This document shows positions 1-64,000 of a stretch of 64,000 nucleotides of DNA, piece after piece. The DNA lies in the NCBI GenBank assembly GCA_035235625.1, contig CP141146.1, positions 23,306,501 to 23,370,500 of the forward strand, written 5' to 3'. The notes beneath the pieces are model-generated. The model ran no database searches and was not told the origin of the DNA. It saw only the letters and a program-made list of their open reading frames with translations. Both the position numbers and the translations under genes were made by a program. Within the stretch, counting starts at the first letter, position 1. Each line of letters opens with the position of its first letter. This DNA is from Saururus chinensis. Lineage: Eukaryota; Streptophyta; Magnoliopsida; Piperales; Saururaceae.

Positions 1-1374
1 GACAAGTTGGGTATTATTTAACCGTTGATCGAATTTTAGTGAGTACACCCTGTCTTTCGGTCACACCTGCCACTCATTGGCACGATCTTTCTCCCGGCCG
101 CCCCTAGTGTACCGCCGTGGATTGCGAATTTTATCGTGTTGACTTTGACACCCTATTTGGCCATGTGTAGTTTTGGCGTTTCCTAAAACCTCGGGACAGC
201 AACTCTCTCAACTAGGCAATGGTTTTGACCGCCGACTCTGCCACCGACGCCACCACCGTCATGTGCTCACCATCAAACGTCATGATTACGAGGTAGGGGA
301 GCTTTGAACTCGTAATTTCATGATAGCATGCTTGAATGAGTAGTAGCATGCTAGGATTGCATGAAGTGCATATAAGCATGATGATATAGTATGTTTAGAT
401 ACATATGGCATGCGTATGTGCTGTATGTATGATTGATGTATGTGTAATACGTGTGCTAAGTATGATTGATAGGTATGAGTTGTACGTATGTTTTATGGAT
501 GTGGATTTTGTATGTACTAGTAAGGGCTAGCGATTTTGAGTAAGATACATATGTGGACTGTGCGTGTGGGCGATGAATGGTAAAATGTGATAAGAGTGTT
601 TGGTATGGAATTGGAGGTATTGGTGGATGTGTAAGAGTGTGATAGAAGACAACAGACGTAAGTTTGTTAGGCGAGAAGTGGAGCAGATTGGTTCGGTTCG
701 GTTTGGAGCAGACGTCAGGAGTTCGGTAAGTAAGAGGACTTAGGCTTAGAGCCTTATGGGAGTTTATTAGATAGTAAGAGCATTCATAATTGTACAAGCA
801 TAACGTACAATTTATGAAGTGAAAAGTAAACATAATAAGTGAGAAATTAAGAGGGTGATAACGGGGATTTACTATGAGGAGTTCAATGTGACGATGTAAG
901 TAAGATGTTTGGACCGTAAGGTGGATGGCAGTGGCTATATGAGTACGTAAAGATTTGTTGTACGATAAGTTTGATCATGATATGGACGGGTTAAGTGAAG
1001 GCTGCTGCCCCGACGAACTAGGGTTTCAATCGGGCTCAGCTTTAGTTTGATTAGTCAAGGACTGTGAGTCGGTTTGGAATAATTGTACTACATAATATAC
1101 TTAATTCAAACTTGAATTATGAGAAAACTAATAATAGCATTGTGAGTTTGAGACCTGAGGGTTCGATGGATTAAGTTCCGTGTTTGAGCTAGCCGATAAT
1201 GAATCTGCTGAGCATTTCTTGTGTCTTGCCATGGTGGTTAATCCTGCGAGATGTTGTCTGTGTGCTTTAGTGCACCAGATGTCTGATGCTTTGTTGAGAG
1301 CGATGTATGCTTTGGCTTGGTCTGTGTGCTGTATTAAGCCCAGACGTTTGATGCTTTGTTGAAAGCGCTGTAAG

Positions 1375-1505
1375 TTTTTGCCCTACGTCGGCTCTGTATG
1401 TTTCTGCCTAGATGGCTCTGTATGTTCTGCCCAAGAGTGGCACTGTATGTTTTCTGCCCTTAGTTGGCACTGTATGGCCCTAGTTGGCAATGTATAGCCC
1501 CAAAG
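1375..1505. repeat. Degenerate tandem GGC-CTGTATG motif
   Basis: Five to six imperfect copies of a ~25-30 bp unit built round GGCNCTGTATG followed by a TCTGCCC-like stretch. It lies inside the LTR at 1-2757 and is probably LTR-internal slippage. Confidence 0.5.
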
Positions 1506-1739
1506 AGTGGGCATTTGCACGCTCAGGTAAGCAGTGTCATGGACCTGCTCTTACCTGTTTGATCCTGTGCCCCATGAGTATAGGTGTGCCTTGCCTTCGG
1601 AAAAGTCCAGGCGTCTAGTTGCTCTCCTAAGGTTAAGGTGACGCCCTTGTGGCATTCCCTTCTTTTTCGACGTTGGAGCTTGTTAATTGTAATGAGCTTC
1701 ATTTGTCGGTAGTATGTGTTCGATAGTGAGAGTATGTTG

Positions 1740-2085
1740 TATGCTTCAGATTCTGAGTAAGTTGTACGTGTAAGATCCAGAGTAGGTGTAAGTGTAAGCT
1801 CCTAAGAAAGACGTATGAATATGTTTATGTGTAAGCGTAAGATTGTATAATTAAGGTCGTACAAGTATGTATAGGTTGTGCAAGTATGAGTATGAGTATG
1901 AGTACGATTGTAAGATGATGGTTCTGAGTAAAAATGTAAGTGTAAGTTTCTGAGTAAGATCGTAAGTGTAAGATTCTGAGCACGTTTGTATGTATATGAT
2001 TTTGATAAGGACTGTAAGTGTAAGATTGTACGAATAAGGTCGTACAAGTATACATAAGGATTTGAGTATGTGTACAATGGTACAA
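1740..2085. repeat. Degenerate GTAAGTGTAAGATT repeat tract
   Basis: Repeated short units of the type GTAAGTGTAAGATTNTGAG and GGTCGTACAAGTAT, seen several times with substitutions. It is simple-sequence drift inside the LTR; the minus-strand frames across it are products of the repeat, not genes. Confidence 0.5.
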
Positions 2086-4193
2086 GAAAGTTGTAAGACC
2101 CTAATTCAGGGTGTTTGTGTAAGTTTGCTTTCATTGGTGTGCTATGCATTATTATTTGTAGATGTACTTGATTATATTATGTTGATTGCTTCATGTTTGG
2201 GTTGCGTGAATGCATGTATTTATGAACTTATCGAGTTCACCATTTTTGGGATTTCCCCTACTGGGTATTTTCCTACTGAGTATGAAAATACTCACCCTAC
2301 TATTTTGGGAGGCTTTTGCAGGCTGTGTTGGAGAGCTCCTGGAGATGGATGCTCATTTCTGCGGTGGATTGTTTCCCCCTCGACTCAAGTATATTTGACT
2401 CAATGAGAGTATATTTGATGCCACGATCTGATGTATTTGGTGAGATTTAAGTTTTTATATCTTCTGGACTTTTAATTTGGATCAGATAGTAGACTGTTTA
2501 TGGGACTTGTACTAGGAGACACCTGGGAGTTATTTGTATTTAAAAATCCATGATCATGGTAATTTAGTCGTACGTTTATTTTTTAATAGCACCTGAGGAT
2601 ATTTGATTTGGCGGTACGATGTTTAACCGTATGATGTTTTAAATTATAAACTATTTATATAGGTTTTGATTTCGTCAATTTTACTCTGATTCATCGTATA
2701 AAAAAAAAAAATTTCTTGAATTTTAAGGAAAATGTGTGAAAAATCTCGGGCGTTACACAATGGGACTTAGGTTGTTGGAAAGTGGATGTCGAAGAGCAGC
2801 CTCCCCATATGTACCCTAACTCCTGGTGGAAGCCGCAGATAGTCGCGTTTGTACCTACAAGTGGCCCTAGCGGAACAATGGTAATGTCGGATGTGGAGAA
2901 TATGCTAATGTTTTTTCTTGTGGATCAACTAGTTCTTACCTAATATTCTCTGAAGATGAAACATGAAAGGCAGCTAATTAATGGGTGTGGAGAAGGTCGG
3001 CGAAAGTGAAAAACTAATCCGTCTCAACTGATAACTGGTAGTGGCTGACATAGGTAACTCCCAACTAAATCTAATCTTTGCTTTTGGAGATACTTATAGG
3101 GTAGGTGTGCCACATGTAAAGTTGTAATATAAGAAGGAATGATTGAGGTTAAGAAGCAATTTGAAGAAGTTAAACACAAAGTTCTTTCAATTATGCAACT
3201 GAAAGCATTGACTGATAAGTATCAACGGAGAACTGCTAAAGCCTTACTGACATAACTAGTGGGTGTAGTGAGATGGATACAGATGAGCAGCCTCTGTTAT
3301 GTGTGTGAGGGGGAGAGTGGGATGCTAGTCGCCACAAGTATGATTGCTCCAATGCCAATTCAGATCACATATTTGTTATAAGCTCAATGACGTACAAATC
3401 CTTTGTGCCCCTGGTTTACAAAGTAATAGGATGTTGTAGCAAAGAATACTCATTGAATATGAGTTTTACATATCCTTTGGCAATCCCCCTCGACATACCT
3501 CCAACGAAAATACATGATACTAGGACTCTTCATTGTTTTCTGTGCTATGCCAAGACCAGGCACAATGGTCTACCATTGATAATAACCAAAGTACAACATG
3601 TACATGTGTTCCAGGAATGTGAGCGGAATTTTGAGGTATTCGATGCAAAGATTAACCAGTCGGTTATTTTGAATGATGCAGAAGTAGATGACGATGCATT
3701 GTACAAGAACACATTGGATTTGAGTGACAACGCAGAACTAGATGACTTACTGCGTGAGGCTGGGGAGTTGGAGGCAAAGAAACTGCCTCCTGTTTACTTA
3801 AATTTGCAACCCGATTCTGATGAGGAACTAATAGATGTCCCCATTGCAAGGCTTGAAGTGGATAAGGTGAACATCTCAAATATTGAGGAGAATTTTGCCA
3901 ACTCAATTGAGGGTAATGATGCCGGAGGAGCTAATGATGGAGAAAGTGGGGCCAACACAATGTATAACATTGATGAAGACGATGTCATCTACGATGGATG
4001 GCAAGAGCATCATGGGGAGGACATGAAATGGGATAAATTTGAGTTGCATAATTATGATACTACATTGTGGGAGGAGATGATGACATTTAGTATGGAAACT
4101 GTCAAAATGTGACTGCCACATCTACGAAAGGTGGAATAGTTCCGCCTCAGAACTTAAATAAAGTAACGAACATTGACATAGCTGAAAGAAAGG

Positions 4194-4342
4194 GGTAAGT
4201 ATTTTTAAATCACTATTATTATTTGTTTGTTTGCTATATTATCAATGTGTAGTAAATTTTTAGTGGTTTTAAGTGTAGGGACAATGAAGTTCCAACAAGA
4301 GCACATGGAACAATGTCATTCATAAATAACAAAGATAGTGGT

Positions 4343-4373
<31 letters not shown>

Positions 4374-4502
4374 GGTTGGAAGCACTCTAGCATCAGAGCC
4401 ACTTCAAAGGTCATATCATATCTTATGTAGTCAGTTAACTGATTATATCAAACTGATAACTATTTATCTCATTCTAATACCGACATACATATAATCGTTC
4501 AG
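4194..4502 (+). other. Probable intron of mudrA-like gene
   Basis: Starts at a strong donor, GGG|GTAAGT, and ends at a pyrimidine-poor TTCAG acceptor, just before the DNA-binding domain coding sequence. AT-rich, with no coding features. Confidence 0.55.
4339..4375. repeat. (GT)n followed by a 19-G run
   Basis: About nine GT dinucleotides and then an unbroken run of 19 G (4357-4375), inside the transposase intron. Long G homopolymers are rare in plant DNA; an assembly artefact is possible. Confidence 0.9.
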
Positions 4503-6531
4503 CAGATTAGATGTGGATGTGTGTGTGAATGAAGAGCACAACATGGCTGTGGAGGTTGGTTTGTATGACTATGGCAAAGATCCGAAGGTTGTGCTACTGG
4601 GCCAAGAGTTTATGGATAAGGACTCTTTGAAGCTACATGTACACAAGTATGCTATGCACAATAACTTTGAGTTTAAGGTAAAATATTGAAATAAATCTCG
4701 ATTCACAGTTGTGTGCAATGTGTCGGGATGTCCATGGAGGTTACATGCTGCGATAACTATTGGGTGTAGTATCTTCAAAGTCAAAGCAATGAACAATGTT
4801 CATACATGTGGGAATCCAATATTTGGAGGATATCATAAACAAGCAAAAGTGGGTATTATTCCTGACTCAGTGGTGAAACGACTTATGAAACGTGTTGCTT
4901 ATACTCCCAAAGATATTCAAGTTGATGTCGATTTAGAATATGGAGTGAAGATGAATTATTCGAAGGCTTATAGGTCGAAGGTTGCGGCATTTAACATGTT
5001 AAGAGGATCCTATGAGTCATCGTATGCCGAGTTGGCTGCCTACTTATATGAGTTGGAGAAGGCAAATCTTGGCACCTCAACTGCTCTCCAGTACGACTCA
5101 TCGGATCTTACATTCGAGAGATGCTTTGTTTCCTTTGGATCAGCCATGGAGAACTTTAAGAAGTACATGCAACGGGTTATATGTATAGATGGCACATTTG
5201 AAAGGAAGGTACAAAGGGACTTTGTTCATGATATGTACATTGGATAGTGAGAACCATATATACCAAATTGCTTGTGCTATTGGAGAAGGAGAGAATAATG
5301 ATGCATGGGGATGGGTCCTTGCACATTTGGAAACCCGCCTTGGTTATTTGGAGGGCCTAGTGATACTTTCTAATCGGCATAGATCAATCACATCATAAGT
5401 AGCTCAAATGTTTCCAGATGCCACACATGGATATTGTGCATTTCACATATCTCAAAACATGTTTGCACATTTCAAAGACAGAGGTTTAAACTGTAACTTC
5501 TTCAGGGCAGCAAAAGCTTTTAGGCCGGAGACATATATGGAAGAAATGGCTATAATTGAGGAGAAAAACCCCGAGGCATACAAGTGGTTAACTGGAATTG
5601 ATAAGTCACGGTGGGTTACTGCTTACTTTCCTTCGCCTAGGTATAATATAGTCACATCCAACCCTTGCGAAGTCTTCAATAGAATGATTAGTGAGCAATG
5701 ACACTTCCCCATTGTCATGATCATTGAGGCAATCTATTTGAAGGTGCAAGACATGTGGTATAGGCGTGGATTGGAGGCACAACATTGGAAGGGCTACTTG
5801 ACTAAATATGCCGAAGGTAAGATTCAGAAGTGCAATGGAGCAGCTAGAGGGATGATGTGTTATCCGAAAGAGGGGATGATCAAGTTGACCTTATCGCAAA
5901 GACTTATACATGTGGAAAGTTTCAACAAATGGAGTTGCCTTGTGAACATGCATTGGCAGCATGTGGCCACCGAAGACTAAATTATATTGACTATTGCTCC
6001 CCGTTGTACACAACGGAAACTTATAGGTAAATCAATAGCATGGGAGTTTATCCGGTCCTTGAACATAAAAGATGGGAGACTCTTGAAGATGTGAAGAGCC
6101 TTAAGTTGAGACCTCCTAAGGAAAAGGCACGACCGGGCAGAATAAAGAAGAAGCAAATTCTCTCTCGAGGTGAAGAAAAAAGGAGAGTACAATGTCTTAA
6201 GTGTAAACAATATGATCACTACCGCAGTACTTGTACCGCGGTAATTGGAGAGAACCCGGTCGGGGGCCCTACTCATCATACATCCACAGCTACATCCCCT
6301 CATTCTCAAGGCCAGCCCCCATCACCAACTCACGCTTCTCAAAAGCTATCAACATCTACGTAATTCCCACATGTAGTCGACACTGTGGGTGGTAAAGAAA
6401 TTATGGTGAAGCATCACACATGTCCAATCTAGTCGAAGATCAGCCCTCTATCCCCAAAGGGGAAGAGAAAAAAGAAAATGAGACAAGTGGCTGAGCTCAA
6501 TGCATGTACACTTGCCGGCAGCATGTGCTAG

Positions 6532-7300
6532 TGAACAATCTTAGTGGACAAAGTCTCAGTGCACAATATTTTGGCAAATCATCTAGAAATTCCAGGTGCA
6601 GAACCTTCAATTCTCAACCTTTTTTTGTTGTCTAAGTTGTTATATTTTGACAAATTATTATTCAACACAAAAAGTACTGCACGTAGAGGAAGAGTCTAAT
6701 ACTGCAATGTTGTGTAATTATGCAAGCAAGTAGTACACACTTCTAATATGAATGTACTTAACAACCCTATGCAGACGAAATCATATATCATATGCAAGTC
6801 AAGACATGCCTGAATTGAATTCCATTCCCAAATGAATTTCATAGTTCAGTTGTTTGTTATCTTAATGCACCTGTTTGTTTGCTATATTATCAATGACATA
6901 CCAGTAACTGCTCAACGTACTCCATTCCTTCATATGCTTCATTTCTTCCAAATCTTACCAATCAGCAACAATATCTCAAACCTATCATACCACCAAATAG
7001 CTTAATGACACCTGCCCATTATGATCTACCATTTGCAACCACCTTATCAGAATAATTTCAGTCATAGATAATGTTCATATCTCATCATTCAACATCACCC
7101 AAAAACCAACACAGTCCATTAAATTAATGTAGTCAAGTACCAACACAAATAACTACAAGATTCTGTCTAACATTAAACAAACTGATATGGCTCCATACAC
7201 TATTCCTATAAACCAACAGTCAAACATACACCAAATCATATAGTCAACGACCAACACCATCAAGTTAAGCCACCTCTACAACACATTGGGAAAATGGTCG
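6532..7300. other. Spacer between convergent MULE genes
   Basis: AT-rich DNA between the 3' ends of the transposase and Ulp1 genes. I see no coding motif, only short A/T runs; it presumably holds both 3' UTRs. Confidence 0.5.
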
Positions 7301-10300
7301 TCATATGGAATTTTGCAGAATTTGGTATGCAACCCTATGCCTCATGATGCGCATGTCCTCTCCGGTAAAGCTCAATTGGTACCCATGAGATAGGTACCAC
7401 ATATAAATGCATACGTAGACACTGCAATCATTGTTATTGATTTTTTGTGGGTGTCCGGATATCTCTCTCAATGGGAGGCGCAAGGTAGCAGCTGCTTCAT
7501 AACCCAATTTCAGCAAAACTATTGGCAAAACATGTCTAAGTATCGCCAATTTCTTGTAGTACTACTCTACCTCAACGCCAAAGCAAATATGGGTCCATTA
7601 TGTTTATGACATCCTTCCTCAAGTCAAGAATAATGAGAGTCCAATGGTTACCATTTACATGAAGAGGGAAGTAGTGGATCTCATATTCCCAGAAGTGTTT
7701 TTCATTCACCTTCAACAACTTCAACATGTTGGTCAGAACTACTGACCATGATGATGCAACGGCGGCCCTGGAGACAGTTGCATCCTTCTCCCTCATCGAT
7801 GCGTATAGACTGAGGAGGGGAGATGCATCCATCCTCAGAAGCTCCTGTTCAATTAGAATCAGACATCAATCATGTAGCTGGCAGTTGTCAGTTAAGTATG
7901 AAAAAAAACCAAATGAAGACCTACCAATAAATGGACAAGATGGAAGGCTTGCTTATTCGTTGGGTTCCCAAGTGCTTTCTTCTGCAAAGCCAGCACATAC
8001 GCATCTATATGCTATATCAGAGGGATCGAATGGTGAATGAATTTCTTATATAGTTTCTATAACAAGCAGATTAATTATTATTGTGTACAACACAACCAAC
8101 TAATAATAATACAATGAGTAATTCACACATACATTATCCCAAAGCCACCTATGCTGATGCATGACAGACCGTATAAACTCATATGTTAGCTGGATTCCAC
8201 CAATTGCCGGCCGGCTGATCAAGTACGAATGCCATGAATGTCAACACATAGAACACTAAATGAAATTGATCAATATGAAATGAAATGTATATGAAAGCTA
8301 ATACTATACTATGAACTCACTCAAATTTCCAACCCTTCCTAATGCTCTTTCGCAGGGTTTTGTCTTCTTCCGGTGTTAGGACATGTGGTTTAGGACATAC
8401 ATACTCCAGCAAGGCTATCTCTGAGAGTGCAACTAGTCCACATATCTTGCTTCTGTGGACTTCTTGCCCTGCTGGAGTTTGTCCCTAAGGTGGGTTGGCT
8501 TTACCTAAATCTCCTACATCTTCAATTTGATCAAGTAAATGGTTCGCCAATTCAATGTTAGCCTGCCCATCTTCTTCTCCTTCGCAGTGAACATCGTCAT
8601 CGTTTAAGGGCTCACCAATAGTCTCTTCAAGATCACTTGGGCCCCTCACCAACCTCCTCTTGCTTTTCCTTGGCGCCATATAAGGGTTCCTTACATATTT
8701 GCTGGCCGCCCTCTTCCTACCATGGACATCAAGGGCCACAACCTCTTTGACTTTTGGGGCATCACTCCCAATGTCGATGCAGCCTCCCCAACGGCCACAC
8801 CAGATACACCATCAAATGGGAGAACTTCATCTGCATCGATTTCCTTTTAAGACATGCACGTATGAGCAGAAGTGCAAATCTAAATCAATAAATTTGAGGA
8901 CAATGCAGGCCAATACATAAATAAAAGTACAACTTTGCGGCAAGAAAATCATGTCCTCCATATGACATAAGTTTGCATTCACTAACCTGTGGCCTTTGAG
9001 ATTCATTGATGGGGTTTTGATGAGATTCATCTTCTTGAACAAAATCATCTTCATCATCCTTCCCTTCCTGGTCAACTGTAAATATTGATATCCCATAGTA
9101 TGATTATTGTGAAAAATACAATAATATTAAAACTTACCACTAGTAAGAAATCATAATAATGAATATAATGTAGCTAACCTCTAATGGGTCTGACGACCTC
9201 CCATTCCTGGACAACAAAGCTGAAACATCTTGTGACAATTTGTTTACCTTGGGCTCCAACCGGTCAAATGCAGCCTGTTTTAGCTGAATGGTATCTATTA
9301 TGCCAACAAGCTTGACTAAGGTGTCCTTTATCCAATGAAATAGGATATGTACATTTTGTTCCCCTACAGCATGTGGTTGTCCACTTCCCTCTTGTCGCAC
9401 CTCATCAACAAAAGAAACAAGTGTTTCATGAGCTCACCGAGGCTCCTCCTCCGTATCTACTTCTACATGTTCCTCTGCCCCTTGTAGGGCACCAACAACG
9501 GGGATATCAGATTTATCAAATATTATCCGGTCCCCCTTCAAAAAATTCTTCAGCCCTATGGTTGATTGGACAATCTCCTCTTCAGACTCAGCTTAGGTCA
9601 ACTCCAAGCGCCTATGCATCAACACCTATAAGACAAAATATTTTCATTATCAGTCATCATATATGTCATTTGTAAATTAGAAGTCATAGTAAGACAACAA
9701 CAATAAATTACCTTCTCCCCTCCAAAAATTGCTTTGTCAATTGCTTCATAATTGGGCTTCTTATAGTTAGCCCAATTCAGCAATCTAGGATAAACATCCT
9801 GTACACGTCTTGCACATAAGTCCCCCAGTAGAGGAATCCTTTTCATTGCCCAAACCTGCATATTCAAAACATGGACATAAATGTCATAATCTCATATGCA
9901 TCATATTACATTCAAACCCCATTCAAACTTCCCTAAAAACATACCAACAGTGCCGGTACAAATCCGTGCACAATGTAAATGGTTTTGGTTAGGGCCTTCC
10001 TTGCTTCCTCCAAGCCATGGAGGGTGTCCCAATAAGCAATGTTACCCCATGGATATGAATCGAACTCATCCACATCATCAGCCAATAAGAAAAACCGCCG
10101 GTCCACCTTATGCTCCCACCCTCCACCCACAATGAATGAAGCCAACACCAATATGCGGGCCAACTTCACCGTGTCTTCATCACTTTTGCTTATGATTATC
10201 TTTTGGTATATCTGCTCCTTCGTTATGTGAAGCTTCTCCTTGCCGAACACCCTACGAAGTAGGGAGTCCTTTCTCAAAACTTTTGGCACTGTTGGAAGTG

Positions 10301-10650
10301 ATGGTAGCACATCAGCCATATGCAGACCGGTCACTTGGGCAAATTCTGTGGGTGACAACTTCATCAAATAGGCTTCCGTCACTTGAAACCTATACTCTCC
10401 CTGATACATTTTTATTAAGTGGTGCAAGTCTTGAAGTGGGAACATGAACTTCTCTATGTCTAACTGCAAATATTTTCCAAAACATGATCCTTCAAAGAGT
10501 TTGGCCTGTCGTCTAAGCTTATTAAAATGCACTTTCAGCCTCCTTAAGTAAGCATAGGTGCTTTTGGGTTGAGGGTTGCCCTCATGGGCTCTACCCTTAT
10601 CACTTTCCACTGCCTTGAAGATCACTGAGGCATTACTTGGTATCTTCACC

Positions 10651-12696
10651 CTGCAATATTTAAAATTTCCATATTAAAAATGTGTTTTACTTTATAATAA
10701 CCATCCATGCAAATATAGGGTTATATACATAACAATGTAAGCTAAGCCCCAAACACACATTATACATTTGACAACATGAAAGCCACACACTCCTATTACT
10801 CTACACATATATAGACTTACATATAGCAAGTCAAAAGCCTGTACAATATGCTTTATGCAAATAAATAAAAGATAATTCAAATGTATCAGTCAACAGTTAG
10901 GGCCTATCAGTTAAATTTGTTTTAGGCATATCTGCATCCTTATATGGTCTACCCTTGTTTTCATCATAACACATATTACAGAGAATGATAAAATGATTAA
11001 TAATTTACAAATGTAGCCTAGCACCTACATTTCGACCTTGAAATAATTTTGTCCTATTCTTTTGCATTCCTTATAAGTCAAACAATGTAAGCTAAGCCCC
11101 AAACACACATTATACATTTGACAACATAAAAACCCCATACTCCTATTACTCTACACATATATAGACCTACCTATAGCAAGTCAAAAGCCTGTACAATATA
11201 CTTTATGCAAAAAAATAAAAGATAACTCAAATGTATCAGTCAACAGTTAGGGCCTATCAGTTAAATTTGTTTTAGGCATATCTACTTCCTTAGATGGTCT
11301 ACCCTTGTTTTCATCATAAATAATTTACAAATGTAGCCTAGCACCTACATTTCGACCCTCATAAAAAATTTTCCATTGGTTTTGCATTCGATAAAATTTA
11401 TCTATATAAGCTAAGCCCCAAACACACATTATACAGTTGACAACATGAAAGCCCCACACTCCTATTACTCTACCCATCTATATACCTAACTATATCAAGT
11501 CAAAAGCCTACACAATATACTTTGCAAAAAAATAATAGCTATCTAATATATACCAATCAACAGTTAGGACATATCCGTTCACTGTGTTATCACAGAGAAA
11601 GGTAAAAAAAGCCACTATTGAGTAATAATTTACAGATGTAGCCTTGCACCTACATGATGACCCTAAAAAAATTTTGTCCATTGGTTTTGCATTCGATAAA
11701 ATTTTTCAATGTAAGCTAAGCCCCAAACACACATTATACATTTGACAACATGAAAGCCCCACACTCCTATTACTCTACACATATATAGACCTACCTATAG
11801 TAAGTCAAAAGCCTGTATAATATACTTTATGCAAAAAAATAAAAGATAACTCAAATGTATCTGTCAACAGTTAGGGCCTATCAGTTAAATTTGTTTTAGT
11901 CATATATACTTGCTTAAATGGTATACCCTTGTTTTTTTTATCATATCACATTTCACATAGAATGGTCAAGAATAGCCACTAACGATCATTATTATCCAGA
12001 CTTAGCCTAGCAACTAAATTTCTATCATCAAAGAGTTTTGTGAATTCTTCTATGGTTCTTCAAAGCCATGACCGCAAACTAAGCATTAAACACACAATCT
12101 ACTTTTTACGAGATCAATCTACCCTTATATATATAAGACTATATAAAGTTTACTGATCATACAATTTACTTTAAAGACCAACCTATAATGTACTAGTCAA
12201 TAGTTAGGCCATATCAGTTAAATTCATCTGTAGCATACAATATTGCTTCTATGGTCTCCCCCTTGTTATTCATCATATCTCATATAACAGAGCACAGGTC
12301 CAACTTAACTAATCAGCTATATTTTTCTTCCTTTTTCTACGAACAATTTTTTTTTCATCTGAGATTTCCTTTTCAAAATTTTTCATGAGATCACATCCTT
12401 CAAATGTTTAAATCAACTATATCTTACGATATCAAATACACTAATCATAGTAGTACATGCGGCCATTTTACACACCTATTCAGAATTTTCTCCTTTAACT
12501 TCCATTAAGATCTACCAAAAATTTCATTACACAATCTCAATAAATTTCATACCAAACCATATTATCCACCTCAAGAAGATATTCGTAACCAAACCATTTT
12601 AGACACCAAAACATGCTATTCGTAACCAAACCATATTAAACACCAAAACAAGATATTCGTTTCTTCAATTAACCATACAGCGTTGTAGGATCTTAC
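10651..12696 (-). other. First intron of the DUF1985/Ulp1 gene
   Basis: Bounded on the minus strand by donor AAG|GTAAGA at 12696 and acceptor AATATTGCAG at 10651. The split codon restores an open frame on joining. About 2.05 kb, mostly filled by a tandem repeat. Confidence 0.65.
10733..12330. repeat. Tandem repeat, five ~300-360 bp units
   Basis: Each unit starts CAATGTAAGCTAAGCCCC or a variant and includes ACACACATTATAC, CTCCTATTACTCTAC and CAACAGTTAGG blocks. Units start near 10733, 11083, 11401, 11707 and 12066. The first four are highly alike; the fifth is strongly diverged. No protein coding is visible. The array lies wholly within the Ulp1 gene's first intron. Confidence 0.85.
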
Positions 12697-12704
12697 CTTG
12701 CCAT

Positions 12705-13192
12705 TTATATTGTCTTCTATTGATCAACGGCTAGGGAGATTCGTCATATGGCCAAGTGAAGCAGGAGAAAGCCAAAACACCGATTTAGCGGGATGTGGCC
12801 GGCTAGAATAGAGGGACAGCGGCAATGGAGATTATCAAATTGTTGGAGGAGGGGGGAAAGGTGGCCGCAATATATGTCTCCAGTTGTCAAATGACTGCCG
12901 CAATGAGATCTCCGGAGTGGATAGCGAAGGATGGAACAAAATGGAACTTTCTCTACAATACCGGAGGAGCGAAAAATGGGACACGATGACCGATAGCGGA
13001 GAAGAAGAGGGTGATGGAGGGGATATAAAAGGCTAGATGAGGGGTTGCCGGAAGGGAATGTGATTCACGTATCGGTCGATAGTGGTCATGATCGCCAGAG
13101 GGAAAACCAATTTCTAATTTCGGATGCAACCGGAGGTGAAGTCAGGTCGTCACATTTTATTTCCATTGCCCTAAGGGTATTATCGGAAATTC
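12705..13192. promoter_or_regulatory. Likely leader/promoter region of the Ulp1 gene
   Basis: Higher-GC stretch between the start codon at 12704 and the terminal repeat. On the minus strand it would hold the 5' UTR and promoter. No firm TATA box or coding signal is seen on that strand. The + frame at 13045-13254 runs into the TIR and looks like chance. Confidence 0.35.
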
Positions 13193-13305
13193 AAGCATGT
13201 GTGTGGGCAAGTGGAATGTGCGTAAGTCTATTTTTGCAAAATCAACTTTCCTAGCCTAAAAGTGTATTTCCGACATTTGTTGAGTCTATTTCTAAAAATT
13301 TTTCC
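13193..13305. repeat. Right terminal inverted repeat of the Kaonashi-type MULE
   Basis: About 75% similar by eye to 16985-17096 of the neighbouring non-autonomous MULE: both have TAAGTCTA, TTTTGCAAAA, CATTTGT.GAGTCTATTT and an A/T-rich tip ending TTTTC. The exact last base is uncertain by one or two. Confidence 0.7.
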
Positions 13306-13556
13306 TTCTACTGCTGCATTTACCTAAAATGGAAGGATATGCATCAACGAAAAGTAATCAAAACAAACAATGAGGCTAGCACAAGAGAGCACAAAATAAG
13401 GAGCTATCTAAAATGTGATTCTTGTTTGTAGTTTTTCCTTCAATTTATAACCTTTAAATGGACAAGGCAATGACCATTATCATCTTTATGTGATTTTTCT
13501 TCCTCCTAAATATTTGTAGATAAATAAAACACAATGAAATCGCTCGTAAGGAATAC

Positions 13557-14045
13557 CTCAAACAAAGTTAAGTCACTTCCTCCAGTGATATTCCACACGA
13601 TCCCAGTGGCCCTTTCAATGCCAATATCTAGCAAAGGTGACTGAATAGCATTTGGTGCAGCATCTCTTGCCCTAGGCGATTAATGGGAAAGTGTCAATCG
13701 TCTCAGAAAGACATAACTGAAACAGAAGAAATGCCTTGTGGAAGATGTCTTTGGCAAATGGAGTTGCCCTAGGCGATTAAAGGGATATTCCCTGAGTAAA
13801 AATAAGTTTGTTTTGTTTTATTTTCTTTTTTTGCCTCTTTGGCTTGGGACTAAACCAGGAAAGTAAACCTAATTGGTTTATGTTACATCTCACACATGCG
13901 CACGCAAAAGAGAGAGAGGGGAATACTGACATTGTTGAGACAGTAATCACATATACTACTCCTTAGGAAGGAAGGAAGTCTATGCATTACCAGTTGCAGT
14001 TCCTATTCCCTACAAAGAAGAGCCAGCATTAACCAGTCCAGGAAA
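13557..14045 (-). pseudogene. FtsZ2-like: FtsZ2 (plastid division GTPase) pseudogene, two exons
   Basis: Plastid FtsZ2 forms the division ring inside chloroplasts. Exon 13671-13557 is fully open and reads [20 protein letters not shown] then [18 protein letters not shown], the conserved C-terminal core of plant FtsZ2, ending at a donor GAG|GTATTC. The upstream exon 14045-13991 follows a TTTCAG acceptor and reads FPGLVNAGSSL, stop, GIGTATG. Compared with FtsZ2, the residues between GLVN and NAGSSL are missing (a deletion of about a dozen codons), and the Met before GIGTATG is a TAG stop. Exon phases do not fit cleanly. The next downstream exon would lie to the left, where the MULE ends at 13305. 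It is either a decayed host locus split by the MULE or a fragment carried by a transposon. Confidence 0.82.
13668..13785. repeat. Direct repeat TGCCCTAGGCGATTAA.GGGA
   Basis: A 21-bp motif occurs at 13668-13688 and again at 13765-13785 with one change, ~97 bp apart. It sits at the acceptor side of the last FtsZ2-like exon, so one copy may be a duplicated splice region. Confidence 0.7.
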
Positions 14046-14863
14046 CTGAAAATTACATAGCAAACTCGCCAATCAAAAACAGTATTAAAAATGGGCCAGT
14101 ATAATAGAATAATTATTCTGGAGGGAGTGTTTGTTTGTGTATTTACTTCTACTTTTTATTTGTGCATTTGAATAATGGTCTGTTCTTATTTGAAGTATAA
14201 TGAATATATCTGTGTAAACTCCCTTTAACATCCCATCATGCAATTGATGTTGAAGCGACTACAAATCTTTTACACTCAAGCCAGTTAGTTTTTCACCCTT
14301 CAACTGTTTGTCAGTCAAATGAGGATCTCATAATAGATGCTAGTTTCTATCAGCCAAAAAACGAAGTATCCAACTGGCCAATATCTTTTTTGATGAATAA
14401 CTAGTCAATTTTATATCTAATCCAAACCACAAATTGTTACAGCTTTTAGACAGGCTTACAAGATCATCATTCTCAGCTTCCTATTTTTGTCCTTTAAGTG
14501 ATAAAATTTCCTTCAACTATTTGCTCAGCACTTGTGAAAAAGGATTAATTAAAAGGGACTATCAAACAAAAATTAATTGAAGGACTAACATAGTAATTAA
14601 AAAATCAAAATAAAAGCCCCTCATAACTATGGTGAAATAGCTATTTCACCAAATCAAACCTTGCATAGGGAACATACACTCTTGATCACCAACACAACAT
14701 AATTATCCTATCGAAAGTGCACTAAAAAAAATCATAGTCAGATGAAGCTCTCCTACTTGGCAAGTAGAATGTAGAAAAATTCAGACAAGTGTTTCAAATA
14801 ACTACGCTGAAATCAATTACACCTCAACCAAGTTTACTCTGCAGATTTGTTCTATTGCAATTT
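14046..14863. other. No gene recognised
   Basis: AT-rich DNA between the FtsZ2 fragment and the non-autonomous MULE. No further FtsZ exon, open frame or repeat was recognised on either strand. Confidence 0.5.
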
Positions 14864-14873
14864 AGTGCAAAAC

Positions 14874-17096
14874 ATTCAATTTTAAAAATAGACTCCACAA
14901 ATGTCAGAAATACAAAATTAGGCAAGGAATTCCAGCTTTGCAAAATTAGACTTAGGCACATGTGAAACTCCCACACATACGGTGCAAAATGGCATATATG
15001 CCCTTTCTTATAATAAACTCCCCTCCTCGATTCCACTTTTGGCATCTGGGTGATTGCAGTCCTCTCTCGCCGGAGATCGCCAACTAGATCCGCCTCTCCC
15101 CAGCCCCATCCCTCCCTCTGCAATCTCCTCCTCCACCACTGTGCAATCACAACCACTGTCCCGCTACTCTAACTCTCCTCTCCCGGCCTACTGATAAAGG
15201 AATGCGCACCTCGTCTAGGCGATCCTCCTCTCTTGTGCCCCCCTCTCTCATCATGCAAATGAGAAGAATTGATCATCATAAAAAAACTAATGAGAAGCTC
15301 ATAAAATGATGCTGTTTATTCTCTATCATTTATTAAGATATATGCCCCACTCAAATAGAAAAAAAAACAACTTCTGTGACCAACCCATATTGATCTAAAG
15401 AATTTTTTCCATACATGAATACAGAAATCTATTCCCTGTCACAAAAAAAAATGAAGAAAGAATCCAAAAATTGATGCAAAAAACATGCTGGGAGAGGAAG
15501 CAGTCGGACAAAATTCTTCCTATTGTCAAAGAGAATATTAGTAAACAGCCTCCCTCCAAATCCACTATTTAGAAAATATTTTCTCTTGCACTTAAATTAA
15601 AACCACCATAGGCTCATTTGAAGTCCTTAGCAGAGACATAATCATCACACATATATTAAGCATTAAGTCCAACAAGATAATGAACTCAACCATAATATGA
15701 ACTACTTGGCAACTATAAACACTGATTGCAAATTATAATCAATGATTGCAACTAAATATTATGGAATCATTACATGAACAGAGCTACAATACAAAAAAGT
15801 AGAATTGAAAAGGTAGTAGTGATATCACGCAGAAGTAAAAATTATACATGATAATTTGCCATAAAGGAGAACCTAAAAGAAACAACCATGCCAAAGACCC
15901 AAAAAATCACAATGCAGAGGAACTCTTACCACAACCCAACCTGGCCAGCAAAACAAATATGAAAACTCAAGAAAACAGAACCTGAGAAAATAAAAAGAAT
16001 TACACAGCAAGCAAAGCAAATATTTCTGGGCAAGCAAATCATAAAGTATCTATTTAACAAAACATAGAGAAAATCATGTAGAAAAAAATTAAATGGATGT
16101 ATTTGTGCAGGAATTGTATGCAATTTTATACAGGTTTATATAATTAATGACAGAAATATAAAGGAGAACCTAAAAGAAACAACAGTGACAAAGACCAAAA
16201 AAATCACAATGCAGAGGAACCCAACGTGGCCAGCCAAACAAATATTGAAACTCAAGAAAATAGAACCTGAGAAAATAAAAAAAATTACACAACAAGCAAA
16301 GCAAATGTTTATGGACAAGCATATAATAAGTTTCTATTTGACAGAACATAGAGAAAATTATTTGCTGTGAGCAACTTACAGTTTTCAGTTAGACAAATGC
16401 AAATATTTGCTGTGAAATCACAGCTAGTACAAACATTCAAACAATATCGTAAATAATTCATGGATACACTTCTGAGTGGAAGCAATCATATCAAAGAAAA
16501 TTATAGCACCTATTCTGAGCTAAAAATCATTGAAACTACCTTAATATTTATTTGGTTATGCAAAAAATAAGGGATCAGGGATCTTACCTAGCCAATTGAT
16601 TATGAATCCCAAGCTTCAGAGGGCCAACGGATGAAAGCTACACCAAGGGCGCAAAGGCAATGAAAATCTGCCGGAGGATGGGACCGTGAGTGTGGGTAGA
16701 GGTAGGACAGAGGAGTGGGAGAGAGGGGGGGCATGAGAGAGGAGGATCACCTAGACGAGGTGCACATTCCTTTATCAGTAGGCCAGGAGAGGAGAGTTAG
16801 AGTAGCGGGACATTGGCTGTGACTGCACATAGGTGGAGGAGGAGATTGCGGAGGGAGTGATGGGGCTGGGGAGAGGCGGATCTGGTTGGCAATCTCCAGC
16901 GAGAGAGGACTGCAATCACCCAGAAGCCAAAAGTGGAATCGAGGAGGGGAGTTTATTAAGAGAAAGGGCATATATGCCATTTCGCACCGTACGTGTGGGA
17001 GTTTCGCATGTGCCTAAGTCTAATTTTGCAAAACTAGAATTACTTGCCTAATTTTGTATTTCTAACATTTGTGGAGTCTATTTTTAAAAAATTTTC
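14874..17096. mobile_element. Non-autonomous MULE with long TIRs
   Basis: A 2.2 kb element bounded by a 10-bp direct repeat AGTGCAAAAC (14864-14873 and 17097-17106), the size expected of a MULE TSD. Left TIR 14874-15255 and right TIR 16711-17096 are near-complementary over ~385 bp, e.g. TAGACTCCACAAATGT at left against ACATTTGTGGAGTCTA at right. The interior (15256-16710) has no coding region, only A-rich DNA and an internal duplication. The outer ~110 bp resembles the terminus of the Kaonashi-type MULE at 13193-13305, so its transposase is the likely driver. Confidence 0.88.
15863..16360. repeat. Internal direct duplication in the non-autonomous MULE
   Basis: Unit 1 (15863-16076) and unit 2 (16158-16360) both start AAAGGAGAACCTAAAAGAAA and end near ACATAGAGAAAAT, with small indels. 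The frames across them are A-rich chance frames. Confidence 0.8.
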
Positions 17097-17106
17097 AGTG
17101 CAAAAC

Positions 17107-17473
17107 ATAAGACATAAACATAAAACACAGGTTTTCTTAACACAAACATTAAAATAGAATTCATGTAAAATTAAATGAAACAAATAGTTGAATTAATTAG
17201 CTTCCATCCACACTCTCCAATTGAAAGAAAATTCAACTTAAAAAATCAAATATAAGACAAAGGAATCAACAATATTATACTTCAAACCAATGCGCATAAG
17301 TCCCAGCCAGAAACATAGACATATGTTGTCCATGGTCAACATGGAACCACAACCACAAGCTGTGAAAGTTGCCTGTTTTGTGTGTAATATTGTATTAGAG
17401 GGTGATTCTCTGTCTATCAACCAGGCGCTTCAATGTCCATATACCTTCTAACTCCGTGTAATTGTTCTAGAAC

Positions 17474-17517
<44 letters not shown>

Positions 17518-17639
17518 CTGAGGGAGAGAAGTTGGGCATATCACGTATCAAAAACATTATTTTTCTCTTACCCACTACAGTTGGTAGATGCAAATATTCA
17601 AATGAGGAAAGACGGTCATTCAATCAACATATTCGCTAC
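17107..17639. other. No gene recognised; holds a GA microsatellite
   Basis: AT-rich stretch between the MULE TSD and the first recognisable TNP2 codons. The minus-strand frame at 17417-17623 is driven by the GA tract. Confidence 0.5.
17475..17517. repeat. (GA)n microsatellite
   Basis: About 21 uninterrupted GA units. Confidence 0.95.
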
Positions 17640-20600
17640 CATTGTCATCATCGATAAAATCATCTGCATTGGGATCTGGGAGTCGATGCATTTGTGGGTC
17701 AGCATCAACAAAGGTCCCATCAACCCCATCTCTTGCCCAAGCAATTGAATTGTCGTCTTCTTCGGTATCGAGTTCATGTGTCTTTATTGTTAAAACACTG
17801 TCACCAATTTCACAGCCTCATATTTTTTCTTTTTATTTATCAATCACAACCAATGAAAAGATTCTCCATGTGCTAGCCTTGGGTTAGTTAACCAGCTGTC
17901 CCTTTGCATACCAGATTTGACCAATATATCTCCGGAATTATGAATTTTGTCCTGACATAGTGAATGTATCCACGGAAGTCTTCTTTTTAATGCCACTAGA
18001 ATTGTTTCAATCCGAATTATACATAGAAAGATATGGTCGAAATACTAAGGCTGTGTCAATATGTCCAAATCAGCTTCTTCCCGAATTTAGTTATCTTAAT
18101 GCAAATATGAAATCCAACTGGCTTACAAGGTTGTGTTCGACCATTCCATGCATGTTTAGACCATTAGGAGCCCATTATTTACTCTTAGATAGTGTTAGGT
18201 AGTTAGACTTCACTTTCTCTTCTACTTGGATACTGTTGAAGCCTGTTTAGACACGTAAACATAACTAAGGTCCAACTCACCTATTCAAATATAAATAGCC
18301 CAAACAAGTATTGAATTAATACAAAATATGACTGTAATTCAATATTTTAAAGCATTTAATTGAACATTATTTTAGTTCATCACAAACACATCAAATTGAT
18401 CCATAGGTTTGGTCTTCACCACAATGTTCCACGTAGGTTGGAGGGGATCTTCTACATACAACACTTGTTTAGCTTGGGATGCCATCACATGTGGATCATG
18501 ACTCAGTCATTATTGAACAAGAGCCTCATGAAGTTCACAAGAGTGAACCCAAGCTCGTTAATCTTGAGACCTCTTCCTTGCGCAACGTCTACCTAATCAC
18601 ACTTAAACAAGACGAACTTGTATGTAGGAGAATATGAGACCTTGATTATATCAATTAACTGACCAGAATAGGTTAAAACATGTGTTATTGGTGTCACGGC
18701 CCGGATTTTTAAACGCATTTTTAAATAGCACGAATGGTAAGTAGCTAGAATTTTTTTTTCTTTCTTAAATATAAAACAAACCTTTCGATTAAATATCCAG
18801 GTCATGATAACTCGGGTTCATAAATATGGATATCAAATCATATGATATTATTTAATGTCTGAATATTCATAAAGAATAGCTCATTCATCTAAGTACAAGT
18901 CCGTCATCCATCTAAAAATAAATAACAAGTTGACTCTCACGCTAAAGGTACACTTAAGTACCAGAGTTGTAGACACAAAGAAACTTTATCCTATACGCAT
19001 CAATCTTAGTCTCACTCGTTGTCACCTAAAAAACCTACAACAAAGCAAACCAAACAACAACCACAACCACAATTAAGCATCTCCACCTTCAAGAGAAGAG
19101 CTTCCAAAGGACAAAAGATTTTATTAATATTTTTTGGATTGGGCCAACATCACCCGATGTTAGTTGCCTATGTACTTATCAAACAACATCTCCAATATTT
19201 CCAACAAGATCGGATAGACGTAGTTCTGTCAAGAAACTACTCTATCCTAAGATGAATTGCAATGCTTAGGTATTTTTAACCAACTTACATTTTAGTAAGT
19301 CCTTTATTCGTTCCACTTGTCTAATTAACAAGCAATATTAAACAATGTTATTAATTTTCTCACATCCCTTGTTCGATAATTAATACTATCAAATCTATAA
19401 CTCGGAGATGACTTGCCCCTCGAGAAATCTGCAAACAAAAGACTCCAACCTTGGAGTAGACTGCTTAATAGCAGCTTGACCCAAATCCCCAGGGCTCTCA
19501 ATTGCCTGCTACAAATCTGGAGAAGAGGATCCCAACTATGCTCATGGACACAGATTGACAAGGAGTATAAGCCTTCCATGATGCTCATACAACTCTGCTT
19601 TTCGTACATACTAAATAGCCCTGGGAAGACCTGTGGGAGACCTGCGGTAAAGACCCTCTGGTCAATACCCAAACCGTCGTGGCGATGGAGAAGCATATTG
19701 CATTCTCCACCATCCCAACTCTGGGAGAAAATGTCTTATAAGACATTACTAATGTATCCGTGGAAGCCTCAAGTCCTTATTACCATTGACTCCCCCAAAC
19801 ATCTAAAACTTAGACTAGATTATTTCCATCCAGTCAAGTAACCGCTCAACCATTTGGGTCCTTTTCACTTTGTGAATCGGTCCAAATAAATAGCTCATCC
19901 ATTGAACTATGACTCCGAGAACATCCCGTAACCACCCTTGGTTCATTAACCAAGATAAAATTCTATGTCAGGGCCCCATTCACTCCATGAACCGGTCCCA
20001 AACCCTATTGAGGGTATTTTAGTCATTATCTTAATTTAGGTGTTCTCCCCCCAATCCAACGACAACCAAAATCTCTTGATTAGTCTTTATTAACCTTAAG
20101 TTACTGATATAACTTAATGCATCAATAACAAAATCATGTAGCAAATTAAGCAACGTAAATAACATGCAGACATACAAGTGCATAAATAACAAACAAAGGC
20201 CTATTGCACTCATTTGCAGGGCTAGGGCTTAACTAGTTCAAGCCCAAGAGTGTAAACAACTCTAATGCATCCCGCGTTTTACATATATAACACTCTAGTC
20301 GATCGATGTACTCGATTGTAGACACGTGTAATATGCTACATTAAACCTTGAGAATTAGGGTTCTTCCCCTTGCTTCCCATGACACTGTGACCTGTTAAGG
20401 TCTTCGTGTCTCTTTTTGGTCACACCCTGTCCTTTTGAAGTCACTTAACATCACTATAGCATACCATAATGCTTGGTAGTCAGGTTATTAGTTTCGGCAA
20501 ACAGAGTACAATGCCCCTAAGGGCATTAGGGTAATTTTACCACCTAGGGTATGTTACCCTCCCTCGGGTCATTCTAGTCATTACACTACCTTTTTATGTA

Positions 20601-23600
20601 TTTTAAGTCATAATCCTCTCAGGAGGCTCCACTCTCAAACTGACCCGCACTTCCATTCACACGAATGTGGGCGGATCCACTCAAAGGGGTATTTCTGTCA
20701 TTTGGTTTGAGGCCTTAATGACATCAAATAAGTCCAAAATTCAACTCAAGGGTACTACTAGCCTTCATGGAATCTATGTAATTTTCCTGGCATGTGACGG
20801 GGTCGTGAACCCCTTGAACCGATCCAGGTTATCTTTATGATTTTTTATTAACCCTAGGGGCAAAATGGTCAATTACCTATTCACTGGGATTTTTCCTCAC
20901 CAAAAGGTTTATCTTATAATTAGGTTACCTATTAAACTCTCACTGAGAATTTTCCTAATTTTGCCATCAACTCATAGGCCCCTGAACCAGAGCTTCGAAC
21001 TCGGGTAAGTTAATATTATAGGGTAATTAACTAATAGGGGTAAAAAGGTTATTTTATAGTCCCTTGAATATTTCCCGGGCTTGAAACTCAGTCAGAATAA
21101 TCCCACACCTCTCCTGGTTTATGAGTAATTTTCTAGGATTTGTTTGACATATTTATCCCCCTGAACTGGACTTGGTTCACATCCTTCATTTATTTCTCTT
21201 TTAATAAAAAAAAAAAACCGGACCGGTTTGAATCGGGTCGACAACCTGCAAAGCGGGTTGTCTTCCCCGCGTTCGGCCAGAGGCGAAAATGCCTCTAGCG
21301 GCACCACCCCTGGCCGCCACGGTGGGGTGGCGGGCTGGGCTGCACAGGATCGCCGCCAAGCGGCGATTCCGTTGAGCCGGGGGCCGCTGCCTCTCAGTGG
21401 CCGGCAGTGGGCCAATCGGCCACCCCTTTTTTCAAAAAAAAAACCCGGCGATGGTGATGCAATGGAAGCCGCCACGGCCAGCCAATAGGCCGGGCTTGAT
21501 CTAATTGCCATCTTCCGGCTGTTCCTTTTGCCCTGGTCCATCTTCCGGCCGGCGGCTGCGTCCTGCCGCCACAAGTTCCATTTTTTTTTCTCTGTAACGA
21601 ATTGGCGGTCTGCACAGTGGCAGCCAAAACTGCTGCCGCCAAGGCCGTCGGTGCCATGGCCAATGCGGCTGAAGCCAGTACAGCCCTTGCCCTCCGACAG
21701 GTCCGGCCAAAATTTAATTTACTGTTCATATGAATAATATTTTGCATAAATCACTATTTTTGCAGAAATCACTATTATTTTCATTCAAATCAGTTAATAA
21801 AATCCATAATAATCGCAACTTGAAATCCTACCTCCATGACTGAGTTGACGTCGATCCACCGCTGTTGAAGCTTTACCGTAAAATTCCCTCAGCCGCTCCT
21901 CCTCCTTCTCTCTGTTGTCCCCCTAAAAAGCCCTAATTAATTCTTTTTATAGGCATGGGATTAGGGCTCCTAATCCCATGAGAAATTTCGCCAAAACTCC
22001 CCCAATTAGGCCACTTAAATTATAATTTCGGAATGCTAAATAATCGGGCCCACAAAATGACTTAAACGGCCCAGTTGCATGTTTAAATTGGGTAAAAGGG
22101 CCCTATACAATGTGTTCAACTTTGCATAATTGTATCTCTCTTATCTGGACTCCGATTCACGCATTGTTTGTGGCATTTTGAAGCTCTTTCTGTCTATTAT
22201 CCATCCATATAGGATTCAGCCACCAATTCTAACTGATGATAAAATTATTCTCATGAGAAGATCAAGGGGTCCCATACCCTAATTTTCCCGTGGAAGACTT
22301 CGGGAATTTAGAAAATTCCCGGATGTTACAATTGGTCTTCTATCACATGGACTTGCATAACTATTAGTTTCTGCAATGACAGAAAATGCCATTGTTCTTA
22401 GTTTTCTCATGCATGCATGTCCTTCTCCCATTTTCAAAACTTATAGCCATTGATCGTGTAGGTACTTAGTTTATTAACACACAGACATGGGCCATCAGAT
22501 AGCACTTGGATGCCTTCAAATAATTGCTATCTTGCAGATCTTAATTCATGTATCTAAATGTTAAAATAATAAAAATTAGAAATTGGGGCCCATTCATTTG
22601 AACTATTAAGATGTTATCATTCCTAAATTGAAAGATACTTACATGCGCTTTGAGCCAGGAGGGAAAATCCTTGTGAATTTTTTGAAATTCATGAGGTCAT
22701 GTTCTCCGTGGTTTGGTTGCTCAAAGGTATATAAAGTGTTTACTACATGCACATAAAACTATTAATTTAACCTATTCAAAAAATTTTCAAGTGTTGCATA
22801 TTTACATTCTGAAGTCTTCACAAACTTACTCTATGTATGATTGTACTAAGTCATGGTTCATTATGATATATCGATGTGCCTGCTTCACTCAACCTCACTC
22901 AACTTGTAGTGTGTGGCATCCTTCAAAACATGGGTCTCGGGATTTCTCAATTGTTAGTTAAAGCTTGTATCTACAACTTCCTTCAAGTACCTTGAACAAA
23001 ATGTGAGGCATTCACCTGCAATATACTCTTCTGCTATAGAAGCTCCTGGATACACTTTATTCTGCACATACGATTTAAGTGTTGCAAGGTATCTACATAC
23101 AAATAACAATTATTAATATCACTCCTCAAGTATGACATATAAAATTAATTTAGTTGTAATGCCTACCTTTCAATGGGGTACATCCATTAGTAATATTGTA
23201 CAGGTCCACCAAGCAAAGCCTCTAATGCCAAGTGCATAGGGAGATGAACCATTACATCAAAAAATGATGGAGGGAAGATGCATTCTAACTGATATAGAAC
23301 AAGAGGAATTTACTTATCCAATCTTTGTAAGTCTTCCTACTCTACTGACTTTGGAACATAGTTCCTTGAAGAATGCACTCAGCTCTGTTAATGGGACAGA
23401 GACATTCTTTGGTAGGATCCCACGTACAGCTAGGGGCAAATATTATTATAATATGACATATGTATCGTGGCTCTTCAAACTTGACAGTTTACGATTTGTG
23501 GCATCGACACGTCTTGAGATGTTGGAAGTGTAACCATCAGGTGTCTTTAAAGTCTTAATGATCTTGCAAAATGTTTCCTTCTCAGTACTCAATGAATAAC

Positions 23601-25473
23601 AAGCACTTGGTAAATATGCCCGATTTCTATTTTCCTCCCATACTGGGTGAAGTTCTTGCCTAACATCCATATTTTTCAAGTCTAGGTACGCATTCAAACC
23701 ATCTTTACTTTTCTTATCAATATCGAACAATTTCCCAAGAATGTTGTCGAACACATTTTTCTCTATGTGCATGACATCCAGATTGTTCCTCAAAAGATTG
23801 GTCTTCTAATATGGAAACTCAAAGAATATACTCTTATTTTTCCAATTATATGGGAATACATTTGCATCCTTGCCTTTGGCCTTGCTTCTTTTCCTTGTTT
23901 TTACACCATTTGGTTCCTTCACAAAATACTTTTTAGTGTCTTTTAGCTCATCTATTATATTTGCCCCTAACATTGGAATAGGTGTTGTTCTCTCCTCTAT
24001 AGTCCCGTTAAAAAGTTGTTTTTGCTCTCAAAACTTACAGTTAGCAAGCAAGAATCTTCGACGACCCATGAAACATGTTTTACAACTGTTTGACAACCTT
24101 TTCCAACATGTGTGTTTATGGCATGATGAACAAGCCAACTTGCCATATGTGCTCCATCCAAACAACATATCATATCTTGGAAAATTTGCAATGGTCCATA
24201 AAAGAGCTACTTGCATTTGGAAACTTTGATTCTTTGATGCATGCCATGTAGTTACCCCATAATTCCACAATTCATTCAACTCATTTATAAGAGGTTGCAG
24301 GTAAACATCAATATCAGTTGACGGGCTCTTCAGACCTGGTATGAGGAGGGACAAGATCATATTTGTTTTCTTCATGTATATCCATGGAGGAAGATTGTAT
24401 GGAATGAGTACTACAGGCCATGTGCTATGGGCTGAAGAACATATTTGTCCTAGAAGGGTTGAAGCCATCACTAGCCAATCCTAGACGTACATTATGAGAC
24501 TTTGTACCAAACTGGCAATGCATAGTATCCAAATGTTTCCTGGCAAGTGCATCTGTAGGGTGTTCATAGCATACCATCCTGAGTGCATTGTTCATCATGC
24601 CAACTCATGTCCTCTGTAGTCTTCGAAGACATATACAACCGCTACAATCACGATATAATTGGAAATTGTCTCAAAATCTTCATTATTGTCTTTTTCTTCC
24701 TCGCACATGATTGTTTATCAGTCTCTTTCCATCTCAATGCATGACATCTATTACATTCATCCTTATTAGCAGTTTCCTTCCAATAAAACATGCAATCATT
24801 AGGACAAGCATTGATTTTGTTATAGCCTAGACCCATCATTGTAACTATTTTCTTAGCTTCAGCAAATGTACTAGGAAGAATTGCTTCCTTGTGTAGTACT
24901 TCCCTTTGCAATTCAATTAAACCGCTAAATGACTTGTTGCTAGCTCCAAGAGCCAGCGCATTTCAAGTGCCACAATCTAACAACAAATGACAATGTAGTG
25001 TGTGATGTACACCATGGGAATAAATCATTCCCATAATAAACTGCTAGCTTGTAGAACTTATCGGCGTTGTCGTGTCATACATTTACTTCACTAGTTTGAC
25101 CATCATTAAATATCCCCACACTTGAAATCCCATGCAAAACATTTAACAAACCGAGCATATTGTTTGTCCATTCATCTTCCTCATCCACTACATTAGTTTC
25201 AATAGGTGGAACACTTGCAGAACTTGCATAATGGTCCATATCCTCCCCATGAAGAGTCCAAACAAATTAACTTTTTACCATCCCACGGCATATGAGATGG
25301 TCAAATAGCCCATTTGGATCTTGATGATGCACACTTAGACAATCAATGCATGGACACCCATATTTTACATGATTTGGGGACACTCTACTAACTACTTACT
25401 CAATGAACCCTTTTACACCTTCAATGTATTCGCGAGACACTCTATTTGAGAGTTTAACCCAACCCTTATCCAT
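17640..25473 (-). pseudogene. TNP2-like: TNP2-type CACTA transposase, broken and split by an LTR
   Basis: Start ATG at 25473 opens a transposase-associated domain (MDKGWVKLSNRVSREYIEG, then CPCIDC) with in-frame TAA near 25400. Transposase_21 follows: 24911-24648 (GLGYNKINACPNDC), 24471-24028 (WPVVLIPYNLPPW, GWSTYGKLACSSC), 23793-23446 (NLDVMHIEKNVFDNI, then PDGYTSNISR). DUF4218 lies at about 23260-22970 (FFDVMVHLPMHLALEALLGG, then SIAEEYIAGECLTFCSRYL). The motif KIHKDFPSWLKAHV is at about 22690-22640. After the solo LTR the DUF4216 part continues at 18686-18593 (KFVLFKCD), near 17900 (QIWYAKGQL) and at 17790-17640 (AWARDGVDGT). Multiple stops and shifts make it non-functional. The enzyme would cut CACTA ends. 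Partial intron structure between domains cannot be resolved by eye. Confidence 0.88.
18692..22330 (-). mobile_element. Solo LTR, Tekay/Del-like, TSD ATTGG
   Basis: On the minus strand it runs TGTAACATCCGGGAATTTTC to ...AAAAATCCGGGCCGTGACA, typical Tekay/Del LTR ends. It is flanked by a perfect 5-bp duplication ATTGG (18687-18691 and 22331-22335). No gag-pol, primer binding site or polypurine tract is seen over 3,639 bp, so it is a solo LTR left by recombination. A GC-rich block at about 21200-21700 gives overlapping frames on both strands (e.g. 21119-21574, 21228-21488) that are compositional. It interrupts the DUF4216 part of TNP2. Confidence 0.9.
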
Positions 25474-26327
25474 AATTGCACAATTCAATAATAGGATATA
25501 AAAATTCATACGAAATAAGTAAAAATGAGACAAATACAATTTACTCAATCTAGTAAGAATGCTTCAGTATACAGCTAGTCAAAAAGCTTCAAAATCCTCA
25601 ATCCAAATGTATCAAAAGCTTGAGTTTTAACATTATACAGTCAAGATTACATCTTTATAAACAACCAACAAAATTTTGCAACCATTAAAAATTGGTGTAC
25701 AACTAAACTATCAAATCCCCTACCTTTTAATGGGAAAGAAGAAGACCGCAAGAAATGATGGTGCCCAATGAGACTAGAAGAAGGAAATAAATAACTTCAT
25801 AAAATATAAAATAAACTAGAGCACAACAAACTAAAAGTGCTAATAGCAATTAACAACAACTACAAAGGAAAAGGTTATGCTTTAAACCAAATCAAATAGA
25901 AAACGATCAAAAGATGATGATCAAAGTAGATAAACTAACCTCTTTCTGTTAGCCAAATGAAAATTTCAGGAAAAACCGAAAATGGATATATAACTTGTCC
26001 AGCGTAGCCTCCTTCACCTTGCAGAAAGTTGTGCAGATTTTTTAGGTCAAAGAGCTGGGACGAAGCTTAACTTCTGACTCAAGAAGAGTAGCATAGAAAG
26101 TTGGGTTTCGCTTTCAGTCCTAAAATGGATAAAACTCCTTATGGGCCCTTGTGATGCAGATGCGAGAAGGGGGTACATAAGGCAGAATCAAATGGAGTTG
26201 GAGAAACAGCTGCATTGAATGCCACCACTATACACCACCCTCTTTGGCTAAGTGAAGATTGCACGAGGGACTCAGGCAGTCGACGGAGATGGCGATCAAC
26301 AATGACGAGGAACCCAAAGGCAGGGGG
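25474..26327. other. 5' flank of TNP2 within the CACTA element
   Basis: No coding motif recognised. It probably holds the 5' UTR or introns and promoter of the minus-strand transposase gene. Confidence 0.4.
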
Positions 26328-26600
26328 TAGTGTTACTGCTGCGTCGGGTTTTGCCCAACCCGAACTGGATAGTACTTTAGAAAACTGTAACTTGAACCCG
26401 ACCTGAATGGAATAAAAATATATATTTTTATTTTTTTAAAATAATATTAAAAAATACATAATATTCGGTTCGGGTCAGGTTGGATTACCTAAAACCCGAA
26501 CCCAACATGAATAGCTATTCGGGTCAATTTTCAAAACCAAACCCACCCCATTAGGGTTGGGTCGGGTTTTACCATTTACCCGACCCGAGTGACATCCCTA
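26328..26600. mobile_element. Short hAT-like non-autonomous element
   Basis: 273 bp starting TAGTGTTACTG and ending TGACATCCCTA, with CGGGTCGGGTT-type subterminal repeats in inverted orientation at the two ends. It is flanked by 8-bp near-duplicates GCAGGGGG (26320-26327) and GTAGGGGG (26601-26608). This matches the TAGGGNTGTCA ends and 8-bp TSDs of Ac/Tip100-like hAT elements. It lies in the 5' flank of the TNP2 gene. Confidence 0.7.
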
Positions 26601-26869
26601 GTAGGGGGAGAAGGAGGGAGAATATGAGGGGTGGGGATTGGGAAGGGGGAGGGGGAGGGGGTTTTCGCAGATAAGAGGGGAAATGGGGGAGATAAAACCG
26701 CGATTGGCCGAAACTGTGGCAAGGGCAAAATCACAGCCGGATGAGAGGGAAAATGTTAGAGAGGGTGGATATGTATAGTCAACTGCAATGGCTAAGAACG
26801 TTGTCACCATTATTAAGTATATGCAATGAGAGCAATCATCACTGTTTATGCAGACAAATTGCGATGGCA

Positions 26870-27252
26870 ATTAAGAGCCGTCGTTGATACCAACTAATTG
26901 CAACACAAATAACTCAATACGAGCTGAAATAAGCTCATCTTCAATGGTGACCGATTCCTGTCACATATAACCCAACTATAGGGATGATTATAATCTTTAG
27001 TCATTGCTAATTAATTGTAATTAATGACGGTTAAGAAGATCTGTCACTGTATCTTCAACACAAGCCATGCTAATAATTGAAAATATGCTGAAATAAGCTC
27101 ATCTGCAATGGTAATCTGTACCCGTTGCAAAACACAATCAATAGCGACGATTTTTTAGTTGTCGCTGATACTCATTGTTAGTGATGGCTTCGTTAGGCGT
27201 CACTATTGATGCGTCACTATTGATGCGTCGCTATTAATGAATTTTTTTGTAG
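26870..27252 (-). repeat. CACTA subterminal repeat region and terminus
   Basis: Contains two copies of GAAATAAGCTCATCT (near 26930 and 27090) and several GCGACG / CGTCACTATTGATG units close to the end at about 27252. Such short inverted motifs bind TNPA-like proteins in characterised En/Spm elements. The last base of the terminus appears changed (TAGTA for TAGTG). Confidence 0.55.
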
Positions 27253-29223
27253 TACTACTCTTCTTCATTTTAAGTATTCCTCCCTTTTAATATACTAGGA
27301 ATATTGCACGTGCAAAAGCATGTGAAAATTTTTATATAAAATAATAAAATGTAATATTTTTTTGATGTATAAATATAACAAATTTTCTTGTATAAAACTA
27401 TATTAGATGGTTCACAAATTTAGTTTATTGTTGAATCAAATTAAATTTCAAGAACACAATGCCATAAGTTTCACCTTAATTCCATCAAACTTAAGAGCGA
27501 ATTAAAGACATATGTCTTAACTATAAGTGATTATAACTTTTATATGAGCAAAATCGAGTATACTTTACTCTGGCAATTTTTTTCTAATAATTTTATTTTT
27601 AATAGAGTTGCATATAAAATGAAACCTAATGCAAAAGTAAAATTCTAAATGTTCTTTTCTTTTTATAGGTAGACTAACATGAATACATTGAAACTAATAT
27701 TTTTTTGTATGTTTGTATTTAAATATATATTGTATAAAATAATAATTATCCAAACACAATGGACAATCATTAAAGTTATTATAGTATTGAAAAGTAAAGA
27801 ATTTCATAAAAGAAGCATACGAAATCAAGTAATCTTGAAATTACATTCACATGTGGCCATCATAGGAAAACAATTACAAACCTTAAACCCTAAACTTTAA
27901 ATCCTAAAGCCCAAACCCTAAACAAAAAATGGACGAAAACAACAACGTAATATACAAGTCTTTAAAACAATAAGTCTAATTAAATAATGTAAAAAATGTA
28001 AAGTTATAAATTATGTAAATCGATTGTAAGTGATCACAATCCAGTGTTTTACAACTTAGTTCATCCAATTTAGTGAAAAGAGAAGTATATGATAAATCAA
28101 TAGTCTATAAAAGTAAGGAAAGATAAAAAAGTAACATAACTTGAACCAATTCGTCTTTAATGTTCACAATATTTATAATTTGTTTCACAGGTGTTTTCTA
28201 ACAGTTTTGTCATGACATCTCTATGTCCACCATATCTGAAACTTGTTGCATTTTCTTCTAGTACCTAACACAATTCTTTTAATAAAAAAAATATAAATAC
28301 AAATGTTTGTTTACAAATAATTATGTGGTAATATTTTAATTAAAATAATAACTATTTATGAAAATCTTACCGAGTCTTAAGTTCTACAACTGCTTCAAAC
28401 ATTGGGTTGATGGTTATCTTGGTACCAGTTGTCAAGAACAAGGTTAGTCTATCTACAAATATAAGAGTGAAAAAATATGATATATAACAGTTGTTTCTGC
28501 AACACACACGATAGTTTAATCCAATAATCTTGCTCAAATTTTGGGCAAAAAAGTTAGTATACCTCAAAATTCTTGGACTCGCACTACTATTAAATAAACA
28601 ACTAGGTAATCACTACGAGTTTCCTCAAGAGTTGGTACATCATTTTCCTCTATATCTCCCCATAAGCTTATTTAAATTAGCATTTTAGACCTACAAACGA
28701 AAATGATTAGAAAAGAACCTAGCATAAACTATGAACTAAGGTTGTGAATTTATTTTTTGTCAATCAACTCAAAGTGATTGACGATTAAGTTCAGTTCTAT
28801 TATGCCTATGTACAATCGTTCGATTACCAATGCTAATTAAAACTCTAAGGACATCTATCAGCAAATAAGGATCAAAATATTTACTGAATGCATAGATGCA
28901 AAGATTTTGTTTTTATAGTATGTGTTCTTACTGATTATTTCTTGCGTGTGTTTTGGGACTTGATGTTTGTCTAGCTGAGTAATTCTACGGCAGTGGTGAA
29001 GGCGGTGACAGTGATGGTGGTGGTAGTAGCAATAAGACATAAGTCTTTAATAGTAGTAACACATAAGTTTTGATGGGTGGAATGTTTTTAGGCCAAATTT
29101 TCATTCATTTTCTCTCAGTTTTCACTCTAGTTTCTCTTTCCCCATTGCACCAAATAGTGGAAACTAGGGGATTTTAAGAAGATTCCTTTCCTTTCTCCCG
29201 CTTTCCACCAATCCAAACAGACC
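27253..29223. other. AT-rich stretch, no gene; possible Helitron 3' end
   Basis: On the minus strand the sequence ending at 27295 reads TTTGCACGTGCAATATTCCTAG followed by T: a GC hairpin (GCACGTGC) a few bases before CTAG|T, as at Helitron 3' ends. No RepHel coding sequence or 5' TC end was recognised. At about 27876-27925 there are degenerate AAACCCTAAA telomere-like units. Otherwise nothing identifiable. Confidence 0.35.
27876..27925. repeat. Degenerate telomere-like (AAACCCT) tract
   Basis: Three to four imperfect units of the plant telomere motif (CTTAAACCCTAAAC, CCCAAACCCTAAAC). It is too short and decayed to call a true interstitial telomere. Confidence 0.5.
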
Positions 29224-31867
29224 CTTAGGGTGTTTTTGCCTATTTTCCAGCCCAATAATTCAATTTTTTGCCCAAAACCCATACTATAAAAAAAAAAAAC
29301 CCTAGCCATTTGCAAAATGAGGAAGGGCTGAGAAATCGTTGCTAAGGTAAGGATTTACCCTTAATCACCCACTAATCTTTAGATTTTTGTCTCAATCATC
29401 TCTATCTTCAATTCTCCAATTTTGATTCTTAGTTTTCTTCCATCAAAATCATATTTTTAAATTTGATTTAGAACACTAATTAGGTTAATTTTGTTTTTAA
29501 CCTAAGGAGGTCTTATATCTATCTTTTTCCAAGTTGATTTGAGTATATTAGTTAGTTTTAATTAGTTTTAACTAAAAGCCCTAATTTTTGTGTAGGATTT
29601 CTTGAGGTTAAAGCTCGTTCAAGGGATTTCCAAGCTTGTTAGAGGTAAGGGGTTTTTTGCTTGAATGGTTTTCATTCTTGAAATGCCATGATTAGATGTT
29701 TATTTGAGTTTTTGTTGCATCCTGATGTGTAATGGTGATTTACTAAAAGCATACAATTTATGGTTATTTTGGTATTATCAAGAATGAAAATTATTAGATC
29801 TATCATGTTCTAGGCTTTGGTTTTGATTATATAATGTTTTATGGTGATTTTTGAATTTATATAGAATTTTTGAATGTTTTCAGTTTGAATTTCAAGAGGT
29901 TGAAGACAAACTAGAAAAGTGAATTGTTACAAGCGTTCGAATGTCTAAGAGACCGTTTGAACGACTTGGTGTTCAAACGGGCTGCAGGGCCGTTCGAATG
30001 GCCAAACGACAGTTTGGCTAAATGACTATTTTTGTGGATTTTAAGTCATTTTTCGTTCTTTTCTCATGATTCTAATTCTCTATGGCTATGATGATTTATG
30101 AATACCTATAAATGTTACCTAAATTGCATATGAACCTTCCTTGGATCTTATTTAACTTAAGCACGAAGATGACTATATTTGTCTAGGTTTGACATGATGC
30201 TCTATTTGATTTAAATCCATATTTTGATGATTTCTTCATATTTACTTCATTATTCCAATAGGTTTTAACCATGACGAATGATGGATACTTGCACATGTCA
30301 CATTTATTATAGATGATTCATGTTCTACATTTTTTAGCTCAAATATAAACACTACCATGTATGTATATTTTTGCTCATGCTTATATGATTTTTATTTGTC
30401 ATAAATGGACCATGTTTCATACATATTAGGAATAATTAGAGTAGGTTCACCTATGCTTGCATTTATTTAACATTTGCTCACATATGTATCATGTCTCTTG
30501 CATCATAAAAATTTTTAAGTGAAGATTACTCGTGTTTAACTATGATTAATTGATTGGGTGCCTATGTTTTCTAGATAAGCCGCATCAGAGATTTATCAAA
30601 TCGGTTTTACATCTAAAAGGACAAGGTTTTATATCAATTGGATGGGGTTTGACATCCCTTTGTGGGCGAGTTTCCTCCCTAGGTGAGAAGAGCGGAATGC
30701 TATAATGAGTTAAATGATGTGTTTCTAGATAGGAGATTGTAAGCTGGTTTGTCCGTATGCACTAGCTCACCAGGGGGTACTTACCCATTAGGAATTTACC
30801 CAAACTGACTTCCTTATTAGGATATTCGGGGTAAGCATGTTTGCTTGTGGTTCGGCCGGGATAAGCAAGACTGTTTTTTTTTTTAAATGTGAGACATTAA
30901 ATGGATGGTTTATGCATGTATATGAATTATAATACTCATTGACACAATTGTGTAGGGACAATGATGCTTATGTTATACATGGTGTGTATTAACATTATTA
31001 TACTTGAACATGCGGGATGGAATATGGTTTTATACACTTGATTATGCAGAGTGAATGTGAATATTGATACTTACTTTAGGCGGGATGTGAATGTAATATG
31101 AAACTTAAATGATTGCATAGGGTGTGCACATGTGTTATGATTTATGAATGAAACTATGATACACAGGTGGTGTGAATGTGTGTATGGAATGTGATTTATC
31201 TCATGAAGCAGAGGTGGTGTGAAAGTGTATGGAATGCGATTTACCTCATGATGTACAGGCGGCATGAATGTGCATGGAATATGATCTACCTCATGATGCA
31301 CAGGTAGTATGAATGTGTATATGGAATGTGATTTATCTCATGATGCACATGTGTAGAGAATAGATATGTGATGCATGTTTAGATTGAGAATGCATGCGGT
31401 ACTTTTATGAGCTTATATTTCGTCAAAACCCTTACTAAGCTAGGCTCACCCCTCTTTTGTTTGTAGTTTTTGTTTTGGGGCTATATGTTGTATTATGCAG
31501 GTGCTCCGAATGGACTTTATGTAGAGCATGATGATGGACTTGTGCCATAAGAGGAGGGGGCTGCATATTTAGACTGTTATGGACGTGTAATGTGATAGGA
31601 TTAACTTATATTTGACTTTATCTAATACTTTGTTTAGCCGGTGATGTCTTACACATGTGTAGCCCTAAGGCTTGAGATTATGTTATTATTTAGATGGTGT
31701 GGGTATTGTGATGAACTAAGATTGTTAGTTAATCTCTTTATCTTCACCTATTTGCTTTTGTACAAAGGGCATGTGCTGTGTACTCTGTTGAACAAAACCA
31801 AGAATGGTTAAGTCTTTTGCATGTGTTGCACTGCGTCTCATTCTCCTAGATCAGGTTGGGGTCAGGG
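29224..31867 (-). mobile_element. LTR A of the TGTCATGCCC gypsy family, 5'-truncated copy
   Basis: It aligns with LTRs B and C from their ~345th base onward: CAGCCCAA.A.TT, the CGTTCGAATGG cluster at 29930-30010, GCACTAGCTCACCAGGGGGTA, CTAAGC.AGGCTCACCCCTC, TTTTGGGGCTA and GCAGGTGCTCC. Its right edge is GGGTCAGGGCATG, where the other copies end GGGCATGACA. The first ~345 bp are missing at the left. No protein coding. Confidence 0.75.
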
Positions 31868-31942
31868 CATGTGTTATCCAAAAGCTCAAAAGAATTAAAT
31901 TATAGACAAAAGTTAATCTAATTACTTCGAGATTTGAGGTTT
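31868..31942 (-). pseudogene. SIRE-like internal fragment between LTR A and LTR B
   Basis: Matches 63031-63110 closely (ATGTGT..TCC.AAAG.TCAAAA, then AATTAAATTAT.GACAAA). There the sequence continues into SIRE-like gag on the minus strand. It is the part of the copia element cut off from 39650 onward by insertion of LTR B. Confidence 0.6.
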
Positions 31943-34900
31943 CTTAGTGTAAGATCTCTACTTTTTTTAAATTTTTATTTCATTTTTAATTATGTGAATT
32001 GTGTGGTTTTGCTTATTTGCTGGTTCGATTTGATTTTGGGGTCATGGGTTAGAAATTAGGACTTAAATAAGGTTTAATTTCACTTTTTATAAGTATTAGC
32101 GCCAAACTTGATTTATCCAATTTTTACCGATTTTATGGTAATTTATCCTAATTTTTCTTTAATTATGGGAGTGGACCTTGCCGTGGGCCCCACGTCCATG
32201 TTGGATGGCGTGCGACTTACTTTACCGTCTATTCCTCTATTATTTTATTTCATTGGGCTTCAGAGTGATTAAATTTATTTTTGGACCAAAAATAACCCTA
32301 ATTAACTACTTAGGGCTTTTCGACCTATTTTACAGCCCAACAGTTTATTTAAAGAAACCCTGGTCTATTTGCCAAAATATGGAAGATGTGTATTAGGAGG
32401 AAGGAAGTGCTCTACCCCCATTTCCTAAGGAAGAAACTCGGATTAAGATGTGTTTTTTGCCCTAATCGCACCTAATCTTTTGATTTTGGCCTTAATCGTT
32501 CTTATCTTCATTTCTCCCATCTTAATTCATAATTCCTTTTATTAAAAAATCTTATTTTTAATTTTAATTTAAAACCCTAAATGGGTGATTTTCGTTTTTA
32601 ACCGAAAGATATCCTAAATCTAGCTATTTTTAAGTTGATTTGTGTCTATTAGTTAATTTTAACTAAGTTTTAACAAAAACCCTAATTTTGGAAAGGACAT
32701 CTTGAAGATTGAAACTCTTTCATAGATTCAAAGGCTTCATAGAGGTCACGGAGTGGTTTTTTCATTTAAATGTATGCTTGAAGATTTATTTGAGCTCTTG
32801 CTTCAATTTGAGGTTTAAATGTTATTTGTTAAGAGCATGTATTCAATGGTTATTTTCTTACGATTTAGCATGAAAATAATTAGATAAATCATGTTATATG
32901 GTTAAATATTGATTATATGATATTCTATGGTTATTTTTGAATTTATCTACAAATTTGGAATGTTTTTGGTTTGAATTTCTAAAGGTTGAAGATGAACCAG
33001 AAAAGTGAATTGTTGTGTGCGTTCGAATGGACAAATAGGGCGTTCGAAAGGCCAACCATTTGAATGGCCTGTCTAGCCGATCAAATGGCTAAATGTTTAA
33101 ATGGCCCATTAGGGCGTTCGAATGGTTGTGCTGGAGTTTGTGATTTTTGGCCTATTTTGTGTATTTTCTGTCATTTCTTGTTCTTTTTGTACGATCTCTA
33201 ACTTTATCCCAGTTTAATTTCCCTTTAATTATGTGAATTGTGTAGTTTTTATTTAATTTCTAGTTTGATTTGATTTTGGGGTTAAGGGTAAGTAGTTATG
33301 GCTTTAATAAGGCATTTTTATAATTTCAAGTGTCAAACTTGATTTATCTAATTTTTATGGGATTTTATCACAATTTTTCATTAATTAAGGGTGCAGACCC
33401 CGCCATGGGCCCCACGTCTTTGTTGGACACCGTGTGACCCACTTGACCCCTAAACTCATATTATTTAATTTTAGTAGGTTTTAGAATGATTAAAGTGGTT
33501 TTAAGCCCTAAAATAACCCTAATTAGCCACTTAGGGCGTTTTTTCCTATTTTACAGCCGAACAGTTTGTAAACCTACCCCAAAACCTTACTATTTAAGGA
33601 AAAACCGTAGTCACTTGACCATTTGGGGAAGGGCTATGCTAAGAGAAAGGTGGTGCTCTACCCCTATTTCCCAAAGATGAAAATCCGATGAGGTGAGTTT
33701 TCTTGCCCTAATCACCCATAAACTTTCGATTTTGGTCTTAATCCTCCTTATCTTCATTTCCCCCAAATTAATTCTTGAGTTCTTTTATTAATTTTTTTAA
33801 TTTTGATTTCCAACCCTAATTGGGTGATTTTCGTTTTTAACCAAAGGAAAATGGTAGATATACTTAATTTCAAGTTGATTTGAGCTTATTAGTTGTTTTT
33901 AATTAAGTCTTATCGAAACCCTTAATTTTTGGATAGGATTTCTAGAGGATTGAAGCTTCCTCATAGATCCAAAGGCTTCATAGAAGTAAGGGAGTTTTTC
34001 CTTGTTGGTTTTATCCATTGGAATGCATGATCTTCGATCTATGTGGGTTATTGCTTAATTTTGAGCTTTATTGGTGATTTGTTAAAGGCATGACATTTAT
34101 GGCTATTTTCTTGTGATTAAGCATGAAAATGATTAGATCTATCATGTTCTAGGGTTAAATTTTGATATTATGATGTTCTATGGTGATTTTAGAATTTATC
34201 CTGAATTTTGGAATGTTTTCAATTTGAATTTTAGAAGGTTAAAGACGAACCAGAAAAAAGTGAACTATGAAGGCTGATGGAACGGGCATAACAAACATTT
34301 GAATAGTCAGCCATTCGAATGGACTGTTTGGCCGTTCGAATAGCTAGATGTTGGAATAGCCCTACAGGGCATTCGAACGGCTAAATAACAGTTTTGTGCT
34401 TGTGCCTTGACCTATTTTGAGTATTTTTGACCATTTCATGTTCTCTTCTAGTATATTTAATTCTTTATGATTACCTTTAATGCTGCTGTGATTGCATGAG
34501 GACCATCGTGGAATTATGATTTAGCTTAAGCATGATTATGACTATACTTATTAAATTTTAGTATAATATTCTACTTGTTTTAAATCTATATTTGATGACT
34601 TTTTCATAATTACTTGAGGATTCCAGTAGGTCTTGCCAAGATCATATATGTATGTTTGCACATGTTATATTAATCTTAGGTGAATTATGTTTCACATATT
34701 TTAGCTTAAGTATGATTATGTTTATACTTGTCTAGGTCTAGCATTATGTTATACCTGTCTTGAACTCGTATTTTGATGTTTTCATCACATTTATTCCATG
34801 ATCCCAGTAGGGTAGGACTATCCTAAAATTATGGATGCTTGCATATATGACCTTGATTATAGTTTATTTATGTTTCACATGTTTTAAATTAGGTTTGAAC

Positions 34901-35348
34901 ACTACCACTTAAGGTATACTCTTGCATTGATATGTGTGACTTTATTTAACACAAATGGACAATGTTTCATGCACATGTGGACTGATTGAGCATGCTTACT
35001 TGTACTTGGACCCATTTATCATTTGCTCATGTATGTATCATGTGGCATCCATTATGAAAACGACTTATAAATGAGATTAATCATGATTAGTCGTGATAGA
35101 TCAAGTGGATGCCATTGGTTGCTGGATTAGTAGCTCAGAGGCTTATTGATTCAGTTATATGTTTGAAAGGATGGGGTTTACGTCCAATGGATGGGGTTTT
35201 ATGTCCCTTTGAGGACGGGTTTCCTCCCTTGGTTAAATTGTTAAAGAGTGGAAGAGCGGAATGTAATAATAAGTTAAATTGTTTAGTTTATCTCGACCTT
35301 TAGAATTCAGGCTGGTTTGTCTGTGTGCACTAGCTTACCAGGGGATAG

Positions 35349-36525
35349 GGCTGCATCTCCGTTCGGTTCCGCTGGTTCTTGTAGGAACCGAACCAGAACC
35401 AAACCCAGAACCGAAAATCTAAAACCGAACTGAACCGAGTATGGAACTGATTTTTTTGGAACTGAACCGGAACGATATGGAACCGGAACTGAACCGAGAA
35501 CCGATTTAGAACTGGCCATGGGTGAGGCCGAAGGAGGCTGGGGGAAGGGGAGGCCGCTGGGAGGCGGGGGAGAGGGGAGGCCTCTAGAAGGGGGTGGAGC
35601 CATGGGGCGTCTCCCCATGACCAAAGATTTTTTTTCCGGCTGGCTGTGCATGATGGTGGGCTGGCATGGGAGGAGGAGAGGGAGAAAGGGCGGTGGCGTG
35701 AGGCGTGAGGCAAGGGCCGCGAGGCGCAGGCGGCGGCTTGGTGGTGGTGTGAGATGGCGAGGAAGAGAGGGAGAAAGGGTGGGGTAACGGCTGGAGGATC
35801 CGCTTTGGCCCAGAATTGGCGCAGATAAGCTGCTGGGTGCTCGCCCCCACCAACCTTCCATCCTCCATCAGGTTCTAGAGCCATCTCTTGTCGTCCGGCG
35901 TCCAAATGATGTCCGACGAGTTGAAGGCCAATCTGGACGAAGCTCCCGTATGATAGGACCTTGATCCGGTTAGACGGGAGGGGCTGGCCGGGGAGGATGG
36001 TGTCCGTGGGGTAGTCGAAGCTGCTCCAGAGGCCGTAGGAGAGGCGGCCGGTGTCGGAGAGGTTGAGGGATGAGTTGGGCTGGGAGGTGGAGCTGGGGAG
36101 GAGGTTTTGGCTGGGGGAGGAGGAGGGATCAGTGAGGGAGAGGAGGCTGGAGGGGGAGATGGAAAGGGGGTCCGACGGGAGGGGCTAGCCGGGTAGGTGG
36201 CAGACGAGGCAGCAGAGAGAAGGAGAGCAGACAGGAGGACAGTGGCGGATGGGTGGGCGAAGTGTGGAAGGAGGGGGGAGTGGGTAGGGTTAATAAGATG
36301 TGATTCATCTCAACCGCTCATTCAAATGAACGGTTGAGATTAGATTCAAAATAAAAAATTAAAAGATACACGGTTCGGTTTGGGTTTGGTTTCGGTTTTT
36401 TGTAAGCCGGAACCGAACCGAACCGAAAATGATTCGGTTTATTAACTTAAGGAACCTAACCCGAACCGAACCGACTAATTTCGGTTCGGTTCTACCCAGT
36501 TCAACTCGGTTCAGTTTTTTTGGTG
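35349..36525. mobile_element. hAT-like element carrying host gene sequence
   Basis: Inserted in LTR C after ACTAGCTTACCAGGGGA; the LTR resumes near TGCTTACC. It begins TAGGGCTGCA, like Ac/Tip100-type TIRs, and both ends hold inverted GGTTCGGTTC / GAACCGAACC repeats (35355-35515 and 36365-36520). The right TIR is degenerate and no clear 8-bp TSD is seen, so the boundaries are approximate. The GC-rich interior carries a lectin receptor kinase fragment. Frames at 35307-35905 are mostly compositional. Confidence 0.6.
35880..36265 (-). pseudogene. G-type lectin receptor-like kinase, N-terminal fragment
   Basis: On the minus strand, 36262-36190 reads a signal-peptide-like ATVLLSALLLSAASS. After a frameshift, 36140-35880 reads SSLNLSDTGRLSYG, then LWSSFDYPTDTILPGQPLPS, the conserved end of the bulb-type (B) lectin domain of S-domain receptor kinases (family pattern L..DTGNL...LW.SFDYPTDT.LPGQ). 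No EGF, PAN, membrane or kinase part follows. The piece lies inside a hAT-like element and is very GC-rich compared with the surrounding LTR, so it was probably captured from a host gene. Confidence 0.75.
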
Positions 36526-39500
36526 CTTACCGAAACTATTGAGGACTTCCTTTTTACGATTTCCAGGGGTGAGCAAGTACACTTATGCTTCTGCTGATTA
36601 AGCAAGGTTGTTTTCTCAACTGTGAGATATTCACCAATGATTGTTGAATGAATAGAGAAGATAATGATCATTTACATGAGTTGTGTAAAAACAATGATGC
36701 TTATGTTACATGTGTGATTATGGAATAGATTTACATGATTATACATGATGGTATGTGTTGGTTACACTTGATTTGCAGGGTGAATGTGGATGTTGAGTAG
36801 TGATTATGCACGATAAGTTTATATGAGGATTGATTCATATAGGATGTGATTATGATAATGAATTTTATATGTTTACACGAGGTGTATATGTGTTATGAGC
36901 TATGGATGAACCCATGATGCACATGTGGCATTGATATGTACTTATGGAATGTGGGTTATAACATGATATGTAGGTGGCATGACTATGTGGTGAAGAAATA
37001 TGTTATATATAGCATGATATGTGAGTGTCATGATTGTGCTAATGAGATATGTTATGTAAAGAATGATATGCAGGTAGCATAAGTATATGCTTATGGATTG
37101 TACATTATGACACAATACATAGGTGGTATGGTTAAGTGTGATTGTCCCATGGTGAATGGGCATAGTGCATGATTATGTGATGAATGTTATGTTGATTATG
37201 CATGTGATGTCATTATGAATTTAGTTTTTGTATTAAACCCTTGCTAAGCATTGGCTCACCCCTCTTTGTTTTGTGTTTTGTCTTGGGGCTACATGTCGTG
37301 CCATGCAGGTTGTTTAGACGAGTTCTATGTTGAGCATGAGAACGGTGCTAGTCATTGAGGGGTTTTGTTTATAGAGATCAGTTGATGATGTTAGTTTGAT
37401 TACATGAGATGTTGAGATTTTACTTTAAACTTTACTTCACAGTTTGTTAGCCATGGATGGCTTAGCCTTACGGTAGCCATTGTGGGCTTGATTATGTTAT
37501 GACTAATTGATGTGGGTATGAGTGGACTAATATTTTAATTAGTAGTCCTTTATTTGCTCATTTTTCTTTTGTACAAAGTATTTGTGCGCAACTCCATAGT
37601 GTATATACCTAAGGTTGGGTTAAGTCTTCTGCAATCCAACTCCACTTAGTCGCACCACGTAAACGCTTACTCCTTGGACCGGGTTCGGATCAGGGTAGCA
37701 TGTGCAAGGGCATGACACTTTTCTCATAAATCTAATTCTTTAGGACTATGATGAGTTATGATTACCTATAAATGATATTGTGATTGCATGAGTGCCATCT
37801 TTGAATTATGATTTATTTTTAGTATGGATATGATCATACTTATTTAGGTTTAACATGATATTATACTTGTCTTGAACCCATATTTCGACTTTTTCTTCAC
37901 ATTTACTCCATGATTCCAGTAGGATATGACTATTATAAAATTATGGATGATTGCATATCTAACATTTATTATAGTTTCTTCATGTTTCATATGTTCTAGC
38001 CTAGGTTTGAACACTACTATGTATGTACACTCTTGCATAGATATCTATGATTTTATTTGACACAAATGGACTATGTTTCATGCACATATAGAGTGATTAG
38101 AGTATGTTTACTTATAAACAAGGTTAATCATGATAAGCCATGATTGATCAATTGGATGCCATTGGCTATTGGATTAATCATTTAGAGGCTTATCAAAGCA
38201 ATTTTGCATCCTAAAGGACATGGTTTCGTTTTGCGCTCCTTTAAGAACGTGGTGCCTCTCCGGGTTGAGATGAGCTGATTTTCTATGTGAGTTAATTTGA
38301 AAAGTTATTTGGACCCTGAGAATCCAAGATGGTATATTCGTGTGCACTGGCTTACCAAGCTCCTCTAGTTTTTCTTTTAGAAATTTGGACTTTCCCCGCA
38401 AGGATTGTCCTGGGCGAACAAGCTGCTCTTGTTTTCCTTTTTGGAATTTGGACCTTCCCTTCTAAGGATTGTCCTTGGTGAGCTAGGGGTACCTTCCCAG
38501 TTAGAGAACCTACCCAAACCACTCTAGTTTTCCTTTCTAGGAATTCAGACTTTCCCGTAAGGGATTGTCCTGGGCGAGCGGGTGTGATTGTTTTTCTTAA
38601 TTGTGAGACATTCACCAATGATTGTTGTATGTGTTTGGGAGGTAATTCTCATTGACATGTGTTTGAACAATGTTGCTTATGTTACACATGTTATTTTAGA
38701 ATGGATTTGCATGGATATGTAAGATGGTGTGTGGCTGATACACTTGATTTTGCAGTGTGAATGTTTTATTGAGATATGATTATGCATGATATGAATGCTG
38801 AGAGTTGATTTATATAGGATGTGATTGTTAATGAGATTCATATGATTATACATGATGTGTATATGTTTTATGAGCTATGGTTAAACCCATGATGCACAGA
38901 TGACATGATTATTTGCGTATGAAATATGGATTTAATCATGATATGCAGGTGCCATGATTATGTATTTATGGAATTGATTATACATCATGATGTGTAGGTA
39001 GCATGATTATGTATATATGTATGGATTGTGAATTACAATATAATGCACAGGTGGCATGGATATATGTGATTTATTCGATAATGAATGGGTGGGCCAATGA
39101 TTATGTGATGAATATTATGTTGATAATGTCATTGATATCATTATGACTTTACTTTCCATATTAAAATCCTTGCTGAGCAATAGCTCACCCCTCTTTGTTT
39201 TGTGGTTTAGTTTTGGGGCTTCATGTCATGCCATGTAGGTGCTTCAGATGGCTGTACATTGAGCATGAGGATGACCACGGTCATTGAGAGGGGTTATAAA
39301 TGCTTGGTTTTATGTTTGTTTGTATCCATGTTATGTCAAGCTTATACATTTGACTCTACTTCACACTTAGTTTAGTCATTGTTGACTTGGATTTGTTTAG
39401 CCGTTGTTGGCTTGTTTTATATGATAACTAGTTAATGTGGGTATGTGTGGACTAAGATATTAATTAATAGTCCCTTATTTTTTTCCATTTGCGTTTGTAC

Positions 39501-39649
39501 AAAGTGTTTGTGCACTTACTCAATTCTGTGTTTACCCAAGGATAAGTTAAGTCTTTCGCACTTCGACTCTACTTCGTCGCGCTGCGTAACCGCTTACTCC
39601 TTGAACTGGGTCTGGGTCGAGGTGGCATTTGCTAGGGCATGACACTTAG

Positions 39650-40729
39650 CCTTACCTAACTAGCCAATTCTAAGACAACTTAAATGTGTATTTTCTCCCC
39701 CTACAAACATGGGAATTAAGGTCCTCTAAGACAAGCTTTCTAATTTAAATTTGTAGTATTTTCTTTTTATTGTCTTGAGTACCCTTCTTAGGTGTGGATG
39801 TGTGGAGATTGCTTCTTGACCCAATATTTTTTACTCTGGTTTCATTATTTTGAAAATACACGTGAGTTTTTGTTGACTTATTAGGCAATTTACTCAAGTT
39901 AGAAGACACCCAATTTACCTTAGTCTTAGATTTGTTCATGACTTGTTTACTAAGGTATATTAGGTTGTCATAACTTGAATTTGTCTAATTAAGAAAGACT
40001 CATGATTATCACCCTTGTGATGCACTAGTTTACTAAGGTATATTAGGTAAACCTAAGTCTAACTAAGTTTCTCCCATGGTTAGACTTTGGACTTTGATTC
40101 CTCAGTGGTACTTAGGTTTTGGCACATTGTCAACTTATGTAATAACCTTCCTAGTGTGCATGGGTTTTTTGGTTTTGACAAACTTAGTGACACCATTAGA
40201 CTTTGTAGAATTAGTCTCTTTAAATCTTAGTCCTCTTTTATCACTACCATCCTTTCTCATGTACAATATCTTGTCTAATTTTTTTTGCCCTAAAGTGAAT
40301 GATTTTAATTTTTCTTGAGAAATTTTCAATTCACATCCTAAATATTCAAATTTCTTCAAATAATTTTTATTTGTCTCTACTCTTTAATGAACTTCATTCT
40401 CTAAGAATTCTATCTTTCCTAGAAGATTACTTTTATCATATTTGAAGCCATTAACTTCTTTATTAGTAGACACTAGTTTAAATTCTAAAGATCTAGATTT
40501 TTTTCTCCCTTTCTCAAGTTTACTTCTCAAAATTTTTACCTTATTCTCTAGTGATTCCTTATCTTCAACCAATTAAAATTAGTCAATAGAAATAGATTCA
40601 ATTGTCTCCTTATGCAATTTTACAATCTTCTCTAACTTCTTACACTTTGTACTCAATTCTGTGGTTTGCTTGAAATAACTTTCAATATTAAAATTTTCAT
40701 CATCACTAGAAGAACAATAATTAGACATG
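39650..40729 (-). pseudogene. SIRE/Maximus-like copia gag, partial
   Basis: Minus strand. It opens at ATG 40729 with SNYCSSSDDENFNIESYF, continues through a coiled-coil-like Lys/Glu/Leu stretch (40572-40384, MVEDKESLENKVKILRSKL) and the gag signature KLDKILYMRKDGSDKRG with downstream FVKTKKP (40359-40135). A Lys/Asn-rich part follows (39939-39745, KTKVNWVSSN). A stop near 40575 and shifts break it. It continues as the fragment at 31868-31942 beyond LTR B. Pol is not seen. Confidence 0.7.
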
Positions 40730-40918
40730 ATGATTCAATCAAACCCAAGAAAACAAGTTAAAAAAAACACACCAAAATCACCAACAACAAACCGTTTGGA
40801 AACAATCTGTGAAGAATTTAGCAAAACTCACACAACCAACTTGAGATATGCATGCAAAACATGATAGATAGCATGAACTAAACTCATTTTTTCTAATAAA
40901 TGAACATTAGCTACCACT

Positions 40919-42120
40919 TGAGAGTTTAATATTTGTCTAATCGACGTTGTGGATCACTAGATTGCTCCTAAAATTAGTACTTCAACAAGTAAGAATTAAG
41001 GGTTCCAGCTTCTATGTGCATAATTTTTTTCTTTAGTGAAAACAAAAGAAACCTAAACTCTATGTGCCATTTATGATTAATCTATCAATAATCAAACCAT
41101 AAAGCATGTAAGATCACACAAGGATTTAACGTGAAAAACCCCAATTAGTGTAAAAAACCACGATAGAATTTCAACGGCTAAATCAATGCACTAGCAATCA
41201 AGACATTACATCGACATAAGCAAACCACTGACCTTTATTGTTAACTTAACCCAAAAACCTATTTTTGCTTAGATCTCCTACAAATTTCTTTCCTTGATGG
41301 TGTTTGAGTGTTCTCCCCCAAGCACTTGAAACTTTCTTCTTCCTCCTTACTTTGTCTTTGTCTTCTTCTAGCCTTCTACAACTCCTTCGAAATCTCCTTT
41401 TAGTTGTTGAATAGCTTCATAAATTCACCATTGAAAAGCTTCATATGAACCCTTATTAGAAAACAATGTGAAAGGGGTATAAACCCTTTTTATCTAATCT
41501 CCTCTAGGTTTTCCTCTATCACATTTTGTTATTTCTCAACCCTTATATAGATCCTTCATTCAGTTTAGGTCTTTGACATGAATAAGGAAATAAATTGAAA
41601 TAGGAATGGCTTAATTAGGGTCACTTATCTATGACGCGATCGATCCTTTACCTTTTTTTCGTGCACGATAGTTTAAGTGATCGATTCATGAGAGCAATCA
41701 ATCAATGAATCTCGGCTTCATTTTACATAGGGTATAATCAAGTGCCGGATCGATCATTTTGATTAACTATCTTCCTAGTTATCGATGGTTTTGCCTGCAA
41801 TTTGACTATTTTTCCATTTTTACCCTAAAACCTTATGAAATGTCTAAAATCACTTATGAAACTTGTCCATGTAATTTTGGTATGCGAATGTGATGTGAAG
41901 AAGCTTCAAAAACCTTCAACATTCTTCAATCTTCTGTCTTGATCCATAAGAACATGTCTGTTCTTATTTTTCAAGTTTGTCAATTTCAAATCTAACTCGA
42001 ACACAACAACCTCAAATCAAATTCTAAGACTCAATACATACGCCAGGTTTTTAAACATAATTTTGATAAAGAATTTAGCCAATCAACTTGACATATGACT
42101 CATATATTCTTACGTTGCCA
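40919..42120 (-). mobile_element. 5' LTR of the SIRE-like copia element
   Basis: Left edge TGAGAGTTTAAT (LTR end ...CTCTCA on the minus strand) is followed downstream by AG and TGGTAGC, which looks like a decayed TGGTATCAGAGC primer binding site (40911-40916). Right edge is about 42120 (minus-strand start TGGCAACGTAAG). Two other copies of the LTR are at 48690-49160 and 59341-60678. It contains GATCGATTGAT-type motifs at 41630-41790. Confidence 0.65.
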
Positions 42121-43390
42121 TCTATGAGCAGTGAGGATGGAGCACTGAAAGTAGGGAAGTAGCACTACAATAGGTTAAAAACTCGATCTATGTAGCCATA
42201 AACTCATTGATGGTCTCTTGATCTTCACCACATAAGACCTCATGTCTTAAAACTCCTAAGATGAACTTCTATGATTATAGAGTTCCTCCTATGATTCCTA
42301 TGCCTATATAAAGAAATATTTGGCTCAAAATTGAGAGTTTAGAGTAGATTTTCTAAACAAAAGAAGGGACGAGAAGATGGAAGATTATTCAAAGTTTTCA
42401 AGGGAGATTCAAGAGCTTTCTTCTACCATGAAAGACTAGATTTTTCTTTTACTTAGGAGTTGATGAAATTATAAATATATTTCAGTTTCCTTTATTTTTA
42501 ATTTAGATCTTAGTTGTGAATAATGACAATTGTATAAAAAGGATTTCCTTTTTAATGGAAGAGTTTTTCATGCTTATTCAAATCTATATTGATTTATTGT
42601 CTTGTAGATGATAGATTGATATGATTTTGATATTTACATCAATTCTAATTTCTATGATTTAGATGAGATGGTCATGCAATAGTTTAATGTTCATATAATT
42701 AATAAATTAGACGAGTTATACTATGATTAGACAAGTCATGCCTATATTTTAGTTTAGTGTAGATAATACGTGCTATTTTGGAAGATAGTTCATGCCATGG
42801 ATTTATTTACTGATTCTTTCTGAAGTAATTCTAGCTTGTAGCTAAGAATACTTGTTCATATTCACATTAGATTTAGATTAAAGGTTAAGAAATTGTTATG
42901 GTTCTATAGTGGATTCGATTTTCGAAGTAATTTTTATCATATTGATCTCTTCCTTTTAATTTTGTGATTACTTTCTTTGCTTAATTTAAGTTTAAATTCT
43001 TTACAGTTTTTAATATATAAATTCCTCTCTTAGATTTAGTAATAATTCATCCGTCCTTGATGTTCGATAAGCCTTAAATAGTTATCATAGTACAATTACC
43101 TTGTACACTTCCAAGGGGTTTAATTATAAACGATTAGGGTCACGTTAACGAGAACATGATATATAGTTCTCGTGTATTTAAGAACACGATATTTGAAATA
43201 ATGGGATGAATGTGTTTATTAATTGTGTGTTAAATAACATGATAGTTTATTTTGCATTTTCTTTGACACACGATTGAATAGTGTATCATGTTTTCGTTCA
43301 CACATCTTTGGATTTGTCATTATAGTCGTAATGCAAACACCAAGAGTGCTTTCATCCATGTGTACCTCACAGGCTATTTCTATCTTCTGA
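42121..43390. other. Unassigned AT-rich stretch
   Basis: No coding region. CCTATATAAAG at about 42303 could be a TATA box on +, and the stretch 43070-43140 (CCTTGTACACTTCCAAGGGGTTTAATTATAA) is reminiscent of Tat/Athila-type LTR ends, but I cannot define termini. Imperfect GTTCTCG..AACACGA palindromes begin near 43140. Confidence 0.3.
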
Positions 43391-43419
43391 TTGCAAGATG
43401 AAGACAAAAGAGGTTCAAG

Positions 43420-43752
43420 TGGTATAATCCGCTAAAGTGTAAACTTAGTCACCACTTTGTTGACATTGACAATATTAGACTCCATACTGCCCTTGACATG
43501 GAGAAGATCTTGAATATAGAGGGTGTGACAAAGTAGTATTTATCAAAATTCTCTTGATGTCCTTGTCAAGAGACATATGAAGATTGCGACATCTTTTTGA
43601 TGTACTATGTGGCACAGCTAGTGGTAGAATTTCTTCAACCAAAATTCACGCAAATAAAAATCACCATGTTGGTGAGACCACATATATGTGTGTGTCTTCT
43701 GCATGGGAAAATTGAGAACAAGTTCAATGCATCTTTTGATGAGTTATAATTC
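43420..43752 (+). pseudogene. Ulp1 (C48) peptidase C-terminal fragment
   Basis: On +, after a broken segment reading VDIDNIRLHTALDMEKILNI and a stop, the frame CPCQETYEDCDIFLMYYVAQ matches the C48 pattern P.Q.N..DCG.FVM.YM. The catalytic Cys is kept (EDCDIF), the preceding Gln is present, and the usual Gly after Cys is Asp. The His/Asp half is not recognisable upstream. It ends at a TAA near 43750. Confidence 0.6.
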
Positions 43753-44334
43753 TTTTTTTCATGTATGTAATATTAAAACTTTCATTAAAACTTTTGTGTA
43801 AGTAATATTTTAACTTTGTCTATGTGATTTTCGAACATTTTATTTGCATAGTATGCATACTTTTGTCTGCTATTCTTCTCTTCAAAATTTTTGTGTTACA
43901 TTGTACACATAGTTTCAAATTGTTTTTGAACATTTTGAGTATGTCATGTATTTATTGTGTAATCGGGAACTTGAACTCCCTTTCATCGTGTTACCGATTA
44001 CAGTATATGTATGCATAATCCCATATGAAAACTATACATTGATCAAGATATTGTGTTATCGAGAACACAAACTTCATTTGGTTGTGTTATGGATAACACG
44101 ATACTCATATACTAGCGTATTTGATACCTTGACATTCATCAAAAAGTGTGTTATAGAGAACATGAATACAAAAATATGGGAATGACATTTCTTCCATTCA
44201 AGTAAAGAATGGGGGTGGATAAGGCAAACCCTAATGATGTTCCCTGTCCTTATGTCTCTTCCCTACTTGTGTGTTCGAATGTTTTCGGCTTCAAGTTGGA
44301 TCAGAAACCACATTTGGATGGTCATCTTGTGCGC

Positions 44335-47300
44335 AACCGCAGCGTTTGCTACTGCATCTCAATTGCCTACATGCTTCACATTTTCGTGGGCCTTTGACCT
44401 TGGGTTGTGTCTCTATTCATTTTTTCCTTGGATGCCCCTCTGTTTGAGTGGGAGTTGTGGGCTGAATGTAGGCAAAACTCTAGTCGGTCCCCACTTGTGC
44501 TAATCTGTCATTGGGACTAATGGCTCTCGATATGTCATTTGATATGTGTATGCAGAGAACCATTTTTTATAGTACTCTAACGTATGAAAGTGTCTATGAT
44601 CAAGTTGTAATTGTTTGTTAACATGATAGCCCCATATGCTGAAACTTTCGCATGTGCAACTACAATTTACCAGATTTACTATATCCGTTGAAGGAATATC
44701 ATGATAATGAAACATTATAGTGTTATTGAAAACATGATAGATCATGTTATTTTAACGTAATGAAAAATATTTAGTCGTGTTTTCAAAGACACAAAAATGG
44801 AAATGGTGTGATGACAATTACACGCTTTTGTGGATAATGTATGAACAAACACATGACATTATTTACATTTTACTTGGTGGTATAGCTAGATAATATGGAA
44901 TTCATCCTTTGATACTGACAATACATAAACATGCCATACTTCTTCTATTTTTCCATCGATTTGTTTAGGAGCAAATGGGGTTAACTTGTCAGTCACATTT
45001 TGGACATCTATTCGACGTTTCTCAAATAGTGAGGTTGTGTGTTCCCTTATATGCTCAATTAAACAAATAATAGCCATCACCCTAGCTGTTTTGAACATTG
45101 CAATCACACTTTTAGACCTATTTGAGCTGAGTGTTCCATATCTTTTGCCATAAAATGAAACATTGGCTCAGTGCTTTGCACCTATCTTCTTCAATAAAGC
45201 AAATGACTCAGGATTATGTTCTTAAATGTTGTTCAATGTGTCCTCTCACACGTTTTATCTAAAAGTTTAAGCGGCCACATGGAGCTTGTTTTTTAGGAAG
45301 TTTATTTTGTTAGGAAGTTTATTTTAAAAATGTCCAACATTTTTGGTGCCATGTGATGGATGCAATATCTGTGGTATATAGAGGGAAAAAGTTGATTCAT
45401 AACATTTGCGAAGCTCTTCATTCTATCAGAAACAATTGTGTCCAATTTAGCTGGAGGATAAAATATTAGATAATTTCTAAGCAATTGAAAAAACCAACTC
45501 CAAGTTTTCTCCCACTCATTCTTGATGACTGCAATGCGACACAAAGCATATCATTATTCCCGTTTAGTGCAGTTGCTATCAATAGCTGATCGGGATACTT
45601 TTCCTTCAAGAAAGTCACATCTATGGTTAGCAATGTTCTCAGTGTTATTCTAAAAGCTATTGCAATGGGCCCAAACATCCAAAATACTCTTTTAAAATCA
45701 TAGCCCCCTATAGGTTTAGGAATATCTCATGATATGACAAGAACTACTACACTGTTGGAATTAATCCTTTCTATCTGAATTACGTATGCAACAAGTATGT
45801 GATAGGATTTGTCTGAGTTCCCATTGATTAAATCACACAATGAATTACATACCCAATAAGATTTGATGTAGTCAACATTGAAACTACTTACACAACAAGT
45901 TAACAAGTTGTGTTCTTGATAACTTAAAAAGATAACTAGTAGTGTTTTTGAAAAAACTCGACTTTGTATGCATCGTGTTCCTAGTAAGATGATAAGTTAA
46001 CAAGTAATGTTTTGAAAAAATTTGACTTTATAAGCTTCGTGTTCATGATAACGCATCATGTTAACAAGTCATATTTTTGTAGACACGACTATGTAAACAT
46101 TATATACTTTATGATGATGTGCCTTACCTACATGCCAACATTTCTTGTAGTTCATAGTTATACCACAATGCTTCTAAATATATGTGGCTATACTTTTGGT
46201 TTAATGTTTATGGAATATTTAAAGATTCCATAACATTTTCTTGCAATCCAATAGTGAGATGCTAAAGGGTGGTGAGTTGCCTTCCTTAGTGTTCCACACA
46301 CATGGCCAGGCACTAACCTTGTCACTATCACATTATCTCCTATGTTAGATGCACTTATGTACCACTTGTAAGACAGGTCGGAGCACTTTGCGGCATATAT
46401 ATTCTTGTTCTCATCCACAACCCAATATGTGAAATTTTCCTTTATTACAAAGTCGATAAAGATCCTCATGAAATGTACCAGGCTTTCGAAACGTGCACCG
46501 AATTGGAGTGGATTCTGGTAATCCTTTGCTTGCAAACTATTAGTCATTATCTCACTCTCACTAGTATTTGGTTCCAACAAGTTGAGATCATCGACTATCA
46601 CCCACTCTACCTACGCCTCAACTTCAATATTATTGGGTACCTCATTGTGTCTGAATTTTACACGGTCAAACATACTTTTCATGTCAATTCTGTCATTCTC
46701 GTTCCATTGCTCATCAGCCCACAGTTCTTCAAATTCTTGCCTGTTGGCATTTTCAAGGCTGTATGGGGGATCATAGTTATCAAATGTAATCCCTAACTCA
46801 CCGATTATTGGCAACATTTCTTCAAATCCAGTGTGAATGACTTTTGTAATAGAATATTGCATGATGTGTGGTAAAGATTTGTTGAGTTGAACTCTCATGG
46901 TTCACCCAAATCTAGATTGCATATTAACATGTTAATAAATATATGATATCACTCGACATCATGTATTTGGTAAGACACTTACAAATTTTATCGTGTCATC
47001 GTCAGGACGATATTCATATAAGTCATGTTATTATCTTTACGCTAACACGAATATGTGAGATATTACTTTTGTGTTTCACAAATTAGTTATGTGATTTTAT
47101 TAATATTATTGTATTTTTTAGAATATGATAAAGTATAACATCATGTAATCTACAATTCATTGTTACCTGAGTGTTTCATAAGTGAATTATGTATCATTGA
47201 CTCCCTTCTGCAATAAGCCATTCAAGATGAGGTAAGCTAATACCACAAGTGATTTATCTATATTCACTTTCTGATTCCTTTCCACTGGTGATTTGTCTTC

Positions 47301-47657
47301 ATTAGCTGCATTGTTCATCTCCGCATATAATGATAATACTTCTTTATTTGCCTTCTTATGAATGGAAAACACTGAAGACAATTCATCATCTTCTAATTCA
47401 TACAAAATGGATGGTTGCAAAGATGTAATCAAATAATACAAAGTCACATTACCATTGACGACAAGTCTTTTTTTTACTTGTACTTGCAGCTCGCCGAACC
47501 TTGTTGAGCAATTTATGTTCATCATCCACGCCTTTCCACTTATATACATGTCATCATTGCCTACCTCTGTATTGTAATGGAAGCAAATACCAATCCTATC
47601 CATTATGCTAGTAAAAGGGTGATCGGATCGGTAAAAAAGGAAGTCTTTTTCAGCCAA
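44335..47657 (-). pseudogene. mudrA-like: mudrA-like MULE transposase, broken
   Basis: Minus strand from ATG 47657. N-terminal region 47657-47187, then a gap that looks like an intron (46900-47186). At 46601-46188 is the MuDR DNA-binding domain (FTYWVVDENKNIYAAKC, HVCGT, HYWIARKCYG). The catalytic region is at 45720-45302: FGPIAIAFR, the first Asp in LTIDVTFLKEKYPDQ, GNNDML, and the second Asp in TIVSDRMKSF, with a helical HRYCIHHMA. SWIM remnant SCTCESFSIWG (near 44670) keeps CxC but has lost the downstream C.H. A knuckle remnant near 44388-44335 reads CEACRQLRCSSKRC, with Cys where His is expected. Internal stops and shifts break it. Unlike the first copy, both visible DDE aspartates remain. 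Confidence 0.83.
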
Positions 47658-47950
47658 AACAACTTTTGTAATGGGAAATAATGAAAAAATCTTACTTTTG
47701 CTATTTCTATATACTCATTAGTGAGTAGCTTTCGGTCATTTCCCACCAGCGAATTCTACCTACCCGCCAATCATTCCTCTCCACAGGAATGGTGCCTCAT
47801 TGTTCATTTATGAGAGGATCTATATGAGGATTGGTTTTATTTAAACCTAAGGGTATTTTCGTTCAACATCAGGTAATATGGCATTCAATGTTCAAAACTA
47901 GGTAATATGGAAATTTAGCATCTTTGCCAGGTAATATGGAAAAAACTATT

Positions 47951-48689
47951 AATTATTACAAAGTTGTAGTTAACATCTTAAGAAGCACAAGGCAAAAGAT
48001 ACACAATAGCCTAAATCTTATGAACTGAGACAAAAGGTATGAAATAACCTCATAGTATGGATTCAAATAATTGTAGGCATTTTGAGGGTGAGAACTTTGT
48101 GAAGACCTCTTAAGAAATGTTGAAACAAAATTAGGACACGGACAAAGGGGTTTTTGAAGGTTTTTGAGGGACCTTGGAGAGTTGGTCGTTTCAGTAGCTT
48201 TAATAAAAAAAATGACCCTTATATTAGTAGCTTTTTGAAATAATGTTTATCGATCAACGTGTATAGATGACATTGTCGGTATGATGAGGGTGAAAATGGT
48301 CACTTGTGTTTAAGACATGTGTCAATAACTTAATTAACATATCCATGAAAGACCAAAACTAATGTTTCTGAAAAGAGGCCATTAACATGTGTTGCATTTT
48401 TGCTGATGGGTTGCATCAACATTGCCTACACAACTATTGGCGCATAAATGGGAATTTGTCCATAATACTATTTTTAGACAAGTTAAACCAAGGTAACCTA
48501 CAATTCTTCCAAGCTAAGTGAGGGGGTCCTAAGGTACATTTTGAATGTATTTTAAAGCAAAAAAAACTATACCGTAGGGAGTTAGAGAAGATCCATTTTT
48601 TATTACAAACCTGTAATGAGTCTTGATCAGAGGACTTAATTGGACTTGGCATTATTTAGGGCAACTAGAACCCTTAGCGATCAATAATT
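47951..48689. other. No gene recognised
   Basis: AT-rich stretch. The minus-strand frame at 48434-48652 contains no motif I can place. It may be the remains of another retroelement. Confidence 0.4.
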
Positions 48690-49160
48690 TTAGACAACGA
48701 TAAATCATTCACTGTCTTTTGAACACACAATACTTCGAGAGATCGATTGATAACTCTTCAGTTCATTTTAAACAGGGTAGATTCAAGAGCCGATTGATCA
48801 TTTCATTTAGTACATTATGTCATGATCGATTGATTTGACTGTGTAAATTACAATTTTGCCCTTTTTATACTAAAAGCTAAAACCCTTAAAATCACCTCTT
48901 GAACTTCTCTAAATGATTTTGGCATGCAAGTGCGATCTGAATAAGCTTAAAAAACCTTCAACTTTCTTCAATCTTCTATCTCGAGCCATAAAAACACATA
49001 TGCTCCTATTTTTCAAGTCTATCAATTCCAAATTTGAATTTATCACAACTACATCTAATTGAATTTTAAGACTAAGTATATACTCAAAGTTTCTAACATA
49101 ATTGTGACTAAGAAATTAGCCAATTAACCTCACATATGACATATATGTTCTTATAAAACT
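48690..49160 (-). mobile_element. SIRE-like copia LTR fragment, second copy
   Basis: Aligns with 41640-42110 and 60130-60667: GATCGATTGAT motifs, CCTTCAAC.TTCTTCAATCTTC, ATGCTCCTATTTTTCAAGTC, TTAGCCAATTAACCTCACAT. The 3'-proximal half of the LTR is missing at the left; the right edge is near TTCTTAT. Confidence 0.7.
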
Positions 49161-49164
49161 ATAT

Positions 49165-50002
49165 TAGATTTCGCCTTCATATGCGGATTGATTTTTGGTG
49201 ATTTGCGTTTTTCGTTTGAAAGGATAGAGTTTTGTGTTTTCTATTTGAAAGGATGGGATTTTTCTCTGCATGGAGGCAAAAAACTTCACCCCGGATGAGC
49301 ACTTGAGAACATTACTATGACATTGGAGCTATGTACAAGGATATTTGGTCACGTTCATGTGCACCGGCTTGACCAAGGACTGTTTGTTATTACTAGTTTA
49401 GGAATACCATACTACATGTAGCAACATCTTAGGTTACTTTGGATTTATTATCTTGTGATATTCCTTCAATGCATTTATTGAGATATTTACATTGGTATTG
49501 TGTAGGGATTTTATGAATCATAAGATTATTTTGTGGTGTTTTATGTAAGTTTTGTTCTATTCAATTCCTTATAGGGATATTCTCACCCCATTTTTTATTT
49601 TGGGAATCTTGTGTATAGTTGTGTCATACAAGTGCTCATGATGATTTTCTATGCAAGCAAGGCAAACTAAAGAGTTTCTTAGTGGAGAAAGGACATTTAT
49701 TAAGGGATAGTTAGTAATAAATAAAATTAAGTAACTTTGAGACTTCATATATATTTGACAGTATTTTCATTTTAATAATGGTAGACCTTTATTGTAGTTT
49801 TGAAAGCATTTGATATTCATTGTGCCTTTGCATTAAGGATTTTGTATAACAGTGCTAAGTATTATGCTTAATAAATATAGTTTGGTTTATTTTATTTTCT
49901 TTGGTTTGTTTTTACAGAAAGCAACTGTGTATTCTGATTTACTCATGGTTGTGGGTTAACATTGTTACATCCACTAGCCAGTTCGGGTTAGGGGGTATGA
50001 CA
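49165..50002 (-). mobile_element. Gypsy-type LTR fragment F
   Basis: A diverged relative of LTRs A-E: GTGCACCGGCTTGACCAAGG, ATTCTCACCCCATTTTTTATT, CATACAAGTGCTCATGATG, and an end GGGTTAGGGGGTATGACA. Only the last ~840 bp of the LTR is present. Confidence 0.6.
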
Positions 50003-50439
50003 GAGCAAGTATGGTCATGTTTCTCAATGAACTCATTCACTAAGTAATTGAAGGAATTAGTGGTTTTTGACTATATTTCCTATTAATATCGTGGAAAAAG
50101 TTCTTCATTAATTTAGGTTAGGCTTTGAATTTATGCAAAATACTTTGGTATATCATACCAATATGAGTTTTTATATTTGAAATTAAGATCTTTTAGTCAA
50201 GTGGCTAAGGAGATTATGTTATGCTCAGTATGAGTCACACTAGTTGTGTAATTTTAACACTAGATGATTGTGTTACTTCATGATCATGCTATATGGTATT
50301 CATACAATTGTTTTATTCTTACTTTTCATAACTTATTAAGTCTTAATGTGGTTAACTAGTTTAGTATTTTCTCTAATATTTGTTGTTCATCTGCCTTTTT
50401 TTATTTTACCGTTGTCTACTCACGACAAAAAGGGGGAGA
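50003..50439 (+). other. SIRE-like 3' internal region with polypurine tract
   Basis: Non-coding AT-rich DNA ending CTACTCACGACAAAAAGGGGGAGA. The ACAAAAAGGGGGAGA string is the typical polypurine tract (plus-strand primer) of SIRE-type copia elements, so the parent element lay on +. The CACTA element is inserted exactly at its 3' edge, and a similar sequence with a second GATGGGGGAGA resumes at 56956. Confidence 0.55.
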
Positions 50440-50454
50440 CACTACAACAAAAAA

Positions 50455-51030
50455 ACTATTAGCGACGCATTTATGCGTCGCTAATAGTCCCCTAAGCGTC
50501 GCTAATGCATATTAGCGACATATAATACATGTCGCTAAAAACGTCAAAAAAAGTCCCGTCGCTACTAACAATTAACGACGTATACAAACAACGTCGCTAT
50601 TAATGCATATTAGCGACATATACTATACGTCGCTAATAATATATTATTAGCGACGTATATGCTTTAGCATCGCTAACGATAACCTATTAGCGATGATTGT
50701 TTTACGTCGCTAAAAGATATGCAATTTTTGAAAAAAATTTAAAATAATAAATTATTAGCGATGTATACTTAAGCGTCGCTAATAAGGGCTTATTAGTGAC
50801 GCTTAAGTCTACGTCGCTAATAGGGAAAATAATTTTAAAAAAATTAAAAAACAACTTAATAGTGACGTACAGTGAAAGCGTCACTAATAATTTATTAGCG
50901 ACGCTTTCCATACGTCGCTAAAAAGATAAAAAAAAGTTAAAAAATTTCAAAATTAAATTAAATTTATAACATTAATTAAATTAAAAGTAAAAATAGTGAC
51001 GCTTTTTAAGCATCGCTAATATTACATTTT
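50455..51030. repeat. Left subterminal hairpin array (AGCGACG units)
   Basis: About ten inverted pairs such as TTAGCGACGCAT / ATGCGTCGCTAA with 2-20 bp loops, spaced 40-90 bp. They are analogous to TNPA-binding subterminal repeats of En/Spm-type elements, but are themselves palindromic. Confidence 0.85.
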
Positions 51031-51044
51031 ATTTTTAAAAAAAA

Positions 51045-52140
51045 TCCCCGATGGGTTTGGCCCACCGGGGAAGGAAGAGTTGCCGGAGGACGGAATCCGA
51101 AGCCCCGGCTCCGCCCCCCTCCTCTAAAAAATCAAGAGGGGGGGCGGGGGCGTCTATGTGAGGGCGGGGCGCTGGGGGAGGGGAACACCGGGGAGCATGG
51201 GGGCACTGGGCGAGGGGCGGCTGGGGGAGAGCGGGGCTGCTGGAGTGGGGGTAGCTGAGGAAGGGAGGGCCAGCTAGGGGTGGGTGGGCTGCTTGGAGAG
51301 GGGGGAGGGGGTGCCCACCGGGGAGCCGGGCCAGCTGGGGAGGGGGGGCTGCTGAGGGAGCAGGGGAGGCCGCTGGGTGAGGGGGCCAGCACTGGGGCGG
51401 CGAGGCAGCGAGGAGGCCATGAGGTGGGCGGCCGGACGGCGAGGCGGCGAGGAGCCGGGCAAAGGGCTGGCTGGGGGAGGGGTGGCCACTGGGGAGCAGG
51501 GCCGGACCGGCTGGGCGAGGGGGGCTGTTGAGGGAGCAGGGGGCCGCTGGGGAGGGGGCCAACATTGGGGCGGGGGAAGGAGCAAGGCGGCGAGGAGGCC
51601 ATGAGGTGGGCGGCCGGACGGCGAGGCGGCGAGGAGCCGGGCGAGGGGCCGACTGGGGAGGGGTGGCCATTGGGGGAGCAGGGCCGGACCGGCCGGGGAG
51701 GGGGTTGTTGAGGGAGCAGGGGTTGCCGGGGGGAGGGGGCCAACATTGGGGCGGGGGAGGAGCAAGGCGGCGAGGGGCCGGCTGGGGGAGGGGTGGCCAC
51801 TGGGGAGTAGGGCCGGACCGGCTGGGGAGGGGGGCTGCTGAGGGTGCAGTGGGGGCCGTTGGGGGAGGGGGCCAGCACCGGGACGGGCGGAGGAGCAGGG
51901 CGGCGAGATGGCGAGGAGGTGGGCGGCCAGAATGCGAGGAGCCGGGCGAGGGGCCGGCTGGTTGAGGGGGGCCAGCACTGGGGAAGAGGGTGGGAGGACA
52001 GCGAGAAGGTGGGAGGGTGGAGATATAAAAGGCGCGGGCAAAATTTAACTGCGCGGGGAATTTCGCCCGCGCGCGAAATTGAACCGCGTGGCAAAATTTT
52101 GCCCGTGCGCAAATTTACCCCACGCGGGCGGAATTTCTCC
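51045..52140. repeat. G-rich minisatellite
   Basis: Imperfect tandem blocks around GGGAGGGGTGGCCACTGGGG (starting near 51475, 51655 and 51784) and ATGAGGTGGGCGGCCGGACG (51419 and 51601). The + strand has many runs of three or more G. Periods are about 130-180 bp. Confidence 0.75.
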
Positions 52141-52374
52141 AAAAATATTTTTTAAAAAAAAAAAATTTTAGCGACGCTCATAAGGAGCGTCGCTGCTAAT
52201 ATTGTAAATAGCGACGTTTGGATAAGAGGGTCGCAAAACCATACACTATTAGCGACGCTCTGCAACAAGCGTCGCAAGAAACTTTAAGTTTTTTTTAAAC
52301 AAATGACTTATTAGCGACGCTTGCAGTATGCGTCGCTAATAGTTAAAATATGCGACGCTCCAAGTTCAATTTTT

Positions 52375-53145
52375 TACCTCTCTCTTCTCTCTCCTCTCCT
52401 CTCTCTCTCTCTCTCTCTCGCCTCTCTCTCCACCCTTTCACTCTCCCTCTCTCCTTTCTCTCCTCTCTCTCTCTCTCCTCTCTCTCTCCCTCTCTCTCTC
52501 CTTTCTCTCCTCTCTCTCCTCCCTTTCTCTCTCCCTCTCTCTCTCTCCCTCTCTCTCCTCTCCTCTCTCTCTTGCCTCTCTCTCCACCCATTCTCTCTCC
52601 TCTCCCTCTCTACACCATCTCTCTCTCCACCCTCTCTCTCCCTCTCTCCTTCCTCTCCCTCTCTCCTCTCCTATCTCTCTCCTCGCCTCTCTCACCCTTT
52701 CTCCTCCCTCTTCCCTCTCTGCCTCTCCACCCTCTCTCTCTCTCCTTCCTCTCTCTCCTCTCTCTTATCTCTCTCTCCTCCCTCTCCCCTCTCTCTCTCC
52801 ACCCTCTCTCTCCCTCTCCTTCCTCTCTCTCCTCTCTCTCATCTCTCTCTCCTCCCTCTCCTCTCTCTCTCCCCTCCCCTCTCCTCTTCTCTCTCCTCCC
52901 CTCTCCTCTTCTCTCTCCTCCCTCTCCTCTTCTCTCTCCTCCCTCACCTATCTTTCCCTTCCTCTCCTCTCTCTCTCTCTCCCTCTCCTCTCTCTCTCCC
53001 CTCTCCTCTCTCTTCCCTCCCCTCTCTCTCTTCCCTCCCGTCTCTCTCTCTCTCCCCCTCTCTCTCTCCTCCCTCTTTCTCTCCTCCCTCTCTCTCTCCA
53101 CCCTTTCTCTCTCTTCCCTCCCCTCTCTCTGCTCTAATTTCAAAA
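52375..53145. repeat. Long (CT)-rich polypyrimidine tract
   Basis: About 770 bp almost wholly C and T on +, in CTCTCTCC / CCCTCTC variants. Frames on both strands are artefacts. Confidence 0.95.
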
Positions 53146-53189
53146 AATTTTAAGATTTTTATTTTTTTATATTAATTTAAAAAATAAAA

Positions 53190-55700
53190 AAATTTATTAC
53201 TGATAGCGACGTTAGTAGTATACGTCGCTATTAGTACCTCTATTAGCGACGTATATAATTATACATCGCTAATACATGTATTAATAGCGACGTATAAGCC
53301 TATACGTCGCTAATAGTATTGTATTTTAAATTATTTTTTTAAAAAATTTTTAAATAAAAAATTTTAAAAATTTTGAAAAAAACATCAAAATAAAATCCCT
53401 CTCTCTCTTCCCTCACCCTTTTCTCTATCCACCCTTCTCCCTCTCTCTCTCCTCCCACTTTCTCTCCTCCCCTTCACCACCCTTTCTCTCTCTTACCTCC
53501 CCTCTCTCTCCTTTAATTTAAAAAATAAAAAAATTAATAAAAATTTTAAAAAAACAAAATAAAATTCTCTCACCCTCCCTCTCTTCCCTCCCCTCTCCTC
53601 TCTCTCTCTCCCTCTCCCTCTTTCTCTCCCTCTCCCTCTCCTCCCTTTCCCTCTCTCTGTCTCTATCTCCCTCTCCTCTTTCCCTCTCTCTCTCCCTCTC
53701 TCTCTTCCCTCCCCCTCTCTCCTCTAATTTCAAAAATTTTTAAGATTTTTATTTTTTTGAATTAATTTAAAAATTAAAAAAATTTAGTACTGATAGCGAC
53801 GTATAGTAGTATACATCGCTATTAGTACCTCTATTAGCGACGTATATAATTATACGTCACTAATACATGTATTAATAGCGACGTATAAGCCTATATGTCG
53901 TTAATAGTATTTTATTTTAAATTATTTTTTTAAAAATTTTTTAAATAAAAAATTTTAAAAATTTCGAAAAAAACATCAAAATAAAATCCCTCTCTCTCTT
54001 CCCTTCTCCCTCTCTCTATCCTCCCTTCTCCCTCTCTCTCTCCTCCCACTTTCTCTCCTCCCTCTCTCCACCCTTTCTCTCTCTCTTACCTCCCCTCTCT
54101 CTCCTTTAATTTAAAAAATAAAAAAATTAATAAAAATTTTAAAAAAACAAAATATAATTCTCTCACCCTCCCTCTCTTCCCTCCCCTCTCATCTCTCTCT
54201 CCCTCTCCCTCTTTCTCTCCCTCTCCCCTCTCCTCTCTCTCCCTCTCCTCTCTTTCCCTCTCTCTCTCTCTGTCTCTATCTCCCTCTCCTCTTTCCCTCT
54301 CTCTCTCTGTCTCTCTCTCTCCCTCTCCTCTCTTTCTCTCCCTCTCTCTCCCTGCCCTCTCCTCTCTACTCTAATTTTAATTTTTTATAATTTTTTATTT
54401 TTTAAAAATTAATTTTAAAAAACAAAAAATCAAATAAATACTAATAGCGACGTATTAGTATATACGTCGCTATTAGTACTAGTATTAGCGACGCATAAGC
54501 ATATACGTCGCAAATACATGTACTAATAGCGACGTATATACTAAGACGTCGCTATTAGTATTTTATTTTAATTATTTTTTTATTTTAAAAAATAAAAAAA
54601 TTAATAAAAAATTTTAAAATATCAAAATAAAATCCCTCTCACCCTCCCTCTCTTCCCTCCCCTATCCCCTCTCTCTCTCCCCTCTCCTCTCTGTCCCTCT
54701 CCCTCCCTCTCCCCTCTCCCTCTCTCCCCCCTCTTTCTCTCTCCCTCTCCTCTCTTTCCCTTTCTCTCCTCTCTTTCCCTCCCACCTCTCTCTCTCCCCT
54801 CTCCTCTTTACTCTAATTTCATTTTTTTATATTTTTCTATATTTTAAAAAATTAATTTTGAATATAAAAAAATAAAATAAAATAAATATTAATAGTGATG
54901 TATAGGAATATACGTCGCTATTATGACTCGTATTAGCAACATATAGGCCTATACATCGCTATTAGTATTTTATTTTTATTATTTTTTTATTTTAAAAAAA
55001 ATTAATAAAAAATTTTAAAAAGTTTAAATAAAATTCTCTCACCCTCCCTCTCTTCCCTCCCGTATCCCCTCTCCTCTCTCTCTCTCTCCCTCTCCCCTCT
55101 CCTCTCTCTCCCTCTCTCTTTCCCTCTCTCTCTGTCTCACTCTCACCCTCTCCTCTCTTTCCCTCTCCCCTCTCCCCTCTCCTCTCTCACCCTCTCCTCT
55201 CTTACCCTCTCTCTCTCCCTCTCCTCTCTTTCCCTCTCTCTCCTCTCTTTCCCTCCCTCTCTCTGCCCTCTCCTCTCTACTCTAATTTAATTTTTTTTAT
55301 TTTTAAAAATTAATTTTGAAAATATAAAATAAAATCAAATAAATACTAATAGCGACGTATTGGAATATACGTCACTATTAGTATTTTATTATTATTATTT
55401 TTTATTTTAAAAAATATAAAAAATTAATAAAAAAATTTTAAAAATCAAAATAAAATTATCTCACCCTCTCTCTCTTCCCTCCCCTCTCCTCTCTCTCCCC
55501 TCTCCTCTTTCTCCCTCTCCTCTCTTTCCCTCTCTCTTGATCTCCTCTTTCTCCTCTCGATCTCTCTCTCTCCCCTCTCTCCACTCTTCCTCTCTCCTCC
55601 CTCCTTTTCTCTCTCTCTCCTCACCCTCTCTGTCCTCCATATCACTCTTCCCTTTCTCTCTCTCTTCGATCCCTCTCTTCTTTCTCTAATTTGTTATAAA
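53190..55700. repeat. Higher-order tandem array of hairpin + AT + CT cassettes
   Basis: Units begin with three (later two or one) AGCGACGTAT...ATACGTCGCTA hairpins, then ~100 bp of A/T-rich DNA, then one or two CT-rich blocks. Unit starts are near 53190, 53784, 54431, 54885 and 55341, so lengths are about 594, 647, 454 and 456 bp. The first two units are nearly identical over the hairpin part (both contain TTAGTACCTCTATTAGCGAC). Confidence 0.8.
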
Positions 55701-56290
55701 TTATATTTTAAAAATAATAAGAAAATTTAAGAAATAAAATATATTATATCTAAATAATGAAAGTTTAATTTATTATTAACACTACTTTTTATTAAAAAAT
55801 TAATATTTATTTATTATATATACATATAGTAAATATTGAATAAAATATATATTATATTTTTATATTTTTTAAAAATTATTTATTAAATAAAATTAATTAA
55901 TAAATCTATTTGCGATGCTTATAATTAACCGTTGCTATTCTCTCCTCTCTCTCTCCCTTCTATCTCTCTTCCCTCCCCTCTATCTCTCTCTCCTCCCTCT
56001 CCCCTCCCCTCTCTCTCTTCTCTCTCTTCCCTCTCCTCTCTCTTTCCCTCTCCTCTCTCTCTCTTCTCTCTCTTTCTTCCCTCCCCTCTCCCTCCTCTCT
56101 CTCTCTCTATCTTCCCTCTCCTCTCTCTCTCTCTCTCCTCTCTCTCTCTTCCCTCCCCTCTCCTCTTTGTCTCTCTTCCTTCCCCTCTCCTCTCTCTCTC
56201 TTCCCTCCCGTCTCTCCTATCTACCTACACACTATCTCTCCTCTAATTTCAAATTTTAAATATTTTTTATTCTTTAAAATTAATTTTAAA
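55700..56290. repeat. AT-rich spacer and further CT tract
   Basis: About 200 bp of A/T-only-like DNA, a single GCGATGCTT...CGTTGCTA hairpin near 55910, then a CT-rich tract 55935-56240. Confidence 0.7.
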
Positions 56291-56309
56291 TTTTTAAAAA
56301 ATATTTAAA

Positions 56310-56955
56310 TAAATATACTAATAGTGACATATACATGTATACGTCGCTATTACTACTTTATTTTAATTTTAAAAAATAAAAAAATTTAATTTTTTTTAAA
56401 ATTAAAATAATTTTTTAATAAAAATAGGTATTAGCGACGCATGTAACTATGCGTTGCTACTAACAGGTGTAATAGCGACGCATAGTTCAATACGTCGCTA
56501 ATACTATCCAGTAATAGCGACGCATAAACATGCGTCGCTATTAGCTCTTAATTTTTATTTTTTTATTTAAAATTGGAAATTATTAACGACGTTTGTTTAT
56601 AAACGTCACTATAGTTTTAACTATTAGCAACGTTTGAAAAAATATGTCGTTAATGGTTTTAATTTTTTTTTTTAAATTAATAGATATACCTTTTAGGGAC
56701 GCTTATATAAGCGTCGCTAATAACCTAAGTATTAGCGACACATATTTGTAAGTGTCGCTAAAAGGATAGGTAGTAGCAACGTTTGTACTTATGCGTCGCA
56801 AATAGACTATACCATTAGCGACGCTTAAGATTATGCATCACTAATAGTAGTTTTTTTTGCGACATTTTGTTATATGTCGTTATTATCACTTTGTAGCGAC
56901 GCATATTATTGCGACGCTTATATAAGCATCGCTAATACCCAATTTTGTTGTAGTG
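56310..56955. repeat. Right subterminal hairpin array and TIR
   Basis: About ten further AGCGACG/CGTCGCT inverted pairs with varying loops, ending in the terminal ATTTTGTTGTAGTG. It is the mirror of the left array. Confidence 0.85.
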
Positions 56956-57277
56956 AGAGATAAAGTGAAGATGGGGGAGACGATATGTGAGTTATGTGTT
57001 TATTGGGGTAATTTACCTTGTCACATATACTTGAACATTTAAATTATGTATTTTTTTATTTTGGATAGTACTATGTGGGTATGGTCTTATTATGTGGTGT
57101 GTAAGTTGAGTACAGACTTAAGATCACACTACGTTAGGATTTTATAGTTTTTAAGGGATACAATAATTTTCAAGTTGGAAAATATGTCATAGTATGATTT
57201 ATGCAGTATAGACTTATAATTTTCTTTTTTGGATTGAAGACTTGTAGTGTTTTATCATGACATAGCCAAAGGGGAGA
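56956..57277 (+). other. Copia 3' internal end with second polypurine tract
   Basis: After the TSD, the sequence GATAAAGTGAAGATGGGGGAGA continues non-coding to CATAGCCAAAGGGGAGATTATAAG (57265-57288), a SIRE-like polypurine tract directly before an LTR. Confidence 0.5.
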
Positions 57278-57461
57278 TTATAAGTACATATTGTCTCATT
57301 TTTAGTGTCTTGGCTTATTTTGACAATCAATACAAGGTCAAAAGATGTGTAATTTTGAGTCAAAGTATTGCTGAAGATCGTGTGGTGAAGATGGGGTAGA
57401 TAAGATGACTCAAGAGATATTTTGACAAGTTAAAACAAAGATACATCATAGATACATAAAT

Positions 57462-57481
57462 ACACACACACACACACACAC
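57462..57481. repeat. (AC)10 microsatellite
   Basis: Uninterrupted AC dinucleotide run. Confidence 0.95.
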
Positions 57482-58165
57482 TTGAGAGTGATGTGAATAT
57501 CATATTATAGTTTGGGAGAGCGTCGGAAACACATGGACAAAATTTCGCAAATGATTGTGATTTTTTTATAAGCATTCATTGATCTTGAAAGCCTGGTCAA
57601 TTGGCCTTAAATTTTGTTCAAAAAGTTCTCTAGAATATTGAACAATCGATGAGTAGGTGGATATGTCAATCGAAAGCTAGTTTGTATGGCTCTAGAATAG
57701 GGAATAATCGATTGTTGTAGAAACGATTGATCGGTTGAAAGTCAGTTTCAAGCAATCCAGGGAATGATTGATCACCTTATGGAACTATTGATGAGTCTGA
57801 TGCGTAATTTCTAGAAATAGGAGATTCCATTTAGAATTTGTTTTCTATTCACAGTCCAACATATTAACCGACTGGGGGTCTATCAATATGTGGTAAAGAA
57901 AAAGAGGAAGCCTTAAAACCTTTGAGAGAAAAATGTGACTTTGCTATTGATTTGAGAAGAGAGAGAGAGATCTTTTATGACAATAAATTTATGAGGTAAA
58001 ACATCAATATAGTCATAGAAATCTTAGAGAATTAATGCATATGCCTTTATCTTTATGAATTGCTCGAGAAGATATGTTGTACAATTACTTGATGAACTAA
58101 CTGAAACTGTCACAGACATTGTAACTCTTGTTTAATGAGTTTGGAAGAAACCACCATTGTTTTTA

Positions 58166-58648
58166 ACTATTGTTTCTTTTAATCTCGAATCTTGCAAAAT
58201 TACTCTTAATCAAACTGAGACAAATTTGTTCAGACACTAGTAGAGACTATGTCCTCATTTATCAACTCACTTTAACTAGAACTATGTACATTGTCTTCTA
58301 TAACATAGAAAATGAAAGCTCAATAAGTATTTGTCCATGCCTTTTTCTGAGTTATGATAATTTTCCTCCAATCATTTTTCTAGGGCTTGATTTTTTCTTA
58401 GGAAACTCCCAAAGTATTTAACTCTTGTCTCTTTTAATCTTGAGTTTCGCAAGATAACTCTAATTTGAACTGAAGCAAAATTGTTTAGATCCTAGTAAAG
58501 CAGTTCTCAATTTTTAACTCACTTTAAATAGAATCTATAAACATTTTTCTCCTAAAAAGAGAAAGAAATAAAAAGTTCATAAAGAATATGCCCATGTCTT
58601 TTTCTAAGTTATTATATTTTTCTTAAAATAAATTTTTTTGGGCTTGTC
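58166..58648. repeat. Tandem duplication, ~254 bp period
   Basis: Unit 1 (58166-58391) and unit 2 (58420-58648) share CTTTTAATCT.GA.T..GCAA.AT.ACTCT, TTTATCAACTCACTTTAA-like and CATG.CTTTTTCT.AGTTAT blocks, ending GGGCTTG. About 75-80% alike by eye. Confidence 0.75.
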
Positions 58649-58780
58649 TTTTTCGGAATCCTCTCTACTTGCATCATTTGTTTTTTATTTTTTTCTTCCT
58701 TTTATTTCTTTTTCATTCATTTCTCTTGACATCAAGTGGATGAGAACTTCACACTATCCTATGCCGACCTAAGTAAGTAG

Positions 58781-59086
58781 GCCTTCCCCATCATCTTTAC
58801 GAGGACAATTCCATTGAAATAAATTGAAATAAATAAAATCATAATCATTGAATCACATTACATGAAATTTTCTTTTTCTTTTAAATACTAAATACAAATC
58901 TAGCATAAGATCATTTAATTTGATTACTAAGACTCTACTACAATCCAAATGCCTGAGTCAACCTATACTTACGAATTATCTCTTGATTTTCTTACATAAA
59001 GGTTACTTGAGTATAAACATGACATGTATAAATTATAAAAAATAGAGAATTACAACATCAACTAAAAGAAAATTAAATCAATCTTT
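58781..59086. other. No gene recognised
   Basis: AT-rich DNA between the copia LTR and LTR E, with nothing identifiable. Confidence 0.5.
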
Positions 59087-62000
59087 TTCACACCCGCACA
59101 CACCCTCCCTTGACCCAAACCCAATCTAAGATGGTGAGGAGACTAACCCAAAAAGATTTTTATTGAAATACACAGCATATGACCTTTGTGCAAAAGTAGA
59201 TAATGAAGGAAAAAATTGATAAAGATTATGTCTCACTTAGTCATAATCACACCCACATCAACAAATAAAGCAAATGGTCATATACAGTAAGGCTACATCA
59301 ACTCTAAAGCCAACACCGCCACATGACTATCCAAAGCATATGAGAAATTAATATCCATCTAATTGACCTAGCAGATCACTACATTTCTCTTAAAACTAGT
59401 ACTTTCTGCAAGTAAGAATTAAAGTTCTACCATCTTTGCACATGATTTTTTACATAAGCGAAAACAATTAAAACTTAATTATTCACTCATTCTCATTTTC
59501 GAATTATCAATCAATCAACCATCAATTAATCTATACATAGACACAACAATTTACATGGAAAAACCCAAAATTCAAGGTAAAAAACTACAACAGTTCCAAA
59601 GGAACCAAATCAATGCACTAAAACAAAAATTTTACATGGACATAAGCAAACCACCAACCTTTTTTAGACTCAAACACAAGCTCCTCTTGTTTAGATCATT
59701 ATTGCTGGTCATCAAGTCTTCTCCAAGCACTTGAAACTTTCTCCTTATTTTGTTTCTATCTACTTCTAAGATTCAACAATCTCCTATTGTTGTCTTGACT
59801 TTATTCTTATTGAATTTTTCAATCTTCTATTTAATACTTAATACAACTCCTCTTTAATGCTTTGTGTATTAGTTTCTTCAGTTATGGATTGTCTTTTTGA
59901 ATTCACTATAGAACTTTAATACAAAGCTCAAGTTAATTCTCCTTTGGAAAACAATGATCAAAGCTGTAAAATCTCTTTTCTCTTCTAGGTTTTTCTCTCT
60001 CCAATTTCATGATTTCATAACCCTTATATAGTCCAATAAGTCAGTTTAAGACTTGTAGTCAAAGAAAGAATGAAATAGAAACTAGAATGTCTTAATTTAG
60101 GTAATTTGTTCTTGAAACAATCAATCGTTTGAAACAACAATTGATTGGTCACTATTTTTAATGTGCACAATTCTTCAATCAATCAATTGAGCGAGAACCA
60201 TCGATTGATGACTCTCAGTTTTGTTTTGCATAGAGCTGAATCATCAGGTGATCGCTCATTTATCAGAGATTGATGGATTCATCAGTCTTCGAAAATTATT
60301 TTCTGGTGATCGATTGTTCTGTTCAATAGCCGTATGCTACTATCGATCACTTTGACTAATAATTTACATTCTTGCCCTTTTTACCTTAAAACCTTTCGAA
60401 ACCTCTATAATCACTTCTTAACCTTGTCCAAGTGATTTACGCATGTCAATGTGCTCTGGATATGATTCAAAATCCTTCACATTTTTCAGTCTTTCACCTT
60501 GATCAACAAGAACACGTTTGCTCCTATTTTTCAACTTTATCAATTCCAAATCCAACTTAACCACAACAACTTCAAATCAGACTCTAATACATAGCATACA
60601 TATGGTTTCATGACATAATTTTTACAAAGAAATTAGCCAACAAACTAGTCATATGATTCATATGCTCTTACCGTATCAAACAAAGTCAAGTCTAACATCA
60701 ACATAATACATAGCATAAGTCTAAAATAACCCAAACATTGAGTCCCCCTCTCATGGCGCATATCGATACTCAAGCTCAACATTTAATCCACCTGGAGCAC
60801 CTGCATGATATAGCATAGAGCCCCAAAACAAATCCACAAAACAAAGAGGTGTACATAGCTTAGTAAGGGCTTTAAAATGAAACATAAGCTCATGACAACA
60901 CCACATGCATTCTTCCTATATAAATCACTTTAAACATGCATCACATATCTATTATCTACTCCTATATATCATGAGTTAAAGCACATTTTATAATCACATT
61001 CACATCACCAATGCATCGTAAGGTAAATCACATTCCCTAATCACATTTATACCACATGTGCATCATAGGCTCATTCATATTTCATAATACATGTACAACC
61101 TGTGCAATTATTTAAGACTTATAGTTCATCCACATCATCCATAAATCAAGTATCAACATTCACATACACCCTCCATAATCAATTGTATCAAACCACATTC
61201 CATGTTGCACGTTCAAATGTAATAATTTCCTATGCATCTTGTGTAAACATAAGCATCATTGTTCCTACACAACCTATTCCAATGAGCATTATAATTTATA
61301 CACATGCATATATGACATGGTGAATGTCTCATAATAGAGAAAACAACCCTACTTATCCGGGCCGAAGCACTAGCGGACTTGCTCACCTTGAAAATCCTAA
61401 AAGGAAGTACAAATTCCTTGAAAGGAAAACTAGGGTAGTTTGGGTAAATTCTTAACGAGAAAATTACCCCTTGGTAAGATGGCGCACACGAAAAAACCAG
61501 CATGGATTCTTAGGTAAAAAAAGACTCATCAATTTAACTCATTATGGCATTCCACTCTTCTCACTCGAAGAGGAAATCTTCGAATGAACGTAAAGCCCCA
61601 TCCTTTTGGACGTAAAATTGATTCAATAAACTTCTGATGCAGCTAATCCAAAAAACTACGACATCAAATTAATTAATTACAATTAAACATGAGTAATCTT
61701 TGCTTACAAGAAATTCTCATAATGCATGCGACATGCTACATAGGTGAGCATGTTTAGTGGATGCAAGCATAGGTAAACATACCCTAATCAATCTTAAATG
61801 TATGAAACATGATCCAATTGTGACAAATAAAAGTCATATTAACCGAGTAAGAAATACATTCATGGATATGCTCTTAATTGAGCGAAAAAAAATTGAAAAA
61901 AGGCTCATTTGTAATTAAATTGACATGTGCAAGAATTCATATCCTCTCATGATCATATGCTACTAGAGTAGTCATGAAATAAAGAGGAAGAAATAACCAA

Positions 62001-63025
62001 AATATGGATTTAAATCAAGTAGAGCAACATACTAAACTTAAACATGCATAGTCATCTTCTTACCTAGACTATAAATACATCCAAGGAAGGTTCATATGCA
62101 ATTAAGGTGACATATACAAGTATTCCTAGCTTATCATGGTCATAATTTACTCGAATTATGTGAAAGTAAGAAGGAATGATCAAAATTCACTAAGATACAC
62201 TTAAACCCAAAATCTTGTATAGTTATTCGAATGCCCATGCAGGCCATTTGAATGTTAACATGCTGGTTCATATTTCCTATATTGCAGTTCGAACGAGCTA
62301 GATGGCTATTTGAATGGCAAAACCAATTCATTCTAGTTCATCTTCTTCCTCTCAAAAAACAAACCAAAATGATTCCAAAATTTAATATAAATTCCCAAAA
62401 TATCATAAAATATTATATAATCAATACCTATGCCTAAAACATGATGAATCAAACATTTTTCATACTTAAACATACAAAAACAACAATAAATCTCATATTT
62501 TTAAGAAATCACTATGACCCATAAAGATGCTTCAAAAACATAAGTAAACCCACAATCATGGTATTACAAGAAAGAAAACCACTTAAGGTAAAAATCCCTT
62601 ACATCTATTTAGCTTACGAATCCCTTGAATAGATTCTAACCTTAAGAAATCCTACCTACTAATTAGGGCTTTTGGTTAGTCCTAATCAAAACCTATCTAA
62701 TAGACTCAAATCAACATGAGAATGATAGATGAAAGACTTCCTTGGGTTAAAAATGAAAATCACATAGATTAGGGTTTCAAATTGGAATTAAAAAGATAAT
62801 ATTAATGGAATAAAGCTAAGAATCCAAATTGGAGAGGTGAAGGATGAGATGATTAAGATAAAAAAAATAAAAGAATTAATGTGTTAGTAGGGGAAAAGCT
62901 TATCTTAAGATGAGTTTCTCCTTTTGGGAATGAGGGTAGAGCTCTAGCCTCCCTCCTAATCTCAGCCCTTTCGAAATTGGGAATGAGCTAGTGTTTTTCC
63001 TTTTATAGTAAGTAGCTTGTGGGCT
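59087..63025 (+). mobile_element. LTR E of the TGTCATGCCC gypsy family, inverted relative to A-C
   Basis: Its reverse complement aligns with LTR A: AGCATATGACCTTTGTGCAAAAGTA (as complement), GGAGCACCTGCATGATATAG, AGCCCCAAAACAAA, AAGAGGTG...TTAGTAAGGGC, and a TTCGAA cluster at 62220-62300. The left edge CACACCCGCACACACCCTCC is a diverged LTR start. The right edge near 63025 lacks the last ~370 bp present in LTRs B and C. It is interrupted at 59341-60678 by a copia LTR. Confidence 0.75.
59341..60678 (-). mobile_element. SIRE-like copia solo LTR inside LTR E
   Basis: Homologous to 40919-42120 along its length, starting TGAGAAATTAATATCC and ending near TCTTACCGTATCA, so TG...CA ends fit. LTR E sequence matches LTR A up to CCAAAGCATA on the left and again from AACAAAGTC on the right. 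I could not find a convincing 5-bp TSD. GATCGATTG-type motifs lie at 60115-60350. Confidence 0.7.
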
Positions 63026-64000
63026 AAGAACATGTGTCGTCCCAAAGATCAAAATAATTAAATTATGGACAAAATTTCTCAATCACTTAGAGATGAGATG
63101 TTCCTTAGCTTTGCCTAACAAATATATCCTACAACAATCTAAGGTGCTCTTCCAAATTGATCCTTCAATGCTTGGATATCAAACTTCCTCACCCACATCA
63201 TCTTCATCTTCTATCAATAATTGGTAGGGTAGCATAGGGGTTATATGGGTAGTGAGCTTCTTCTCATTCTTCTTTAACCTAAGTTTTAAAGGATGATTTT
63301 TTGGGCACTTTTTTCAAGTATGGGAATCACTATGACATATGTCACACACTTCCATAATACTAGAACCTATTTTCCTTTCTTTCGCTTTTGACCTAGGTGG
63401 GGTGGGCACTATCTTAGGGTATTTGTCACTTTCTTTAGCCTTCACAAAGATAGTACATTTTTTTAAGGGGATAGTCGAAGAAATCCTAAAACCTAAATCT
63501 ATCTTGTTGGTTTACCAATTATCAACATGGTCTCCAACTTTTTCCCACGCTTCAATTTATCTAATTTCTCTTTAGAGGACACAAGTTCTCTGTTTAGAGC
63601 ACTAAACATTTTGTTTTTCATTCCCAAGGTCATTCTTAAGGTAACTTGCTTCTCTATCAAGTTAGATGTTCAACTCCACTAACCCATTTGCCTCTTAAGA
63701 AGACAAGACTAACTGATTATCTTTCTATTTTAACTCTCTCTCAATGTTTTTAGTTTTCCTAGTTGAAAGTAAGAATTGTTAGAGGAACCCTTTATACTCA
63801 TCAAAATCAAAGTCAAACTTTGAGTTCTCTTTTAGAGAAGTGGACTCATAAGACTCTTTACTATGACTATCTTCCTTCACACTTGTATGGAAAACAATGT
63901 AGTTACATATTTCATCTATATTAGAAGAACTCTCAACAGAGTAACTTAGTTGAAGCACCTTTCCCTTTTTTCTTATTATGGAATCCCTTTGATTTTATAG
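63026..64000 (-). pseudogene. SIRE-like copia gag with CCHC knuckle, partial
   Basis: Minus strand, entering at the window end. It has acidic and Lys-rich segments and a gag signature near 63600-63480 (LNRELVSSKEKLDKLKRGKK then METMLIIGKP-like). Next come FVKAKESDKYPKIVP (near 63460-63410) and a zinc knuckle MEVCDICHSDSHT, stop, KKCPK (near 63355-63300) with C-x2-C-x4-H-x4-C spacing intact. Several TGA/TAG stops break it. It resembles the gag at 39650-40729 but is a different, more decayed copy. LTR E cuts it at about 63026. Confidence 0.7.

Follow-up and report, generated by a model that had tools for sequence, protein, structure and literature searches.

Maize En/Spm and its dSpm derivatives have CACTA ends, a 3-bp TSD and subterminal arrays of binding sites, and TNPA-like proteins bound at such subterminal repeats are the established picture for the CACTA superfamily. 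In Spm, the sites are restricted to the terminal few hundred bp, and a GC-rich zone lies within the 5' array, at the first exon. The roles of TNPA and TNPD in En/Spm are described in PMC2613891 and PMC5105172. In soybean Tgmt*, 28 subterminal repeats are described as making 14 stem-loops, two on the left and 12 on the right (PMC2613891). Ipomoea Tpn1 (PMC5105172) and lettuce LsC1 (PMC8195511) are reported as families of hundreds to more than 1,700 copies, mostly non-autonomous and with shared ends, in which the TIR and subterminal repeats are taken as the cis requirement (PMC5105172, PMC8195511). Among Arabidopsis SIRC cassettes, 211 of 2,941 are listed with palindrome arms of 4-9 bp (PMC10342631).

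We analyzed a stretch of 64,000 nucleotides (the window), in which a transposable element at 50440-56955 carries subterminal palindromes through its body; the host of this family is probably a plant. The element resembles En/Spm and dSpm in its CACTA ends, 3-bp TSD and subterminal arrays, although its motif differs, and its G-rich block resembles the GC-rich zone in the 5' array of Spm. Its sites, unlike those of Spm, extend beyond the terminal few hundred bp. With soybean Tgm/Tgmt* it shares 13-bp CACTA ends, a 3-bp TSD and a subterminal motif that occurs in both direct and inverted copies and yields stem-loops; Tgmt*, however, is described as a coding element of 20.5 kb with the unrelated motif TTGGCAG/AATCTTACAG and stem-loops at its borders (PMC2613891), whereas the element here lacks a gene and has 39 units, of which 16 are interior. 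Like Tpn1 and LsC1, the family consists of many mostly non-autonomous copies that share ends, but Tpn1 interiors are described as captured host sequence, and its subterminal tandem repeats as 122 and 104 bp long, in contrast to the short palindromes here (PMC5105172). Tandem arrays within or derived from CACTA elements also recall Chenopodium Jozin, for which the descriptions are of coding elements with a 171-bp satellite close to their 3' end, or of satellites derived from tnp2 (PMC8978399, PMC7320549), whereas the array unit here contains the element's own subterminal palindromes. SIRC cassettes are similar in having short repeats, some palindromic, with diverse spacers and a presumed DNA-transposon origin, but are described as having lost their TIRs (PMC10342631). 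In the literature searched, by titles, the opening parts of abstracts and passages, no CACTA element with subterminal palindromes throughout its body was recognized, and a search with the motif string returned no CACTA title among the matches listed. CACTA subterminal sites are described as an end feature, and here they run through the body of all seven complete copies examined; the layout is unusual within an otherwise conventional superfamily biology.

We consider it likely that the element is a non-autonomous member of a large CACTA (En/Spm, TNP2) family, in which the palindromes are putative docking sites of a TNPA-like protein and the interior has grown by module duplication. Coding relatives would supply TNP2 and a TNPA-like DNA-binding protein in trans, with cutting at the 13-bp ends, and the body would have been filled with docking sites via tandem duplication of a module consisting of a hairpin triplet, an AT spacer and a CT tract.

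Structure and coding content of the element

The first-pass annotation had described a gene-free CACTA element with intact ends and an AGA TSD, and direct reading agreed exactly at both 50440 and 56955. CACTACAACAAAA starts at 50440 and TTTTGTTGTAGTG ends at 56955; the 13-bp inverted ends start with 5'-CACTA and finish with TAGTG, AGA flanks the element on either side as a 3-bp TSD, and the subterminal motif is present in direct and inverted orientation at both ends (11 units left, 12 right). Such ends, such a TSD and such a motif are hallmarks of the superfamily. The features are as follows, with strand where assigned.

50437-50439: left TSD, AGA (direct reading)
50440-50452, + strand: left 13-bp TIR, CACTACAACAAAA (direct reading; 191 genome matches to the 48-bp left terminus at <=3 mismatches)
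50460-51018: left subterminal array of 11 palindromic AGCGACG units (unit scan; an alignment of 18 left ends gives a consensus that also has 11)
51015-52139: G-rich block (composition; also in six other TSD-bearing copies)
52169-52338: three interior palindromic units (unit scan)
52370-53134, + strand: longest CT tract (tract scan)
53138-53728: module 1, an AT-rich spacer, three palindromic units at ~41-bp spacing and CT tracts (bounds set by the analysts)
53729-54376: module 2 (90.6% identity to module 1 across 608 bp)
54377-55690: modules 3-5, similar modules that have diverged further and hold 3, 2 and 1 units (unit scan and module comparison)
55935-56219, + strand: last CT tract (tract scan)
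56322-56919: right subterminal array of 12 palindromic units (unit scan)
56943-56955, - strand: right 13-bp TIR (direct reading)
56956-56958: right TSD, AGA (direct reading)

The unit scan counted 39 palindromic TATTAGCGACG-type units in the element, rather than the 25-30 first claimed, versus a mean of 0.08 (maximum 1) in 50 dinucleotide shuffles; three fall in the window's first 50 kb, all inside 26979-27205. Units do occur beyond the ends as annotated, with 11 in the left 650 bp, 16 in the interior and 12 in the right 650 bp. "Made entirely" of units and tracts was too strong a description, in that units cover 20% of the element, CT tracts (which are tandem-repetitive) 33%, the G-rich block 17% and other sequence the remaining 30%. 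Most palindromes are 24-28 bp and each is composed of two facing half-sites, TATTAGCGACGYWTA. Measured from centre to centre, their spacing has peaks at 38 and 41 bp, roughly four helical turns. Measured at 51041-52140, the G-rich block is 73% GC and 52% G, with eight G4-type motifs on the + strand and tandem repeats of 182 and 129 bp.

A Pfam scan of the nine ORFs of at least 100 aa in the element found zero families at E<=0.01, while the positive control, the window's TNP2 piece, matched Transposase_21 at 4.3e-55. A captured gene was therefore rejected for this copy. The G-rich block was likewise rejected as coding sequence, as its open frames, having no Pfam match, probably arise from composition.

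Family members and TNP2 genes in the genome

The 48-base left terminus was found at 191 places in the genome at <=3 mismatches, and its reversed control at none. Searches with the left and right ends, in each of which 40 candidates were scored (of 2,801 left and 2,867 right), recovered other copies sharing the ends, whereas finding none would have refuted the annotation. Thirty-four of the 39 other scored left-end matches begin no more than 1 bp from the first base of the element, and all 39 on the right stop at query positions 685-694, the element's last base being 686. In eight fetched loci the left start is intact and the right end is that of the family; six of these are flanked by perfect 3-bp TSDs (ATG twice, TCA, CCT, ATC and GTT); L014 and L028 have recognizable ends and no TSD. 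The six TSD-bearing copies, located on five other chromosomes and the window's own, match the window's copy in the kinds of parts and in their order. Together with the window's copy, each has a G-rich block, 1-8 CT tracts and 7-16 interior units, so that interior units are present in seven of seven TSD-bearing copies. No TNP2 was detected by tblastn with intact TNP2 queries in 20 fetched family loci (~10 kb each). ORFs of at least 70 aa in chosen interior stretches of six other loci were absent from L022 and low-complexity or non-coding by eye in the others. The element thus has the shared ends, the multiple copies and the lack of a transposase gene that define a non-autonomous CACTA derivative.

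A genome search gave 152 TNP2 matches (231 candidates, 150 scored). Two features of the window are relevant here:

23157-25476, - strand: broken TNP2 (Transposase_21) gene, split into pieces that lie in several frames (Pfam and tblastn)
26979-27252, - strand: AGCGACG-type subterminal units and an apparent decayed CACTA terminus (TACTACAAAAAAA) belonging to a different element (unit scan)

The anticipated TNP2 parent with the same motif was found only as a broken gene beside AGCGACG units in the window; one intact TNP2 element has a sister motif. In the window, the units and decayed terminus lie 1.8 kb upstream of the broken gene and probably belong to the same element, whose right end was looked for and not found. 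Neighboring pieces at 22544-22312 and 18703-18387 are presumably DUF4216-like. The element with an intact 754-aa TNP2 ORF (L034) has palindromes at its right end of the sister type AGCGGCG, which differs from AGCGACG. None of the eight TNP2 loci fetched (L031-L038) is an intact autonomous copy with exactly the same ends, and the 4.5-9 kb inspected around each of six other TNP2 genes (L031-L033, L035, L036 and L038) showed no AGCGACG array. Around the long TNP2 frames of L031-L033, no paired TIR and TSD occurred within 9 kb; L032 has a single lone partial TIR match, and scattered AGCGACG-type half-sites at <=1 mismatch number four, two and three, respectively. L033 also has two facing AGCGGCGG-type (sister-type) half-sites close together near the edge of the stretch, and may belong to the sister family. 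L035 and L036, whose TNP2 genes are most closely related to that of the window, are without an array (L036 has a single half-site, at 1 mismatch), and so is L038. L037 has a TNP2 gene that reads toward an adjacent family left end; this gene was assigned to the sister family because the stretch adjoining it contains a GGCGGT/ACCGCC motif, identified by eye.

Proposed growth of the interior arrays

Modules 1 and 2 are the product of one recent duplication. It is unmatched at that identity in 20 other loci, where the best-scoring matches of the two modules are 72-73% identical (top four, 70-77%). Sites would have spread through the body because the tandemly duplicated interior module carries them, and with growth of this kind the number of modules consequently varies from copy to copy. 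We infer that the inner arrays arose mainly as by-products of duplication and are not devices kept by selection, and that the element would be mobilized in trans.

It is quite possible that the interior arrays are neutral, with slippage and unequal exchange duplicating hairpin-prone, CT-rich DNA and the additional units being inert. The variation in CT tracts and interior units among the seven copies, the tandem repetition of the tracts and the absence of the youngest duplication from other loci are all consistent with this, whereas the retention by interior units of the core motif and 41-bp spacing (starts at 53204, 53244 and 53285) and the presence of some interior units in every TSD-bearing copy argue against it. 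Neutral growth is compatible with the docking-site explanation, in which most of the interior is taken to have arisen that way.

That the interior arrays are themselves functional appears unlikely. Non-autonomous copies would then compete for a limiting TNPA-like protein, with inward docking modules conferring more mobility, escape from repression or a sponge effect, and module number would tune transposon activity as a countable trait open to selection.

At least 191 left ends are recognizable in this family and its module numbers differ between copies, so that it offers a natural dosage series for the number of docking sites that a CACTA element requires and for whether additional sites aid the element or titrate the protein. 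It also bears on how hairpin-rich repeats grow inside transposons.

Folding and sequence evolution of the unit stems

Each unit was folded with 4-base flanks (39 of 39 folded), giving a mean of -13.3 kcal/mol versus -3.2 for mononucleotide shuffles. Single energies span -3.6 to -21.7 kcal/mol, so that some units are poor hairpins.

As the units on average fold well on either strand, their interior copies could be kept because transcripts fold into short stems and feed small RNAs that silence the family or host targets, a reading we regard as doubtful. Compensatory changes in the right array are in excess (28 observed versus 13.5 expected; 11 sequences), although a single strongly diverged copy (L029) accounts for 11 of the 28, and the left array shows no excess (12 versus 15.2; 18 sequences). 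All 12 left changes and 20 of the 28 right changes are G-C to A-T, the direction of C-to-T decay. The right-array excess is also compatible with selection for pairing and, like covariation of the first inner base pair between units within the element (0.74 paired versus 0.50 shuffled), favors the small-RNA reading; with an excess in one array and not the other, selection for RNA folding is not established. CpG C-to-T decay is the same in stems and outside (14.3 versus 14.5% left; 14.6 versus 15.0% right), and pairing is therefore not protected from decay. By eye the stems measure roughly 10-15 bp, which is short next to the hairpins of usual plant miRNAs. In wheat, about half of the CACTA-matching small RNAs are reported at the first and last tenth of elements (PMC2996936), which would favor small-RNA production.

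Outside CpG, change in stems is lower than in non-stem sequence, at 2.5 versus 9.7% in the left array and 9.2 versus 21.3% in the right, figures that are partly circular in that units were found by motif and AT-rich spacers align poorly. We prefer the putative transposase-site reading because TNP2 genes lie near the same or sister units and because stems outside CpG are better conserved than spacers. The units are plausibly dense transposase-binding sites, as predicted from their sequence, and the palindromes are probably paired docking sites of a TNPA-like protein. Low-complexity CT tracts are hard to assemble, and their exact lengths here are those of the assembly, but a collapsed or chimeric assembly of the interior is highly improbable and was rejected, since the kinds and order of parts recur in the six other TSD-bearing copies.

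Termini, content and family of the element

The element in the window (50440-56955) is a non-autonomous CACTA (En/Spm) transposon. Direct reading of the sequence bore out the intact termini and TSD proposed in the first-pass annotation: the element starts CACTACAACAAAA and finishes TTTTGTTGTAGTG, with AGA on either flank as a 3-bp TSD. A short sequence, GGGGGAGAC, is found at 50432-50440, one base into the left edge, and at 56973-56981, just beyond the right end; this may be chance, or the sequence may belong to an older repeat that lay where the element inserted. The body is geneless, as had been claimed, in that none of nine ORFs 100 aa or longer matched a Pfam family and a control with the CACTA transposase TNP2 did match. 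The description of the element as made entirely of palindromic units and CT/G tracts was an overstatement, because its area divides into units (20%), CT tracts (33%), a G-rich block (17%) and other sequence (30%). Eight G4-type motifs occur on the + strand within the G-rich block (window 51162-51871).

The element belongs to a family. In a search with its left kilobase (40 scored of 2,801 first-look candidates), 34 of the 39 other scored matches began within 1 bp of its first base, and in the right-end search (40 scored of 2,867 candidates) all 39 others finished within 8 bp of its last. The predicted genomic copies with shared ends were recovered: the family's 48-base left terminus occurs 191 times with at most three mismatches (100 forward, 91 reverse), versus 0 for the reversed 48-base control at the same threshold. 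Twenty loci were fetched from left-end matches; in eight of them the left start is intact and a right end of the family follows within 10 kb. Six of these eight carry a perfect TSD, copy sizes being 2,502 to 7,982 bp; L014 and L028 have both ends recognisable and no perfect TSD. Three of the remaining 12 (L015, L021, L026) lack the CACTAC start, and for the other nine no family right end was found within 10 kb by the criterion used. By BLAST, L011 and L026 extend, though altered, as far as the last bases of the element. L018 has an inverted left end instead of a right end, the facing left ends being 7.5 kb apart (about 101-7614, numbered in element orientation). Its outer 3-bp flanks, TGT and ACA, are reverse complements with no direct duplication; the element there may be inverted or composite, or the arrangement may be chance.

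Palindromic units in arrays and modules

Units were detected as TAGCGACG facing CGTCGCTA at most 20 bases apart, with at most two mismatches each. The element holds 39, compared with a mean of 0.08 (maximum 1) in 50 dinucleotide shuffles and three in the window's first 50 kb. Exact AGCGACG or CGTCGCT cores number 42, and the 78 arms together give the half-site consensus TATTAGCGACGYWTA. The commonest unit centre spacing is 38 or 41 bp among 555 units from the element and the 20 loci, related copies being entered separately.

All seven copies with a TSD, the window's among them, share the G-rich block, a left subterminal array of 10-12 units, a right array of 6-12, 7-16 interior units and 1-8 CT tracts. 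Because interior units are present in all seven, their occurrence inside the body as well as at the ends, first noted for this copy, is a family trait and not a peculiarity of it. In our division, the interior of the window's copy comprises five modules. Identity between modules 1 and 2 is 90.6% over 608 bp, versus 72-73% for the matches that score best against them among the other 20 loci (top four 70-77%); their duplication is therefore young and, among the loci seen, specific to this copy's lineage.

The separate ingredients are known: the literature already describes subterminal stem-loops (Tgmt*; PMC2613891), large non-autonomous CACTA families (Tpn1, LsC1, pvCACTA1) and satellite arrays within CACTA elements. 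In the literature searched, no CACTA family was found with its own subterminal palindromes through the body in variable modules, which would be the new point here.

Conservation of the units

The left-end alignment comprised 18 sequences (17 of the 20 fetched loci, chosen for having CACTACAACA at the start, plus the copy in the window) and the right-end alignment eleven. At non-CpG positions, 2.5% of stem cells were off consensus versus 9.7% of non-stem cells on the left, and 9.2% versus 21.3% on the right, a contrast biased upward because units were located by their own motif and AT-rich spacers align poorly. C-to-T or G-to-A changes at CpG sites were similar in stem and non-stem (left 14.3% and 14.5%; right 14.6% and 15.0%), and this CpG decay suggests long methylation.

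Compensatory double changes numbered 12 on the left versus 15.2 expected, and 28 on the right versus 13.5, the expectation coming from column shuffles that ignore the higher overall mutation load of some copies. L029 alone holds 11 of the 28, and G-C pairs became A-T in 12/12 left and 20/28 right changes. Among the element's different units, the first inner pair covaries (0.74 versus 0.50), in our reading because there are two classes of unit, both palindromic. On the whole, palindromy is kept in the units, but selection on folding is not established; evidence for its possible existence comes from the right array.

Transposase genes and a proposed docking model

TNP2 (PF02992) has at least 152 matches in the genome, from 231 candidates of which 150 were scored. 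The kinds of element present and the make-up of the genome point to a plant host. Relevant loci and other domain matches in the window are as follows.

Window 25476 to 23157, minus strand: broken TNP2 gene, pieces in several frames
Window, to 27252, about 1.8 kb upstream of the broken TNP2 gene: AGCGACG units and an apparent decayed terminus, TACTACAAAAAAA
L034 and L039 joined, 11842-12272 (C6): palindromes of a sister CACTA family, in which a TNP2 frame of 754 aa is intact
Window 46188-46601, minus strand: match to a MuDR-type transposase DNA-binding domain, weak and below cut-off (PF03108, 1.8e-4)
Window 9933-10649, minus strand: ORF with a DUF1985 domain (PF09331, 4.8e-11)

The broken gene and the TACTACAAAAAAA terminus are likely one element, the right end of which was searched for and not found. 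This decayed TNP2-encoding CACTA element lies on the minus strand, with its recognised parts within window 18387-27252, and the AGCGACG units are probably at its 5' end. Pieces that we take to be DUF4216-like are split between 22544-22312 and 18703-18387, perhaps because some 3.6 kb was inserted there later.

At L034, an element end, TTTTTTTTTGTAGTG, lies about 6 kb downstream of the intact frame, with palindromes TTTTAGCGGCGG and CCGCCGCTAAAA before it; no left end was found within the 3.8 kb fetched upstream. No AGCGACG array was seen at six other TNP2 loci: half-sites are lacking in L035 and L038, single in L036, and few and scattered in L031-L033, with a facing sister-type pair in L033 near the edge of the fetched stretch. 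TNP2 genes in this genome, as in the window and at L034, are thus associated with palindromic AGCGRCG-type subterminal arrays. The anticipated TNP2 parent with the same motif was thus recovered in part: only a broken copy represents the exact partner, and the intact gene at L034 has the sister motif.

Adjoining the left array on its inner side, the G-rich block resembles the GC-rich first-exon zone of Spm; a G-rich zone likewise comes next after the left array at L037, another TNP2 locus. The units are putative paired sites at which a TNPA-like protein would dock, because TNP2 genes lie near such units and TNPA binds subterminal repeats in the CACTA superfamily (PMC2613891, PMC5105172). TNP2 supplied in trans would then cut at the element ends, and the interior spread of units is most simply a by-product of module duplication. 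Small-RNA production from the element is possible, with a precedent in wheat CACTA ends (PMC2996936).
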